Positions 1-49,133 of a stretch of DNA of 49,133 nt are shown one piece after another. Below the pieces are notes generated by a model. That model was not told the origin of the DNA. It searched no databases and worked only from the letters and a program-made list of their open reading frames with translations. The position numbers and the translations under genes are program-made. This DNA comes from Desulfobacula sp. (lineage in GTDB: Bacteria > Desulfobacterota > Desulfobacteria > Desulfobacterales > Desulfobacteraceae). Within the stretch, counting starts at the first letter, position 1. Every line of letters begins with the position of its first letter. Location: the NCBI GenBank assembly GCA_018645325.1, contig JABGOU010000030.1:1-49133 (forward strand). The letters are read 5' to 3'.

Positions 1-334
1 TTTTAATCGCCTTTAGAAAACCACATCCTTTTTAATGGTTCAGGTAGAAAACGACTTTTTTGATGAATTATCGATTGAGGGGTAATATTATTTTGTGAAT
101 TTAATAGATAAAAGAGATGGAAGGATGAAATAAAAAAACCCTTATTCTAATGAATAAGAGCTTTATAATAAAATAATATAGTATTTTAGTTTTTACATTC
201 AGGTCTTGCGTTTAGTCTTGCGCTTTTTTTGTAAAATGTGGAAAATCATTCAAATTTTGGAAAAAGTCAGAAACTAAGAACCCCCATTATAAAGGAGATT
301 GCCGTGCATTAAGGATGTGTGAAAATGGCGGCAA
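1..334. other. Gene-free left edge
   Basis: I see no supportable gene here. There is a 7-bp AT-rich hairpin at 141-158 (CTTATTC, TAAT, GAATAAG) flanked by an A-run on its left, so on the minus strand it would resemble a weak terminator, but no minus-strand gene to its right needs one. At 297-335 an imperfect inverted repeat (GATTGCCG ... CGGCAATC) sits directly before the tRNA fragment and could be part of the end of the element that integrated there. The stretch between the tRNA fragment and the first gene (385-684) is also empty. Confidence 0.5.
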
Positions 335-384
335 TCTGTCTACGAATCAGGGGGTCGGGAGTTCGAATCTCTCCGGGCGCGCCA
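335..384 (+). other. 3' half of tRNA-Arg(ACG), probable attachment-site scar
   Basis: The anticodon loop CTACGAA (anticodon ACG at 342-344), the T arm with the TTCGAAT loop, the acceptor 3' strand CGGGCGC, discriminator G and encoded CCA are all present, as in a bacterial tRNA-Arg. The 5' acceptor strand (GCGCCCG expected) and the D arm are absent, so this is not a functional tRNA. A remnant starting in the anticodon stem and running to the CCA is typical of attR left by an integrase that targets tRNA 3' ends. The element would lie to the left, outside the window, because the original downstream DNA stays attached to the remnant. The upper anticodon stem is imperfect, consistent with a junction there. 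Confidence 0.7.
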
Positions 385-684
385 CTTATATCAAGGGTTT
401 TCAGGTTTCAGCTTGAAAGCCTTTTTTGCTTATAGATCCGATTTAATACATTCTTATTACATTTTTTGTATAGTATTTTAAATGATTTTAAATGACGTGA
501 GTGCGGCAAGGTCAACATCAAAAGTCATTTTGGCGGGCGGGAATATAGTAAATCATGCAAGGCTTTTAAACAGAAAAGAGGATTAGGATTTTCATTACCT
601 CCGCTTGAATCATCATACCCTTTTTGATAATCATAAAAAATATTATTTAAGATTTTGAAGATCTATTTATATTGAGGTGATTAA

Positions 685-1317
685 ATGATTAAAGACCCAT
701 ATAAAAATTTAGCAAAATTTTATGACTCATTTACAGGACCATCTCTTGTAGCAGTAAGAAAAATAATGTTGAAAATGGCTCTTCCAGAAGAAGACATGCG
801 TGTGCTTGAGGTGGGATGTGGTACCGGCGAAAACCTGAAACATTTCAAAAATTCAGGATGTGAAGTTTATGGAATTGATCTATCCCCTTCAATGACCAAA
901 GTTGCGACAAAAAAACTTGGGGAAAAAGCGCATATTTTATTAGGGGATGCATCACAGCTACCATATTCAGACGATCATTTCGATCTTGTCATTGCCATGT
1001 TAACTTTACATGAAATGCCAAATTCAATCCGATCCCCAATAATACATGAGATGAAACGGGTAGTTAAACCAAATGGGCGACTGCTGATTGTTGATTTTCA
1101 TCCTGGTCCTATCCGATTTCCAAAAGGCTGGTTTTATAAACTAAATATACTTTTTTTTGAAAGGATTGCTGGACGAGAGCATTTTAAAAACCATCAAGAT
1201 TTTCTTGAAAATAAAGGACTACCACCATTGATAAAAGCAAACAATCTATATGTTGAAAAAGAAAAAATTGTTGGAGGCGGTAATTTAGCGTTGTTTTCAG
1301 CAAGCAAAGCGAATTAG
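685..1317 (+). CDS. Class I SAM-dependent methyltransferase (UbiE/Methyltransf_11-like)
   Basis: A 210-residue soluble Rossmann-fold methyltransferase. SAM-binding motif I is clear (VLEVGCGTGENL, about residues 40-51), followed by the acidic end of strand 2 (YGIDLSPSM), a GDASQLPYSDDHFDLV stretch typical of motif II-III and the post-motif region LLIVDFHPG. The start is supported by GAGGTG seven bases upstream. The C-terminal third, with many aromatic and basic residues, resembles ubiquinone/menaquinone-type methyltransferases, but the substrate cannot be deduced. It stands alone, first gene after the tRNA scar, with over 200 bp to the next gene. Confidence 0.85.
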   Translation: MIKDPYKNLAKFYDSFTGPSLVAVRKIMLKMALPEEDMRVLEVGCGTGENLKHFKNSGCEVYGIDLSPSMTKVATKKLGEKAHILLGDASQLPYSDDHFDLVIAMLTLHEMPNSIRSPIIHEMKRVVKPNGRLLIVDFHPGPIRFPKGWFYKLNILFFERIAGREHFKNHQDFLENKGLPPLIKANNLYVEKEKIVGGGNLALFSASKAN

Positions 1318-1537
1318 CTTTATGAATTTAATTATGATGTCACCAACTCACCTATACTCCATTCCAATGGTAAGGTTTCAAAACTAACAATTTTTATATT
1401 TACTTGCCTTTCCACTCTTTTTTTTAAATCCACAAAAACTGAAAATTATTGAAAAAATAGGGGTTTTTACCTATTTACAGCAATAATCTGTTTTGCTATT
1501 ACACAAGTAGTCAATTTTTTAAAAGATGGGATTACTT

Positions 1538-1924
1538 ATGCAAGAAGATGATGTTATTGAATTGATGAAAGATTTTCTTTCTAAAAAATTCCCAAAAGAG
1601 TGTTTTTGTTGCGGGAAACACTATGATTCTTTCTCAGAGTATCTTAGAAATACAAAGCAAGTTGGTTCACTAAGGTCCTATGATGTGACAAAAGAAGATC
1701 GGTTTCCAGACAAACCTATAGGTACTGTTTCATTTTCTAATTGCTCCTGTGGATCAACATTGACCTTAACCTCAAATGGGATGAGGGTCGAGACACTGTG
1801 GCGGGTGATGAACTGGATCAGAAAAGAAGCAAAAGTACGAGGAGCTGCGATATCTGAAACTTTAGATTCTTTAAGAAATAAAATTGATGTCAGTGTACTT
1901 AAAGATGATGATAAAAACTGTTAA
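1538..1924 (+). CDS. Small cysteine-rich hypothetical protein
   Basis: A 128-residue cytoplasmic protein I cannot name. It has two cysteine clusters, CFCC near the N-terminus and NCSCGS around residue 67, spaced so that they could form one zinc or Fe-S site. Between them lies a SYD...GTVSF stretch, and the second half is a predicted helical region (WRVMNWIRKEAKVRG). I chose the ATG at 1538 because GGGA lies six bases upstream. An in-frame ATG at 1526 would add four residues but has no ribosome-binding site. No hydrophobic segment is present. It is isolated, so context gives no function. Confidence 0.65.
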   Translation: MQEDDVIELMKDFLSKKFPKECFCCGKHYDSFSEYLRNTKQVGSLRSYDVTKEDRFPDKPIGTVSFSNCSCGSTLTLTSNGMRVETLWRVMNWIRKEAKVRGAAISETLDSLRNKIDVSVLKDDDKNC

Positions 1925-2138
1925 GGAATGATATTTTTTATCAGTTCCCGGCACCATTTATATTCATTAAATTCATTTTTTAAAAAAATATAAAATACAA
2001 GTTATTGATTTTTCAATACTATACTTTAATTAAATCATTCTATGGCCCTTAAAAGAATAATGGCATGGTAGTTGCTAATTAACTGGATTGGACTTGATTG
2101 GATTGGACTGGAGAAAAACAATAATAAGGAGGATATCC

Positions 2139-2447
2139 ATGAGCATTAAAAAACAATATCTCAAAACAAAAAGCTTATGCCGGGTAACTTTCCGGGTTCC
2201 AAAAGAAGCCAATGGCAGTGCACAGAAAATACATGTGGTTGGCGAATTTAACAAATGGAATAAAGATGCCAATCCCATGAAATCTTATAAAAACGGTGCA
2301 TTCGCTGCAACCATTGACCTTGATTTAAACAAAAAATATCAGTTCAAGTACCTTATTGATGAAAAGGACTGGAAAAATGATCAGGATGCAGACACATATA
2401 TTCACTGCCCATATGGAAATTGTGACAACTCGGTAGTTATTACTTAA
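2139..2447 (+). CDS. Glycogen-binding (CBM48/AMPK1-type) domain protein
   Basis: A 102-residue single-domain protein. The core VVGEFNKWNKDANPM followed by KKYQFKYLIDEKDW and a terminal NSVVIT is the E-set/CBM48 fold found in isoamylases and AMPK beta subunits, where the tryptophans contact alpha-glucan. No catalytic domain is attached, so it is probably a glycan-binding or regulatory module. The start at 2139 is fixed by a near-perfect AAGGAGG six bases upstream. The reading frame extends 17 codons further up, but that extension translates a short repetitive stretch (2083-2112) and is unlikely to be used. The khpA-like gene follows 43 bp downstream in the same direction, so the two may be co-transcribed. 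Confidence 0.8.
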   Translation: MSIKKQYLKTKSLCRVTFRVPKEANGSAQKIHVVGEFNKWNKDANPMKSYKNGAFAATIDLDLNKKYQFKYLIDEKDWKNDQDADTYIHCPYGNCDNSVVIT

Positions 2448-2490
2448 CAAGCCACATCTCAATACTGTTATATAAAAAGGAGGACAGGTT

Positions 2491-2721
2491 ATGAAAGAGT
2501 TGATCAGATACATGGCACAAGCATTGGTTGATAATTCGGATCAGGTTGATGTACAGGAAATCAATACCCTGCAGACCCTTGTCCTGGAATTACGGGTTGC
2601 AAAAGAAGATCTTGGAAAGGTCATTGGTAAAAAAGGCAGAACAGCCCAGGCCATGCGTATTATTTTATCCTGTGCAGCAGCAAAAGAGCAAAAAAGAAGC
2701 ATCCTGGAAATTGTGGAGTAA
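2491..2721 (+). CDS. khpA: KH-domain RNA-binding protein KhpA (YlqC family)
   Basis: A 76-residue protein with the family's usual length and the GxxG nucleic-acid-binding loop in GKVIGKKGRTAQAMR (about residues 44-58). KhpA is a single type II KH-domain protein that binds RNA and in some bacteria pairs with KhpB. A strong AAGGAGG lies eight bases upstream of the ATG. In many bacteria the gene sits between rpsP and rimM. Here it is separated from ribosomal genes and follows the CBM48 gene, which is an unusual neighbourhood. Confidence 0.88.
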   Translation: MKELIRYMAQALVDNSDQVDVQEINTLQTLVLELRVAKEDLGKVIGKKGRTAQAMRIILSCAAAKEQKRSILEIVE

Positions 2722-2818
2722 CGACCTCAGTCAACGCAGCAGTTGGTATCTTGATGGTGACCAGGGCCAATTTTTCCTTGTAACTTCTATATATTGGGGT
2801 AAAGTAGAAGGTATAATC

Positions 2819-3566
2819 TCATCCATCAGCATATCCTAAGAGTGAGGCAGCTTTTGCTAATTGTCCTTTTATATCTAAAGATTGCTTCAATCTTTTTTGT
2901 TCTGGTTGTTCCCGGTTTAATTCGGCCGGGAGATATTTGTCCCGCATTTCATTTATAAACGAGTGGCTTCCAAAGGCGAGCCCATGTCGCAAGTCTTCAA
3001 GTGTGTTCTTCTCTTCAAGGGAATATTGCTGAACCATTCGCCGATATGCCTGAGATTTCTCTTTCTGGCTTCCCTGGAATAAAGAAAACAAAAATTTGGT
3101 ATTAAGCCAGTCTTCCGCTTTTTGGTTATACCCATAGGTAAGATAGCTGCTCCATCTATATTCTGACAATCTTTCAACCCTTCCTGCCCGTAACGGATTC
3201 CGGTGAATATAACAGGAGAGCCTCAATACATAGCCATCACTCTGGACTAAAAAACTTTTAAACCGACCCTGGAATAAATGACCGCTCCTTTTATGACGAA
3301 GGTTAAATCGCCTGGTATAGGTAGCACCAAACCATTGCATACTTCGGGATAAGTTGCTCTCATTTGTTTTTAACAGGACATGGTAATGATTTGTCATGAG
3401 AACATAAGCATAAATCTCAATGTTAAACAGTTCCACAGTTTTACCCATCAAATCCAGGAATAGTATTCTGTCGTCATTATCCGGGGGATATAGGATTTTG
3501 TTCATTGCCCCGTGACATCACATGGTAAAGCGCACCGGAATATTCGATTCTCCATGGTCTACTCAT
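2819..3566 (-). pseudogene. REP-associated tyrosine transposase (RAYT, IS200-like), frameshifted
   Basis: A Y1/IS200-like transposase of the RAYT group. The main frame (2819-3505) carries the catalytic metal motif YVLMTNHYHVLLK, the conserved GHLFQGRFKS block and CYIHRNPLRAG. The missing N-terminus (SRPWRIEYSGALYHVMSRG) is encoded just upstream in another frame, starting at an ATG at 3566. Dropping one base of the G-run at 3483-3487 (a C-run on the coding strand) joins the two frames into a sequence that aligns without gaps to the family. The C-terminus stops early, at GYADG, inside what is normally a DNA-binding helix. I read it as a decaying gene. Programmed slippage on the C-run or a sequencing error are alternatives for the frameshift. 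Confidence 0.8.
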
Positions 3567-3704
3567 GGGGAAGATACTACATTAAAGCACTTGCAAGATG
3601 TGACCCCATTTTCTCTTTCCCCTTTTTCTTATTGTTAATATCTTTCATGTATATTATAAGGTTCAGCAATAATGCAGGCATGTTAGTTCAATAAAAGGGA
3701 AAAA

Positions 3705-5030
3705 ATGGATATTAAAGAAATTGCATTACATTGTAAAACTGCCGGGATTTTTATGTCGGCACTTTCAAGTGATATAAAAAATGCAGCACTGAGAAATATT
3801 ATCAGGGCCCTGGAAGATAATATGGATCGTATTATTGAAGCCAATAAGAAAGATCTTGCAAAAGCTCAAAAAGACAATCTTGAAGCCCCTTTGATGAAGC
3901 GGTTGAAATTTGACCAGGCCAAGCTGATAGAAGCCTGTGACGGGCTTTCAAGCCTGATAACACTTCAAGATCCCGTGGGCATGGCATTGAGCGCAACTGA
4001 GCTTGATAAAGGACTTAATCTTTATAAGGTGAGCAGGCCGATTGGCGTAATAGGGGTTATTTTTGAGTCCCGGCCGGATGCCCTGGTACAGATTGCAGCC
4101 CTTTGCCTGAAAAGCGGAAATTCAGTATTGCTCAAAGGCGGCAAAGAGGCCTTTGCCACCAATCAGATTTTGGCAGCAATTATTTTAATGGCAGGCGTTG
4201 AAGCAGGTTTGCCCGAAGGCTGGCTGGGCCTGCTTGAATCGCGCAGTGATGTGGATCTAATGTTAAAACTTGATAAATCAATTGATCTGATCATTCCAAG
4301 GGGCAGTAATGAATTTGTCCGGTATATCATGGATAATACAGTGATTCCTGTTCTGGGACATGCCGATGGGATCTGTCACTTGTATATTGACAGGTTTGCT
4401 GATCTTAAAATGGCAATTGACCTGTCCCTGGACAGTAAATGCCAGTACGTGGCAGTTTGTAATGCCATAGAAACCATTCTGGTTCATGAATCCATGGCCC
4501 GGGATATCCTTCCCTCTTTAAAGGCTGAATTAGAAGACAGGGGCGTGAAAATTTTAGGGTGTGAAAAGACAAGGGCCATAATAGATGTTGAGTGTGCCAG
4601 TAAAGAAGCTTGGAAAACTGAATACCTTGATTTGATTGTTTCCATCAAAATTGTTCCTTCCCTGGATCAGGCTTTGACCCATATTAACAAGTATGGATCA
4701 GGCCACACCGATGTCATAGTGACAAAGGATAACAAAAGAGCTGTTTATTTTATGGATCATGCAGACACGGCTGATGCTTTTGTAAACTGCAGCAGCAGAT
4801 TTGCAGACGGATTCAGGTTTGGACTGGGTGCTGAAGTGGGTATCAGTACAAATAAGATACATGCCAGGGGACCTGTTGGTCTTGAAGGTCTCATGATTTA
4901 CCAGTGGCGTCTCATAGGTGACGGACATATGGTAAAAGACTATACGGGTATAAAGGCTAAACAATTCATCCACAAGCCATTAAAAAAAAATCAATTAGAG
5001 ATAAATCATGCCAAAACAACGATTGATTAA
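3705..5030 (+). CDS. proA: Glutamate-5-semialdehyde dehydrogenase (gamma-glutamyl phosphate reductase)
   Basis: Second step of proline biosynthesis: NADPH-dependent reduction of gamma-glutamyl phosphate to glutamate-5-semialdehyde. At 441 residues it is close to the family length. Visible blocks include PIGVIGVIFESRPDALVQ, LKGGKEA, and the catalytic cysteine region YVAVCNAIETILVH (Cys near residue 252), then GSGHTDVIVT and GLGAEVGIST in the C-terminal half. AAAAGGGAAAAA precedes the ATG. The gene overlaps proB by 23 bp in a different frame. The order proA-proB is the reverse of the E. coli arrangement; translational coupling would keep the two enzymes, which are thought to channel the unstable acyl phosphate, in balance. 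Confidence 0.96.
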   Translation: MDIKEIALHCKTAGIFMSALSSDIKNAALRNIIRALEDNMDRIIEANKKDLAKAQKDNLEAPLMKRLKFDQAKLIEACDGLSSLITLQDPVGMALSATELDKGLNLYKVSRPIGVIGVIFESRPDALVQIAALCLKSGNSVLLKGGKEAFATNQILAAIILMAGVEAGLPEGWLGLLESRSDVDLMLKLDKSIDLIIPRGSNEFVRYIMDNTVIPVLGHADGICHLYIDRFADLKMAIDLSLDSKCQYVAVCNAIETILVHESMARDILPSLKAELEDRGVKILGCEKTRAIIDVECASKEAWKTEYLDLIVSIKIVPSLDQALTHINKYGSGHTDVIVTKDNKRAVYFMDHADTADAFVNCSSRFADGFRFGLGAEVGISTNKIHARGPVGLEGLMIYQWRLIGDGHMVKDYTGIKAKQFIHKPLKKNQLEINHAKTTID

Positions 5031-6138
5031 CGCCCGCCGGGTGGTTGTGAAATTAGGCAGTAATGTGATCACAGCAGAGAACAGTTTGAACCTTGCCCTG
5101 ATAGAATCCATCTCCAACCAGATCAGCAGCCTTATGGATAAAGGTATTGAGGTGATTCTGGTATCCTCGGGAGCCATGGCAGCCGGGTTGCGGAAAATGG
5201 GAATGGACCGCCGCCCGGAAGAAATTCCAAAGCGACAGGCAATTTCAGCCATTGGCCAGAGTGGACTTATGAACGCCTATGAAAAAAGTTTTAAAGGATG
5301 CGATAAAAAGGTTGCACAGATTCTGTTGACGGCCGAAGATTTAAACAACAGGAAGCGGTATCTGAATGCAAGAAATACCTTGAATACACTCATGAAATGG
5401 AAAGTAGTGCCCATCATCAATGAGAATGATACCATCATGGTTGAAGAAATAAAATTAGGGGATAATGACAATCTTGCCGCCATGATCACCCTGTTGATGG
5501 ATGCTGATTTTTTATTTATTTTAACGGATATTGACGGGTTGTATACCAAGGATCCAAGGATATATCCCAATGCTGAACTGATTCCAAAAGTCACACGTTT
5601 TAAAAAAGAAATTGAAGACTTTGCAAGTGATATTCCCGGGACTCTAGGCACAGGTGGAATGCTCAGTAAAATTCAGGCCGCCCAGAAAACCACTTCAGCC
5701 GGAATTCCTATGATTGTGGCCAGGGGGAATATACCCAATGTATTATGTCATCTTTTTGAAGGCAAAGAGTATGGTACCTATTTTGTTCCTAAAAAAGAAA
5801 AAATGCCCTCCAGGAAATGCTGGATTGCATATACCCTTGCCCCTAAGGGAAGTCTTGTGATTGATGATGGAGCTGTGCATGCTGTTATGCTGAATGGGAA
5901 AAGTCTGCTTGCCATTGGAATATTGTCTGTAGAGGGCGACTTTGAAGAAGGTGCGGCAGTTTCTTTTAAAACAACTGCCAATGAGATCATAGGAATCGGC
6001 CTGGTCAATTATAGATCCCTGGACATTAATTTGATAAAGGGACTGAAAACATCGCAGATCGAGCGCTGTCTTGGCGATAAACACTATGATGAAGTCATTC
6101 ACCGTAACAACCTTGCCCTGAATGATTGTTGCACTTGA
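5008..6138 (+). CDS. proB: Glutamate 5-kinase with C-terminal PUA domain
   Basis: First, usually feedback-controlled step of proline synthesis: ATP-dependent phosphorylation of glutamate. The amino-acid-kinase domain covers about residues 1-260 (VVVKLGSNVI, VSSGAMAAG, PIINENDTI, GDNDNLAA, LTDIDGLYTKDP, GTGGMLSKIQAA). A PUA domain follows (CWIAYTLAPKGSLVIDDGA ...). Total 376 residues, normal for the PUA-containing form. It begins inside the end of proA. The C-terminal tail NDCCT and the TGA stop overlap the degenerate repeat copy at 6125-6247, so the element probably altered the end of this gene. The catalytic core is unaffected. Confidence 0.95.
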   Translation: MPKQRLINARRVVVKLGSNVITAENSLNLALIESISNQISSLMDKGIEVILVSSGAMAAGLRKMGMDRRPEEIPKRQAISAIGQSGLMNAYEKSFKGCDKKVAQILLTAEDLNNRKRYLNARNTLNTLMKWKVVPIINENDTIMVEEIKLGDNDNLAAMITLLMDADFLFILTDIDGLYTKDPRIYPNAELIPKVTRFKKEIEDFASDIPGTLGTGGMLSKIQAAQKTTSAGIPMIVARGNIPNVLCHLFEGKEYGTYFVPKKEKMPSRKCWIAYTLAPKGSLVIDDGAVHAVMLNGKSLLAIGILSVEGDFEEGAAVSFKTTANEIIGIGLVNYRSLDINLIKGLKTSQIERCLGDKHYDEVIHRNNLALNDCCT

Positions 6139-6247
6139 AACAGCCCTGTATGATAGATATTTGTTGCGGCTATTCACTTAACTTCCTGCAAGTATCCATC
6201 AGAAAGGGCTTTGGGGATAGTTTTTTTTTAACGGGCCCAACAATTAC
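6125..6247 (+). repeat. MITE-like element, copy A (degenerate)
   Basis: This is the most diverged of five related elements. It keeps the internal inverted-repeat arms (6143-6163 and 6189-6209) around the loop containing CTATTC-CTTAAC, and the right end reads AACAATTAC. The left terminus is damaged, with only CTTGAAAC and an ATTGTT trace recognisable, and no target duplication is visible. The orientation is the same as copies C and D. It overlaps the last codons and stop of proB. Confidence 0.8.
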
Positions 6248-6284
6248 GAAAATTTAAGATTAATCTTTGTATGGAGGCTGTTTT

Positions 6285-6983
6285 ATGAATATTCAACAAT
6301 TTAAATATTCAAGTGATAATCTGGGATATCTGGTATATTCAAAAAAAGAGGCTATTGCCATTGATCCTGGAGGGGTTGATGATATCCTGGCTTTTGCCCG
6401 GAAGAACAATATTGTTATCAAATATGTATCAAACACCCACTCCCACCATGATCACACCCCGGGTAATAAACAAATGCTTGAAAAAACAAATGCCCGGTTT
6501 ATTGACTGCAAAAAGATAAAATCAGATCAGAGAATTTCCCTTGACAATGAATTTCTGGAAGTTTTTTTTACTCCCGGCCATTCAGAAGATTCAATTACTT
6601 TTGTGGCAAATGAGTTTTTAGTAACCGGCGATACCTTGTTCAACGGGACCATAGGTAATTGTTTTTCAGGTGATTTAAAAGGTTTTTTTAATTCTTTGAA
6701 ACGCCTGATTTCGCTGCCAGAAGAAACTAAAATTTATGGTGGTCACGATTACGTGATGGAATCCATGAAAATGGCAAAGCTCATTGAAAAAGATAATCCG
6801 CATATTAAAGAATATATTAAAAAATATGATCCCGGATTAATTGTATCCACTTTGCAGGATGAATTAAAAACAAACCCTTACATCCGGTTTAATGCACCTG
6901 CTATGATAAATAATTTGCAGAAAAGAAATTTGCAGACAGATACAGAGTATGCCAGATTTAAATCAATAATGGACATATATTAA
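6285..6983 (+). CDS. MBL-fold metallo-hydrolase (glyoxalase II-like)
   Basis: A 232-residue metallo-beta-lactamase-fold hydrolase. The metal motif is THSHHDHTPG (HxHxDH), followed by FTPGHSEDS (second His), GDTLFNG (bridging Asp) and YGGHDY (last His), the pattern of hydroxyacylglutathione hydrolases, with a shortened C-terminal part ending in NNLQKRN. The usual role is hydrolysis of S-acyl thiols, here perhaps of a non-glutathione thiol. I place the start at the ATG at 6285, eight bases after GGAGG; an in-frame TTG at 6267 would include the ribosome-binding site itself. The GNAT gene starts 13 bp after the stop, suggesting an operon. Confidence 0.85.
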   Translation: MNIQQFKYSSDNLGYLVYSKKEAIAIDPGGVDDILAFARKNNIVIKYVSNTHSHHDHTPGNKQMLEKTNARFIDCKKIKSDQRISLDNEFLEVFFTPGHSEDSITFVANEFLVTGDTLFNGTIGNCFSGDLKGFFNSLKRLISLPEETKIYGGHDYVMESMKMAKLIEKDNPHIKEYIKKYDPGLIVSTLQDELKTNPYIRFNAPAMINNLQKRNLQTDTEYARFKSIMDIY

Positions 6984-6996
6984 AGAGATTAAAATT

Positions 6997-7425
6997 TTGT
7001 CGGATCAACAATTGACAGGACTTGTCATAAAAACCATTAAATTTGCATCAAAAAAGGATTTGATAAGGCTTTACACGCAGGCTGGATGGTGGGATACGTC
7101 CTATGATAAAGATCCTGAATTTTTAAATCATATTGTTGAAGATTCAGCTGTCTTTATAGGGGCTTTTCTGGGAAAAAAAATCATTGGAATGGGCCGGGCT
7201 CTTTCCGATCTTGCAAGTGATGCTTATATTCAGGACGTTGCAGTGTTAAAAGAATACAGGGGCAAAGGAATCGGCAGACAAATTATTCAAGCTTTAATAT
7301 CAAAATTAAAGGAAAATGGTGTTGACTGGATCGGCCTTGTTGCCCAACCGGGAACATCTTATTTTTATGAGAAACTTGGATTTGAAGTGCTTAAAGATCA
7401 TGTTCCGTTAAAATATAAGGGATGA
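6997..7425 (+). CDS. GNAT-family N-acetyltransferase
   Basis: A 142-residue single-domain acetyltransferase. The acetyl-CoA pyrophosphate loop is clear in VAVLKEYRGKGIGRQIIQALI (R/QxxGxG/A = YRGKGIG), and the C-terminal GTSYFYEKLGFEVLKDHVPL is the usual last strand region. The substrate is unknown. The gene appears to start with TTG at 6997, with AAGAGAT seven bases upstream; there is no ATG near the N-terminus. It lies 13 bp after the metallo-hydrolase and probably shares its transcript. Confidence 0.82.
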   Translation: MSDQQLTGLVIKTIKFASKKDLIRLYTQAGWWDTSYDKDPEFLNHIVEDSAVFIGAFLGKKIIGMGRALSDLASDAYIQDVAVLKEYRGKGIGRQIIQALISKLKENGVDWIGLVAQPGTSYFYEKLGFEVLKDHVPLKYKG

Positions 7426-7515
7426 TCAAATCTATAAAAAATCATCATGCCATACAAGCTTGATAGCTTGCCGGATAAGTCTTATACCATTTAAATTCAA
7501 AATTTAATTTAGTTC

Positions 7516-7543
7516 TTGACTTTTTTGATTATTGATATATTAT
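7516..7543 (+). promoter_or_regulatory. Sigma-70-type promoter for the cold-shock gene
   Basis: TTGACT (7516-7521) and TATTAT (7538-7543) are separated by 16 bp. Transcription would start near 7550 and leave about 130 nt of untranslated leader before the ATG at 7679. Long leaders that refold in the cold are a known feature of csp mRNAs; whether this one does so is inference. Confidence 0.5.
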
Positions 7544-7678
7544 TTTGCGAACTGCGACTGATTTATGTGAAGCGCAGAGGTTTCATTCCAAAGGTCTATC
7601 CCGATTAAATAAAAGGAATTGCCCTTAAAGTTATCGAAACTCGTATTATTCTTATTTTTATTACAGGAGATTGCCAAC

Positions 7679-7879
7679 ATGGCTAATGGTATCGTAAAAT
7701 GGTTTAACGACTCAAAAGGTTTTGGATTTATCGAACAAGAAGGCGGAAAAGATGTATTTGTGCATCATTCAGGCATCAATTCAACAGGTTTTAAATCCCT
7801 GAATGAAGGGGATCGTGTCTCCTTTGATATTGAAGAAGGACAAAAAGGTCCTGCTGCAACAAATGTAACCGTGCTATAG
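7679..7879 (+). CDS. Cold-shock protein (CspA family)
   Basis: A 66-residue OB-fold RNA chaperone of standard length. RNP1 (KGFGFIE, residues 13-19) and RNP2 (VFVHHS, about 26-31) are intact, and the N-terminus (GIVKWFND) is typical. The protein binds single-stranded RNA/DNA and melts structures during cold stress or growth resumption. The start at 7679 has AGGAGA eight bases upstream. The frame opens further up, but that part encodes no family sequence. The gene is a single unit with its own promoter (7516-7543) and terminator (7929-7970). Confidence 0.95.
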
Positions 7880-7928
7880 TTAGCCGTTTTATTTGTTTTA
7901 AAAAGTCATCTTGGTGACTTGAAAAAGT

Positions 7929-7970
7929 AAAGTCCCTGAACAGGTTAATGTTAAGGGACTTTTTGTTTTA
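7929..7970 (+). terminator. Rho-independent terminator after the cold-shock gene
   Basis: A perfect 9-bp stem (AAAGTCCCT at 7929-7937 pairing with AGGGACTTT at 7954-7962) with a 16-nt loop is followed by TTGTTTTA. It lies 50 bp after the csp stop. Confidence 0.85.
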
Positions 7971-8350
7971 AATGCCAATATTCTGTGTCATGGCAAAATA
8001 AATAAATCCATTCTTGATATTTCTATTCTTGATTTACCCACCCCTATATTTATTCATAAGGAAAAAGTAAGATCACAAGTGAAGAGACAGGCTGGAAGAA
8101 AAATCCAATTTGATTTTGACAAAGCCTTGAATTCTGTTCCCAGTCAGTGTACCCTTATGAACACGGTCTGACAGTTTGCATGTTTTATGGTCATAAATGG
8201 GTGAGCTATCAGGTTTGTCAATATATTTGGTACTTTGATCACTAAGGTTCAGCCATAAATGGCTTAGAAGCGTTTCATTATAAAGAAACCAGAGATTTTT
8301 CAACTGCTAAGTGGTTTATGAAGGTATTAATTTAAAAAAGAGGAGGACAG
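7971..8350. other. Non-coding gap with one small palindrome
   Basis: No gene is supported on either strand. A perfect 14-bp palindrome AGCCATAAATGGCT lies at 8251-8264, about 87 bp before the next start codon. It might be an operator for the downstream hypothetical gene, but nothing else backs this. Confidence 0.35.
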
Positions 8351-8899
8351 ATGGAGCCTGAAAAATTTCGAGAATCCAGGCTGGCAATAAACCAGTTATG
8401 CAAAAATATTGATCTCTTAATTGAGCAAAAGGATCTTGAAGCTTCAAAAGAAGGTTTTGAGGAAGTAAGTTCCAAGTTGGATATACTAAAACCCCAGGCA
8501 GAAGGTGAAATCCAGAAACGTTCTGTAAAAAATCTGGGCATTAAACTCAAGGGATTGTCAATCTTTATCGCCAAATTAAAACCCAAGAAAAAACCGGCCG
8601 CAAAAAAAGCTCCAAAAATTTTTATCAGCTGGGATGAAGAACGCCTTGGCCAATTGTCTCCTGCTTTTTTGAAAAAAGTATTTATGAATATGGGAAATGA
8701 TACAGCTGCAACGATTTGTTTCGGCACCACTGGAAAAGGTATCAGGCCCAGTTATCAGATCGAATTTGGCAACCAGGAAACCAAAGCGTTTACAGGCTCC
8801 GGTCACAAACCCCAGAAAAAATTCCTTTCACCCGACACAAAAAAGATATCCCAACCCTTTTCCTATGATGTAATTGATTCAATTCTGCAAGGAAAATAA
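8351..8899 (+). CDS. Hypothetical basic protein
   Basis: A 182-residue soluble protein that I do not recognise. Residues 1-70 are predicted helical with alternating charges. A lysine-alanine-proline linker (KPKKKPAAKKAPK, about residues 77-89) follows, and then a probable small globular domain (KIFISWDEERLGQLSPAFLKKVFMNMGND...). The layout of helical part, basic linker and compact domain would fit nucleic-acid or partner binding, but this is inference. The start has an excellent GAGGAGGA seven bases upstream. It stands between the csp gene and the LUD/DUF166 pair, 73 bp from the latter. Confidence 0.7.
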   Translation: MEPEKFRESRLAINQLCKNIDLLIEQKDLEASKEGFEEVSSKLDILKPQAEGEIQKRSVKNLGIKLKGLSIFIAKLKPKKKPAAKKAPKIFISWDEERLGQLSPAFLKKVFMNMGNDTAATICFGTTGKGIRPSYQIEFGNQETKAFTGSGHKPQKKFLSPDTKKISQPFSYDVIDSILQGK

Positions 8900-8972
8900 A
8901 CAGGACATGACATTTCAAATTTTGTTTATAGTGTGATTTTTCGTTCAAACACTAATTAGGAAAGGATACAAA

Positions 8973-9626
8973 ATGAAAAAACCCATTGATAATTATTGGA
9001 ACCTTAAACTTGAGTCTTTAAAGGAAAATCTTGAAAAAAATAATTTTGAAGTTTTTATTGCACAGAATGCAAAGGATGCAAAAGAAATAGCTGTTAATGA
9101 TATTATTCCAGGCCTTGATATTAAAAGTGTTTCCTGGGGAGGGTCAATGTCTTTTGTTTCAACAGGCCTTTTCCATGAACTAAAGGATAACCCTGATATT
9201 GAAGTTCTCAACACCTTTGATACACGCATTTCAAAAGAAGAGATGATGGACCTGCGGCGACGGTCTTTAATGACTGATTTGTTTATTACGGGTACAAATG
9301 CAGTAACTGAGGCAGGACACCTTGTTAATCTTGATATGATGGGGAACAGGGTTGCTGCAATAATGTGGGGGCCAAAGAATGTTTTGCTGGTAATAGGCAG
9401 AAATAAAGTATGCGGAGACCTGGAAGATGCCATGATCAGGATAAAAAATTATGCTGCTCCCGTTAATACCATGAATCTTGACAAGAAAACGCCCTGCAGC
9501 AAGACCGGAGTATGTCATGACTGCAGCAGTCCTGACAGGATTTGCAATTACTGGACAATTACAGAAAAAAGTTTTGTAAAGAAAAGGATTAAGATTATTC
9601 TGGTAAATGAAGACTTAGGATTTTAA
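8973..9626 (+). CDS. LUD-domain (LutC/YkgG-like, DUF162) protein
   Basis: A 217-residue LUD-domain protein. LutC proteins take part in L-lactate oxidation together with Fe-S partners, but many single LUD proteins in anaerobes have unknown roles. Seen here are the SVSWGGSMSF and LFITGTNAVTEAGHLVNLD blocks, the NRVAAIMWGPKNVLLVIGRNK core and a cysteine-rich tail (TPCSKTGVCHDC...DRICNYW) that could hold a metal or Fe-S centre. AGGAAAGG precedes the ATG. The DUF166 gene begins three bases after the stop, so the two are almost certainly co-translated. No lutA or lutB is nearby. Confidence 0.85.
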   Translation: MKKPIDNYWNLKLESLKENLEKNNFEVFIAQNAKDAKEIAVNDIIPGLDIKSVSWGGSMSFVSTGLFHELKDNPDIEVLNTFDTRISKEEMMDLRRRSLMTDLFITGTNAVTEAGHLVNLDMMGNRVAAIMWGPKNVLLVIGRNKVCGDLEDAMIRIKNYAAPVNTMNLDKKTPCSKTGVCHDCSSPDRICNYWTITEKSFVKKRIKIILVNEDLGF

Positions 9627-9629
9627 ATC

Positions 9630-10256
9630 ATGCAGAAAATAATGGTTTTCCAGCAAAATGGATCTGGAAAGACTAAAATAGATGGCATGAATAAATTTGG
9701 CAGGGGAAAATTTATTATTGAAACCTTTGACATTGACGAACCCCTGCCGACAGTGCTTGATGATACATCACCCTATCTTCCTGAAACCATTGATGCAGAT
9801 ATTGTGGTTGATTATTTAAAACATCGGGACCTTTCAGATGACTTAAGTGCTTTGTGTGAAAAATTGAATATCCCGGTGATTGCTTCAGGGAAAAAAATAA
9901 CAACGGGAAAAGCCCTGTGTCCTAAAGTTTGCTGTGCCCTTCCCGGGCAGGGCCGGCTCGGGGAATACAGCAATGTATTTGGAATGCCTGAAATTGAGAT
10001 AGTAATTGAAAAGGATATGATTACCCGGATTAAGGTATTAAAAGGTGCGCCCTGTGGTGCAACATGGAATGCGGCCGCAAAGATAAAAAATATGCCCATT
10101 GAAACTGCATTGACGCGATTTGGTTTGGAGGTTCAGTTCTTTTGTTCGGCAGATCCATCAGCCTGGGACCCACTTTGGGGGAAAAGTCCGGTTCATCTGG
10201 CGGCTGACATCCATACTGCGGTTTTAAAAGCTGTTCTAAAGAAAAAAAAATTGTAA
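9630..10256 (+). CDS. DUF166-family protein
   Basis: A 208-residue protein matching the DUF166 family known mainly from methanogens and sulfate reducers (sometimes labelled thymidylate-synthase-like without firm proof). Conserved parts seen are CPKVCCALPGQG, VFGMPEIEI, KVLKGAPCGATWNAA and FFCSADPSAWDPLWGKSP. The cysteine pair and the CGAT loop are likely functional sites. It follows the LUD gene by three bases. Its TAA stop (10254-10256) lies inside the first terminal repeat of the inserted element at 10253-10387, so the lysine-rich C-terminus (KKKKL) is partly a product of the insertion site. Confidence 0.8.
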   Translation: MQKIMVFQQNGSGKTKIDGMNKFGRGKFIIETFDIDEPLPTVLDDTSPYLPETIDADIVVDYLKHRDLSDDLSALCEKLNIPVIASGKKITTGKALCPKVCCALPGQGRLGEYSNVFGMPEIEIVIEKDMITRIKVLKGAPCGATWNAAAKIKNMPIETALTRFGLEVQFFCSADPSAWDPLWGKSPVHLAADIHTAVLKAVLKKKKL

Positions 10257-10387
10257 TTGTTCAGCCCGTTAAAAAAAATTATCCCCAAAGCCATGTCTGA
10301 TGGATATTTGCAGGAGGTTAAGCGAATAGCCTCGAAACAAATATCCACCAGGCAGGGCGGTTTCAAGCGTAAGAGCTGAATAATTAC
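10253..10387 (-). repeat. MITE-like element, copy B, with 8-bp target duplication
   Basis: A 135-bp element ending in GTAATTGTTCAGC (left) and GCTGAATAATTAC (right), which are inverted repeats matching at 12 of 13 positions. Internal arms of 21 bp (10290-10310 and 10338-10358) enclose a 27-nt loop. The octamer AAAAAATT flanks it on both sides (10245-10252 and 10388-10395), proving a transposition-type insertion. Both terminal repeats provide TAA stop codons, one to the DUF166 gene and one to the convergent acylphosphatase gene. The strand is given relative to copies A, C and D, which lie in the other orientation. Confidence 0.92.
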
Positions 10388-10677
10388 AAAAAATTTGAAT
10401 ATTTGATTTCAAATGTTTTAAAATTAGTTAAGGCTTTTACATTTTGTGTCAGTACATTTTCAACCCTGGATAATTCAGGCCCTTTCCAGCACCAGTCTAT
10501 CATCTTGGCAATAGACTTTTGATCTCCTTCAAATAAGGCTTCCACAGATCCATTTGCAAGGTTTTGAACATATCCTTTAATGCCAAGTATATCAGCTGTA
10601 GTTTTGGTATGTGCTCTGTAAAAAACTCCCTGAACCCGACCTTTGATGATAACCTTGATTTGTTCTTTATTCGGCAT
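10384..10677 (-). CDS. acyP: Acylphosphatase
   Basis: A 97-residue enzyme hydrolysing acyl phosphates. The signature KGRVQGVFYRAHT contains the phosphate-binding loop and catalytic Arg, and GYVQNLANGSVEALFEG contains the catalytic Asn. The last family strand, FEIKY, lies just before the end. The start at 10677 has AGGAG eight bases upstream. It overlaps the end of dinB by 11 bp. Its stop codon lies within the terminal repeat of the inserted element, so the last few residues (SNFL) flank the insertion. A substrate link to the acyl-phosphate chemistry of the proline pathway nearby would be speculation. Confidence 0.93.
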   Translation of the reverse strand: MPNKEQIKVIIKGRVQGVFYRAHTKTTADILGIKGYVQNLANGSVEALFEGDQKSIAKMIDWCWKGPELSRVENVLTQNVKALTNFKTFEIKYSNFL

Positions 10678-11848
10678 TGGGCTTTCTCCTGCTAAAATTA
10701 TTAAGGGATGCTTTTTTAATTGTATCAGAACCAAATTTTTCCGATATTGAATCCACTGCAGTATCCACGGACTCCCATTGTTCTTTTGGCATGTCATGGT
10801 CCTGTATCAGCTGCATCTGGACCGGGGTGTTTTTATCTTTGAGTGCGGTGACTCCTACACCAACCAGCCTTATTTTCTTTTTTAATACGATTTTTTCATA
10901 AAGGCTGAGTGCTTTATGGAAAATAGCAGATGAAGAACAAATGGGGGAATCAAGCTTTTTACTCCTGGTGATCTGTGAAAAATCGGAAAACTTAAGCTTG
11001 ATAAATACATTTTCGCACACAAGGTTTTTTTTTCTTAGATCCCTGCCAACGCTTTGAGACCTGTCCAGTATCACTTGTTTAATGGTTTCAAAATGAAAAA
11101 TATCCTTAGAAAGTGTTGTTTCACTGGAAATAGATTTTCTGATGTAATTTGTTGTCACCCTTGATGAATCAATGCCATTTGAAAGCGCTAAAAGTTTTTG
11201 ACCCAGTTTACCAAATTTCTGGGTTAATATTGGCAGAGGATATTTTTTTACATCTCCCAGGGTTTTGATCTGCAAAATTTCCATTTTTTTCATGGCGCTT
11301 TGTCCAATTCCAGCGACTTTCTTTATGGGCAGGGTAAAAATGAAATTTTTTACCTGGTGTTCTTTAATATGGGTTAATCCATCCGGCTTATTCATGTCTG
11401 ATGCAATTTTAGCCAGAAATTTAATGGGTGCAATCCCGATGGAACAAGTTAAAGACAGATCATTTTTGATCTTGTCTTTTATGGCAAAAGCAATTTTTTC
11501 CGGTGAACCAAACAGCCTTTCACATCCCTTGATATCAACATATGCCTCATCAATGGAAACCTGTTCCATTAATGGAGAAAAATGTGAAATGATTTCCATT
11601 ATTTTTTTTGAATCCGCCTTATATTTTCTCATACTCCCGGGAACAATAATTAATTGTTCGCATTTTTTTTTTGCCTGAAATACGGGCATGGCAGAATGGA
11701 TACCGAATAATCTTGCCTCATAGCTTGCCGTTGACACTACACTTCTTTCTGAATTTCCTGATACCGCCACGGGTTTGTTCCTTAGGCCAGGGTTATCCCT
11801 TTGTTCAATTGCCGCAAAAAATGCATCCATGTCAATGTGCAATATCAT
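10667..11848 (-). CDS. dinB: DNA polymerase IV (Y-family, translesion)
   Basis: A 393-residue error-prone polymerase. The palm carboxylates are seen in HIDMDAFFAAIEQ (N-terminus) and SIDEAYVDI (about residues 100-108), with STASYEARLFGIHSAMP in the fingers, the HhH thumb (KVAGIGQSAMKKMEILQI) and a little-finger domain to about residue 345. It lies 15 bp after the K+ channel gene and overlaps the acylphosphatase start, so the three form one minus-strand operon. No LexA-type box is recognised just upstream, and expression is likely driven from before the channel gene. Confidence 0.95.
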   Translation of the reverse strand: MILHIDMDAFFAAIEQRDNPGLRNKPVAVSGNSERSVVSTASYEARLFGIHSAMPVFQAKKKCEQLIIVPGSMRKYKADSKKIMEIISHFSPLMEQVSIDEAYVDIKGCERLFGSPEKIAFAIKDKIKNDLSLTCSIGIAPIKFLAKIASDMNKPDGLTHIKEHQVKNFIFTLPIKKVAGIGQSAMKKMEILQIKTLGDVKKYPLPILTQKFGKLGQKLLALSNGIDSSRVTTNYIRKSISSETTLSKDIFHFETIKQVILDRSQSVGRDLRKKNLVCENVFIKLKFSDFSQITRSKKLDSPICSSSAIFHKALSLYEKIVLKKKIRLVGVGVTALKDKNTPVQMQLIQDHDMPKEQWESVDTAVDSISEKFGSDTIKKASLNNFSRRKPNAE

Positions 11849-11863
11849 TTTTGCCAGACCCCA

Positions 11864-12904
11864 TCACCCATTATATTTTCTGAACCGCTTGAGGGATTCA
11901 ACGTCTGCCTGGAGGACAATCGTGTCTCCTGCTTCTATGATCATTGAACGTTTTGGGTTGTAAATGATGCTTGGATTGTCAGACCTTATCAGCGCAAGAA
12001 TAAGGAGCTGGGTAAAGTCAGGAAAGCTAATGTCGCCTACCTTTTGGCCTGTTAGTGGAGATTTTTTTGAAATGGTAATGTCCTCGATACGAACAACGCA
12101 GTCCTTGTCGCGCATCATAACATCAAGGTAGCGTACTACTCTTGGACGAACAATCTGCGAAGCGATTCTAAGCCCGCCTATAGAATTTGGCATTACCACT
12201 TCTGCGCCGAGTAATTCAAGTTTGCTTATAAACTCACTGTCACTGCAGCTTGAAAACAGCTTTATTAGTGGGTTAAACTGTTTACAGGTCACAACAACGC
12301 AGAGGTTGTCTTTGTCGTCGTCAAGGGCAGAAATTACTGATTTGGCTTTTTTTACACCTGCACTCTGCAGAAAATCAGCATGGGTAGCATCCCCTATTAC
12401 AGATGGAAAATTCCCAAACTGCCTCTGTAAATTTTTGATTAATTTTATATCTGAATCTATCAGGACAAATGATGCACCAGTAAGCTGAAGTTCCTTAAAA
12501 ACATAGTAGCCAACTCCAACACGTGTAGCACCGCATAAAATAATATGTCCGGCAAGTTTACTGATTTGTCTTTCCATTCTTTTTCTCCAAAAAACATTGG
12601 TCAGTTCTCCCTCCACTAAAAAGGCGGTAAGGGTTGAAACAAAATAAGCAGCTATGCCTAGTCCGCTAAACAGTATAAAGATTGTGAACAGCCTTGAACC
12701 CGGGACCACGCTAAGATCAATCACTTCGCCAAACCCAACGGTGGTAAGAGTTATGATGGTCATGTAAAAACTGTCACCAAGAAGCCAGGGGGGATCTGGT
12801 TGAGCAAATTGCCCCAGCAGGTAGTACCCTGCTGTACCGATCAGGGTCACAGCCAGTAATAAGATACCGGCAAGATAAATTCTTTTTTGGGGATCATCCG
12901 ACAT
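11864..12904 (-). CDS. K+ channel protein with RCK (TrkA-N/TrkA-C) domains
   Basis: A 346-residue inner-membrane channel subunit. TM1 is about residues 8-30, the pore helix and selectivity filter are TLTTVGFGEV (about 53-62), and TM2 is about 72-96. A Rossmann RCK domain follows (HIILCGATRVGVG, VLIDSD, VIGDATHADFL), then a TrkA-C domain near residues 255-340 (SPLTGQKVGDISFP). The glycine motif is slightly degenerate (CGATRVGVG rather than GxGxxG), so ligand preference is uncertain. A MITE copy lies only 23 bp upstream of its start codon and may have displaced or replaced the promoter. Confidence 0.9.
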   Translation of the reverse strand: MSDDPQKRIYLAGILLLAVTLIGTAGYYLLGQFAQPDPPWLLGDSFYMTIITLTTVGFGEVIDLSVVPGSRLFTIFILFSGLGIAAYFVSTLTAFLVEGELTNVFWRKRMERQISKLAGHIILCGATRVGVGYYVFKELQLTGASFVLIDSDIKLIKNLQRQFGNFPSVIGDATHADFLQSAGVKKAKSVISALDDDKDNLCVVVTCKQFNPLIKLFSSCSDSEFISKLELLGAEVVMPNSIGGLRIASQIVRPRVVRYLDVMMRDKDCVVRIEDITISKKSPLTGQKVGDISFPDFTQLLILALIRSDNPSIIYNPKRSMIIEAGDTIVLQADVESLKRFRKYNG

Positions 12905-12927
12905 AAAAACCTGATTTAAGCTTATTA

Positions 12928-13062
12928 GTAATTATTCAGCTCTTGCGCTTGAACCCGCCCTGTCTGATAGATATTTGTTTCGAGGCTATTCGCTTAACCT
13001 CCTGCAAATATCCATCTGACAGGGCTTTGGGGATAACTTTTTTTAACGGGCTGAACAATTAC
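12928..13062 (+). repeat. MITE-like element, copy C
   Basis: 135 bp with terminal repeats GTAATTATTCAGC (12928-12940) and GCTGAACAATTAC (13050-13062) and internal arms at 12957-12977 and 13005-13025. The flanking octamers GCTTATTA and ACTTATTT share six of eight positions, probably an eroded target duplication. It sits in the region before the K+ channel operon. The rest of the gap up to 13322 holds nothing I can support. Confidence 0.9.
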
Positions 13063-13322
13063 ACTTATTTTATCTTAATTAATCCTCTTTGGATGAATAG
13101 GATAGGAACTTACTTTTTGTCAAGTTAATCCGATTAAAGTCAATAAAAAAACGGGTATTTTTGTGCCGTCTGATAATGATTTAATATTCCTTTACACAAA
13201 TTCTAAACATTGATATTGAAGTATCAATCGGAATTTTAAATTGTTTCAGGTTGGATACCACACCATTATATTACATTACCTAAGATTTTAACAAGCCTGC
13301 ATTCAACAAAAGTTTTATTCAA

Positions 13323-14117
13323 ATGATTTGGAAAATTTTATTATATGCTTTGACCGGATATCTTGCCCTGTGCGCCATGGTTTTTATATTTCAGCGAAAA
13401 ATGCTCTATCTGCCGGATCACAGCAAGTTGTCAAAGAAGAGTGCAATGGACGAAGGGTTGCTCCATTGGCCTTTGTTTGAAAATTTTCAAGGATTTGTCA
13501 CTCAAGAGGAACCCATTGATTCAAAAGGCACTGTTATAGTATTCCATGGCAATGCAGGTACAGCCTATCATCGCAGCTTCTATGCCAGGGCCCTTTCAAT
13601 TCAAAACCTACGGGTTATTCTGGCGGAATATCCCGGCTATGGTGGCCGTGCCGGACAACCCCGTGAAGATGTGTTGGTAAAGGATGCAGTTAAAACTATG
13701 AGGCATGCCTATAAGGAGTATGGAAAGCCCTTGTATATCTGGGGTGAGTCTCTTGGATGTGGAGTGGTTGCAGGTGCCGTTAATAAAATTGACATTCCCA
13801 TAAAGGCAATAGTTTTGTTTTTGCCATGGGATTCGCTGTCAAATCTTGCTCAAACCCATTACAGGTTCCTTCCTGCGCGTTGGCTGGTTCTGGATAAATT
13901 TAATAATATTGATAACCTTAAAGGATTTAAAGGGAATATTGCTGTCATACTGGCTGGAAAAGATGAGGTTATTCCTTTTCACCATGGTAAAAAACTTTAT
14001 GATTCAATAACAGCAAATAAGAAACTATGGTTATTTAAAGATGCAAAACATAATGAAATGCCTGTTGAAGCAGAACTTCACTGGTGGAAAGAGGTCATAA
14101 CCTTTATTTCGCAGTAA
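13323..14117 (+). CDS. Alpha/beta hydrolase (BEM46-like), membrane-anchored
   Basis: A 264-residue serine hydrolase. An N-terminal hydrophobic segment (residues 2-22) probably anchors it in the inner membrane. The oxyanion region is VIVFHGNAGTA, the nucleophile elbow GESLGCG (Ser near residue 142), the acid region VILAGKDEVIPF and the histidine DAKHNEMP, matching the BEM46/YfhR group. The substrate is unknown, with esterase or thioesterase activity as the usual guess. The ATG at 13323 has no clear ribosome-binding site. It is a single gene with repeat copy D 51 bp downstream. Confidence 0.85.
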   Translation: MIWKILLYALTGYLALCAMVFIFQRKMLYLPDHSKLSKKSAMDEGLLHWPLFENFQGFVTQEEPIDSKGTVIVFHGNAGTAYHRSFYARALSIQNLRVILAEYPGYGGRAGQPREDVLVKDAVKTMRHAYKEYGKPLYIWGESLGCGVVAGAVNKIDIPIKAIVLFLPWDSLSNLAQTHYRFLPARWLVLDKFNNIDNLKGFKGNIAVILAGKDEVIPFHHGKKLYDSITANKKLWLFKDAKHNEMPVEAELHWWKEVITFISQ

Positions 14118-14168
14118 ACTCTATGGCTTTTATCTGGAATCCCAGGGCAATCGCATGTAAACAATATT

Positions 14169-14302
14169 GTAACTATTCAGCTCTTATGTTTGAAACCGCC
14201 CTATCCGATGGATATTTGTTTCGAGGCTATTCGCTTAACCTCCTGCAAATATCCATCAGACAGGGCTTTGAGATAACGTCTTTTAACGGGCTAAACAATT
14301 AC
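14169..14302 (+). repeat. MITE-like element, copy D, with 8-bp target duplication
   Basis: 134 bp with terminal repeats GTAACTATTCAGC (14169-14181) and GCTAAACAATTAC (14290-14302) and internal arms at 14198-14218 and 14246-14266. The octamer ACAATATT is perfectly duplicated at 14161-14168 and 14303-14310. It lies between the hydrolase and leuS, ending 209 bp before the leuS start. The rest of this gap (14311-14511) should contain the leuS promoter, but I cannot assign boxes with confidence. Confidence 0.92.
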
Positions 14303-14511
14303 ACAATATTTTGCTCTGTTATCAGCACCAATGATTGTAATTGTCGGCACAGCAACGAGTTCAGGTCAGTTTGCCTTGGATGAGCATTTTGGGAATTCTT
14401 GTAATTCGCTTGATTTTCTTGCTATTTGCGTTTGATTGTGGCATCTATAAAAACTCAAAATAAAGAAACGGTAATTCAATATAGAAGAAGCTTTCACAAG
14501 GAGTAAGTGCA

Positions 14512-17115
14512 ATGGAGGAACGATATCATCCTGAATTGGTAGAGCCCAAATGGCAGGCATATTGGAAAGAAAATCAAGTTTTCAAAGTAAGAGAGGATAC
14601 ATCAAAAGAAAAATATTATTTATTGGAAATGTTCCCTTATCCTTCCGGTAAAATTCATATTGGTCATGTGCGCAATTATACAATTGGTGATGTGGTTGTC
14701 AGATACAAACGCATGAAGGGATTTAATGTCCTCCATCCCATGGGATGGGATGCATTTGGTATGCCTGCTGAAAATGCAGCCATTGATAATAACACCCATC
14801 CTGCAGCATGGACCTATGAGAATATAAGCGCCATGAGAGAGCAGCTAAAAAAAATGGGATTTTCATATGACTGGGATCGTGAGCTCGCCACCTGCAGGCC
14901 GGAATATTATAAATGGGAGCAATGGCTTTTTCTTAAAATGCTGGAAAAGAAAATGGCCTATCGAAAAGAATCATATGTAAACTGGTGTGAGAAATGTCAG
15001 ACTGTTCTTGCTAATGAACAGGTTGAACAAGATAAATGCTGGAGATGCTCTAAGACGGTTCAGCAAAAAAAACTCTGGCAATGGTATTTTAAAATTACAG
15101 ATTATGCGGAAGATCTTCTTGTTCACTGTGATAAATTGCCTGGATGGCCTGATAAAGTAACTGTAATGCAGAAAAACTGGATTGGTAAAAGTATAGGGTC
15201 TGCATTAAAATTCAAAATTGATGGCAAAAATGAAGATATAGAAGTTTTTACCACCAGGCCAGACACTATTTTCGGTGCAACTTTCATGTGCCTTGCACCG
15301 GAGCATCCTCTGGTTGAAACCCTTTCCAGGGGAACAAAACAGGAAGATCAGGTCACAGCATTTGTTCAAAAAGTATCCAGCCAGGAAAGATCTGCCGAAG
15401 GTATTGAAAAATACGAAAAAGAAGGAGTCTTTACTGGAGCCTTCTGCATTAATCCGGCCACATTAGAAAAGGTTCCTGTTTATACAGCCAATTTTGTTTT
15501 AATGGAATATGGAACAGGAGCTATCATGTCTGTACCGGCCGGTGACCAGAGAGATTTTGATTTTGCCCGGAAATATGGGCTTGAAATCAGGGTTGTGGTC
15601 CAGCCGGAAGGGGACACTCTTGACGGGACTACCATGGAAGAAGCTTATACTGGAGACGGTTTTATGGTGAATTCCGGTGAGTTTAACGGGCTGGACAATA
15701 AAAAAGCTATGGATGTGATGACGAACTGGCTTGAAAAAAAGGGCAGGGGGCAAAAAACTATTTCCTATCGGCTCAGAGACTGGGGGATTTCAAGACAAAG
15801 ATACTGGGGAGCCCCCATTCCTGTTATTCATTGTCCGGATTGTGGAGCCGTTCCAGTTCCCAAATCAGATCTTCCCATAAAACTTCCTGAAGATGCCAAT
15901 ATTCTGGAAAAAGGGGGTTCTCCTTTACCGACACTTGATTTTTTTGCAAAAGCCACATGTCCTGAATGCGGCAGAAAGGATGCAAAAAGAGATACAGATA
16001 CCATGGATACATTTGTAGAATCTTCATGGTATTATTTAAGATATTGCTCTCCCCGATATGAGGGGGGTATGTTTGATCATGATGCAGTAAAATATTGGGC
16101 ACCCGTGGATCAATACATAGGAGGTGTAGAACATGCAGTTCTTCACCTGTTATATTCCCGGTATTTTATGAGGGTGCTGCATGCCCTTGGAATGATTGAT
16201 TTTAAAGAACCTTTTACACGGCTTTTGACCCAGGGCATGGTCTGTAAAGAGACCATGACCTGTCCTGATCATGGATATCTTTTCCCAGAAGAAGCATTGA
16301 AAGAAGACAAGGGCAATCTTGTATGTACAAAATGCAAAAAGGATGTGGAAGTGGGCAGGGTCATTAAAATGTCAAAATCCAAGAAAAATGTGGTTGACCC
16401 AAATGAGCTGCTTGAAAAATATGGTGCAGATGTGACAAGGCTGTTCTGCCTGTTTGCGGCTCCTCCTGAAAGAGACCTTGAGTGGAGTGAAGACGGGGTT
16501 GAGGGCAGCCATAGATTTGCAAACAGGGTGTGGCGGTTTGCCATGGAATGCCTGGAAAAAATAGATGGTTTAAAACCCTTTAAAGGAGCAGCGTCAGATC
16601 TATCCTCAAAACAGGCAAAAGATCTTTACATCAAAGCAAATCAGACCATACAAAAGGTTACTGATGATATTGATAAAAGTTTTCATTTTAACACGGCCAT
16701 TTCAGCCGTAATGGAACTTGTTAATGTGCTTTATTCAATTGATCTTGATTCTGCAGATGATGAATTGAAAAAAGTGATCCTGTTCAGTCTTGAAAATATT
16801 ATTTTATTGTTGAGTCCCATTCTTCCGCATTTTTGTGAAGAATTGTTTGAAAAGCTGGGCAGAACCGGTTCAATCATTGAACAACCCTGGCCTGAATACA
16901 GAAAAGATTCTATTAAAACAGATGAGGTTATTGTTGTTGTTCAGGTCAATGGTAAGCTTCGTTCAAAGTTTACCATTGATGCAGGTGTTGAAGAGGCAAT
17001 CATCAAAGAAAAAGCCCTGGCTGATGAAAAGATTTTAAAATACGTGGGAGATAAAAAGCCCAAAAAAATTATAATTATTAGAAAAAAACAGACACTCATA
17101 AATATCGTGGTTTAA
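14512..17115 (+). CDS. leuS: Leucyl-tRNA synthetase
   Basis: An 867-residue class I aminoacyl-tRNA synthetase of bacterial type. HIGH is present as HIGH at residues 49-52 (YPSGKIHIGHVRNYT), the zinc-binding cysteines as CEKC...CWRC, the CP1 editing domain around TTRPDTIFGATFM and the GTGAIMSVPAGDQRD block, and KMSKS at about 619-623, with the anticodon-binding helical domain and C-terminal domain after that. AAGGAG lies ten bases upstream of the ATG. lptE begins one base after its stop, so they are co-transcribed, as in many proteobacteria. Confidence 0.97.
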   Translation: MEERYHPELVEPKWQAYWKENQVFKVREDTSKEKYYLLEMFPYPSGKIHIGHVRNYTIGDVVVRYKRMKGFNVLHPMGWDAFGMPAENAAIDNNTHPAAWTYENISAMREQLKKMGFSYDWDRELATCRPEYYKWEQWLFLKMLEKKMAYRKESYVNWCEKCQTVLANEQVEQDKCWRCSKTVQQKKLWQWYFKITDYAEDLLVHCDKLPGWPDKVTVMQKNWIGKSIGSALKFKIDGKNEDIEVFTTRPDTIFGATFMCLAPEHPLVETLSRGTKQEDQVTAFVQKVSSQERSAEGIEKYEKEGVFTGAFCINPATLEKVPVYTANFVLMEYGTGAIMSVPAGDQRDFDFARKYGLEIRVVVQPEGDTLDGTTMEEAYTGDGFMVNSGEFNGLDNKKAMDVMTNWLEKKGRGQKTISYRLRDWGISRQRYWGAPIPVIHCPDCGAVPVPKSDLPIKLPEDANILEKGGSPLPTLDFFAKATCPECGRKDAKRDTDTMDTFVESSWYYLRYCSPRYEGGMFDHDAVKYWAPVDQYIGGVEHAVLHLLYSRYFMRVLHALGMIDFKEPFTRLLTQGMVCKETMTCPDHGYLFPEEALKEDKGNLVCTKCKKDVEVGRVIKMSKSKKNVVDPNELLEKYGADVTRLFCLFAAPPERDLEWSEDGVEGSHRFANRVWRFAMECLEKIDGLKPFKGAASDLSSKQAKDLYIKANQTIQKVTDDIDKSFHFNTAISAVMELVNVLYSIDLDSADDELKKVILFSLENIILLLSPILPHFCEELFEKLGRTGSIIEQPWPEYRKDSIKTDEVIVVVQVNGKLRSKFTIDAGVEEAIIKEKALADEKILKYVGDKKPKKIIIIRKKQTLINIVV

Positions 17116-17116
17116 T

Positions 17117-17626
17117 ATGAAAAATTTAAAATGGATTTTATTTGCAGTTCTGCTTGTATCTGTTGCTTCCTGTGGGTATCAGTTTGAAGGCGGCGGATAT
17201 ATTAACAAAAATGTGAACAGTGTTGCTGTAAGAGTTTTGAAGAATCAAAGTTCTGAAACAGGAGCCGGAATAGCATTTACCAATGCTTTAATTCAGGAGA
17301 TACTTCAAAAGACAGATACCAGAGTTGTAGATGAATTAAGTGCTTCAGCTTTTATTGAAGGAACCGTAAAAGCAATTACATTTGCCACCTTGTCTCGTTC
17401 TACAACACAATCTGTATTAGAAAGAAGAGTCTGGGCTGCAATGGATCTGAAACTGATAAACAGGGACGGTGAGTTGATCTGGTCTGTGTCGGATTTTGTA
17501 TCGTATGAAGACTACAGAGTATCACAGGATAAGATTACGGATGAATTCAATAAAAAAGCAGCTGTGGAAAAAATAGCCATTCGAATTTCTGAAAAATTAA
17601 TCAGCAAGCTGATGAATAATTTTTAG
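17117..17626 (+). CDS. lptE: LPS-assembly lipoprotein LptE
   Basis: A 169-residue outer-membrane lipoprotein that plugs and supports LptD in lipopolysaccharide insertion. A lipoprotein signal peptide is clear (hydrophobic LFAVLLVSVASC, lipobox VASC with Cys near residue 19), followed by the family's GYQFEGG and NSVAVRVLKNQS motifs. The leuS-lptE order is the common proteobacterial arrangement. It has no ribosome-binding site of its own beyond the end of leuS and is probably translationally coupled. Confidence 0.9.
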   Translation: MKNLKWILFAVLLVSVASCGYQFEGGGYINKNVNSVAVRVLKNQSSETGAGIAFTNALIQEILQKTDTRVVDELSASAFIEGTVKAITFATLSRSTTQSVLERRVWAAMDLKLINRDGELIWSVSDFVSYEDYRVSQDKITDEFNKKAAVEKIAIRISEKLISKLMNNF

Positions 17627-17639
17627 TATTAAAATCAGG

Positions 17640-17679
17640 AAGACAGGATTTATTTTCTAAAAATAATAAATCCTGTCTT
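17640..17679. terminator. 15-bp hairpin between convergent lptE and rpsT
   Basis: A perfect 15-bp stem (17640-17654 with 17665-17679) and 10-nt loop lie between the stop of lptE and the stop of rpsT, which converge. The T-runs on either side are weak (AATTATTTG rightward, CCTGATTTTAA leftward), so it may terminate both transcripts imperfectly or protect 3' ends. Confidence 0.7.
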
Positions 17680-17708
17680 GAATTATTTGAACCAAAAAGC
17701 CCGTAAGA

Positions 17709-17963
17709 CTATGAATTCATAAATTTGAATAGTCTTGAAATTTTTCTGGAAGCAGTCTTTTTATGGAGAACACCTTTTTTAGCGGCTTTGTGAAGGGCAG
17801 ATTGAGTTTTTCTCATGAGTTCATCTTTAGAATCACTACCCGCCTCTTTTGCAGCTTTAAGATTTTTTTCCAAATTTTTAAGAGAGGTTTTTACAGATCT
17901 GTTTCTAAGCCGTCTTACCTGACTCTGTTTTGCACGTTTCTTTGCAGATTTATGGTTAGCCAA
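17709..17963 (-). CDS. rpsT: 30S ribosomal protein S20
   Basis: An 84-residue basic 16S-rRNA-binding protein of standard length, with N-terminus ANHKSAKKRAKQSQ and C-terminus HKKTASRKISRLFKFM typical of S20. The start codon is TTG at 17963; no ATG is available in the conserved N-terminus. AAGGAG lies ten bases upstream. E. coli rpsT also begins with UUG, and that weak start is tied to translational autoregulation by S20; the same may apply here. The gene has its own strong promoter at 18026-18054 and is divergent from murJ. Confidence 0.97.
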   Translation of the reverse strand: MANHKSAKKRAKQSQVRRLRNRSVKTSLKNLEKNLKAAKEAGSDSKDELMRKTQSALHKAAKKGVLHKKTASRKISRLFKFMNS

Positions 17964-18025
17964 CTTGGTCTTGCTCCTTGTTTAAGTGTATTGAATTTAT
18001 AATTTCACCTTATTTTAAGACAATC

Positions 18026-18054
18026 AGATTATATGTAATGTTGATTTTTGTCAA
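18026..18054 (-). promoter_or_regulatory. Sigma-70 promoter of rpsT
   Basis: Read on the minus strand, consensus TTGACA (18054-18049) and TAATCT (18031-18026) are spaced by 17 bp, about 63 bp upstream of the rpsT TTG. The -35 box overlaps the ribosome-binding region of the divergent murJ gene. Confidence 0.75.
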
Positions 18055-18063
18055 GGAAAACTT

Positions 18064-19611
18064 GTGAGGAAAATGTTAAAAAATACAGTATTGTTAAGCA
18101 TTTTAACTTTTGCCAGTCGTGTTCTTGGGATTATAAGAGATGCTGTAATTGCCATGTATTTTGGCACATCTTCCCAAAGCGATGCTTTTTTTATTGCTTT
18201 CCGCCCTTTTGATCTAGTCAGAAAATTATTTTCAGAAGGAGTTCTGAACCTTTCATTTGTGCCTCTGTTTTCTGAAACCCTGGAAAAGGATGGTCGCAAT
18301 AGAGCTATTGCCCTGGCGTTTTCTTTTTTTTGTTTTTTATCTATTGCCGGTATTCTTGTTGTGTTGACCGGTCTTTTTTTTGCACCTTTGGTCATAAAAA
18401 TTATTGCCCCGGGATTTATAATTTATTCCTATAAGTATGGACTGACCATTATATTGTTCAAAATAATGCTTCCTTATTTCTGGCTGGTTCTTATTGCTGC
18501 ATTTTGTATGGGAGTACTAAATTCTCTGGGAAGTTTTGGGGTTCCGGCTCTTGCTCCCGTTGTATTTAATCTGGTGGTGATATGGTTTGCACTCATGATA
18601 TCAAAATATTTTGATACCCCGATAATTGGCCTGGCAATGGGTGTGACCATTGGTGGACTGGTTCAGATTTTTATCCAGATTCCTTTTATGATTCGTATGG
18701 GAATATTAAAAATACCGCGGCTTAAATTTTTTGATTCCAGGGTATTTAAGGTCATAAAAATAATGGTTCCCTGTATGATTGGGGCAGCCGCCTTTCAGAT
18801 AAATATTGCCGTGGCCTCCTTTTTTGCTTCAAAACTCGATGAAGGCAGTGTGTCCGCATTTTACTATGCAGACCGGCTGGTTCAATTTCCCATGGCCCTT
18901 TTTGCAGTTTCTGCCTCAACAGTGCTATTGCCTGAATTTTCAAAAAAGGCCGCTCTGGGGAATATGAATGAAATTGCACAATTGTTTTCAGCCGGAGTAA
19001 AGATTGTTTTTTTTATTACAATTCCTGCAATGGCAGGATTGATGGCCTTAGATGACAAAATTGTTGCACTTTTATTCGGATATGGGGCTTTTAATGCAAA
19101 TGCCATTCAGCAGACGGCAGAATGCCTGATTTTTTTGAGCTCAGGGTTATGGGCATTCACCGGGGTTAGATTGTTTGTCACATTGTATTATGCCCTGTCC
19201 AATATAAGAATTCCATTATATTCCGGAATCATTGCTGTTTTCTTGAATCTGGTTTTCTGTTATTTATTTATAGGCAGCCTTGGACTTAAGGGTCTTGGTA
19301 TATCAGTTTCCCTCTCTGCCATGGCTGGATTTATTATTTTATTTATCAATATTCCCGGTACCGTGAATATTGATAAATTTGAAATCATGGTTTCTGCTTG
19401 CAGATCACTTTTTTTATCTGTTATAATGTTTTTTATTGTCAAACAGGCGGCCTTTTTTATACCGGCAGCAGGGAATAACAAATTTTTATTTGGGGCAGGA
19501 GTGATTATTTGCATATGTTTTGGAATGGTGTTTTACTTTAGTGCAAACTTCTTTATTTCAAGCCCTGAATTGAAATTGTTAAAAAATGGGTTCACCAGGA
19601 ATAAATTATGA
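18064..19611 (+). CDS. murJ: Lipid II flippase MurJ (MviN)
   Basis: A 515-residue polytopic inner-membrane protein of the MOP superfamily that exports lipid II for peptidoglycan synthesis. The N-terminal block TFASRVLGIIRDAVIAMYFG with the conserved Arg residues, the downstream FRPFDLVRKLFSEG and the FYYADRLVQFPMALFAVS block are diagnostic. About 13-14 hydrophobic helices can be counted. I take GTG at 18064 as start because AGGA lies six bases before it; the ATG at 18073 (MLKNTVLL) has GAGG only three bases away. It overlaps the next gene by ATGA. Confidence 0.93.
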   Translation: MRKMLKNTVLLSILTFASRVLGIIRDAVIAMYFGTSSQSDAFFIAFRPFDLVRKLFSEGVLNLSFVPLFSETLEKDGRNRAIALAFSFFCFLSIAGILVVLTGLFFAPLVIKIIAPGFIIYSYKYGLTIILFKIMLPYFWLVLIAAFCMGVLNSLGSFGVPALAPVVFNLVVIWFALMISKYFDTPIIGLAMGVTIGGLVQIFIQIPFMIRMGILKIPRLKFFDSRVFKVIKIMVPCMIGAAAFQINIAVASFFASKLDEGSVSAFYYADRLVQFPMALFAVSASTVLLPEFSKKAALGNMNEIAQLFSAGVKIVFFITIPAMAGLMALDDKIVALLFGYGAFNANAIQQTAECLIFLSSGLWAFTGVRLFVTLYYALSNIRIPLYSGIIAVFLNLVFCYLFIGSLGLKGLGISVSLSAMAGFIILFINIPGTVNIDKFEIMVSACRSLFLSVIMFFIVKQAAFFIPAAGNNKFLFGAGVIICICFGMVFYFSANFFISSPELKLLKNGFTRNKL

Positions 19612-19910
19612 CAATGGTTGAAAAAATAGGTTTTTATATTTCAATATTTATCGTTTTGATATTATTATTTTTCATTTTTTTTTCAAAAAATGCTGTTTTA
19701 GATCATAAAATGTTAAAAGGAAAGGAAAGATCTGTTTTAAGCCAGATCCAGACAATTGACCAGGAAAATGAAAAACTTGAAAATGAAATTAAAAGTTTAA
19801 AAACAGATATTAATTATATTAAACATGTTGCAAAACACGAACATGATATGGCTGAAGAAGATGAGCTTATTTTCAAAGATAAATCCGGTAGTAAAAGGAA
19901 GACACCATGA
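19608..19910 (+). CDS. Septum-formation-initiator-like (FtsB/DivIC family) protein
   Basis: A 100-residue single-span membrane protein. One TM helix (about residues 6-26) is followed by a coiled coil (LSQIQTIDQENEKLENEIKS...) and the pattern LKTDINYIKHVAKHEHDMAEEDE, which matches the LExDxxYIExIARExxxM signature of FtsB/DivIC. FtsB bridges FtsL and FtsQ in the divisome. Coupling to murJ by a 4-bp ATGA overlap fits a cell-wall or division role. The match is by pattern rather than strong identity, so I do not assign a gene symbol. Confidence 0.72.
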   Translation: MTMVEKIGFYISIFIVLILLFFIFFSKNAVLDHKMLKGKERSVLSQIQTIDQENEKLENEIKSLKTDINYIKHVAKHEHDMAEEDELIFKDKSGSKRKTP

Positions 19911-20182
19911 ATCATGAATTAAAAACACTTGAAATTGCTAAGATTTATGAAAGTCAGGGCTATTTTGAAGAGGCTCTTAAAATTTATTCATTTCTGGATG
20001 GCCGAAAAACCTCTTTTGAGATCAGGGCAGGCTTAGAGCGAACGACCAAAAGAGCGGATGATAAAAGCCAGGGCTGTCATCCTGAAGAAAACATATCCAG
20101 ACTTTATCAAGAATGGCTGGAGTTGATGGTTTTAAAACATAGGCTGGATAATTTTAAAAAATTATCCCAAAGCCCTGTCTAA
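19907..20182 (+). CDS. Small TPR-like protein, C-terminus formed by a MITE
   Basis: A 91-residue protein starting in an ATGA overlap with the FtsB-like gene. Residues 7-30 (LEIAKIYESQGYFEEALKIYSFL) resemble one tetratricopeptide repeat, and the rest is helical and charged. The last residues (about NFKKLSQSPV) and the TAA stop are read from the inserted element at 20148-20269, so the original end of the gene has been replaced. It may have been longer. It is the third gene of the murJ operon. Confidence 0.65.
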   Translation: MNHELKTLEIAKIYESQGYFEEALKIYSFLDGRKTSFEIRAGLERTTKRADDKSQGCHPEENISRLYQEWLELMVLKHRLDNFKKLSQSPV

Positions 20183-20269
20183 TGGATATTTGCAGGAGGT
20201 TAAGCAAATAGCCTCGAAACAAATATCCATCAGACAGGGCAGGTTCAAGCGTAAGAGCTGAATAATTAC
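20148..20269 (-). repeat. MITE-like element, copy E (left end lost)
   Basis: The right terminal repeat GCTGAATAATTAC (20257-20269) and internal arms (20172-20192 and 20220-20240) are intact; arm mismatch is a single base in the left arm. The left terminus is shortened, with roughly 10-15 bases missing, and I find no target duplication. The orientation is as copy B. It provides the stop codon of the preceding gene and lies 95 bp before the LysM gene. Confidence 0.88.
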
Positions 20270-20364
20270 ATGAAATTTATGTATTATTTAAGTTTTTAGG
20301 TTGAAAATAAAGGTTAAGATGATATTAAGAAGGTATTATAAAAAAATAAAACAGGAGCTTTGCG

Positions 20365-21018
20365 ATGGACCTCAAAGATACACCTGAATCAGAAATATCA
20401 ACAGCAAGAATTGATTCTGAGGAAAGCAAGACAGGCCAGACTCAGGGCAGCACTAAAAAAATTGAACCATCTCATTTAAAAAAAAATGAATTTGCTTTGA
20501 TTCTTTTTGGAGCTTTGCTATTAACCGCTGTTATATTTTTTCTTTTCTTCCGGTCTTCGGATACCACGGTCGAAACCCAATTGGCAAACACTTCAAATCC
20601 ATCCTTGACCGATCTTGCAAACAGGGTTGCAGACTTGGAAAATGCCCTTGAAATTTTGGGAAACACAGGAGGGGTATCAGACACCCCGGATGCAGGAGGG
20701 GTGACGGGTATAGGCCCTGTAAAAGAGCGGGTGACAAGTCTGGAGACAGCATTTTCAGTCAAATTTGATTCTTTACTGAAAAGAATGGAAACTATTGAAA
20801 AAAGTGTTTCAGGGCTTGAGAAAAAACCTTTTGCAGTCACAAAATCAAAACCTGAAGCTATAGTAAAAAAAGCAGGTTTGTTTCATACCATTAAAAAAGG
20901 GGAAACCCTTTATGCCATAAGTAAAAAATATAATACTACAGTCAAAAACATAAGAAAGCTTAACAAGCTTTCAATCAATGCCCAAATTTATCCAGGGGAT
21001 AGTATCCTCATCCGGTAA
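20365..21018 (+). CDS. Single-span membrane protein with C-terminal LysM domain
   Basis: A 217-residue protein: charged, low-complexity cytoplasmic N-terminus (1-44), TM helix (FALILFGALLLTAVIFFLFF, about 43-62), a periplasmic stretch with coiled-coil heptads (LANRVADLENALEIL, VKERVTSLETAF, LLKRMETIEKSVSGLEKK) and a LysM peptidoglycan-binding domain at 170-217 (FHTIKKGETLYAISKKYN ... YPGDSILIR). It is probably a cell-envelope tether. AGGAG precedes the ATG. Being downstream of murJ and an FtsB-like gene agrees with a wall role. Confidence 0.82.
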   Translation: MDLKDTPESEISTARIDSEESKTGQTQGSTKKIEPSHLKKNEFALILFGALLLTAVIFFLFFRSSDTTVETQLANTSNPSLTDLANRVADLENALEILGNTGGVSDTPDAGGVTGIGPVKERVTSLETAFSVKFDSLLKRMETIEKSVSGLEKKPFAVTKSKPEAIVKKAGLFHTIKKGETLYAISKKYNTTVKNIRKLNKLSINAQIYPGDSILIR

Positions 21019-21125
21019 GGCTTAGGAGAAAATTTGTTTATACTGCGGCAATGAAATTCTTTATCAGTTTTTTTCCCACAATCATTCAAAACGATATAGA
21101 AATTTATCTGGTTTTTTAAAGGGGA

Positions 21126-23126
21126 TTATATCTCTAATCCAGCCTTATAGCCCTGGTGGACGGCATCAAAAGCCGTGGCAACCTTTTGAGCATCTCCTGC
21201 TACCCTGTATTCAACGCCCATTTTGTCAACTATGGATTCAAGATGGTTGTTTGAAGCAGATCCTGCGGCAACGACAACAGTATCAGCTTCTATTTTTTGG
21301 ATATTATCATCCAGTTCAATATTAAGACCGCCAGGAGTAATTTCTATTACTTTGCTGCCTGTCATTGTGCGCACATGATACCGGCCAAGGTCCTGCATCA
21401 TTCCCCATTTAGTTGATTTGCCTATATCTTTACCTATTTTGTTCAGCATTTCAATAAGGGTGATCTGTTTGGTGCCCTGGGTAGCCATTTCAAAAATTGT
21501 CTCAAGGTCTTCAGCTTTGTTAACAAGAAGAAATTTTATTGCTTCAGCTGATATTGTCCCTTTTCCTGCAAGAAAGAGGGCTGTTTCCACTCCAACTGAC
21601 CCACCGCCTATAATAGCTACTTTTTTGCCTGTAAATACCTTGTTTAGTAATACATCCCATGATTCTACCACATGGGGAAGGTCTATCCCGGGAATCTCTG
21701 GAATAATCGGTTTTGCCCCGGTTGCAATAATGACGGCGTCAGGGTTTTCTTTTTTTATGAGTTCCTGATTTACTTTTGTTTTTAAAACAATTGGTATTTT
21801 TTTTAGGGAAATCTGGGTTTCAAGATCCAGGGCAAGCTGTTCAAATTCTTTTCTTCCCGGAGGTGCGGCTGCAAGATAAAGCTGTCCGCCAGGCCTTTCC
21901 TGGCTTTCATAAATTATAACATCATGCCCCCTTGAGTGGGCTGTGATGGCGGCTGTCATTCCTGCGGGCCCGGCGCCTGCCACAAGGATTTTTTTAGGGG
22001 AGGTGACCTTTTTAACAGGTCTGGTTCCTTCAAATCCTGCCAAAGGGTTACAGAGACATTCAACATGTTTTAATTTGAAAAGGTTATCAAAGCACCCCTG
22101 AGCACAGGCTATGCAATGCATGATTTCCTTTTCTTTTCCAAGTCTTGTTTTTTCAGGGAGACCAGGGTCTGCAATAAGGCTTCGGCCCATGGCCACCATG
22201 TCGCACATGCCATCATCCAGCATTTGTCTGGCAGTTTTGGGATCATTAATCCTGTGGCTTGCAATAACAGGTATATTTACTCGTTCTTTGATTCCTCTGG
22301 CAAGGTAAGAAAAAGCTCCTCTGGGCACGCAGGCAACAATTTGCGGTACCCTTGCCTCATGCCATCCCACATTGATACAAAGCGCATCAACAAGGCCTTT
22401 TGACAAGGTTTTTGCATATTCCTGCAGTTCAGCTCTAGAGTTCCCACCAGGCATAAAGTCATTACCGTTCATCCTGACAATTAGAGGGAAATCTTCTCCT
22501 ACAGCATCCCTGACAGCCGCTACAACCTCAAGCCCGAACCTCATTTGGTTTTCAAAGTTTCCTCCATAGCTGTCCGTTCGCTGATTGGTCAAAGGGGATA
22601 AAAATTCACTGATGAGATACCCTGTTCCGCTTAATACTTCAACCGCATCAAAGCCCGCCTTTTTTACTCTTAAGGCAGCCTGTGCAAAAGACTTGATGGT
22701 TGTTTTTATTTCATCAATTGTCATTTCCTTCGGTGTCTCCCTGGTCATTCTTGACGCTATTGGAGAAGGTGCCAGAGGCTGTTTCCCATTGAGGAAAAAA
22801 GAAAAATTATATCTGCCTGCATGGTTGATCTGCATTGCACTGAGTGACCCATTGTCTTTAATGGCTTTTGCCAGTTTTTGAAGTCCGGGTAAAAATTTGT
22901 CATCATGGGCCCCTATATTCTGGGTGTTGCCTGAAAGTTCATCCACTGTTGCATATCCTGCACAAATCATCCCGGGCCTGCCCTTGGCTCGTTGCGCATA
23001 GAAGTTGATAATCTGGTTTGTGACTTCAAAATCCTGTGCCATGCCCAGATGCATTGCAGGTAGATATATCCTGTTTTTAATTTTAAGCCTATTTATGATG
23101 ATGGGTTCAAAAATGGGATCTCTCAT
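21126..23126 (-). CDS. NADH:flavin oxidoreductase / 2,4-dienoyl-CoA reductase-type Fe-S flavoenzyme
   Basis: A 666-residue three-module enzyme. An N-terminal old-yellow-enzyme TIM barrel (about 1-350; FMN) is followed by the 4Fe-4S cysteine set CIACAQGCF ... CLCNP, and then a C-terminal FAD/NAD(P) Rossmann module (ILVAGAGPAGMTAAI, VAIIGGGSVGVETAL). This is the FadH / enoate-reductase / trimethylamine-dehydrogenase architecture, reducing C=C bonds such as those of dienoyl-CoA or enoates. It starts with AAGGAAGG upstream and follows tesB by 11 bp, so an operon handling acyl-CoA-type substrates is likely. Confidence 0.92.
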   Translation of the reverse strand: MRDPIFEPIIINRLKIKNRIYLPAMHLGMAQDFEVTNQIINFYAQRAKGRPGMICAGYATVDELSGNTQNIGAHDDKFLPGLQKLAKAIKDNGSLSAMQINHAGRYNFSFFLNGKQPLAPSPIASRMTRETPKEMTIDEIKTTIKSFAQAALRVKKAGFDAVEVLSGTGYLISEFLSPLTNQRTDSYGGNFENQMRFGLEVVAAVRDAVGEDFPLIVRMNGNDFMPGGNSRAELQEYAKTLSKGLVDALCINVGWHEARVPQIVACVPRGAFSYLARGIKERVNIPVIASHRINDPKTARQMLDDGMCDMVAMGRSLIADPGLPEKTRLGKEKEIMHCIACAQGCFDNLFKLKHVECLCNPLAGFEGTRPVKKVTSPKKILVAGAGPAGMTAAITAHSRGHDVIIYESQERPGGQLYLAAAPPGRKEFEQLALDLETQISLKKIPIVLKTKVNQELIKKENPDAVIIATGAKPIIPEIPGIDLPHVVESWDVLLNKVFTGKKVAIIGGGSVGVETALFLAGKGTISAEAIKFLLVNKAEDLETIFEMATQGTKQITLIEMLNKIGKDIGKSTKWGMMQDLGRYHVRTMTGSKVIEITPGGLNIELDDNIQKIEADTVVVAAGSASNNHLESIVDKMGVEYRVAGDAQKVATAFDAVHQGYKAGLEI

Positions 23127-23137
23127 TATTCCTTCCT

Positions 23138-24016
23138 TTATTTTTTCAAAGGTCTTAACAAACCTTCCTGGGCCACACTGGCTACCAGGACCCCGTCCCG
23201 GGTATAGATGGAACCTATGCTTAACCCTCTTGCTTTACACGCACTGGGGCTTTTCATGACATACAAGAGCCAGTCGTCCATTCTAAATTCCCTGTGGAAC
23301 CACATTGAATGGTCCAGGCTTGCCACCTGCATGTCAGGGGACCAGAAGGTTTTGCCATGGGGATAAAGGGCTGTTGATGCCACATAAAAATCCGAGGCAT
23401 AGGCCAGTATATACCGGTGTGCTGCTGCATCATCAGGTATTTTGTCAATAGCCCTGAACCAGATATATCTTTCAGGCGGCATCGATTTGGGGTTAAAGGG
23501 ATTGACCGGATTAACCACCCGGATTTCAATTGGTTTTTTACAAAGAAATTTTTCCAGGCTTGCCCTTGGAATGTGATCAGAGAACCGTCTGGCCACTTCA
23601 ACATCAGACTCTATACCATCAGGCCCTTGAATGTCCGGCATTTCATCCTGATGTTCATATCCCTGCTCATCTGTGTGAAAAGAAGCGGCCATGGAGAAAA
23701 TGGCATGGCCTTTCTGAACCGCAACCACCCTGCGGGTAACAAAGCTTTTCCCGTCACGGATGCAGTCTATAGTATAGACGATGGGTTTTGTTGCATCCCC
23801 GGCCCTCATGAAATACCCGTGCAGGCTGTGGGCATGGAAGTTTGACTCCACTGTCCTTGATGCTGCAGACAAAGCCTGGCCCAGGACCTGACCACCAAAT
23901 ACATTACCGAATCCAAGATCCTGGCTTTGACCCCTGTAAATATTGTCTTCTATTTTTTCAAGCGCTAACAGCTGGAGTAATTCTTCAAGAACATTTCCTT
24001 CATAACAGACATTCAT
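23138..24016 (-). CDS. tesB: Acyl-CoA thioesterase II (TesB family)
   Basis: A 292-residue double-hotdog thioesterase that hydrolyses acyl-CoA to free acid and CoA. Blocks seen are QDLGFGNVFGGQVLGQAL, SLHGYFMRAGD, CIRDGKSFVTRRVVAVQ with the following FSMAASFH, and the C-terminal SLDHSMWFHREFRMDDWLLY containing the Asp of the catalytic network. I chose the ATG at 24016, which gives family length and has AAGGGA six bases upstream. In-frame ATGs at 24034 and 24094 would add unconserved residues. It is first gene of an operon with the enoate-reductase-like enzyme. Confidence 0.92.
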   Translation of the reverse strand: MNVCYEGNVLEELLQLLALEKIEDNIYRGQSQDLGFGNVFGGQVLGQALSAASRTVESNFHAHSLHGYFMRAGDATKPIVYTIDCIRDGKSFVTRRVVAVQKGHAIFSMAASFHTDEQGYEHQDEMPDIQGPDGIESDVEVARRFSDHIPRASLEKFLCKKPIEIRVVNPVNPFNPKSMPPERYIWFRAIDKIPDDAAAHRYILAYASDFYVASTALYPHGKTFWSPDMQVASLDHSMWFHREFRMDDWLLYVMKSPSACKARGLSIGSIYTRDGVLVASVAQEGLLRPLKK

Positions 24017-24291
24017 TTTATTCCCTTTTCCCATAAACTTTGTAACCGCCCGGAATAGTTTTCCCCCTTGCAGATTCCGATATCCGGGCATCATATCATC
24101 CCTTGGAGGGGATTTGAACCCATTTATAAAAAATTCTCTTTATCAAAAGTGAAGACTATTTTTTCAATGAATACAAAACAACGCATATTTCAGGTTTAAA
24201 AAATTGCTCTCCAACTTCATTGACAAAAAAGATCTTCCTATCTATTATGCCTTGAAAAATTGCTATAACTATATTCTTTCAGGATAAAGTA

Positions 24292-25236
24292 TTGACAAAC
24301 TTAATTAGATCATCTCCAGACACAGGCCATGACAAAACCAGAAGTAATCCTGAAACTCGCTTAGGTATTGTTCTGGTTCTTGCCTCTGCCATTGTTTGGA
24401 GTTTTGGCGGTGCACTCAAACACTTTATTACAACGGGAGAAAGCTGGACCATTGTTTTCTGGCGCTCTGTCTGGGCTGCACTGTTTTTATTGGCATTTAT
24501 GCTTGTCAGAAAAGGAGGTCGCAACACCCTTAAATTATTTGCAGACATGGGATTACCTGGAATCTGTGTTGGTATTTGTTTTGCGACTGCCTCAACTTGT
24601 TTCATTGTAGCATTGAATCACACGACAGTCGCCAATATTCTGTTGATGCAGGCAGGTGTCCCTTTAATTGCAGCTTTGATTATCTGGATATTGTTTCGTG
24701 AACGAGTGACGCTCCCGACCTGGATTGCCATTGCATTTGTTATTATGGGTGTCGCAGTCATGGTGTCTGATTCTTTTTCCGGCAAGGTATCACCCATGGG
24801 AGATGCTCTGTCCTTGTTAATTGCCTTTGCTTTTGCCTGTGCAACAGTGATTACCCGGCGCTATGCTCATGTACGAATGGTTCCGGCAGTTTGTCTGGGC
24901 ACTGTGATGTCGGCTTGTGTGTCAGCAGTTATGGCGACCACTTTTATTGTGACTCTACCTGATATGGGAATCCTGATAGTTTTTGGAAGTTTGAATCTTG
25001 GCGTTGGTCTTGCCCTTTTTGTTACAGGAGTACGTCTCGTTCCTTCAGCCCTTGCCGCACTTTTAGGGACGACTGAAACAGTTTTGGGTCCGATATGGAT
25101 GTGGTTGATTCATGATGAAATTCCTACAACTCGAACGATGACTGGTGGATTAATCGTTCTTACCGCACTAATCTGCCACATAAGCTGGAGAATATATAGT
25201 GAAAAATCAGCTATTGTTAATAAAACGCCGATTTAA
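24292..25236 (+). CDS. EamA-family (DMT) transporter
   Basis: A 314-residue inner-membrane protein with two EamA halves and ten predicted helices, in the drug/metabolite transporter superfamily. Conserved features are ASAIVWSFGGALKHFI at the first helix, CFATASTCFIVALNHTTVANILLMQAGVPLIAAL in the first half and LVPSALAALLGTTETVLGPIWMWLIHDEIP in the second. Such proteins export amino acids or other small metabolites; the substrate is not predictable. The start is TTG at 24292 with AGGA seven bases before it. It is divergent from tesB and followed by a terminator at 25257-25277. Confidence 0.88.
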   Translation: MTNLIRSSPDTGHDKTRSNPETRLGIVLVLASAIVWSFGGALKHFITTGESWTIVFWRSVWAALFLLAFMLVRKGGRNTLKLFADMGLPGICVGICFATASTCFIVALNHTTVANILLMQAGVPLIAALIIWILFRERVTLPTWIAIAFVIMGVAVMVSDSFSGKVSPMGDALSLLIAFAFACATVITRRYAHVRMVPAVCLGTVMSACVSAVMATTFIVTLPDMGILIVFGSLNLGVGLALFVTGVRLVPSALAALLGTTETVLGPIWMWLIHDEIPTTRTMTGGLIVLTALICHISWRIYSEKSAIVNKTPI

Positions 25237-25256
25237 AAATATTATTTTTGTAAATC

Positions 25257-25277
25257 AGGCACTTTAATGCCTTTTTT
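25257..25277 (+). terminator. Short rho-independent terminator after the EamA gene
   Basis: A 5-bp stem AGGCA / TGCCT with a 6-nt loop is followed by TTTTT. It is short, but correctly placed 21 bp after the stop codon and ahead of the convergent metallo-hydrolase gene. Confidence 0.5.
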
Positions 25278-25313
25278 GCCTATTATCCTCAAATTCTGAT
25301 TAAAAGTAAGTAC

Positions 25314-26165
25314 TTAAATTTTAATAGTACAGCCGGCATTGGCAAAAACAAATTTTTTCTTGAACCGGTTGTAACATATTGCAGATGCTTCATTACCTGT
25401 GCAATGGGACACAGCTATAAGATCAAGGCCATATGTTTCAAAGGCAGCCATTGTTTTTTCAATTTGGTCATCCGAGTTTAAAAACCCTATATGTGTACCC
25501 CCGATCACTCCATAAAACTGCCTGTGGCCTGTCATGTTTTCAAAATGTTTCATTACATTTACAATGCCTGAATGTGCACATCCTGTCAGAATCACCGGCC
25601 CCTTGCCCGTCTCAATTAAAAGGGAAGTATCATCAAAAACCAGATCATCAGATAAACCTTTCTTGTGCTTGAGTTTCAGCCTTTTATCATTGGTCTCAAA
25701 ATCTGTAATCCTTGGGACCTGGCCTGAAAAAAAAATCCCGTCTGAAATTTTTATGAAATTTTTTTGTAATATAAGTTCACAATTTGGATCATTCTCAAGG
25801 GTATCCCTTGAAAAAGTGGAGCCAATATAGCTGAATTTTTTGTTTAAATTGTCTTTTTCATGGAAGTATTTAGGGATGAAGATATCTGGATGTGCTATGA
25901 CTCTTGTTTTTTGAGCAAAAGGGAGTAGTTGTGAAAGTCCTCCTGTATGATCATAATGCCCATGGCTGAGAACAATTGTGTCAATTTGATCAAGATCAAT
26001 ACCAAGTGTTTTTGCATTGGGTTTAAGGCCGAGTCCCTGGCCCGTATCCAAAAGGATTTTTTTCCCATTCTGTTCCACAAAAGCTGAAAAGCCGTGCTCT
26101 CCCATGATATTTTTTGTTAAACTGGCTCTGTTCTCGCAAAGTATGGTGATTGTTGTTTTCTCCAT
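25314..26165 (-). CDS. MBL-fold metallo-hydrolase (COG1237-type)
   Basis: A 283-residue metallo-beta-lactamase-fold protein. The motif SHGHYDHTGG is preceded by ILLDTGQG and followed by LTGCAHSGIVN and VIGGTHIGF, with a C-terminal VSHCTGNEA containing the last ligand. This arrangement matches the COG1237 group, whose archaeal members include a ribofuranosylaminobenzene-phosphate synthase-related family; the bacterial function is unknown. I start at the ATG at 26165 (MEKTTITIL); the frame opens four codons earlier at 26177. A LacI-type palindrome lies 38 bp upstream. Confidence 0.87.
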   Translation of the reverse strand: MEKTTITILCENRASLTKNIMGEHGFSAFVEQNGKKILLDTGQGLGLKPNAKTLGIDLDQIDTIVLSHGHYDHTGGLSQLLPFAQKTRVIAHPDIFIPKYFHEKDNLNKKFSYIGSTFSRDTLENDPNCELILQKNFIKISDGIFFSGQVPRITDFETNDKRLKLKHKKGLSDDLVFDDTSLLIETGKGPVILTGCAHSGIVNVMKHFENMTGHRQFYGVIGGTHIGFLNSDDQIEKTMAAFETYGLDLIAVSHCTGNEASAICYNRFKKKFVFANAGCTIKI

Positions 26166-26202
26166 ATAAGATTTCACAGAATATTAACCCTTTCTATTTA
26201 TT

Positions 26203-26216
26203 TGTAACCGGTTACA
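26203..26216. promoter_or_regulatory. Perfect 14-bp palindrome, LacI/GntR-like operator
   Basis: TGTAACCGGTTACA is fully symmetric with a central CG, the form preferred by LacI/GalR-family repressors. It is 38 bp upstream of the metallo-hydrolase start, where a repressor would block transcription. No LacI-family gene is in the window. Confidence 0.55.
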
Positions 26217-26617
26217 GATTGTATTATCGATCCATATATCCATGTATCTTTGTTCTCGAATCCACCTTCATCCATAATCTGTGCAGCAAGATAGTAAAAT
26301 ATCTTAGGATTGTTTTCAAGTATTATCCAACAGGTCAAAGGATTCCTGCCCGAAATAATAGAAATAGCCAAATTTGGGTAATCGTAACGATACCGGCACA
26401 AATTAGAACAATTTTCCAATAAAAATTAAAGCAAAGTTAATGCAAATATTTATAACTTTTGCCCGGTCGAAATTTAAAAGATATCCATTAAATTTGATGA
26501 AAGTTTTTCTCCAATTATGTAGCGTTTTTTTTTGTTGCGTGTTTTACCCGCCTGATCCCGCAGACCCCGCACGCTTTTAATATAGACTTATCATAGATCT
26601 GAGGAGGTATCAGGTCT
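26217..26617. other. Gene-free, AT-rich stretch
   Basis: Open frames on both strands here have no family features and low coding character. Apart from the ribosome-binding site GGAGG at 26601-26605 for the following small gene, I see no feature. It marks the start of the accessory, gene-poor block that runs to about 29.7 kb. Confidence 0.4.
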
Positions 26618-26890
26618 ATGAAAAAGAAAATACGCAGACGCAGGTGCAAGAATTGTGATGATTTATTCAAGCCGGATTCCCGCAATCTAAAAAGACAAAA
26701 GTTTTGTAGAAAACCAGAATGTAAAACAGGCGACATGAGATCAATAAAAAATAATTTTATCAAATTTTTCTCCAAAAATTATCTTAATTTTTCCTTGCAC
26801 GATCATAAGACAGGCGATATAAACCCCATAGTAAGAATAGATGTTTTGGCAGATTCCCAGCGGCACTATTCAACAACATTTTATCAATAA
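26618..26890 (+). CDS. Zinc-ribbon protein, probably truncated and rearranged
   Basis: Residues 1-35 form a clean zinc-ribbon start: basic KKKIRRRRC, then CKNC (10-13), the LFKPDSRN block, and FCRKPEC (Cys 30 and 35). This resembles the N-terminus of small proteins that accompany transposases in proteobacteria. The family normally continues with a Lys/Ser/Gln-rich SQRRW stretch. Here unrelated sequence (TGDMRSIKNNF...) intervenes and only a possible echo (ADSQRHY) appears near residue 80. ACAGGCGA(C/T)AT occurs at both edges of the unrelated part (about 26728 and 26810), suggesting an internal rearrangement. It is probably non-functional. Confidence 0.5.
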   Translation: MKKKIRRRRCKNCDDLFKPDSRNLKRQKFCRKPECKTGDMRSIKNNFIKFFSKNYLNFSLHDHKTGDINPIVRIDVLADSQRHYSTTFYQ

Positions 26891-27021
26891 TCCCGTTTGC
26901 CAAAACAACCAGTTCAAAAAGTATGAAGAATTGATCAAATTTTATAATTGTGGTCCCCTTTTGTGCGGGACTACTGATAAAACGCTTTTAGTTCGAAAAA
27001 TAAAGAGAGGAATAGACTACC

Positions 27022-27621
27022 ATGTCAAAAATAATGAAAAGTATTATTAATTCCACTATTATATTCTGCTTACTATTCGGCACCTCCTTAACAATCTGTG
27101 CAGCCCCTATACAGTTCGATTTTGAATTTATGGATTCTGGAGGGGGATCGATTGGCTCTGGTTTTTTAATTTTCGAAGATATCTCTCCAGTTCAAACCGA
27201 AATGTTTATTAACCTATCAGTATTTTCTTGGGAATTTGATATTCCATCGCTGGGAATCTTGGTGTCATCTGCTAACGGCGATATCCCGGGTGTTGACCAT
27301 CCATGGAATGAGGGGATAGTTTTGTCAGGGGATGTTGGAAGCCGAACGTTGCAGTTTACTGATGCAAACTCAACTTACATTGCAATGGGGAGGAGCGATT
27401 ATTCAACGATTATAGTTTTTGAGGAGTTCTCCAACAATGTATATGGATATCAACAAGGGGATGCCGCCTTGGGCGGAGGTTCATTCTCTGCAGTGGAAGT
27501 AACCGTGCCAATACCATCTACTGTGTTTCTTTTTGGAATTGGTTTAGCTGGATTAGCGGTTTTTCAAATAAGAAGCAAAAAAGATATTTTTACAAAATTT
27601 TTCAAGAAAAGACTGTGTTGA
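27022..27621 (+). CDS. Secreted PEP-CTERM-type sorting-signal protein
   Basis: A 199-residue exported protein. A signal peptide (SIINSTIIFCLLFGTSLTICAA, cleavage near residue 28) is followed by a beta-rich, glycine/serine-rich body with few charges, and a C-terminal tripartite tail: VPIPS motif (about 172-176), a hydrophobic helix (TVFLFGIGLAGLAVF) and a basic end (RSKKD...KKR). This is the PEP-CTERM pattern, processed by exosortase in bacteria that make exopolysaccharide. The proline-isoleucine variant is akin to the VPLPG/VPxPS forms common in sulfate reducers. No exosortase is in the window. GAGGAA precedes the ATG. Confidence 0.8.
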   Translation: MSKIMKSIINSTIIFCLLFGTSLTICAAPIQFDFEFMDSGGGSIGSGFLIFEDISPVQTEMFINLSVFSWEFDIPSLGILVSSANGDIPGVDHPWNEGIVLSGDVGSRTLQFTDANSTYIAMGRSDYSTIIVFEEFSNNVYGYQQGDAALGGGSFSAVEVTVPIPSTVFLFGIGLAGLAVFQIRSKKDIFTKFFKKRLC

Positions 27622-27689
27622 CAATATGTTAAATACTTTGAAAAACTATATGTAAAAGAAATAATAGAAGATTTATTTTCTAGTCTAAA

Positions 27690-28262
27690 ATGACAGCATC
27701 AAATTACAAAAATAGAAAAACACAGTGGTCGAGAGAAGCCGAAAAACTTGATACTTTGGTGAGAAGCATATCAATACCTTTTCAAGATGGATTCGTCTGG
27801 TTATCCAAAGAAGAAGGAATGGCGAAGGACAGAGTATTCAGGCGGACTAAGACACCAAAATTTATGTTTGAGTATCCTATTGGGAGCAAAAAGCAAAGTG
27901 TCACTTCTCCGGGACAAATAATGAGGATGAATATACCGAAACGGGTCGACTTTGCAGCGAATGTGATAACCAAACCAGAAAAGCGCGAATTAAGGGATTT
28001 TGGACCTATTTATTATGCTGAAATTCTCAGGCAGGTAGGTTCCGATGTCAGGGTTGTTGGCAACAAGGAAATAGTGTTAAAGTGTGGCACGAATGCCTAC
28101 AGGACTGATATAAAATGGGTGTACCAGGATTATTATCAGGTAAGCTCTGTGGTAGTGTCTTCGTACAAAAACGACCAGTGTGTCTATTTGGTTGTCCATC
28201 CATCCAGCCTGGCGAACCACGAAAATTTTGAGAGAATTGTCGAAAGTCTGACATTTGAATAA
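27690..28262 (+). CDS. Hypothetical protein, possibly an N-terminally truncated exported protein
   Basis: A 190-residue protein of unknown function. The centre and C-terminus look like a compact alpha/beta domain: FMFEYPIGSKKQS, MRMNIPKRVDFAANVI, GPIYYAEILRQVGSDVRVVGNKEIVL, AYRTDIKWVYQDYYQVSSVVVSSYKNDQCVYLVVHP, IVESLTF. There is no signal peptide, and an in-frame TAG lies three codons before the ATG. No ribosome-binding site is visible, so an original N-terminus may have been lost. It follows the PEP-CTERM gene by 68 bp. Confidence 0.6.
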   Translation: MTASNYKNRKTQWSREAEKLDTLVRSISIPFQDGFVWLSKEEGMAKDRVFRRTKTPKFMFEYPIGSKKQSVTSPGQIMRMNIPKRVDFAANVITKPEKRELRDFGPIYYAEILRQVGSDVRVVGNKEIVLKCGTNAYRTDIKWVYQDYYQVSSVVVSSYKNDQCVYLVVHPSSLANHENFERIVESLTFE

Positions 28263-28956
28263 GTTAAACAGAATGGTTGTGGGTTCCACGATATTTAAAT
28301 TAAATGGGATGCGTATTCAACCATTATCCTAAGCAAAAATTTCATTTGGGAAAAATTTGTTAACGATACCAGTTGTATTCTCAACATTTTTTGAACAGGA
28401 AAAAATACGATTATCAGTAAAGTTTTGAGGAAATGCCGACCCATGACTATGTCTATTTATATAGGGTTTCGGCGGAAAATAAACAGCGGTCACTGGCATT
28501 TTAAAGACTCAGCCCAGACAGAATTTTGAAACCCCAATATATGGTATATGAATATTTTGCAGTTTGAAATTTTGATTCCACTGAGCATCAACCGCTGTTG
28601 CAAGCCAATCTTGCCATGTAATTTTTATAGTATAACAAAAACATTTTAGCCGAACTTGAGAATTATTTCCCTTAAGTTGAAACAAAAATCAAGTTGGTCC
28701 AATATACGTTATTTCAATCTTTTGAAATTTGGGTTTATGTTATCCCATATATTTTAATTAAAATCTGAAGTTGAAAAATTTGCCTTTACCATATGTGGTA
28801 TTTTCGGTAATATTCAAAAAGCCCGGATTGGTGAAAGAAACGCTCGGTAAGTTGGGGGATTTGACTCCTGCGCGATTATAGGTCTGCAGTCAATTTTTAT
28901 ATTACCAAGTTAAATGGTCGGATAGATCCCCGGATTGGATTGATAATGTATAATGA
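28263..28956. other. 694-bp gap without a supportable gene
   Basis: All six frames are short or broken. A 9-bp inverted repeat AACAGCGGT (28482-28490) / ACCGCTGTT (28591-28599) spans 118 bp. The 14-mer AAATCAAGTTGGTC occurs at about 28686 and again near 29498. These could be edges of lost mobile DNA, but I cannot identify any family. Confidence 0.4.
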
Positions 28957-29295
28957 TTAAATCTCTCTACTACCTTTTCGAGAAATAATAGCTGCGTTCC
29001 TATTGTATCCACCTGAGCTAAAACCAAGAAGAATTTTAATTTTGGTATCATTTTGGCCCATACGGTCTTTAAGCAAAAGCCATCTGAAAAACACAGACCA
29101 TGAAAGGCAGGTTATGAGTCCTAAAACGATATAAAAAATTAATGCAAAACTAATTTCGTTTAAAAAAAAGGCCGTTATTGTAAGAAATATAGAAAAGCCT
29201 GTAGCAGCTATAATGGGATTTTTCCGACCTAATAATGCTGAAAGAAAAAAAGTAAAAGAATTAAATTCAAAGAAAATATATCCTTTAAAAAATCC
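28957..29295 (-). pseudogene. Membrane-protein remnant without a start codon
   Basis: A 112-codon open frame with convincing protein character: a short amphipathic lead (KGYIFFEFNSFTFF), two hydrophobic helices (IIAATGFSIFLTITAFFLN and ALIFYIVLGLITCLSWSVFF), then a basic turn (RWLLLKDRMGQ) and a polar tail ending SRKGSREI. Two helices with the final WxxFFRWL turn resemble the C-terminal end of a transporter. In the minus-strand direction the frame is closed by a TAA (29298-29296), and no ATG, GTG or TTG follows near the beginning. The 5' part appears to be missing. Confidence 0.45.
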
Positions 29296-29362
29296 TTAGA
29301 AGAAAATCACGCTACAAAAAAAAGACGCAACATAATTAGAGATAATCATTTTACATCAAATA

Positions 29363-29608
29363 ATGCAAGAAGAAAAATTATACATCATTAAGTTGAACGA
29401 TGGTGCATTTAAATTAGGTATATTTAGTGATATTTTAAAAGATCAATCTCAATATAGCAAATTTATTTTGAGATTTTATTTTCAGGGTTTGAACCAAAAT
29501 CAAGTTGGTCTCCAACTTGACGTAATAAAATCAGGTCATGCGTCAAAAAAGATCGCTATTCCAATGGTCGTTTCAATGGATTCTAAGGCTGATAGATCTT
29601 TGCCATAA
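29363..29608 (+). CDS. Doubtful 81-residue open frame
   Basis: The frame begins MQEEKLYIIKLNDGAFKLGIF and stays open for 81 codons with plausible composition in its first half. There is no clear ribosome-binding site and no known motif. An 8-bp perfect hairpin (CAAGTTGG / CCAACTTG, 29501-29519) lies inside it. Listed because the surrounding 400 bp hold nothing else; it may be a chance frame. Confidence 0.22.
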   Translation: MQEEKLYIIKLNDGAFKLGIFSDILKDQSQYSKFILRFYFQGLNQNQVGLQLDVIKSGHASKKIAIPMVVSMDSKADRSLP

Positions 29609-29704
29609 AATTTTCTTTAAAGCACTCATTTGATCATTCTAATGTGCTTATGAATATTCAAGCTTCATCAAAGATATCATTTGAATAATAAAAGTATAGG
29701 TGCA

Positions 29705-30826
29705 TTACCATGGTAGATTTTTATTGATCTTGCATTCCATGGGAGAGCCCTTCCCAATAGTGGTAAGGCATTTTAGACATTCATCGCAGGCAATAATCTC
29801 ACTATCTTTTCCATTGAGCATTTTTTTTGCCGACAGAGGATCGCATATCATCTGCCTTCCAATAGCAACCATTTCAATTTGTTCATTTTCCACAGCCTTA
29901 ACTGCTGCATCACCCTTACCAAATTTCCCCACAACGATCGCAGGACGACCGGTTTCTTTTCTAAACGCAGCAGTAAAATCAATATTTGCCCCCGAGGGTT
30001 TGTCTTTGGCTAAAGTGGAAGACCCCACAAGATATTCTTTATCCTGGATTTTTTTCCACCCTCCATGGGCAATCAGGCTTACATCAAAAACATCCACTCC
30101 TTCTTTGGCCAGTAATTTACCAATGGCAAGACTATCCTCAAGGGTTTGCCCCCCGTCAATTTTTTCTTCTGCGTTAATCCTGAAAAAAATTGGATATTTC
30201 GGTCCCAGGCTTTTGCGTACTTTTTTAACTATCTCTATAGCCAGAGTTGCCCTGCCTTTTGCATCACCCCCATAGTTGTCATCCCTTTTATTGGTCAAAG
30301 GAGATAAAAATTGACTAAGCAAATACAGATGGGCACCGTGAATTTCAACTCCGTTAAAGCCTGCTTTGTAAGCTCTGACTGCTGCCCTTGAAAAATCATT
30401 TATCAATTGGTTGATATCTTTGGTATTCATAATTATTGGCTCAACATCCGGACGGAATGCCATACCGGAAGGAGAAAGCCCCTGACGTTCATTTTCACGC
30501 GGATCGCATCTGGGCCCGGCATGGTTTAATTGGACCACTGCCTTAGCTCCTTGTTCCTGTATGGTTTTTACAAGCCTGGTCATACCCGGAATATGGGAAT
30601 CATCCCAAAATCCAAGGCTGTTGGGGACAATACACCCGCCTGGGTGAACAGATGTTGCTTCCACAATTGTAAGCCCAATATCCTTTGACCGTTCTCTGTA
30701 AAAATGAAGTATATTTTGGGTAACAAAACCTTTTGGCGATCCATAGTTTGTTGTAATCGGTGGCAGAACAAGCCTGTTCCTAAGTTTCATTTGTTTTATA
30801 GTCACTTTATTATTTAGCAAGGTCAT
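29705..30826 (-). CDS. NADH:flavin oxidoreductase, old-yellow-enzyme family
   Basis: A 373-residue FMN-binding TIM barrel. The barrel blocks are LRNRLVLPPITTNYGSPKG, QLNHAGPRCDPR, FSRAAVRAYKAGFNGVEIHGAHLYLLSQFLSPLTNKR with the usual substrate His/His(Asn) region, and ERQMICDP-like VAIGRQMICDP. A short tail with CDECLKCLTTIGKG...MECKIN could ligate an Fe-S cluster, as in the larger FadH-type proteins, but the C-terminal FAD/NAD module is absent. It is last gene of a minus-strand operon after the dehydrogenase (28 bp gap) with a strong GGAGG. Confidence 0.88.
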   Translation of the reverse strand: MTLLNNKVTIKQMKLRNRLVLPPITTNYGSPKGFVTQNILHFYRERSKDIGLTIVEATSVHPGGCIVPNSLGFWDDSHIPGMTRLVKTIQEQGAKAVVQLNHAGPRCDPRENERQGLSPSGMAFRPDVEPIIMNTKDINQLINDFSRAAVRAYKAGFNGVEIHGAHLYLLSQFLSPLTNKRDDNYGGDAKGRATLAIEIVKKVRKSLGPKYPIFFRINAEEKIDGGQTLEDSLAIGKLLAKEGVDVFDVSLIAHGGWKKIQDKEYLVGSSTLAKDKPSGANIDFTAAFRKETGRPAIVVGKFGKGDAAVKAVENEQIEMVAIGRQMICDPLSAKKMLNGKDSEIIACDECLKCLTTIGKGSPMECKINKNLPW

Positions 30827-30854
30827 TTGTTTTTTCCTCCCTGTACTTTTAATC

Positions 30855-31997
30855 TTAATCGTCCACAGACGGCGGAATCAGGACGAAGTTGCCAACATGT
30901 TTTTTTTCAAGGAACTCTTTTTGCGCATCTGCAATTTGTTCCAGCGGAAAGATCTTAGCTACAAGGGGCTGCAATTCTCCGCGCTCAATGTAAGAAATAA
31001 GATTTGGAAAAACAGGCTCATCCCATGAAGTACAGCCTATCAGTTTCAGATCCTTTAGATAAAAGGTGCGCATGTCAAGTGTCACTAAAGGTCCTCCAAT
31101 GGCCCCGGATGATACATATCTTCCCCCTGGTTTCAATACCTTGAGCAGGCTTTCAAAAGCCGGCCCTGCAACATTGTCAACAATGACATCCACAGAGTTC
31201 TCGCCGAGACGGGAAACTAAATCCTCACACCGATCAATAACATTATCCGCCCCAATGGAGAGAACCTGTTCCATCTTTTTTTTGGCCGCTATTGCCGTTA
31301 CGCTGGCACCCCTTCGTTTCACCAGCTGCATGACAGCTGATCCGACACCGCCGGATGCTCCGGTGACCAGTACAGTCTCGTTCTTACACACTTTACTGCG
31401 ATGAACCATGTTTTCAGCAGTTCCATATGCACAAGGGATCGTTGCAAGCTCAGCATCGCTCCAATCACAATCAACCGGGAACAACTCCCGGGCTGAAACT
31501 TTGACAAACTGGGCAAATGCCCCGTCAAAATCAGAACCCATCCAGATATTGTCAATTGCGTCAAAACCTGATTTTCGAATGCAAGCCCTTACAAGAACCC
31601 GGGATCCAATGGTGCTTTGATCTCCATCCGGGGCAACTGCAGCAATACGGCCGCAGCAATCTGTGCCTTGAATGAATGGGAATGGTGTGGCCTCATTCCA
31701 GCCTCCGTCTTGTTTTTCTGTTGCGTGATCTTCCTCGGCAACTGCTGCATCCTCTGTCCCTGTTGTAACCAAAGAAGAATACCAGCCGATTCGGGTATTT
31801 ATTTCTGTATTGTTGACCCCGGCGGCAAGTACCCGTAGCAAAACCTCGCCCGGCCCAAGCTTTGGAAGCCTTACTATGCGGCATTGGAGTTTGTCATATC
31901 CACCATTGCCGGCCGTGACTACAGCTTTCATGGTTTTACTTGTGTCCTTGGGATCAAATCGGTCTTGTTTTGGATACTTATCCCACCTGGTTTTCAT
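30855..31997 (-). CDS. Medium-chain (zinc-type/quinone-oxidoreductase-like) dehydrogenase
   Basis: A 380-residue MDR-superfamily protein. The GroES-like domain (MKAVVTAGNGGYDKLQCR, GPGEVLLRVLAAGVNNTEINTRIG, FIQGTDCCGRI) is followed by a Rossmann domain with VLVTGASGGVGSAVMQLVKRRGA. The lead of 22 residues before MKAVV is unusual. Catalytic zinc ligands are not clear (N instead of C in the NNTE position), which suggests the quinone-oxidoreductase/enoyl-reductase subgroup. It lies between the nucleoside transporter (24 bp) and the OYE gene (28 bp), presumably one transcript; AAGGA precedes the ATG. Confidence 0.88.
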   Translation of the reverse strand: MKTRWDKYPKQDRFDPKDTSKTMKAVVTAGNGGYDKLQCRIVRLPKLGPGEVLLRVLAAGVNNTEINTRIGWYSSLVTTGTEDAAVAEEDHATEKQDGGWNEATPFPFIQGTDCCGRIAAVAPDGDQSTIGSRVLVRACIRKSGFDAIDNIWMGSDFDGAFAQFVKVSARELFPVDCDWSDAELATIPCAYGTAENMVHRSKVCKNETVLVTGASGGVGSAVMQLVKRRGASVTAIAAKKKMEQVLSIGADNVIDRCEDLVSRLGENSVDVIVDNVAGPAFESLLKVLKPGGRYVSSGAIGGPLVTLDMRTFYLKDLKLIGCTSWDEPVFPNLISYIERGELQPLVAKIFPLEQIADAQKEFLEKKHVGNFVLIPPSVDD

Positions 31998-32021
31998 GCT
32001 GAATTTTCCTTGTTTTTGATT

Positions 32022-33326
32022 TTATCCAAATAGAATACTTGTTTTTGTAAAAAATGTTCCGGCAATACAGGCTGTCATCAAACAGGCAAGAGTAGCTGCA
32101 ATCAAGGCTTTAAATGCAACCCTTGAAACGGCTCCGGTCCGTTCTGGTGCAAGGGCTGTGATTCCTCCTACAAAAATAGCCATAGATGCTACATGGGCAA
32201 AACCGCATAGTGCATAGGAAGCAACAACAGCAGATCTGGGATACATCAAAGTTTTGTCAGCTATAGCGGCTGCCAGGTCCTGGTACGAAGCCACTTCAGT
32301 CAGAATAATACGCTCGCCGATTATCTGGGATATAATTTTGGCATCTTCTATGGGAATACCGATAATAAGTGTAAACGGATAAAATATATATCCCAGTAGT
32401 CCTTTTAAAGACCAGTCTATATTGATTTGCATCAAGATATTGAATTTGGATCCCACATTGCCTATGACCAGGTCAGTCAGTGCAACAAGACCCAGGACGG
32501 CTATTAAAAGGGCAACAATGCTGAAAACTACCTTGAGTCCTGATGTCGCTCCATTGATAATGGCTTCGAACAGGCTTGCATCCTTTTCATAGTGGCTTTC
32601 AACAACTTTTCCCATGGTCTCGGGAATCCCTGTTTCCGGGAAAAGTATTTTAGACATGACCAGGGCGGCAGGAGCTGATAGAAATGATGCTGATATCAGA
32701 TGGCCTGCAATGGATGGGAACTGTGAATAGAGAGTAAATACATACAGGGCTAAAACATTTGAGGCTACTGTGGCCATGCCGGCTGTTAAAATTGTACAGA
32801 GCTCGGACCGGGTCATCTTCTGGATGTAAGGTTTAATTGTAAAAGCCGACTCCACACCCACAAATATATTACTGGCTGCGCACAATGCTTCTGCACCGGA
32901 TATCTTCATGAGTCTTGTGAACAGTTTTGCAAACAGGCCAATGATAAAAGGCAGTATATTATAATAGTAGAGGATGGCCACCAGTGCAGAGAAAAAAATG
33001 ATGGTGGGAAAAGCCTGGAAAGCCAGTATAAATCCCAAAGAGCCCTCATCTCCTGGTGGTACTGCAAGGGTTCCAAAAACAAATCTTGCGCCGTCAGAAG
33101 CAGTGGACAATACAATGACCGCAATATCATTTATTGACTGAAAAAGTTTTATCCCTGCAGGAACAATAAATATAAAAAGAGCAAACAGGATTTGCAGACC
33201 GATGCCCCAGCAGATCAGATGCCAGTTTATGATTTCTTTGTTACCAAAGAAAAAACGTGATATGAGCCATGCAATGATCAGCAGGATAAATATGCCGGAA
33301 AAACTGATAAAATTATAAAGCTGCAT
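32022..33326 (-). CDS. Concentrative nucleoside transporter (CNT/NupC family)
   Basis: A 434-residue polytopic inner-membrane importer using an ion gradient. The family hallmarks are the hairpin and helix block SALVAILYYYNILPFIIGLFAKLFTRLM, then GAEALCAASNIFVGVESAFTIKPYI, TAGMATVASNVLALYV and, near the end, YALCGFAHVASMAIFVGGITALAPER. The substrate is likely a nucleoside, although the operon with two oxidoreductases is not a usual nucleoside-catabolic context. AAAGGA lies upstream of the ATG. The helicase-associated gene ends 38 bp before it, so it may be read from that transcript. Confidence 0.9.
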   Translation of the reverse strand: MQLYNFISFSGIFILLIIAWLISRFFFGNKEIINWHLICWGIGLQILFALFIFIVPAGIKLFQSINDIAVIVLSTASDGARFVFGTLAVPPGDEGSLGFILAFQAFPTIIFFSALVAILYYYNILPFIIGLFAKLFTRLMKISGAEALCAASNIFVGVESAFTIKPYIQKMTRSELCTILTAGMATVASNVLALYVFTLYSQFPSIAGHLISASFLSAPAALVMSKILFPETGIPETMGKVVESHYEKDASLFEAIINGATSGLKVVFSIVALLIAVLGLVALTDLVIGNVGSKFNILMQINIDWSLKGLLGYIFYPFTLIIGIPIEDAKIISQIIGERIILTEVASYQDLAAAIADKTLMYPRSAVVASYALCGFAHVASMAIFVGGITALAPERTGAVSRVAFKALIAATLACLMTACIAGTFFTKTSILFG

Positions 33327-33364
33327 GTTTTTTCCTTTGAAGTTTGTTTATACTCTCAATATGT

Positions 33365-35074
33365 TTATTTTCCAATAATGATGCCTAAAGCCTTCAAGTG
33401 CTTAGCAAAGAACTGATCTTTGCCCGGCAGAATAATGATATGATGCTCGCCGGCCGGAAGGCACAGCCGGCTTAGTTTTGAATCAATTAATATCTGCTTG
33501 CGAATTTGTGAGTGGCATTCCAATAAGCTGGCTTTGCCTTTTAACGTTATCTGTCCACTTCGATCTTCAACCTCATTAAACAATTGGATAAAAGAGTTGT
33601 TGAGTTTGCCTGATATAATTTTTTTGATAAATTTTTTAATGTTTTTTGTGGTGTCTCCTTCCTGGACTGCCAAAAGTAAAGATGTGGTGGAAATATGCCA
33701 TTTGCCTGCTTCTTCCTGATTTCCAATTTTATCAAGATAAATGGAATGATCAGCAGTCATAGTTCCTTTTCCGGTAAAGATGATATCAGTGCCATGTGCT
33801 TCAAATGTCTGGCTGTCTAAGGTCCCGTATTCTTGAACAATATCCATGACCCAGGCACCAAGATCATTGAGCCGAATATACATTAAACCATCACTCATAC
33901 TTAAAAACTTATATTCATCTGCCCCCCAGCAGGATTGAAAATCCGGGCGGGCATAATCCGGATGTTTATAAGCTACATCTAGAAGCCCTAGTGTGGCACA
34001 ATATTCAAAAAAATAGATCAACAGGTATCTTAACTGTAGAAGCGGCCAGGTATCATAATAGCCTAAATTACCATAATTTGGATCACCAAAATAAAGCTTC
34101 CACTCATAATTTTCCATTTCAAATGTGTAATTTTCAGAACAGATGAATCTCTCCATTTCATTTACTTGAACCCATCTTCCAGGTTCAAGGCAGGTCATGG
34201 CTTCGTTAATTACAGGCCTTCTCCGGACAGGAGAGGTCATGGCCCTTCCTTTGGCTGCTTTTTGTCCCTTGATGGCAGTTACTCTGGTAAATTCATCTAT
34301 AATTTTGGTCTTTTCCCATTTTTTAAAGATTGCCTTGATACCCTGAGCCAGATCTTTGTTTAGAAGCGTTTCTCCTTTTCTGGTTAATTTTAAAAGATTT
34401 CCGTCAATGGATGCCAGCCCACCGCCCTGTAGCAGTAAAGGCCATGTAAATGCCTGCATCGGGCCGATTGAATCATCTTCATAAAAATCACCTTCAAAGA
34501 GGGCTGATGTGATTTTTTTTATAGTGGCAGCAGTGGCACGGCCTGTTTTTGGACTGACCCTGAGTTTTTTTTCATTTATCATGGTAAGCAGAGTATGTAA
34601 GTTTATGCAGGATTCATGAGCTGTTTTTCTGATAGTCAGATCATATTTTTCCGGCAGATTTTCATAATGGATTTTTTCAGACGCCGGCGGTTTGATAATG
34701 TTTTGAAGCCTTGCCATCAGGTCTGCTGGAATAGCGCCATTAATAAAAAATACAAACATCAACTCCATCGCGTTTTGTTTTGTGGAACTCTTTGTGGGCA
34801 GGCTACCGTATTTGGCATAAAATGCTTTTGATTTAAATTGACCATCCCAGTTATGGACAGCCTCAGCAAGGGCATTGACTGCTATAGGAGAAAGTTTTGA
34901 AATTATGGAGTTTAGATCTGCAAACACAGTGGAGGCGATATGATCAATAAGTTCAGATTTTTGTGTTGGGAATTTTGCATTGAAATTCTTTGCCAGACCT
35001 TTGAGCTCGTCTACTCTATAAACATCATTTAAAGCTTGTTTCAAAGTCTTGTAATCATCTTGAAAGCGTGCCAT
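33365..35074 (-). CDS. Helicase-associated protein with XPB/Ssl2-like (Helicase_C_3-type) C-terminal domain
   Basis: A 569-residue soluble protein. The N-terminal part has SAP/winged-helix-like features (ELKGLAKNFNAKFPTQKSELIDHIA). The middle contains several helical stretches (KLTRKGETLLNKDLAQGIKAIFKKW; YYDTWPLLQLRYLLIYFFEYCATLGLLDVAY). The C-terminal 90 residues (RSGQITLKGKASLLECHSQIRKQILID...HHIIILPGKDQFFAKHLKALGI) fit the XPB/Ssl2 helicase-associated domain seen beside or within helicases. The start at 35074 has AAGGATG six bases upstream; the frame opens 38 codons earlier. It has no ATPase motifs of its own and is head-to-head with the SNF2 helicase, 164 bp apart. Confidence 0.72.
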   Translation of the reverse strand: MARFQDDYKTLKQALNDVYRVDELKGLAKNFNAKFPTQKSELIDHIASTVFADLNSIISKLSPIAVNALAEAVHNWDGQFKSKAFYAKYGSLPTKSSTKQNAMELMFVFFINGAIPADLMARLQNIIKPPASEKIHYENLPEKYDLTIRKTAHESCINLHTLLTMINEKKLRVSPKTGRATAATIKKITSALFEGDFYEDDSIGPMQAFTWPLLLQGGGLASIDGNLLKLTRKGETLLNKDLAQGIKAIFKKWEKTKIIDEFTRVTAIKGQKAAKGRAMTSPVRRRPVINEAMTCLEPGRWVQVNEMERFICSENYTFEMENYEWKLYFGDPNYGNLGYYDTWPLLQLRYLLIYFFEYCATLGLLDVAYKHPDYARPDFQSCWGADEYKFLSMSDGLMYIRLNDLGAWVMDIVQEYGTLDSQTFEAHGTDIIFTGKGTMTADHSIYLDKIGNQEEAGKWHISTTSLLLAVQEGDTTKNIKKFIKKIISGKLNNSFIQLFNEVEDRSGQITLKGKASLLECHSQIRKQILIDSKLSRLCLPAGEHHIIILPGKDQFFAKHLKALGIIIGK

Positions 35075-35238
35075 TATTTCATCCTTTTGATATGGTAAAA
35101 ACTGCTTTGAAAAAGTATAGTGTGCATTTTTCTTAAAGCCCTTATCTTTTGAATTTTTTTGTACATAGCATATGGAAAAAATATGCAAAATACAAGGTTA
35201 TGATTAACATGAAAAACAGGTATTGATAAATAAAATAT

Positions 35239-38200
35239 ATGGAAAAGATAACTAAAAATACTGTTGAAAAATACCAGAGGCTTTCTCCTTTTTTGAAAAC
35301 TGTGGTCCAACTGCTTGCAGTACAGTTTTTTGAATTTAGGCAAAAGGACTTGATCCATTGTTTAAATGTACTTGGATTCAGTGACTCCAATGGAAAATTA
35401 TTTGTTCAAAAAACCATTCAGCCCATTGTAAGTGATCTTGCAGGTATGGGGATTATTTTAAAAAAACCACAGGGCATCTTATGCCCGGAATCAATACGTC
35501 CGATTGCGGTTCTTGATGTGGTTACAGACGATAATTATGATCACTTTCTTGCTGTTATTCTGGAAACGTCGCCTTTAAAAAAAACCTATGACGGCAGCAT
35601 GCTTTTTCAAAAATTAAAAGATTTTTACAGACTGCTCCAGATGTCGATTTTTTCTAAAAATCGAGCAATTAATGTAGAGCAGTTATATCGAGAGGGTCAG
35701 GCTTATTTTTCAATGGAATTCAGGGAAACGCCTCCTTTTTTAAAGTTGTTCAACCGTCCTTTTTATCCGGAACTGTTTGATTTAATCCCTTTGGACCAAG
35801 CCTTTAAAATACTGGTATATCTGTTGGAATCAGCCGGGAGCAGGATGGAACCGGCAAAAGAGGCGTTTGAATATTTTCTGACCCTTTTCCACAGGGTTAA
35901 GGGCATGGTGCCGGAAAAAAGCAAAATACTTGAATTATTATTGTATCGTGGCAATATAGAATCACACAAAAAATATCTAATGGGACTTGAAAATGATCAG
36001 TCCTATTACCATTCGGGTCACCAAGGGTGGGCCATGATGATTTGTAACAAAAACAAAAAGGCATTGGCACATTTTAATACAGCCCTTGCCGTACTGAAAA
36101 AAGGGACAAGAAAAAGAAATATTTTTTTTGAAGGCAATATGGGCTTGTTCTTTTTGTTTGCCCTGTTAAAAAGCCGTGAAACTGCAAATTATAAGGCTGC
36201 ACTGACTTATATTGATCAGGCCCTGAAAAGTGGCAGTGAACAAGAAACCCTTTTAAAGGCTTTAAAATCAATTTTTCTGGATCTAATGGGAAGTACCATC
36301 AATGTGAATGAATCCGCTGATATTTTGTATTATTCAATCCGTTATCAACAAGATGCCTTCCAGGTATTTTTAAATGTCCTTGTATTAAGCTGGGTGAATA
36401 AAAAAAAAGCAATGGTATCTATTGATCTGCTGGAAAGAATCAAAGAAAGGTTCGTTGTATTGGATAATTTATGGTTTCAGGCTGAGGTATCCGCCCTTCT
36501 TGCAGATCTGGGCCACAATTCAGACGAAAACCGGGAGCTTTCTGTAAGCATTCACAAGCAATGCGGAACAAAAACCATTACCGACATTGTAAAACCTATT
36601 CCACAATGGGAAAAGGCTTTAAATTCCCTGATCCGCATGGGAGAGGGAGAACAAGAAGAACTGGAGTTCAAAGAGACAACAAGCAGTCAACGTCTTATAT
36701 GGATGTTATATCACAGTGAAAGATATAATTCCGGCCATATTGCCCCGAGGCTCCAGAAATTATCAAAAAAAGGGGTCTGGACAAAAGGCCGGGCCGTTGG
36801 ATTGAAAAACCTGTGCCACAATCATCAGACTATGGAAGGACTCACTGACCAAGACAGGCAGGTTGCAGGCACAATTGTGGAGTATTCATATAGAAGCGGA
36901 TATCGCGGGTATTATGATGTTGAATATACTTTTGATGAAAAAAAAGCTTTTCCCGCTCTGGCTGGCCATCCGCTTCTTTTTCTTGAAGATTCATTGGAAA
37001 GTCCTATTGAACTTTTCATGGGTGAACCAGAAGTAAGATTACGGAAGCACAAAGGGAAAATGAAGCTTTTCATTCATCCCGTACCACCTGAAAACGATGA
37101 ATCCGTCAGGATTATCAAGGAGACACCCACAAGGTTTAAAGTAGTCCTTTTTTCTTCTAAACATACCAATATTGCCAGGATTCTGGGCAGTACCGGCATT
37201 GAACTTCCTGAGAAAGCAAAACAGATGGCTGGTCAGGCAGTGGCTTCCATTGCATCTCTTGTCCAGGTAAATTCAGATCTTGAAATCGCAGGATCTGCTC
37301 ATGCAAAGCAAACAAGGTCCGACACAACTCCCCACGTTCATATCATGCCATGGCAGGATGGAATCAGTATTGAAATTTTTACAAGACCTTTTGCAGATAC
37401 GGGCTCCTATTTTAAGGCAGGACGAGGAGGCAGCACTGTTTTTGCGGATATTGACGGAGAAAAGGTACAGACAAAGAGGAATTTGGAAAAAGAGAAAGAA
37501 AAAGTTATGGATGTCATTGCTTCCTGCCCCACGCTTGAGCTGCTTGAACCGGTCGGCGGACAATGGCTCGCAGATGATCCTGAAACAGCATTGGAACTTC
37601 TTTTAGAGCTTAAAGACTGTAAAAAGCCTGTGGTGCTGGAATGGCCCAGGGGAGAAAAGATCAAGGTGCGCTCCACAGCGTCATTTGGTGACTTCAGTCT
37701 TAATATTAAAAAGGACAGGGAGTGGTTCAAAGCAACAGGAACACTGGTTATTGAAAAGGATCTGAGTATTGATCTGATAAAGCTGATGAAGTTGCTTGAT
37801 AATCCTTCCGGGCGGTTTGTAACCCTGGATGACGGCACTTTTCTGGCCATTACCCAGACCCTGAAAGAACGACTGGATGAATTAAAGGCATATTCCACAC
37901 CCCACAAAAAGGGATTACGGATTGCCCCCCTGGCAGTTCCAGCCCTTGAGGAGCTTACAGAAAAGACAGGCTCACTTAAAAGTGACAAGGCCTGGAAAAT
38001 GCACTGCAAAAAATTAAAAGAGGTTGTTAACCCGGCAGTGCCGGGAACCCTCCAGGCACTATTGCGTGATTACCAGGTTAAAGGTTTTAAATGGCTTGCC
38101 CAGCTTGCCCACTGGGATGTGGGGGCCTGTCTGGCCGATGACATGGGGCTTGGTAAAACAATCCAGGCACTTGCTGCCATCCTGCTGAATGCAGGCAAAG

Positions 38201-39435
38201 GGCCCACGCTTGTTGTGGCTCCCCTTTCCGTGATGGGAAACTGGCAGGATGAATGTAAAAAATTTGCTCCAACCTTGAATCCACTGGTTTTTGGACCTGG
38301 AAACCGGAAAAAATTTATAGAAGGGGTTGGACCCTTTGATATTGTTATTTCAAGCTATGGTCTCCTCCAGGTGGAGGTCCAAAATTTGTCTGGTGTTAAA
38401 TGGCAGACCATTGTACTGGATGAGGCCCAGGCAATTAAGAATATGAAAACCAAGCGGTCAAAAGCTGCCATGAAACTCAATGCTGCATTCAGGATGATCA
38501 CCACTGGAACGCCTGTTGAAAATCATCTGGATGAGCTCTGGACTCTTTATAATTTTTTAAATCCAGGTCTTCTCGGAGGATTTGAAAAGTTTAAAAATAC
38601 TTTTGCCATTCCCATAGAGCGGGATCAGGACAAGGAAGCTGTAAGAAGATTGCGAAAATTGATCCGGCCTTTTATTCTGCGGCGGTTAAAATCCGAAGTT
38701 TTAAAAGAGCTGCCTGAAAAAACCGAGATTACCCTGAAAGTTGAAATGAGTCGTGATGAGGCTCTTTTATATGAAGCCCAGCGCCTTAAAGCCATTGACA
38801 ATATAGAAAATGCAGAAGATAACCCTGGGGCAAAGCACTTAAGAATCCTGGCAGAATTGACCAGGCTGCGTCAGATCTGTTGTAATCCAGCACTTGTTTT
38901 GTCTGATGCCAACCTTGAAAGCTCAAAACTGAAAGTGTTTGGCAATGTAGTGGAAGAGCTTATAGAAAACAAGCACAAAGCCCTTGTTTTCAGCCAATTT
39001 GTAGGACACCTAAGTATTTTGAAAAAGTTTCTGGATAAAAAAAATATCTCTTATCAATACCTGGATGGCTCAACACCGGTTAAAGCCAGGAAAGAAAGTA
39101 TTGCCGCTTTTCAAAATGGCGAAGGTGATCTTTTTCTTATCAGCCTTAAGGCGGGCGGTTTTGGTTTAAATCTAACTGCGGCCGATTATGTCATCCACAT
39201 GGACCCATGGTGGAACCCGGCCGTGGAAGACCAGGCTTCGGACCGGGCCCACAGGATTGGCCAGACCAGGCCTGTGACCGTATATCGCCTGGTTGTTAAA
39301 GATTCAATTGAAGAGAGAATAGTTAAGCTCCACCAGGAAAAAAGAGATCTTGCCCAACGCCTGCTGGCCGGAAGTGATACAGCAGGAAAACTTAACGCCA
39401 ATGATCTTTTAAAGCTTTTGCGGGGAGATGTTTGA
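35239..39435 (+). CDS. SNF2-family DNA helicase/translocase with large N-terminal extension
   Basis: A 1398-residue SWI2/SNF2 ATPase. The motor occupies about residues 930-1390: Walker A in ADDMGLGKTIQ (about 966-976), DEAQ box VLDEAQAIKN (Asp near 1061), TTGTPVENHLDELWTLYNF, and the C-terminal lobe with ALVFSQFVGHL, SLKAGGFGLNLTAADYVIHM and DRAHRIGQTRPVTVYRL (about 1335-1351). The first 900 residues have no recognised enzyme domain; parts (WGMMICNKNKKALAHFNTAL) look TPR-like. Bacterial SNF2 proteins act in transcription recycling, repair and phage defence. The ATG at 35239 lacks a clear ribosome-binding site. It is divergent from the helicase-associated gene. Confidence 0.92.
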   Translation: MEKITKNTVEKYQRLSPFLKTVVQLLAVQFFEFRQKDLIHCLNVLGFSDSNGKLFVQKTIQPIVSDLAGMGIILKKPQGILCPESIRPIAVLDVVTDDNYDHFLAVILETSPLKKTYDGSMLFQKLKDFYRLLQMSIFSKNRAINVEQLYREGQAYFSMEFRETPPFLKLFNRPFYPELFDLIPLDQAFKILVYLLESAGSRMEPAKEAFEYFLTLFHRVKGMVPEKSKILELLLYRGNIESHKKYLMGLENDQSYYHSGHQGWAMMICNKNKKALAHFNTALAVLKKGTRKRNIFFEGNMGLFFLFALLKSRETANYKAALTYIDQALKSGSEQETLLKALKSIFLDLMGSTINVNESADILYYSIRYQQDAFQVFLNVLVLSWVNKKKAMVSIDLLERIKERFVVLDNLWFQAEVSALLADLGHNSDENRELSVSIHKQCGTKTITDIVKPIPQWEKALNSLIRMGEGEQEELEFKETTSSQRLIWMLYHSERYNSGHIAPRLQKLSKKGVWTKGRAVGLKNLCHNHQTMEGLTDQDRQVAGTIVEYSYRSGYRGYYDVEYTFDEKKAFPALAGHPLLFLEDSLESPIELFMGEPEVRLRKHKGKMKLFIHPVPPENDESVRIIKETPTRFKVVLFSSKHTNIARILGSTGIELPEKAKQMAGQAVASIASLVQVNSDLEIAGSAHAKQTRSDTTPHVHIMPWQDGISIEIFTRPFADTGSYFKAGRGGSTVFADIDGEKVQTKRNLEKEKEKVMDVIASCPTLELLEPVGGQWLADDPETALELLLELKDCKKPVVLEWPRGEKIKVRSTASFGDFSLNIKKDREWFKATGTLVIEKDLSIDLIKLMKLLDNPSGRFVTLDDGTFLAITQTLKERLDELKAYSTPHKKGLRIAPLAVPALEELTEKTGSLKSDKAWKMHCKKLKEVVNPAVPGTLQALLRDYQVKGFKWLAQLAHWDVGACLADDMGLGKTIQALAAILLNAGKGPTLVVAPLSVMGNWQDECKKFAPTLNPLVFGPGNRKKFIEGVGPFDIVISSYGLLQVEVQNLSGVKWQTIVLDEAQAIKNMKTKRSKAAMKLNAAFRMITTGTPVENHLDELWTLYNFLNPGLLGGFEKFKNTFAIPIERDQDKEAVRRLRKLIRPFILRRLKSEVLKELPEKTEITLKVEMSRDEALLYEAQRLKAIDNIENAEDNPGAKHLRILAELTRLRQICCNPALVLSDANLESSKLKVFGNVVEELIENKHKALVFSQFVGHLSILKKFLDKKNISYQYLDGSTPVKARKESIAAFQNGEGDLFLISLKAGGFGLNLTAADYVIHMDPWWNPAVEDQASDRAHRIGQTRPVTVYRLVVKDSIEERIVKLHQEKRDLAQRLLAGSDTAGKLNANDLLKLLRGDV

Positions 39436-39470
39436 ATCCTAACCCCTCAATTCAATTTCAAAAATATACC

Positions 39471-39647
39471 CTATAGGGCAGACCTCAGTTCCAAAAGTTG
39501 CCAAATACTGGAATTTTGCAAATCTTTGTAAGCCTTGCCCGGCAATCTTACTTTCTGTGCGATGTAAGTTCGACTTTTACCAACCTGGCGGGATAACTCC
39601 TTCTTGGTGATTTTTGTATCAAGCAACTTCTTAGCCTGCTTTGTCAA
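39471..39647 (-). CDS. Small helix-turn-helix protein (58 residues)
   Basis: A short open frame with a good HTH: ITKKELSRQVGKSRTYIAQKVRLP (about residues 13-36) reads as helix, turn, recognition helix, as in ParB/KorB or Cro-like DNA-binding domains. The tail YKDLQNSSIWQLLELRSAL is helical. The start would be TTG at 39647 with AGGAT five bases before it; no ATG is available. A perfect palindrome at 39707-39720 lies 60 bp upstream and is a candidate binding site. It could be a stand-alone regulator or the remains of a longer ParB-like gene. Confidence 0.5.
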   Translation of the reverse strand: MTKQAKKLLDTKITKKELSRQVGKSRTYIAQKVRLPGKAYKDLQNSSIWQLLELRSAL

Positions 39648-39706
39648 AATCTATCCTGGCTTGATTTGGATTTGGAGATATTGGGTCTACTCGAATTTTT
39701 TGAATT

Positions 39707-39720
39707 GTGTCACGTGACAC
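39707..39720. promoter_or_regulatory. Perfect 14-bp palindrome
   Basis: GTGTCACGTGACAC has perfect dyad symmetry and no loop, so it is a protein-binding site rather than a terminator. It lies upstream of the small HTH gene (minus strand) and after the 3' end of the ATPase gene further right. Confidence 0.5.
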
Positions 39721-39878
39721 ATTTTTTGTTTTCATATTTTTGCTCGATAAATACGGCCCAGCCATTTGTCAAAGATTATACCTGCCTGGGAATTAATCTG
39801 CCTGATCAGCCGAACCGCTGCGGTACGGATCGGTTTGCCAGATTTTGTGGGAGAGTTCCTGGGGCTATCCCGATGAAT

Positions 39879-41051
39879 TTACAACTCATTTAGGAGGGCT
39901 AATTTGTCTACAGAATTTATCACTATTTTTTTATCTGCAGGGTATTCGGAAAACAATTTGTCTTGTTTTTCATTGAGTTGTGAATAAAATTTTGATTCGA
40001 TCAGAATTTTATCATCCGTATAAAAATCTATTTCAACAGTATTCTCGTATAGGTAATATAATATTTTTTTATTGCGTAATACCAAATAAATGTAATTTTC
40101 AAAATAGTTCCCGAGATCTCTGTCTCCCATAAAAAGATGTTTAATACCCAGATCGGAAGCATATATTTTTTTTGCAGACAACAATTTTTGATTTGTTTTG
40201 CCCCATCGAGGAAGCAGGTGTATAAGATATGTGGATTCGAAATAGCTTAAATATCTTTTCGAAGTATCCGGAGATATGTTCAATATTTTTGCAATTTTGT
40301 TAATACTTAATTGTTTTCCGCTCCGTTCCATAAGGAGCAGGAAATAGTCTCTAAGGATTTGATGGTTTTTCAACCCATGGAAAGCTGTGATATCTTTTTG
40401 AATAATATCATCAACTAGATTCATTAAGTATTCCCGGTTCGGGCTTAAAACATTCTCCGGCATTCCGCCATCTTTGATGTAGTCGAGAAAATATGATTTA
40501 TATAATTGCTTATCACGTTTTTTTAATGTGATCCCTTTAAAAAACAGATATTCTTCCAGGTCTAATGGTTTTATTTCCAGTGTTATTGAACGACCGGTTA
40601 AACTGGCCTTTTTATCTCTTAGCATTGAAGCTGAGGAAGAGGCAGCAAAAATTTTGGTATTCTGAGAATCATAAATGTTTTTTAGTTGAATATGAAAGTT
40701 ATCTTTATACGTCACTTCATCCAAAAAAAGATAAATTTTTTCTTCGATCTTAAGTTTGTGAAGTTTTCTATATTCATTAATTATTTCAATGATGCTGTTC
40801 TGGTGAAAAAGGTAATCATCTAGGCTGATATATAAAATGTATTTTGAGGAAGTGCCTTTTCTGATGAGTTCTTTAATGATCAATTTCATTAATGTCGTTT
40901 TACCAACACGACGTAGGCCTGTCAGAGATATAATTTGTTTGTTGTCCAAATATTTTATAAGTCTACCAAGATAACGTTCTCTTGGTATGATTTCTTCATT
41001 GAAAATTGCCTCTTCCCACCAGGGATTATATTGGTATAAAACTTCTTCCAT
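39879..41051 (-). CDS. AAA+ ATPase with DUF4143 domain
   Basis: A 390-residue protein of the AAA_14/DUF4143 type. Walker A is LTGLRRVGKTTLMK (about residues 43-56), Walker B is IYLFLDEV (about 106-113), and sensor 1 is KIFAASSSASML. The DUF4143 region covers about residues 195-360, including a winged-helix part (INKIAKILNISPDTSKRYLSYFESTYLIHLLPRW) and a nuclease-like EIDFYTDDKILIESKFY strand. Such proteins are widespread, often horizontally acquired, and of uncertain function. No ribosome-binding site precedes the ATG at 41051. Its low GC fits an accessory gene. Confidence 0.9.
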   Translation of the reverse strand: MEEVLYQYNPWWEEAIFNEEIIPRERYLGRLIKYLDNKQIISLTGLRRVGKTTLMKLIIKELIRKGTSSKYILYISLDDYLFHQNSIIEIINEYRKLHKLKIEEKIYLFLDEVTYKDNFHIQLKNIYDSQNTKIFAASSSASMLRDKKASLTGRSITLEIKPLDLEEYLFFKGITLKKRDKQLYKSYFLDYIKDGGMPENVLSPNREYLMNLVDDIIQKDITAFHGLKNHQILRDYFLLLMERSGKQLSINKIAKILNISPDTSKRYLSYFESTYLIHLLPRWGKTNQKLLSAKKIYASDLGIKHLFMGDRDLGNYFENYIYLVLRNKKILYYLYENTVEIDFYTDDKILIESKFYSQLNEKQDKLFSEYPADKKIVINSVDKLALLNEL

Positions 41052-41053
41052 GT

Positions 41054-41197
41054 TTAATATATACGATTTAAAAAGATAATGGTCAATATATTTATACGTT
41101 TAAAACGAATAAGTTCCTTCTTGTGCTTTTCATTATAGAGGCTTAACTCAGTTTGTACAATATCGGAGGGAGGACCACCATTAATAAGACCACGCAT
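41054..41197 (-). CDS. Possible 47-residue peptide gene
   Basis: The frame starts MRGLINGGPPSDIVQTELSL, contains a charged helix (YNEKHKKELIRFKR) and ends two bases before the ATPase start. GGCGAAG precedes the ATG. The composition looks protein-like, but I know no family. It may be the end of a lost gene or a leader upstream of the ATPase. Confidence 0.25.
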   Translation of the reverse strand: MRGLINGGPPSDIVQTELSLYNEKHKKELIRFKRINILTIIFLNRIY

Positions 41198-41219
41198 CTT
41201 CGCCTTTTTTAAGCCAAGC

Positions 41220-41909
41220 TCAACTATGAAACTGAAAAAATTTCCCCAAAAAGCCCTTTATCGGATCTTTTAAATGAAAGAAATTTAATATTTGAACAGC
41301 TATCTTTTTGGCCCGGCCAAGCGCCCATTTAAATCGTTTATATTTTTTGAAAGTACTAATGTCTTTAAACCCTTCTCCAATACAAACAATCAGGGAGCGG
41401 CCAGTATCAGGAAGGATAAATTTATCAGTAAAGTTATTGAAATGTTTTCTTTCCCATTGAAATTTATGTGTTTCATAAATATTGCCGAAACTATCACTTT
41501 GAGACCCAATATCTTTTGGCATTGATATTATGATATTCCTGCCAAGTTTATCGCATTCTTTCAAGATCGTTAACCCTTCACCATAATCAAAATGTTCAAG
41601 GACATCGATGAGCAGAATGAGATCGTATTCTTCGTCTAATGTCGGTAATATGTCAATGGCATTGCCGACAAATATCTTGCTGTACACAAAGTCATGGACA
41701 GGTGTAAGATACTCTTCAAAGACTTCAATTCCATCTATTTTTCTTTCCCAGGCCTTGTATTCCTGCCTGCCGTCCCAAAGTTCTAAATATTCTCTTGCTA
41801 AAAATCCATATTTCCCAAACCCAACTCCTATATCCAAAAGTTTTTCAGGATTAATATCTATGATGAGCTGCACAATTTCATTTATCTGTGAACAATGACT
41901 TGATGGCAT
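41220..41909 (-). CDS. Class I SAM-dependent methyltransferase
   Basis: A 229-residue methyltransferase. Motif I is LLDIGVGFGKYGFLARE (about residues 23-39), followed by DGIEVFEEYL (acidic end of strand 2), GNAIDILPTL and the DLILLIDVLEHFDY motif with Asp. The basic, hydrophobic C-terminus (FKWALGRAKKIAVQILNFFHLKDPIKGFLGK) may associate with the membrane, as in some glycan-modifying methyltransferases. No glycosyltransferase is adjacent, so the substrate is open. AGGGGAG lies before the ATG. Confidence 0.82.
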   Translation of the reverse strand: MPSSHCSQINEIVQLIIDINPEKLLDIGVGFGKYGFLAREYLELWDGRQEYKAWERKIDGIEVFEEYLTPVHDFVYSKIFVGNAIDILPTLDEEYDLILLIDVLEHFDYGEGLTILKECDKLGRNIIISMPKDIGSQSDSFGNIYETHKFQWERKHFNNFTDKFILPDTGRSLIVCIGEGFKDISTFKKYKRFKWALGRAKKIAVQILNFFHLKDPIKGFLGKFFQFHS

Positions 41910-42024
41910 ATTCTCCCCTTAAACCTTTAATATCAGCTGTTTATGTTGCAGTCCGTGCATTCTTTTTGTTGGAGGATCATTTCCAATCATTTTTGTTTTT
42001 GTTTTTTATTAAGTTTGCCTAATG

Positions 42025-42348
42025 TTATGCTCTGGGGACAGACATAATAGCTTCATAATCTCTGCCCCCATGGAATATATTCAGAATCATAACAGTCTGT
42101 TGATATTCATCAATAACAAAAGCTACAACAGCTTTTTTATTGAGCGGGTAAATTCTTAAATCTTTCATTAAATCATTGCGTTGTTGACCTCTTTCCGGTG
42201 ACGTTTCTAACTTTTGACATTTAAGTTTAAGCTTTTCAATGTATGCCCACGCTCTTTCAGGAAATCCACTTTGCGTACAAATATATTCATAGATATGTTC
42301 AAGGTCTTTGATTGCATCCGGCATCAAATAGACTTTATATGTTTTCAT
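42025..42348 (-). CDS. ParE/RelE-superfamily toxin
   Basis: A 107-residue protein. The fold markers are YLMPDAIKDLEHIYEYI (N-terminal strand and helix), KLKLKCQKLETSPERGQQRNDL, LRIYPLNKKAVVAFVIDEYQQTVMILNIFHGGRDYEAI, the last strand being typical of ParE toxins (ILNIFHGxRDYE). ParE toxins poison gyrase, RelE toxins cleave mRNA; the conserved arginine-poor end favours ParE. It is encoded second, overlapping the antitoxin by ATGA. Confidence 0.85.
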   Translation of the reverse strand: MKTYKVYLMPDAIKDLEHIYEYICTQSGFPERAWAYIEKLKLKCQKLETSPERGQQRNDLMKDLRIYPLNKKAVVAFVIDEYQQTVMILNIFHGGRDYEAIMSVPRA

Positions 42349-42629
42349 TGGACTTCTTTCTTTACCCGTTGCTGGTGTATCTCCTCGATGGTTTTAAAGG
42401 CTGTATTAAATGGTACTGGTTCACCGCTTTGCTTTGAATGTGCCAGACGTTCACGGATTAAAGAAATTCTTGCTTTGTACTCTTCTTCTCTTTTTTGCCA
42501 CATTCTCATGGCTTCCCTTATTAGTTCACTTGTTGAACCATAGGAACCTGAGCTAACCTCTTTTTTGATAGAAGCCAGCATATCCCGCGGTAAAGTGATT
42601 GTAATTCTTTCGGCTTTTCCTTGTTGCAT
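42345..42629 (-). CDS. ParD/CopG-type (ribbon-helix-helix) antitoxin
   Basis: A 94-residue antitoxin. ERITITLPRDMLASIKKEVSSGSYGSTSELIREAMRMWQKREEE is a classic RHH DNA-binding and dimerisation region with the G-S/T-x-S-E-L-I-R-E-A-M signature, and the C-terminal half is the toxin-wrapping tail. I start at 42629, with GGAGG eight bases upstream. A start further up at 42686 would lie inside the promoter. It overlaps the toxin gene by 4 bp and is expected to repress its own promoter through the palindrome at 42647-42665. Confidence 0.88.
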   Translation of the reverse strand: MQQGKAERITITLPRDMLASIKKEVSSGSYGSTSELIREAMRMWQKREEEYKARISLIRERLAHSKQSGEPVPFNTAFKTIEEIHQQRVKKEVQ

Positions 42630-42646
42630 ATATGATCCTCCGTAAA

Positions 42647-42686
42647 AGTATGATTTAATCATACTCTTTTGAAAAGAGGGGGTCAA
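42647..42686 (-). promoter_or_regulatory. Toxin-antitoxin promoter with operator over the -10 box
   Basis: On the minus strand, TTGACC (42686-42681) and TATGAT (42663-42658) are 17 bp apart. The -10 box is embedded in a perfect 19-bp palindrome, AGTATGATTTAATCATACT (42647-42665), well placed for binding by the RHH antitoxin. The spacer itself is a second palindrome, CTCTTTTGAAAAGAG. Confidence 0.8.
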
Positions 42687-42884
42687 TATGCTCTTAAAAA
42701 AATAAATTCCTATTCTGGAGCAAAACCCTCTAACTTTACTCTATAACTAAATCTTTTTTTTGCCGTTTAATTCTTGTTTGATGCGAACGCTCAAGATTTC
42801 CCTCTTTTCTTACTAATCTTAAATCGCCAGAAAGGGAACTGGGGCTTGCCCCAGCAGTCACCTGAAACGCCTTATTATGTAGTT

Positions 42885-43808
42885 TTATCTTCTTTGTATA
42901 TGTTCTTTTCCGCCAATATCCATTTTAAAAGTATCATTGAGTATCCCTTCCGGGCATACGGTTGTGCATGTCAAACAGTATATGCATTCGGTCGAGAGAA
43001 CTCTCTCACCATTATTGATGTACTCCGTGATGTTGATATCCATTGGACATGCCTTGACGCAATTACCGCATTGTGTACACTTTTCCTTGTCACCTTCAAT
43101 TTTAAGAAAGGAAAACCTTGATGTTAATTTCAGTATGACGGTTATCGGGCAAAGATATTTACAAAAAGCTCGATTATCCTTGAGTGTAAATGCAAGAATG
43201 AATGCAGAGGCAAAATAAAATGTATTCCCGCCAACGAGCCATGCCAACTCTGAATTGCTCATTGGGATGGGACGATATTGATAAAGAAACCAAACTGCCA
43301 GGATCAAGACAAGGCTGAACCCAAAATGGAAATATCTCAATAACTCCCAATTTTCGCTTAACCGGCCTGTCTTGTTTCTTTTATAGGGTAAAAAGTCAAG
43401 CACCATTGCAGTCCAGCATGCCCAACCGCAGAACCCTCTCCCAAATAGAATCGGTCCAAGTATTTTTGCTACTAAATAGTGGATAACGGAGCCTGCAAAA
43501 TATCCGGAAAGCAGGTAAAAAAAGAAACCTTCAAGCTGCATGTTTTCTATTTTGATAAACCCAAGAAAGCCCAACATATAAATTCCAATCAGCAATTGAG
43601 CAAAACGTCTACCTGCAGGTTTCTTTTTTCTCGGAAGTAATACATAAAGGCCGATTCCAAAACCGACGGCAGTCCCAATGTAGCCAAAATTGAATAGAAA
43701 AAAAATGTTTTCATTGGTTTTCCATAAAAAAATGGCAATAACCCAAAATGAAAGAAGGATGATTAAAGGCGCTCTTAGCTTTTTAAATTTCCCTATCTGC
43801 TGGTCCAT
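42885..43808 (-). CDS. Membrane 4Fe-4S ferredoxin (NapH/CcoG-like)
   Basis: A 307-residue inner-membrane electron-transfer protein. It has about six hydrophobic segments, a membrane-adjacent cysteine motif GRGFCGWACWTAM (CxxxC, Fer4_5) and CKYLCP, then two C-terminal ferredoxin clusters: CTQCGNCVKACP and CIYCLTCTTVCP. This is the NapH/NosR/CcoG design, passing electrons between a quinol and periplasmic or cytoplasmic partners. No partner gene is adjacent. A GC-rich palindrome (42839-42854) lies just after its stop. Confidence 0.87.
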   Translation of the reverse strand: MDQQIGKFKKLRAPLIILLSFWVIAIFLWKTNENIFFLFNFGYIGTAVGFGIGLYVLLPRKKKPAGRRFAQLLIGIYMLGFLGFIKIENMQLEGFFFYLLSGYFAGSVIHYLVAKILGPILFGRGFCGWACWTAMVLDFLPYKRNKTGRLSENWELLRYFHFGFSLVLILAVWFLYQYRPIPMSNSELAWLVGGNTFYFASAFILAFTLKDNRAFCKYLCPITVILKLTSRFSFLKIEGDKEKCTQCGNCVKACPMDINITEYINNGERVLSTECIYCLTCTTVCPEGILNDTFKMDIGGKEHIQRR

Positions 43809-44035
43809 AGTTTTATATTCCTATTGCATGTTTTGTGTGTACCCTATAACACCAAATAGCCGGCTCGACCGGTTCATTTGAATTGTTTGAACTGGTATAA
43901 AATTAGCTTAAAGTAGTCTCCAAGTTTTTGGGGAGGATCGGGATCAAACCTGCTTTGTTTCTTATTATCTTAATACTCCTAAAGCTTCTGTGGCTTATCC
44001 AGCTTATCCGGTGCATTTTCGGTTTTTGATAAAAT

Positions 44036-45106
44036 CTAATCTTCCAATAACGGAATAAACTTTAAATTGGCCTTTGGAAATGCAAAATTATTGATATCAG
44101 TGAGTTTAATCCATTTAAAATCAACTGGCCCATTTAATTGGACATCACCGGAAATATATCCACAGTAAAAGATATCCATCACAATCTTAAAATGGGTATA
44201 CGCATGTTTAACCTGTGTGATATAAGAATCAACTTTAACTTTGATTCTGGTTTCTTCATATATTTCTCTGATGCATCCTGCTTGAGTATTCTCCCCTTTG
44301 TTTAATTTCCCGCCAGGGAATTCCCAGAGCCCTCCTAACAGTCCTTCAGGTTTGCGGCGGGTAATAAGCATTTTATTATTATGCCTTACAATACCGACGG
44401 CAATTTTATAGGTGGGAACAGGTTTGGATTTAACCCGTTTTGGAAATTGATCTGTCCTATTATGTAAAAACACAAAACAATTCTGACGAATTGGACAGTG
44501 TTTACAATCTGGGTTTTTGGGCCTGCATATCAGGGCTCCAAGTTCCATAATGGCCTGATTAAAGTTTGCAGGATCCGCTTTTCCCATCAATCGGGTGGCT
44601 TCTTGTTTGAAAATAATATGATGTTTGGGTTGATTGACAGGTGAATCAATTTGTAAGAGTCGAGCCAGAACACGTTTAACATTTCCATCCACCACAGCGT
44701 GGGTGTGTCCAAATGCAATACTTAGAACTGCTGAAGCAATATACTCTCCTACGCCGGGCAGTTTTAAAAAAATTTCTTTATCATCCGGTAGAATACCGTC
44801 ATACTCTTCTATAATTATTTTAGCAGATTTATGCAGATTCCTGGCTCGGGCATAATAACCCATTCCCTCCCATGCTTTCAGGACTTTGTTTAAATCAGCA
44901 CAGGCCAGTTCTTTTACAGTTGGAAAAATTTTTAAAAATTTTATATAAAAAGGGACAACTGTTTTAACCTGTGTCTGCTGAAGCATCACTTCTGATACCC
45001 ATATCTGATACGGGTCATTTGCTTCCCGCCAGGGGAGTTGACGTTGATTCTTTTTATACCAGGCAAGCAGATGGTTTGAAATATGTTTTTGATTCACTTT
45101 TTTCAT
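44036..45106 (-). CDS. mutY: A/G-specific adenine glycosylase MutY with NUDIX-like C-terminal domain
   Basis: A 356-residue base-excision enzyme removing A from A:8-oxoG. The catalytic Glu is in SEVMLQQTQV, HhH in LPGVGEYIASAVLSIAFG with the catalytic Asp in VVDGNVKRVLARL, the 4Fe-4S ligands in CRPKNPDCKHCPIRQNC, and a C-terminal NUDIX-like 8-oxoG-recognising domain whose box is intact (GGKLNKGENTQAGCIREIYEETRIKV = GX5EX7REUXEE). I start at 45106 (MKKVNQKH) to give the family length; the frame opens 25 codons earlier. It follows the DUF4129-like gene by 119 bp in the same direction. Confidence 0.93.
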   Translation of the reverse strand: MKKVNQKHISNHLLAWYKKNQRQLPWREANDPYQIWVSEVMLQQTQVKTVVPFYIKFLKIFPTVKELACADLNKVLKAWEGMGYYARARNLHKSAKIIIEEYDGILPDDKEIFLKLPGVGEYIASAVLSIAFGHTHAVVDGNVKRVLARLLQIDSPVNQPKHHIIFKQEATRLMGKADPANFNQAIMELGALICRPKNPDCKHCPIRQNCFVFLHNRTDQFPKRVKSKPVPTYKIAVGIVRHNNKMLITRRKPEGLLGGLWEFPGGKLNKGENTQAGCIREIYEETRIKVKVDSYITQVKHAYTHFKIVMDIFYCGYISGDVQLNGPVDFKWIKLTDINNFAFPKANLKFIPLLED

Positions 45107-45225
45107 AGATAAAAAGGTATAGCGTTGATCTATAGAACAGTCAAGTTTGAACAACTTAAATCTGCGACTTGGCCAGTGCATGTTTTTATCGGTTTTTATC
45201 GCCAGACATCAAAAGCCACTTCACC

Positions 45226-46581
45226 CTATTTTTTGCAAATTGATTTTATCCTCATCAGCCAGAAAGACGGGCGATGGATTGTTTTTACAGCGTAAGTCAC
45301 TTGTTGAATTTTATCCTGGGCTAAATTGACTTGTCCGTAGATTTCAAGGTGGAATGCTGAAATAATGGTCTTGATTTCATTTTCCAGGGGCTTAAATCGA
45401 TGCTGAAGCCTTCTGGCATATTCTAAAGGGGTTTGATCACTCTCTTTTGTCACACCGCTTCTTTTTCCCCATTTGAGCAACCATACAAATCCTTGTCCTG
45501 CATCATCAATTTTTCGATTAAATGACCGAATAAGGTTGTTAATGGTGTGGAATAAATAAACAATCCAGCTAAACAGCCGAGATAACATCCCTGTGTCTTC
45601 CCTGACGTTGGAGGTTTCAGGCGGTTTTGATATTAACAATAAAAATATCCAATAAACTAAACGACAAACAAGGTAACAAATCAGGCAAAGAATAACGGAA
45701 AAAAGAAAAATCAGAATACCAATAAGAATTGGATTTTCAAGTCCCATCATATGAGATACTTGATACAGACCCAACGATCCTCCACCTTCATTCACTGCCT
45801 GATTTTTTGCAAGGAATCCCTGGTTCCTGATCAGGAATAATAAAATAGATTTAATAAAGGGGCCGATCCAACCTGTTGTTATTTTAATTCCAGTATACAC
45901 GGATTCTGCATACGACGTCATCAAAGGTTGGAAAAGTAAAAAAGAGCCCATGCATACAAGGAGCAGTATAGAAGTCACACTGATCAAAATGCCATAAATA
46001 CGAAATCCCTTGAGGTATGTTTTTTCCCCACCCATTTCATTATAGGAAAGAAAAAGCGCTATTAGACCGAATGGAAAATAGGCGCCTATTAAACGGAAAG
46101 TAAAAGATTCCTCTAAAACGATATTGACCTTTAACTCAAGAATGAATTTTATGCAGGTGAGTAAGAATAACATGGATATGCCAAGATCAAAGTGATTACA
46201 AATGGATTGATATGACCTGGATCTTGTGGCTAACCTTGTCCCTTTATACCAGAAAAGTCCGAGTAGTAAGACCACTAATAATGTCTGGTACCATTGGATA
46301 TTTGTCTGGGGTGGTAAGTCATCAAATAAATTAATGAATAGAATCCGGCAAAGAAAACCTGCACAGCATGCATGGACCAGCACAGGCCAGATACGGCGAT
46401 AATTTCTTGTCATGAAAAAATGGGTGATGCCCAGAGCCCCTAAAAATGCCATTAGCCCTCCCCACATAGGGAAACGGATTGTTGTAGTCGCTACAGTTAT
46501 GAAATTGGCCCAGGCATACAGCCAGCAAAGATCCATGCCGCAGCAAGCTATCAGCAGGCATTTGGATTTGTTTTTTGACAA
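45226..46581 (-). CDS. Polytopic membrane protein with DUF4129-like C-terminus
   Basis: A 451-residue inner-membrane protein with about nine to ten helices and a cytoplasmic C-terminal domain (about 375-435; TPLEYARRLQHRFKPLENEIKTIISAFHLEIYGQVN), resembling DUF4129 as found with MoxR and DUF58 proteins. I prefer TTG at 46581, because AAGGAG is six bases before it; the ATG at 46587 is in direct contact with that site. It starts 13 bp after the DUF58 gene. In related clusters the third member is a transglutaminase or another membrane protein; here neither a transglutaminase nor a vWA domain is attached. Confidence 0.8.
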   Translation of the reverse strand: MSKNKSKCLLIACCGMDLCWLYAWANFITVATTTIRFPMWGGLMAFLGALGITHFFMTRNYRRIWPVLVHACCAGFLCRILFINLFDDLPPQTNIQWYQTLLVVLLLGLFWYKGTRLATRSRSYQSICNHFDLGISMLFLLTCIKFILELKVNIVLEESFTFRLIGAYFPFGLIALFLSYNEMGGEKTYLKGFRIYGILISVTSILLLVCMGSFLLFQPLMTSYAESVYTGIKITTGWIGPFIKSILLFLIRNQGFLAKNQAVNEGGGSLGLYQVSHMMGLENPILIGILIFLFSVILCLICYLVCRLVYWIFLLLISKPPETSNVREDTGMLSRLFSWIVYLFHTINNLIRSFNRKIDDAGQGFVWLLKWGKRSGVTKESDQTPLEYARRLQHRFKPLENEIKTIISAFHLEIYGQVNLAQDKIQQVTYAVKTIHRPSFWLMRIKSICKK

Positions 46582-46594
46582 TATCATCTCCTTT

Positions 46595-47779
46595 TTATAA
46601 ACAAATCGAGTCTATTGGGTGAACAGAATCCAGCGCAAAGGCCATGTCCTCTTTAAGCGCATCAGTTGAGCTGACAAAATATTTTACTGGAATTCTTTTG
46701 GCTGTATAAAATGCTTTCATTTTCAGGATGGATTCATCTATGGAATAGGAACAGAAAATGCAGTTGATACCCCATAGCACACTGATGTGGTGATGGAAAA
46801 TATCAGCAAGACTACACGCAGATTTCATCTCCATTCGGGCAATGGTTTCAAGAATCATTGGAAGATTATTCCGGTTCCTGCTTAAGGGAATAAATCCTGA
46901 CTTTGCTCCAGCAATCTTTGCATTGGTCATAAATCCCACAGCATTGCCCTTGCGTTCAAAATAGACCGCCATGGATGCAGTTGCTTCAAGCATACGCTCA
47001 AAATCTTCTTCTGCCCGGTTTTCAAAGAAAAGGTTTACATCTACAACGAGTAAAACTTTTCCCTGAATCGAAGGCTCACATACTTTTTCCTGGAGTTTGC
47101 ACAGCCGAGCACTGGGCTTCCAATGGATTAACCGGGCGGGTGTAGAACTCTGGTAGTCCCGTGTGCCTATAATATAAACCGGGTCCAGGACTGGGCTTCG
47201 CGCACCCGGAATACTGAAAAATTTTTGTTCCGGTAAAGAAAAGGGCCGAATACCTGAGATTTTGGGAAATACAATCAAATCTGCCGAATCATTCCGGGTC
47301 TGCTGTTTTGGGAAAAATCCAAAAAGATCAGAGACAGCTATTTGGGGATGACCAATATTGAAACACCCTCTTTTAAGAGAGGTCAATTTCCATGTAAATG
47401 AGGATCTCTGAAACCATAACAAGAAACTATTGTTTGAAGCTGGGCTTTTTGACACAAAAAAAGATTGAGTAAACTCAAGCGAGACCTTTAACCAGATCGG
47501 CAGTAGCTTGTTGTTTTCTGCTCTCACATCAATCTTGATCTCTTCATCAGGGAAAACCCTGTGCTTATCAACTTTAAATTCTATCTTCAGCTTAGAGACA
47601 GAAAACCGACTCCATAGCATTGTAAAAAGAATGATGCCTATAACTATCAGAGTCAGAACAGTCATGTCACTTTGGTAATTTAGAAGCGAAATTAAAAAAA
47701 AGGACAGGACAATAAAAAAAAGGAATCTGGAAGTGAATATTGTTGTTTGATGATCGAAAACAGGTTTATATTCTTTCAT
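46595..47779 (-). CDS. DUF58-domain protein
   Basis: A 394-residue protein with two N-terminal hydrophobic segments (about residues 14-55), a beta-rich central part and the DUF58 region. The signature RDYQSSTPARLIHWKPSARLCKL (family: R-x-Y-x-x-G-D-x-x-R-x-I-x-W) is present near residue 205, followed by VLLVVDVNLF, a degraded vWA-like fold. Such proteins act with MoxR ATPases, probably in complex or cofactor assembly at the envelope. It lies 31 bp after moxR, same direction. Confidence 0.88.
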   Translation of the reverse strand: MKEYKPVFDHQTTIFTSRFLFFIVLSFFLISLLNYQSDMTVLTLIVIGIILFTMLWSRFSVSKLKIEFKVDKHRVFPDEEIKIDVRAENNKLLPIWLKVSLEFTQSFFVSKSPASNNSFLLWFQRSSFTWKLTSLKRGCFNIGHPQIAVSDLFGFFPKQQTRNDSADLIVFPKISGIRPFSLPEQKFFSIPGARSPVLDPVYIIGTRDYQSSTPARLIHWKPSARLCKLQEKVCEPSIQGKVLLVVDVNLFFENRAEEDFERMLEATASMAVYFERKGNAVGFMTNAKIAGAKSGFIPLSRNRNNLPMILETIARMEMKSACSLADIFHHHISVLWGINCIFCSYSIDESILKMKAFYTAKRIPVKYFVSSTDALKEDMAFALDSVHPIDSICL

Positions 47780-47810
47780 ATTTTCTTCTTTTATAAGATT
47801 TCCTATTTAA

Positions 47811-48749
47811 TTAGGTCGTACCGTCCGGGATGGGTGTTTGTTTTATAATCTGGGTTAAAATATGCTCCGGCTTTTCACCTCTCAGTCGTTCATTTTCATT
47901 CAAAATCAAGCGATGCGCAAGCACGGGTTGGATAAGTGTCTTAACATCATCCGGTAAAGTATATGAACGACCTTCCATTGCAGCCAGAGCCTGGGCCGAT
48001 CGCATTAAGCCCATTGAGCCCCTGGGACTTGCGCCGAATTTAATCATTTCATGGTTCCGTGTGGCTTGGACAATAGTTGTGATATATTCCCTGACCGCAT
48101 TGGAAACAACAATACGTTTCCTTGCTTGCTGCAGTTTGAGAATCTGGGTCGGTTCGACAACTGACACAAGGTTCGATAAAGGATCTTCTTCCTGGAATCG
48201 TTTAAGAATCTCCATTTCTTCTCTTTGATCAGGATATCCCATGTTGATCTTTAACAAAAAACGATCAAGCTGTGCCTCGGGTAACGGAAAAGTACCTTCA
48301 AGTTCAATCGGGTTTTGGGTGGCAATCACAAAAAATGGGCTGGGTAACGGATACGTTTCTCCATCCACTGTTACCTGGCGTTCTTCCATGCTTTCTAAAA
48401 GACTTGACTGAGTCCGGGGAACCGTCCGATTGATTTTATCTGCCAGTACTACATTTGCCATCACCGGTCCTTCACGGAAATCGAATCGGCTTTCATGCTG
48501 AACATAAATGTTAAATCCGGTAATGTCAGAAGGAAGCAAGTCGGGTGTAAACTGAATCCGGTTATAAGATCCCCCGATAGATGCTGCAAGAGACCTTGCT
48601 AACACCGTTTTTCCCACACCGGGTACATCCTCTAAAAGAACATGGCCATCAGCCAGAAGTCCTACAAGTATGAATTTGATAGGGTCCTGTTTGCCAACAA
48701 TGACCTGTGAAATATTATCAATGATCTTAAAACATGCAGAAAAATCCAA
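47811..48749 (-). CDS. MoxR-family AAA+ ATPase
   Basis: A 312-residue AAA+ chaperone-like ATPase. Walker A is LEDVPGVGKTVLAR (about residues 38-51), Walker B NVVLADKINR (about 102-111), sensor 1 FVIATQNPIELEGTFPLPEAQLDRFL (arginine finger region), and a sensor 2 lid at the C-terminus (ASPRGSMGLMRSAQALAAMEGR). MoxR proteins insert metals or remodel partner vWA/DUF58 proteins. It is the first gene of the moxR - DUF58 - DUF4129-like run. AAGGAGG lies nine bases before the ATG. Confidence 0.95.
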   Translation of the reverse strand: MDFSACFKIIDNISQVIVGKQDPIKFILVGLLADGHVLLEDVPGVGKTVLARSLAASIGGSYNRIQFTPDLLPSDITGFNIYVQHESRFDFREGPVMANVVLADKINRTVPRTQSSLLESMEERQVTVDGETYPLPSPFFVIATQNPIELEGTFPLPEAQLDRFLLKINMGYPDQREEMEILKRFQEEDPLSNLVSVVEPTQILKLQQARKRIVVSNAVREYITTIVQATRNHEMIKFGASPRGSMGLMRSAQALAAMEGRSYTLPDDVKTLIQPVLAHRLILNENERLRGEKPEHILTQIIKQTPIPDGTT

Positions 48750-48975
48750 ATAAACCTCCTTAATATGTGTGCGATGTATAAACCTGTCGCAAACTTAGAT
48801 ATCCTATAACAAACTTTGCTTCACCTGAAACGCCTCATTCTGTGTTTATTTTAAATAATTTATAATCACTTGGGAAAAGTTCACAACCCTGAAAAATGAT
48901 TCAAATTTTGTTCAACAAGAGTCAAATATAGACTTGACCCCATTACCGTCATATTTTTATATTCAAAGAAAAAAT
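48750..48975. other. Short upstream gap
   Basis: It presumably contains the promoter of the moxR operon, which I cannot assign. The 15-mer TCACCTGAAACGCCT at 48821-48835 also occurs at 42858-42872, followed in both places by a similar sequence. No gene is seen. Confidence 0.35.
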
Positions 48976-49133
48976 TTAAATTTTGTTTTTTATACCCTTT
49001 AAACCCACTGTACCCAATGCAATAAATTCAGCATTTTTTATAAATTCCCTATCCTTTAAGCCCTCAGCCATGTCATTGATCACTTCTGCGGTATACCCGA
49101 TCTCATCATTGGACAAAATCTCGATTTTTCCAT
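48976..49133 (-). pseudogene. Class III cyclase remnant: HAMP end fused to the cyclase C-terminus (partial at window edge)
   Basis: The minus-strand frame that enters from the right edge reads a HAMP-domain end (NDEIGYTAEVINDMAEGLKDREFIKN), as seen just before the catalytic domain of bacterial adenylate/guanylate cyclases. It then continues directly with AEFIALGTVGLKGIKNKI and stop. The pattern F-x-x-LG-x-V-x-LKGI is the last strand of class III cyclase domains. About 180-200 residues of catalytic domain are thus missing between them, in frame, and the usual PVxVY end is also absent. The product would be a receptor without cyclase activity or, more likely, a pseudogene. The upstream part lies outside the window. 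Confidence 0.6.

Follow-up and report, generated by a model that had tools for sequence, protein, structure and literature searches.

The repeats scattered along this stretch of Desulfobacula DNA form a MITE family, and we consider it highly likely that the family was moved in trans, most probably by the single-gene, ISBst12-type transposase of an IS66-family element. According to this scenario, a geneless element with 13-bp ends would have reached about 140 positions in its own genome, most of them intergenic, through copying by a trans-acting transposase, the most likely source of which would be a single-gene ISBst12-type element of the IS66 family. The moving element would have carried ends close to GTAAYTRTTCAGC and produced 8-bp target duplications, and it would since have been lost from the genome or left out of its assembly. 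That an ISBst12-type transposase did the moving is what we infer from the ends and the duplications, and such trans mobilisation appears well supported at the level of sequence comparison.

The window, by which we mean the whole stretch of 49,133 nucleotides that was analysed, is part of contig C82 in a MAG of 4.39 Mb (G000; 157 contigs, 90.3% complete). The five copies originally described in it were borne out: B, C and D are complete, and A and E each lack one end. Copy B (10253..10387, minus strand) and copy C (12928..13062, plus strand; equivalent to L089 1501-1635) cover the model from 1 to 135, and copy D (14169..14302, plus strand; equivalent to L089 2742-2875) is full-length with the variant ends GTAACTATTCAGC / GTAATTGTTTAGC. 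The termini first given to copies A and E, 6125 and 20148, are not true ends. The model matches copy A at 6129..6247 on the plus strand (model 16-135; nhmmer E 1.6e-28), where the left end is gone and the right TIR has 2 mismatches, and copy E at 20155..20269 on the minus strand (model 1-116), where one end and some of the flank are gone. The rest of the window holds no sixth copy above the inclusion threshold, the next match having an E-value of 0.066 (nhmmer --max). The stop codons of two ORFs, 19907-20182 and 5008-6138, lie inside copies E and A, respectively; the second ORF encodes AA_kinase and PUA domains, and the two insertions may have altered the ends of these genes.

The consensus is 135 bp long, with 13-bp ends, 21-bp inner arms and a 27-nt loop; the TIRs, arms and loop of the intact copies are as first described. 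Both ends of copy B fit the TIR consensus, GTAATTRTTCAGC, and the subterminal sequence is GTAATTGTTCAGCCCGTTAAAA. In copy C the internal palindrome occupies 12957..13025 (plus strand; coordinates counted by hand from the sequence), and folding of this copy and of the consensus gives two 21-bp arms, with mismatches, around the 27-nt loop. The two ends of the element are unlike at the seventh base, which is A on the left in 54 of 55 full copies of the genome and G on the right in 50 of 55. The element has the build of a MITE, with TIRs, a size below about 300 bp and no transposase gene, and the repeat family is confirmed as real and as a MITE. The variant ends of copy D are shared by a subfamily that includes copies of two congeners, G001 and G009 (L123, L128 and L131), the L131 copy having one further end change.

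The target duplications support transposition. Copies B and D are flanked by perfect duplications of 8 bp, as first described: AAAAAATT at 10245..10252 and 10388..10395 for B (8/8), and ACAATATT at 14161..14168 and 14303..14310 for D (8/8), all read on the plus strand. The duplication of copy C is eroded, with 6 of 8 flanking bases alike, and in copies A and E one side of the duplication is gone. We then examined 55 distinct full copies of the genome, a non-random sample: BLAST with copy C supplied 30 loci as its best matches, and the remaining loci were stretches picked for holding TIR matches. The 85 matches reduced to 71 distinct ones, of which 55 were full and 16 partial, a locus edge cutting at least two of the partial copies. 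Most of these copies keep the duplication: it is perfect at 8 bp in 37 and has at most one mismatch in 46, the shuffled mean being 0.8 perfect at this length. Duplications of 4-7 or 9-12 bp were at chance level (0 or 1 perfect), and the 18 copies with no perfect duplication divide into nine with one mismatch and nine with more. Moreover, at the loci of relatives recovered by the full-length DNA search, 10 of 12 distinct full copies, trimmed to the model ends and with one duplicate dropped, were perfect at 8 bp and all 12 had at most one mismatch. The targets are A+T-rich.

The original prediction also implied that orthologous loci should exist in an empty state, and such sites were found. For each of three insertions we compared the genomes in which both flanks, copied by hand as pairs, lie near each other on one contig, the others being excluded (8, 20 and 11 rows, respectively). 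At the first site (L192 2775-2909) the flanks are contiguous in the congener G024: our genome is longer there by 143 bp, that is 135 + 8, and the target TAATTTTT is present once in G024. This is the one clean case at the site, as the flanks are about 1 kb apart in six of the eight rows and 139 bases apart in G001. Several congeners therefore carry about 1 kb between the two flanking genes and G024 almost none; with the MITE set aside, our genome also has almost nothing there, and G008, outside the eight rows, has about 1 kb. At the second site (L188 6736-6870), 18 of the 20 congeners are shorter by 94-170 bases, G009 is shorter by 58 and G018 by 5, and none of the 20 rows has a base-exact junction. 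The third site (L189 9935-10069) is near-exactly empty in G014, with a difference of 144 and small changes at the junction; in nine of the 11 rows the sequence is 98-157 bases shorter, the exceptions being G001 (24) and G013 (longer by 89). Within the window, the leucyl-tRNA synthetase gene (Pfam) has its best relatives largely in Desulfobacula and other Desulfobacterales MAGs, and we therefore regard the host as Desulfobacula-like. Copy E was the sole window copy testable at the loci of relatives around this gene, as no match was obtained there with the flanks of copies A, B or C or with the upstream side of D. L080 lacks copy E and has 15 bp at its position, consistent with loss of the end of E through a deletion. 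The 80 loci of relatives around this gene contain no MITE match.

These duplications and the exact empty site must be set against another reading of the same repeats, namely a REP/BIME-like or regulatory hairpin family (a terminator or an RNA element) that is not mobile and is kept by host selection. The copies indeed fold into a strong hairpin (z of -2.1 for copy A and between -5.4 and -9.4 for the other four) and are nearly always intergenic, as such a family would be. However, the 8-bp duplications and the exact empty site speak against such a family, and so do the data on the hairpin itself. The inner stem shows a single both-side change in 2098 cells and 140 broken ones, private substitutions are not significantly fewer in the arms than in the spacers (P 0.31), terminator-like sites are at the shuffled number (13 vs 13.9), and the window has no Rfam match. 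An apparent two- to fourfold lower divergence of the arms and TIRs did not hold up when private and shared variants were taken separately (P 0.31 and 0.18), and was discarded. Following insertion, no significant constraint on the long palindrome could be recognised, and the hairpin family, already disfavoured, is in our opinion highly improbable.

How far has the MITE spread? A search of the whole genome with a 24-nt core, allowing at most 3 mismatches, gave 139 matches, and the same search of its relatives gave 46 in G008, 29 in G001, 1 in G009 and none in any of the remaining 22 of the 26 genus genomes searched; the reversed control gave 0 in all 26. The full-length DNA search led to the same four genomes (G000, G001, G008 and G009), with 3 matches in G009, although it scored part of its candidates and its counts are not copy numbers. 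The exact TIR 13-mer occurs 105 times forward and 93 times reverse in our genome (198 in total; reversed control 0), and with one mismatch 146 + 135 times vs 2 + 4 in the control; such abundance is not due to chance. At 135 bp each, 139 copies amount to about 0.4% of the genome, and the mean divergence of full copies from the consensus is 4.5% (range 0 to 13.3%). The idea of a burst confined to 14 kb is therefore not supported, as the copies are spread genome-wide. About 1.6 copies would be expected in 49 kb vs the 5 seen, with a Poisson P of about 0.02 that is uncorrected for the choice of the window. In 349 kb of chosen stretches, 85% of which are coding by the same crude ORF calls, one copy out of 36 lies within a predicted ORF; this is copy D, in a short ORF of 99 aa. 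Plasmid and phage sequences gave no MITE match, and neither did viral contigs, which were scanned for one exact 28-mer. The family offers insertion markers within Desulfobacula. Two unusual copies were also observed. One of 66 bp (L152 2986-3052, contig C67 of our genome) has both ends, no palindrome and flanks alike at 7 of 8 bases by eye, and it either moved without the palindrome or lost it afterwards. The other (L147 3020-3226, contig C13) has about 68 bp of non-MITE sequence within it, which might be a further small element.

We then asked which enzyme might have moved the MITE. Its ends are those of IS66-family transposons in related species, and it has therefore very probably spread by means of an IS66-type enzyme. 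Among the 58 genomes searched for the exact 13-mer, 54 have it 0-3 times, G043 has it 4 times, and G018, a congener devoid of the MITE, has it 21 times. Many of the 21 lie about 105-117 bases from contig starts, a pattern that arises when contigs break within a repeated IS. The ten 13-mers in the nine G018 stretches inspected all match, by BLAST, the left or the right terminus of a single IS66 element, one of the ten belonging to a remnant without the gene. The whole element (L140 2097-3855; 1,759 bp) has the ends GTAATTATTCAGC / GTAACTATTCAGC and an 8-bp duplication, TATAATTT (L140/L155). Its single gene encodes 471 aa with the PF03050 DDE_Tnp_IS66 domain (9.1e-47) and PF20042, and no other ORF of at least 75 aa lies inside it. 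Relatives were found in G013 (80%, one stop), G006 (a fragment, 82%) and G002 (a relic). In the same taxonomic family, L194, L195, L198 and L199 hold IS66-type elements with similar ends and perfect 8-bp duplications, and L193 and L196 have such ends and no duplication, the duplications of these six elements being judged by eye; the likeness of the ends to those of the MITE was noted for L194-L196. Outside this lineage, ISDge4 of Deinococcus geothermalis, assigned by its authors to the ISBst12 group of IS66, has the TIRs GTGACTACTCAGCA / GTAACTGCTCAGCA with an 8-bp repeat and was observed to transpose (PMC12898284). The GTAA-type ends of this group (ISDge4 and the G018 element) are near-identical to those of the MITE over 13 bp and share the 8-bp duplication, and ISDge4 and the MITE are alike in having an unlike seventh base at their two ends. 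The G018 element differs from the MITE here, with A at the seventh base of both ends. The MITE, moreover, is 135 bp long and geneless, and internal to its terminal 13-14 bp it has nothing visible in common with the G018 element; by eye, no subterminal likeness extends beyond the first 13-14 bases of the G018 ends. The MITE is thus not visibly a deletion derivative of an IS66 element and, as the terminal 13-14 bp are all that it has in common with known ISs, its direct parent is missing.

The attribution to an IS66-type element consequently held in part: an element with the same 13-mer ends and the same duplication length exists in a congener, but our genome gives no such element, and an autonomous partner elsewhere in it, as first proposed, is not supported. 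The G018 transposase as query had 0 matches in our assembly and in G009, and one distant match each in G001 (1.2e-6) and G008 (5.6e-21); a profile of seven transposases matched in G008 alone (9.1e-38). No pair of such ends surrounds the distant IS66 genes of G008 and G001, and both were rejected as partners; what was seen near them were two isolated imperfect sites, one with 1 mismatch at a distance of about 1.9 kb and one with 2 mismatches at about 1.1 kb. PF03050 is found in our genome as two pieces on contig C106; compared with the MITE, this broken IS66 relic has no matching end pair, a lone 2-mismatch site and no match to the ISBst12-type transposase, and it was likewise rejected. About 4.4 kb separates the two parts of the relic (L173 3115-3381 and 7754-7828), and this intervening DNA seems to carry tyrosine-recombinase-like genes, so named from inspection of the ORF sequences by eye. 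Among 90 TIR-like sites in the sampled stretches of our genome, 85 lie in MITE matches and five outside, one of these being the 66-bp remnant and four showing no IS in the 60 bases inspected. No intact partner was therefore found (0 matches in a 90%-complete assembly); its absence is not proven, because the MAG is 90% complete. Within the genus, the MITE genomes (G000, G001, G008 and G009) and those with close IS66 relatives (G018, G013, G006 and G002) do not overlap, as would be expected by chance about half the time.

Such results leave some room for a true MITE served by a transposase of another family, with ends resembling IS66 by accident and a partner outside the assemblies. The lack of a partner in our genome, the mere 13-14 bp common to the MITE and IS66 elements and the distribution of the 90 TIR-like sites would all fit. 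Nevertheless, we find this unlikely, because the 13-bp end and the 8-bp duplication together fit IS66 elements of the genus and family as well as ISDge4, and because a 13-mer that is rare in nearly all genomes is abundant in G018, where every inspected occurrence is the end of an IS66 element. Trans mobilisation by an ISBst12-type transposase, the reading we favour, may itself have taken two courses. In one, the MITE was amplified alongside a resident ISBst12-type element, whose absence from the assembly would be due to the breaking of contigs at repeated ISs. This is quite possible, if somewhat short of an even prospect: the MAG is incomplete and fragmented and several G018 contigs stop inside the IS, but our genome has no transposase fragment of the right type, its sampled stretches have no IS end, and the G018 copies are visible despite the contig breaks. 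We propose the other course only tentatively, namely that the MITE is an orphan whose approximately 140 copies outlived an ISBst12-type enzyme that came and went, and that it was cross-mobilised through 13 bp of shared ends, its interior (the 69-nt palindrome) being unrelated to the IS. If trans mobilisation is correct, an ISBst12-type transposase would need no more than about 13 bp in order to work on unrelated DNA, and end recognition in this little-studied IS group would become directly testable.

The family is new, very probably of the IS66/ISBst12 type, and ordinary in kind. In the parts of the open literature searched we found no MITE tied to an IS66 element, and some paper may hold one; among the best 10 of 24,793 matches for the 13-mer ends in paper texts, one, an iPSC study, contained one 13-mer. 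Close comparisons can also be made with other short, geneless bacterial elements. IS-derived MITEs such as MITECca01 of Cardinium are, like the present family, short, geneless, multi-copy, mainly intergenic and lineage-specific (PMC9769881). However, MITECca01 derives from another IS family, IS982, and keeps the subterminal sequence of its resident parent (PMC9769881), whereas neither a parent nor a subterminal match was found here. MITEPsy1 and MITEPsy2 of Pseudomonas syringae are also short geneless elements with inverted ends; they are assigned to 'IS5?' and to an unknown family, and are present in few copies (PMC3189936), compared with about 140 for the MITE described here.
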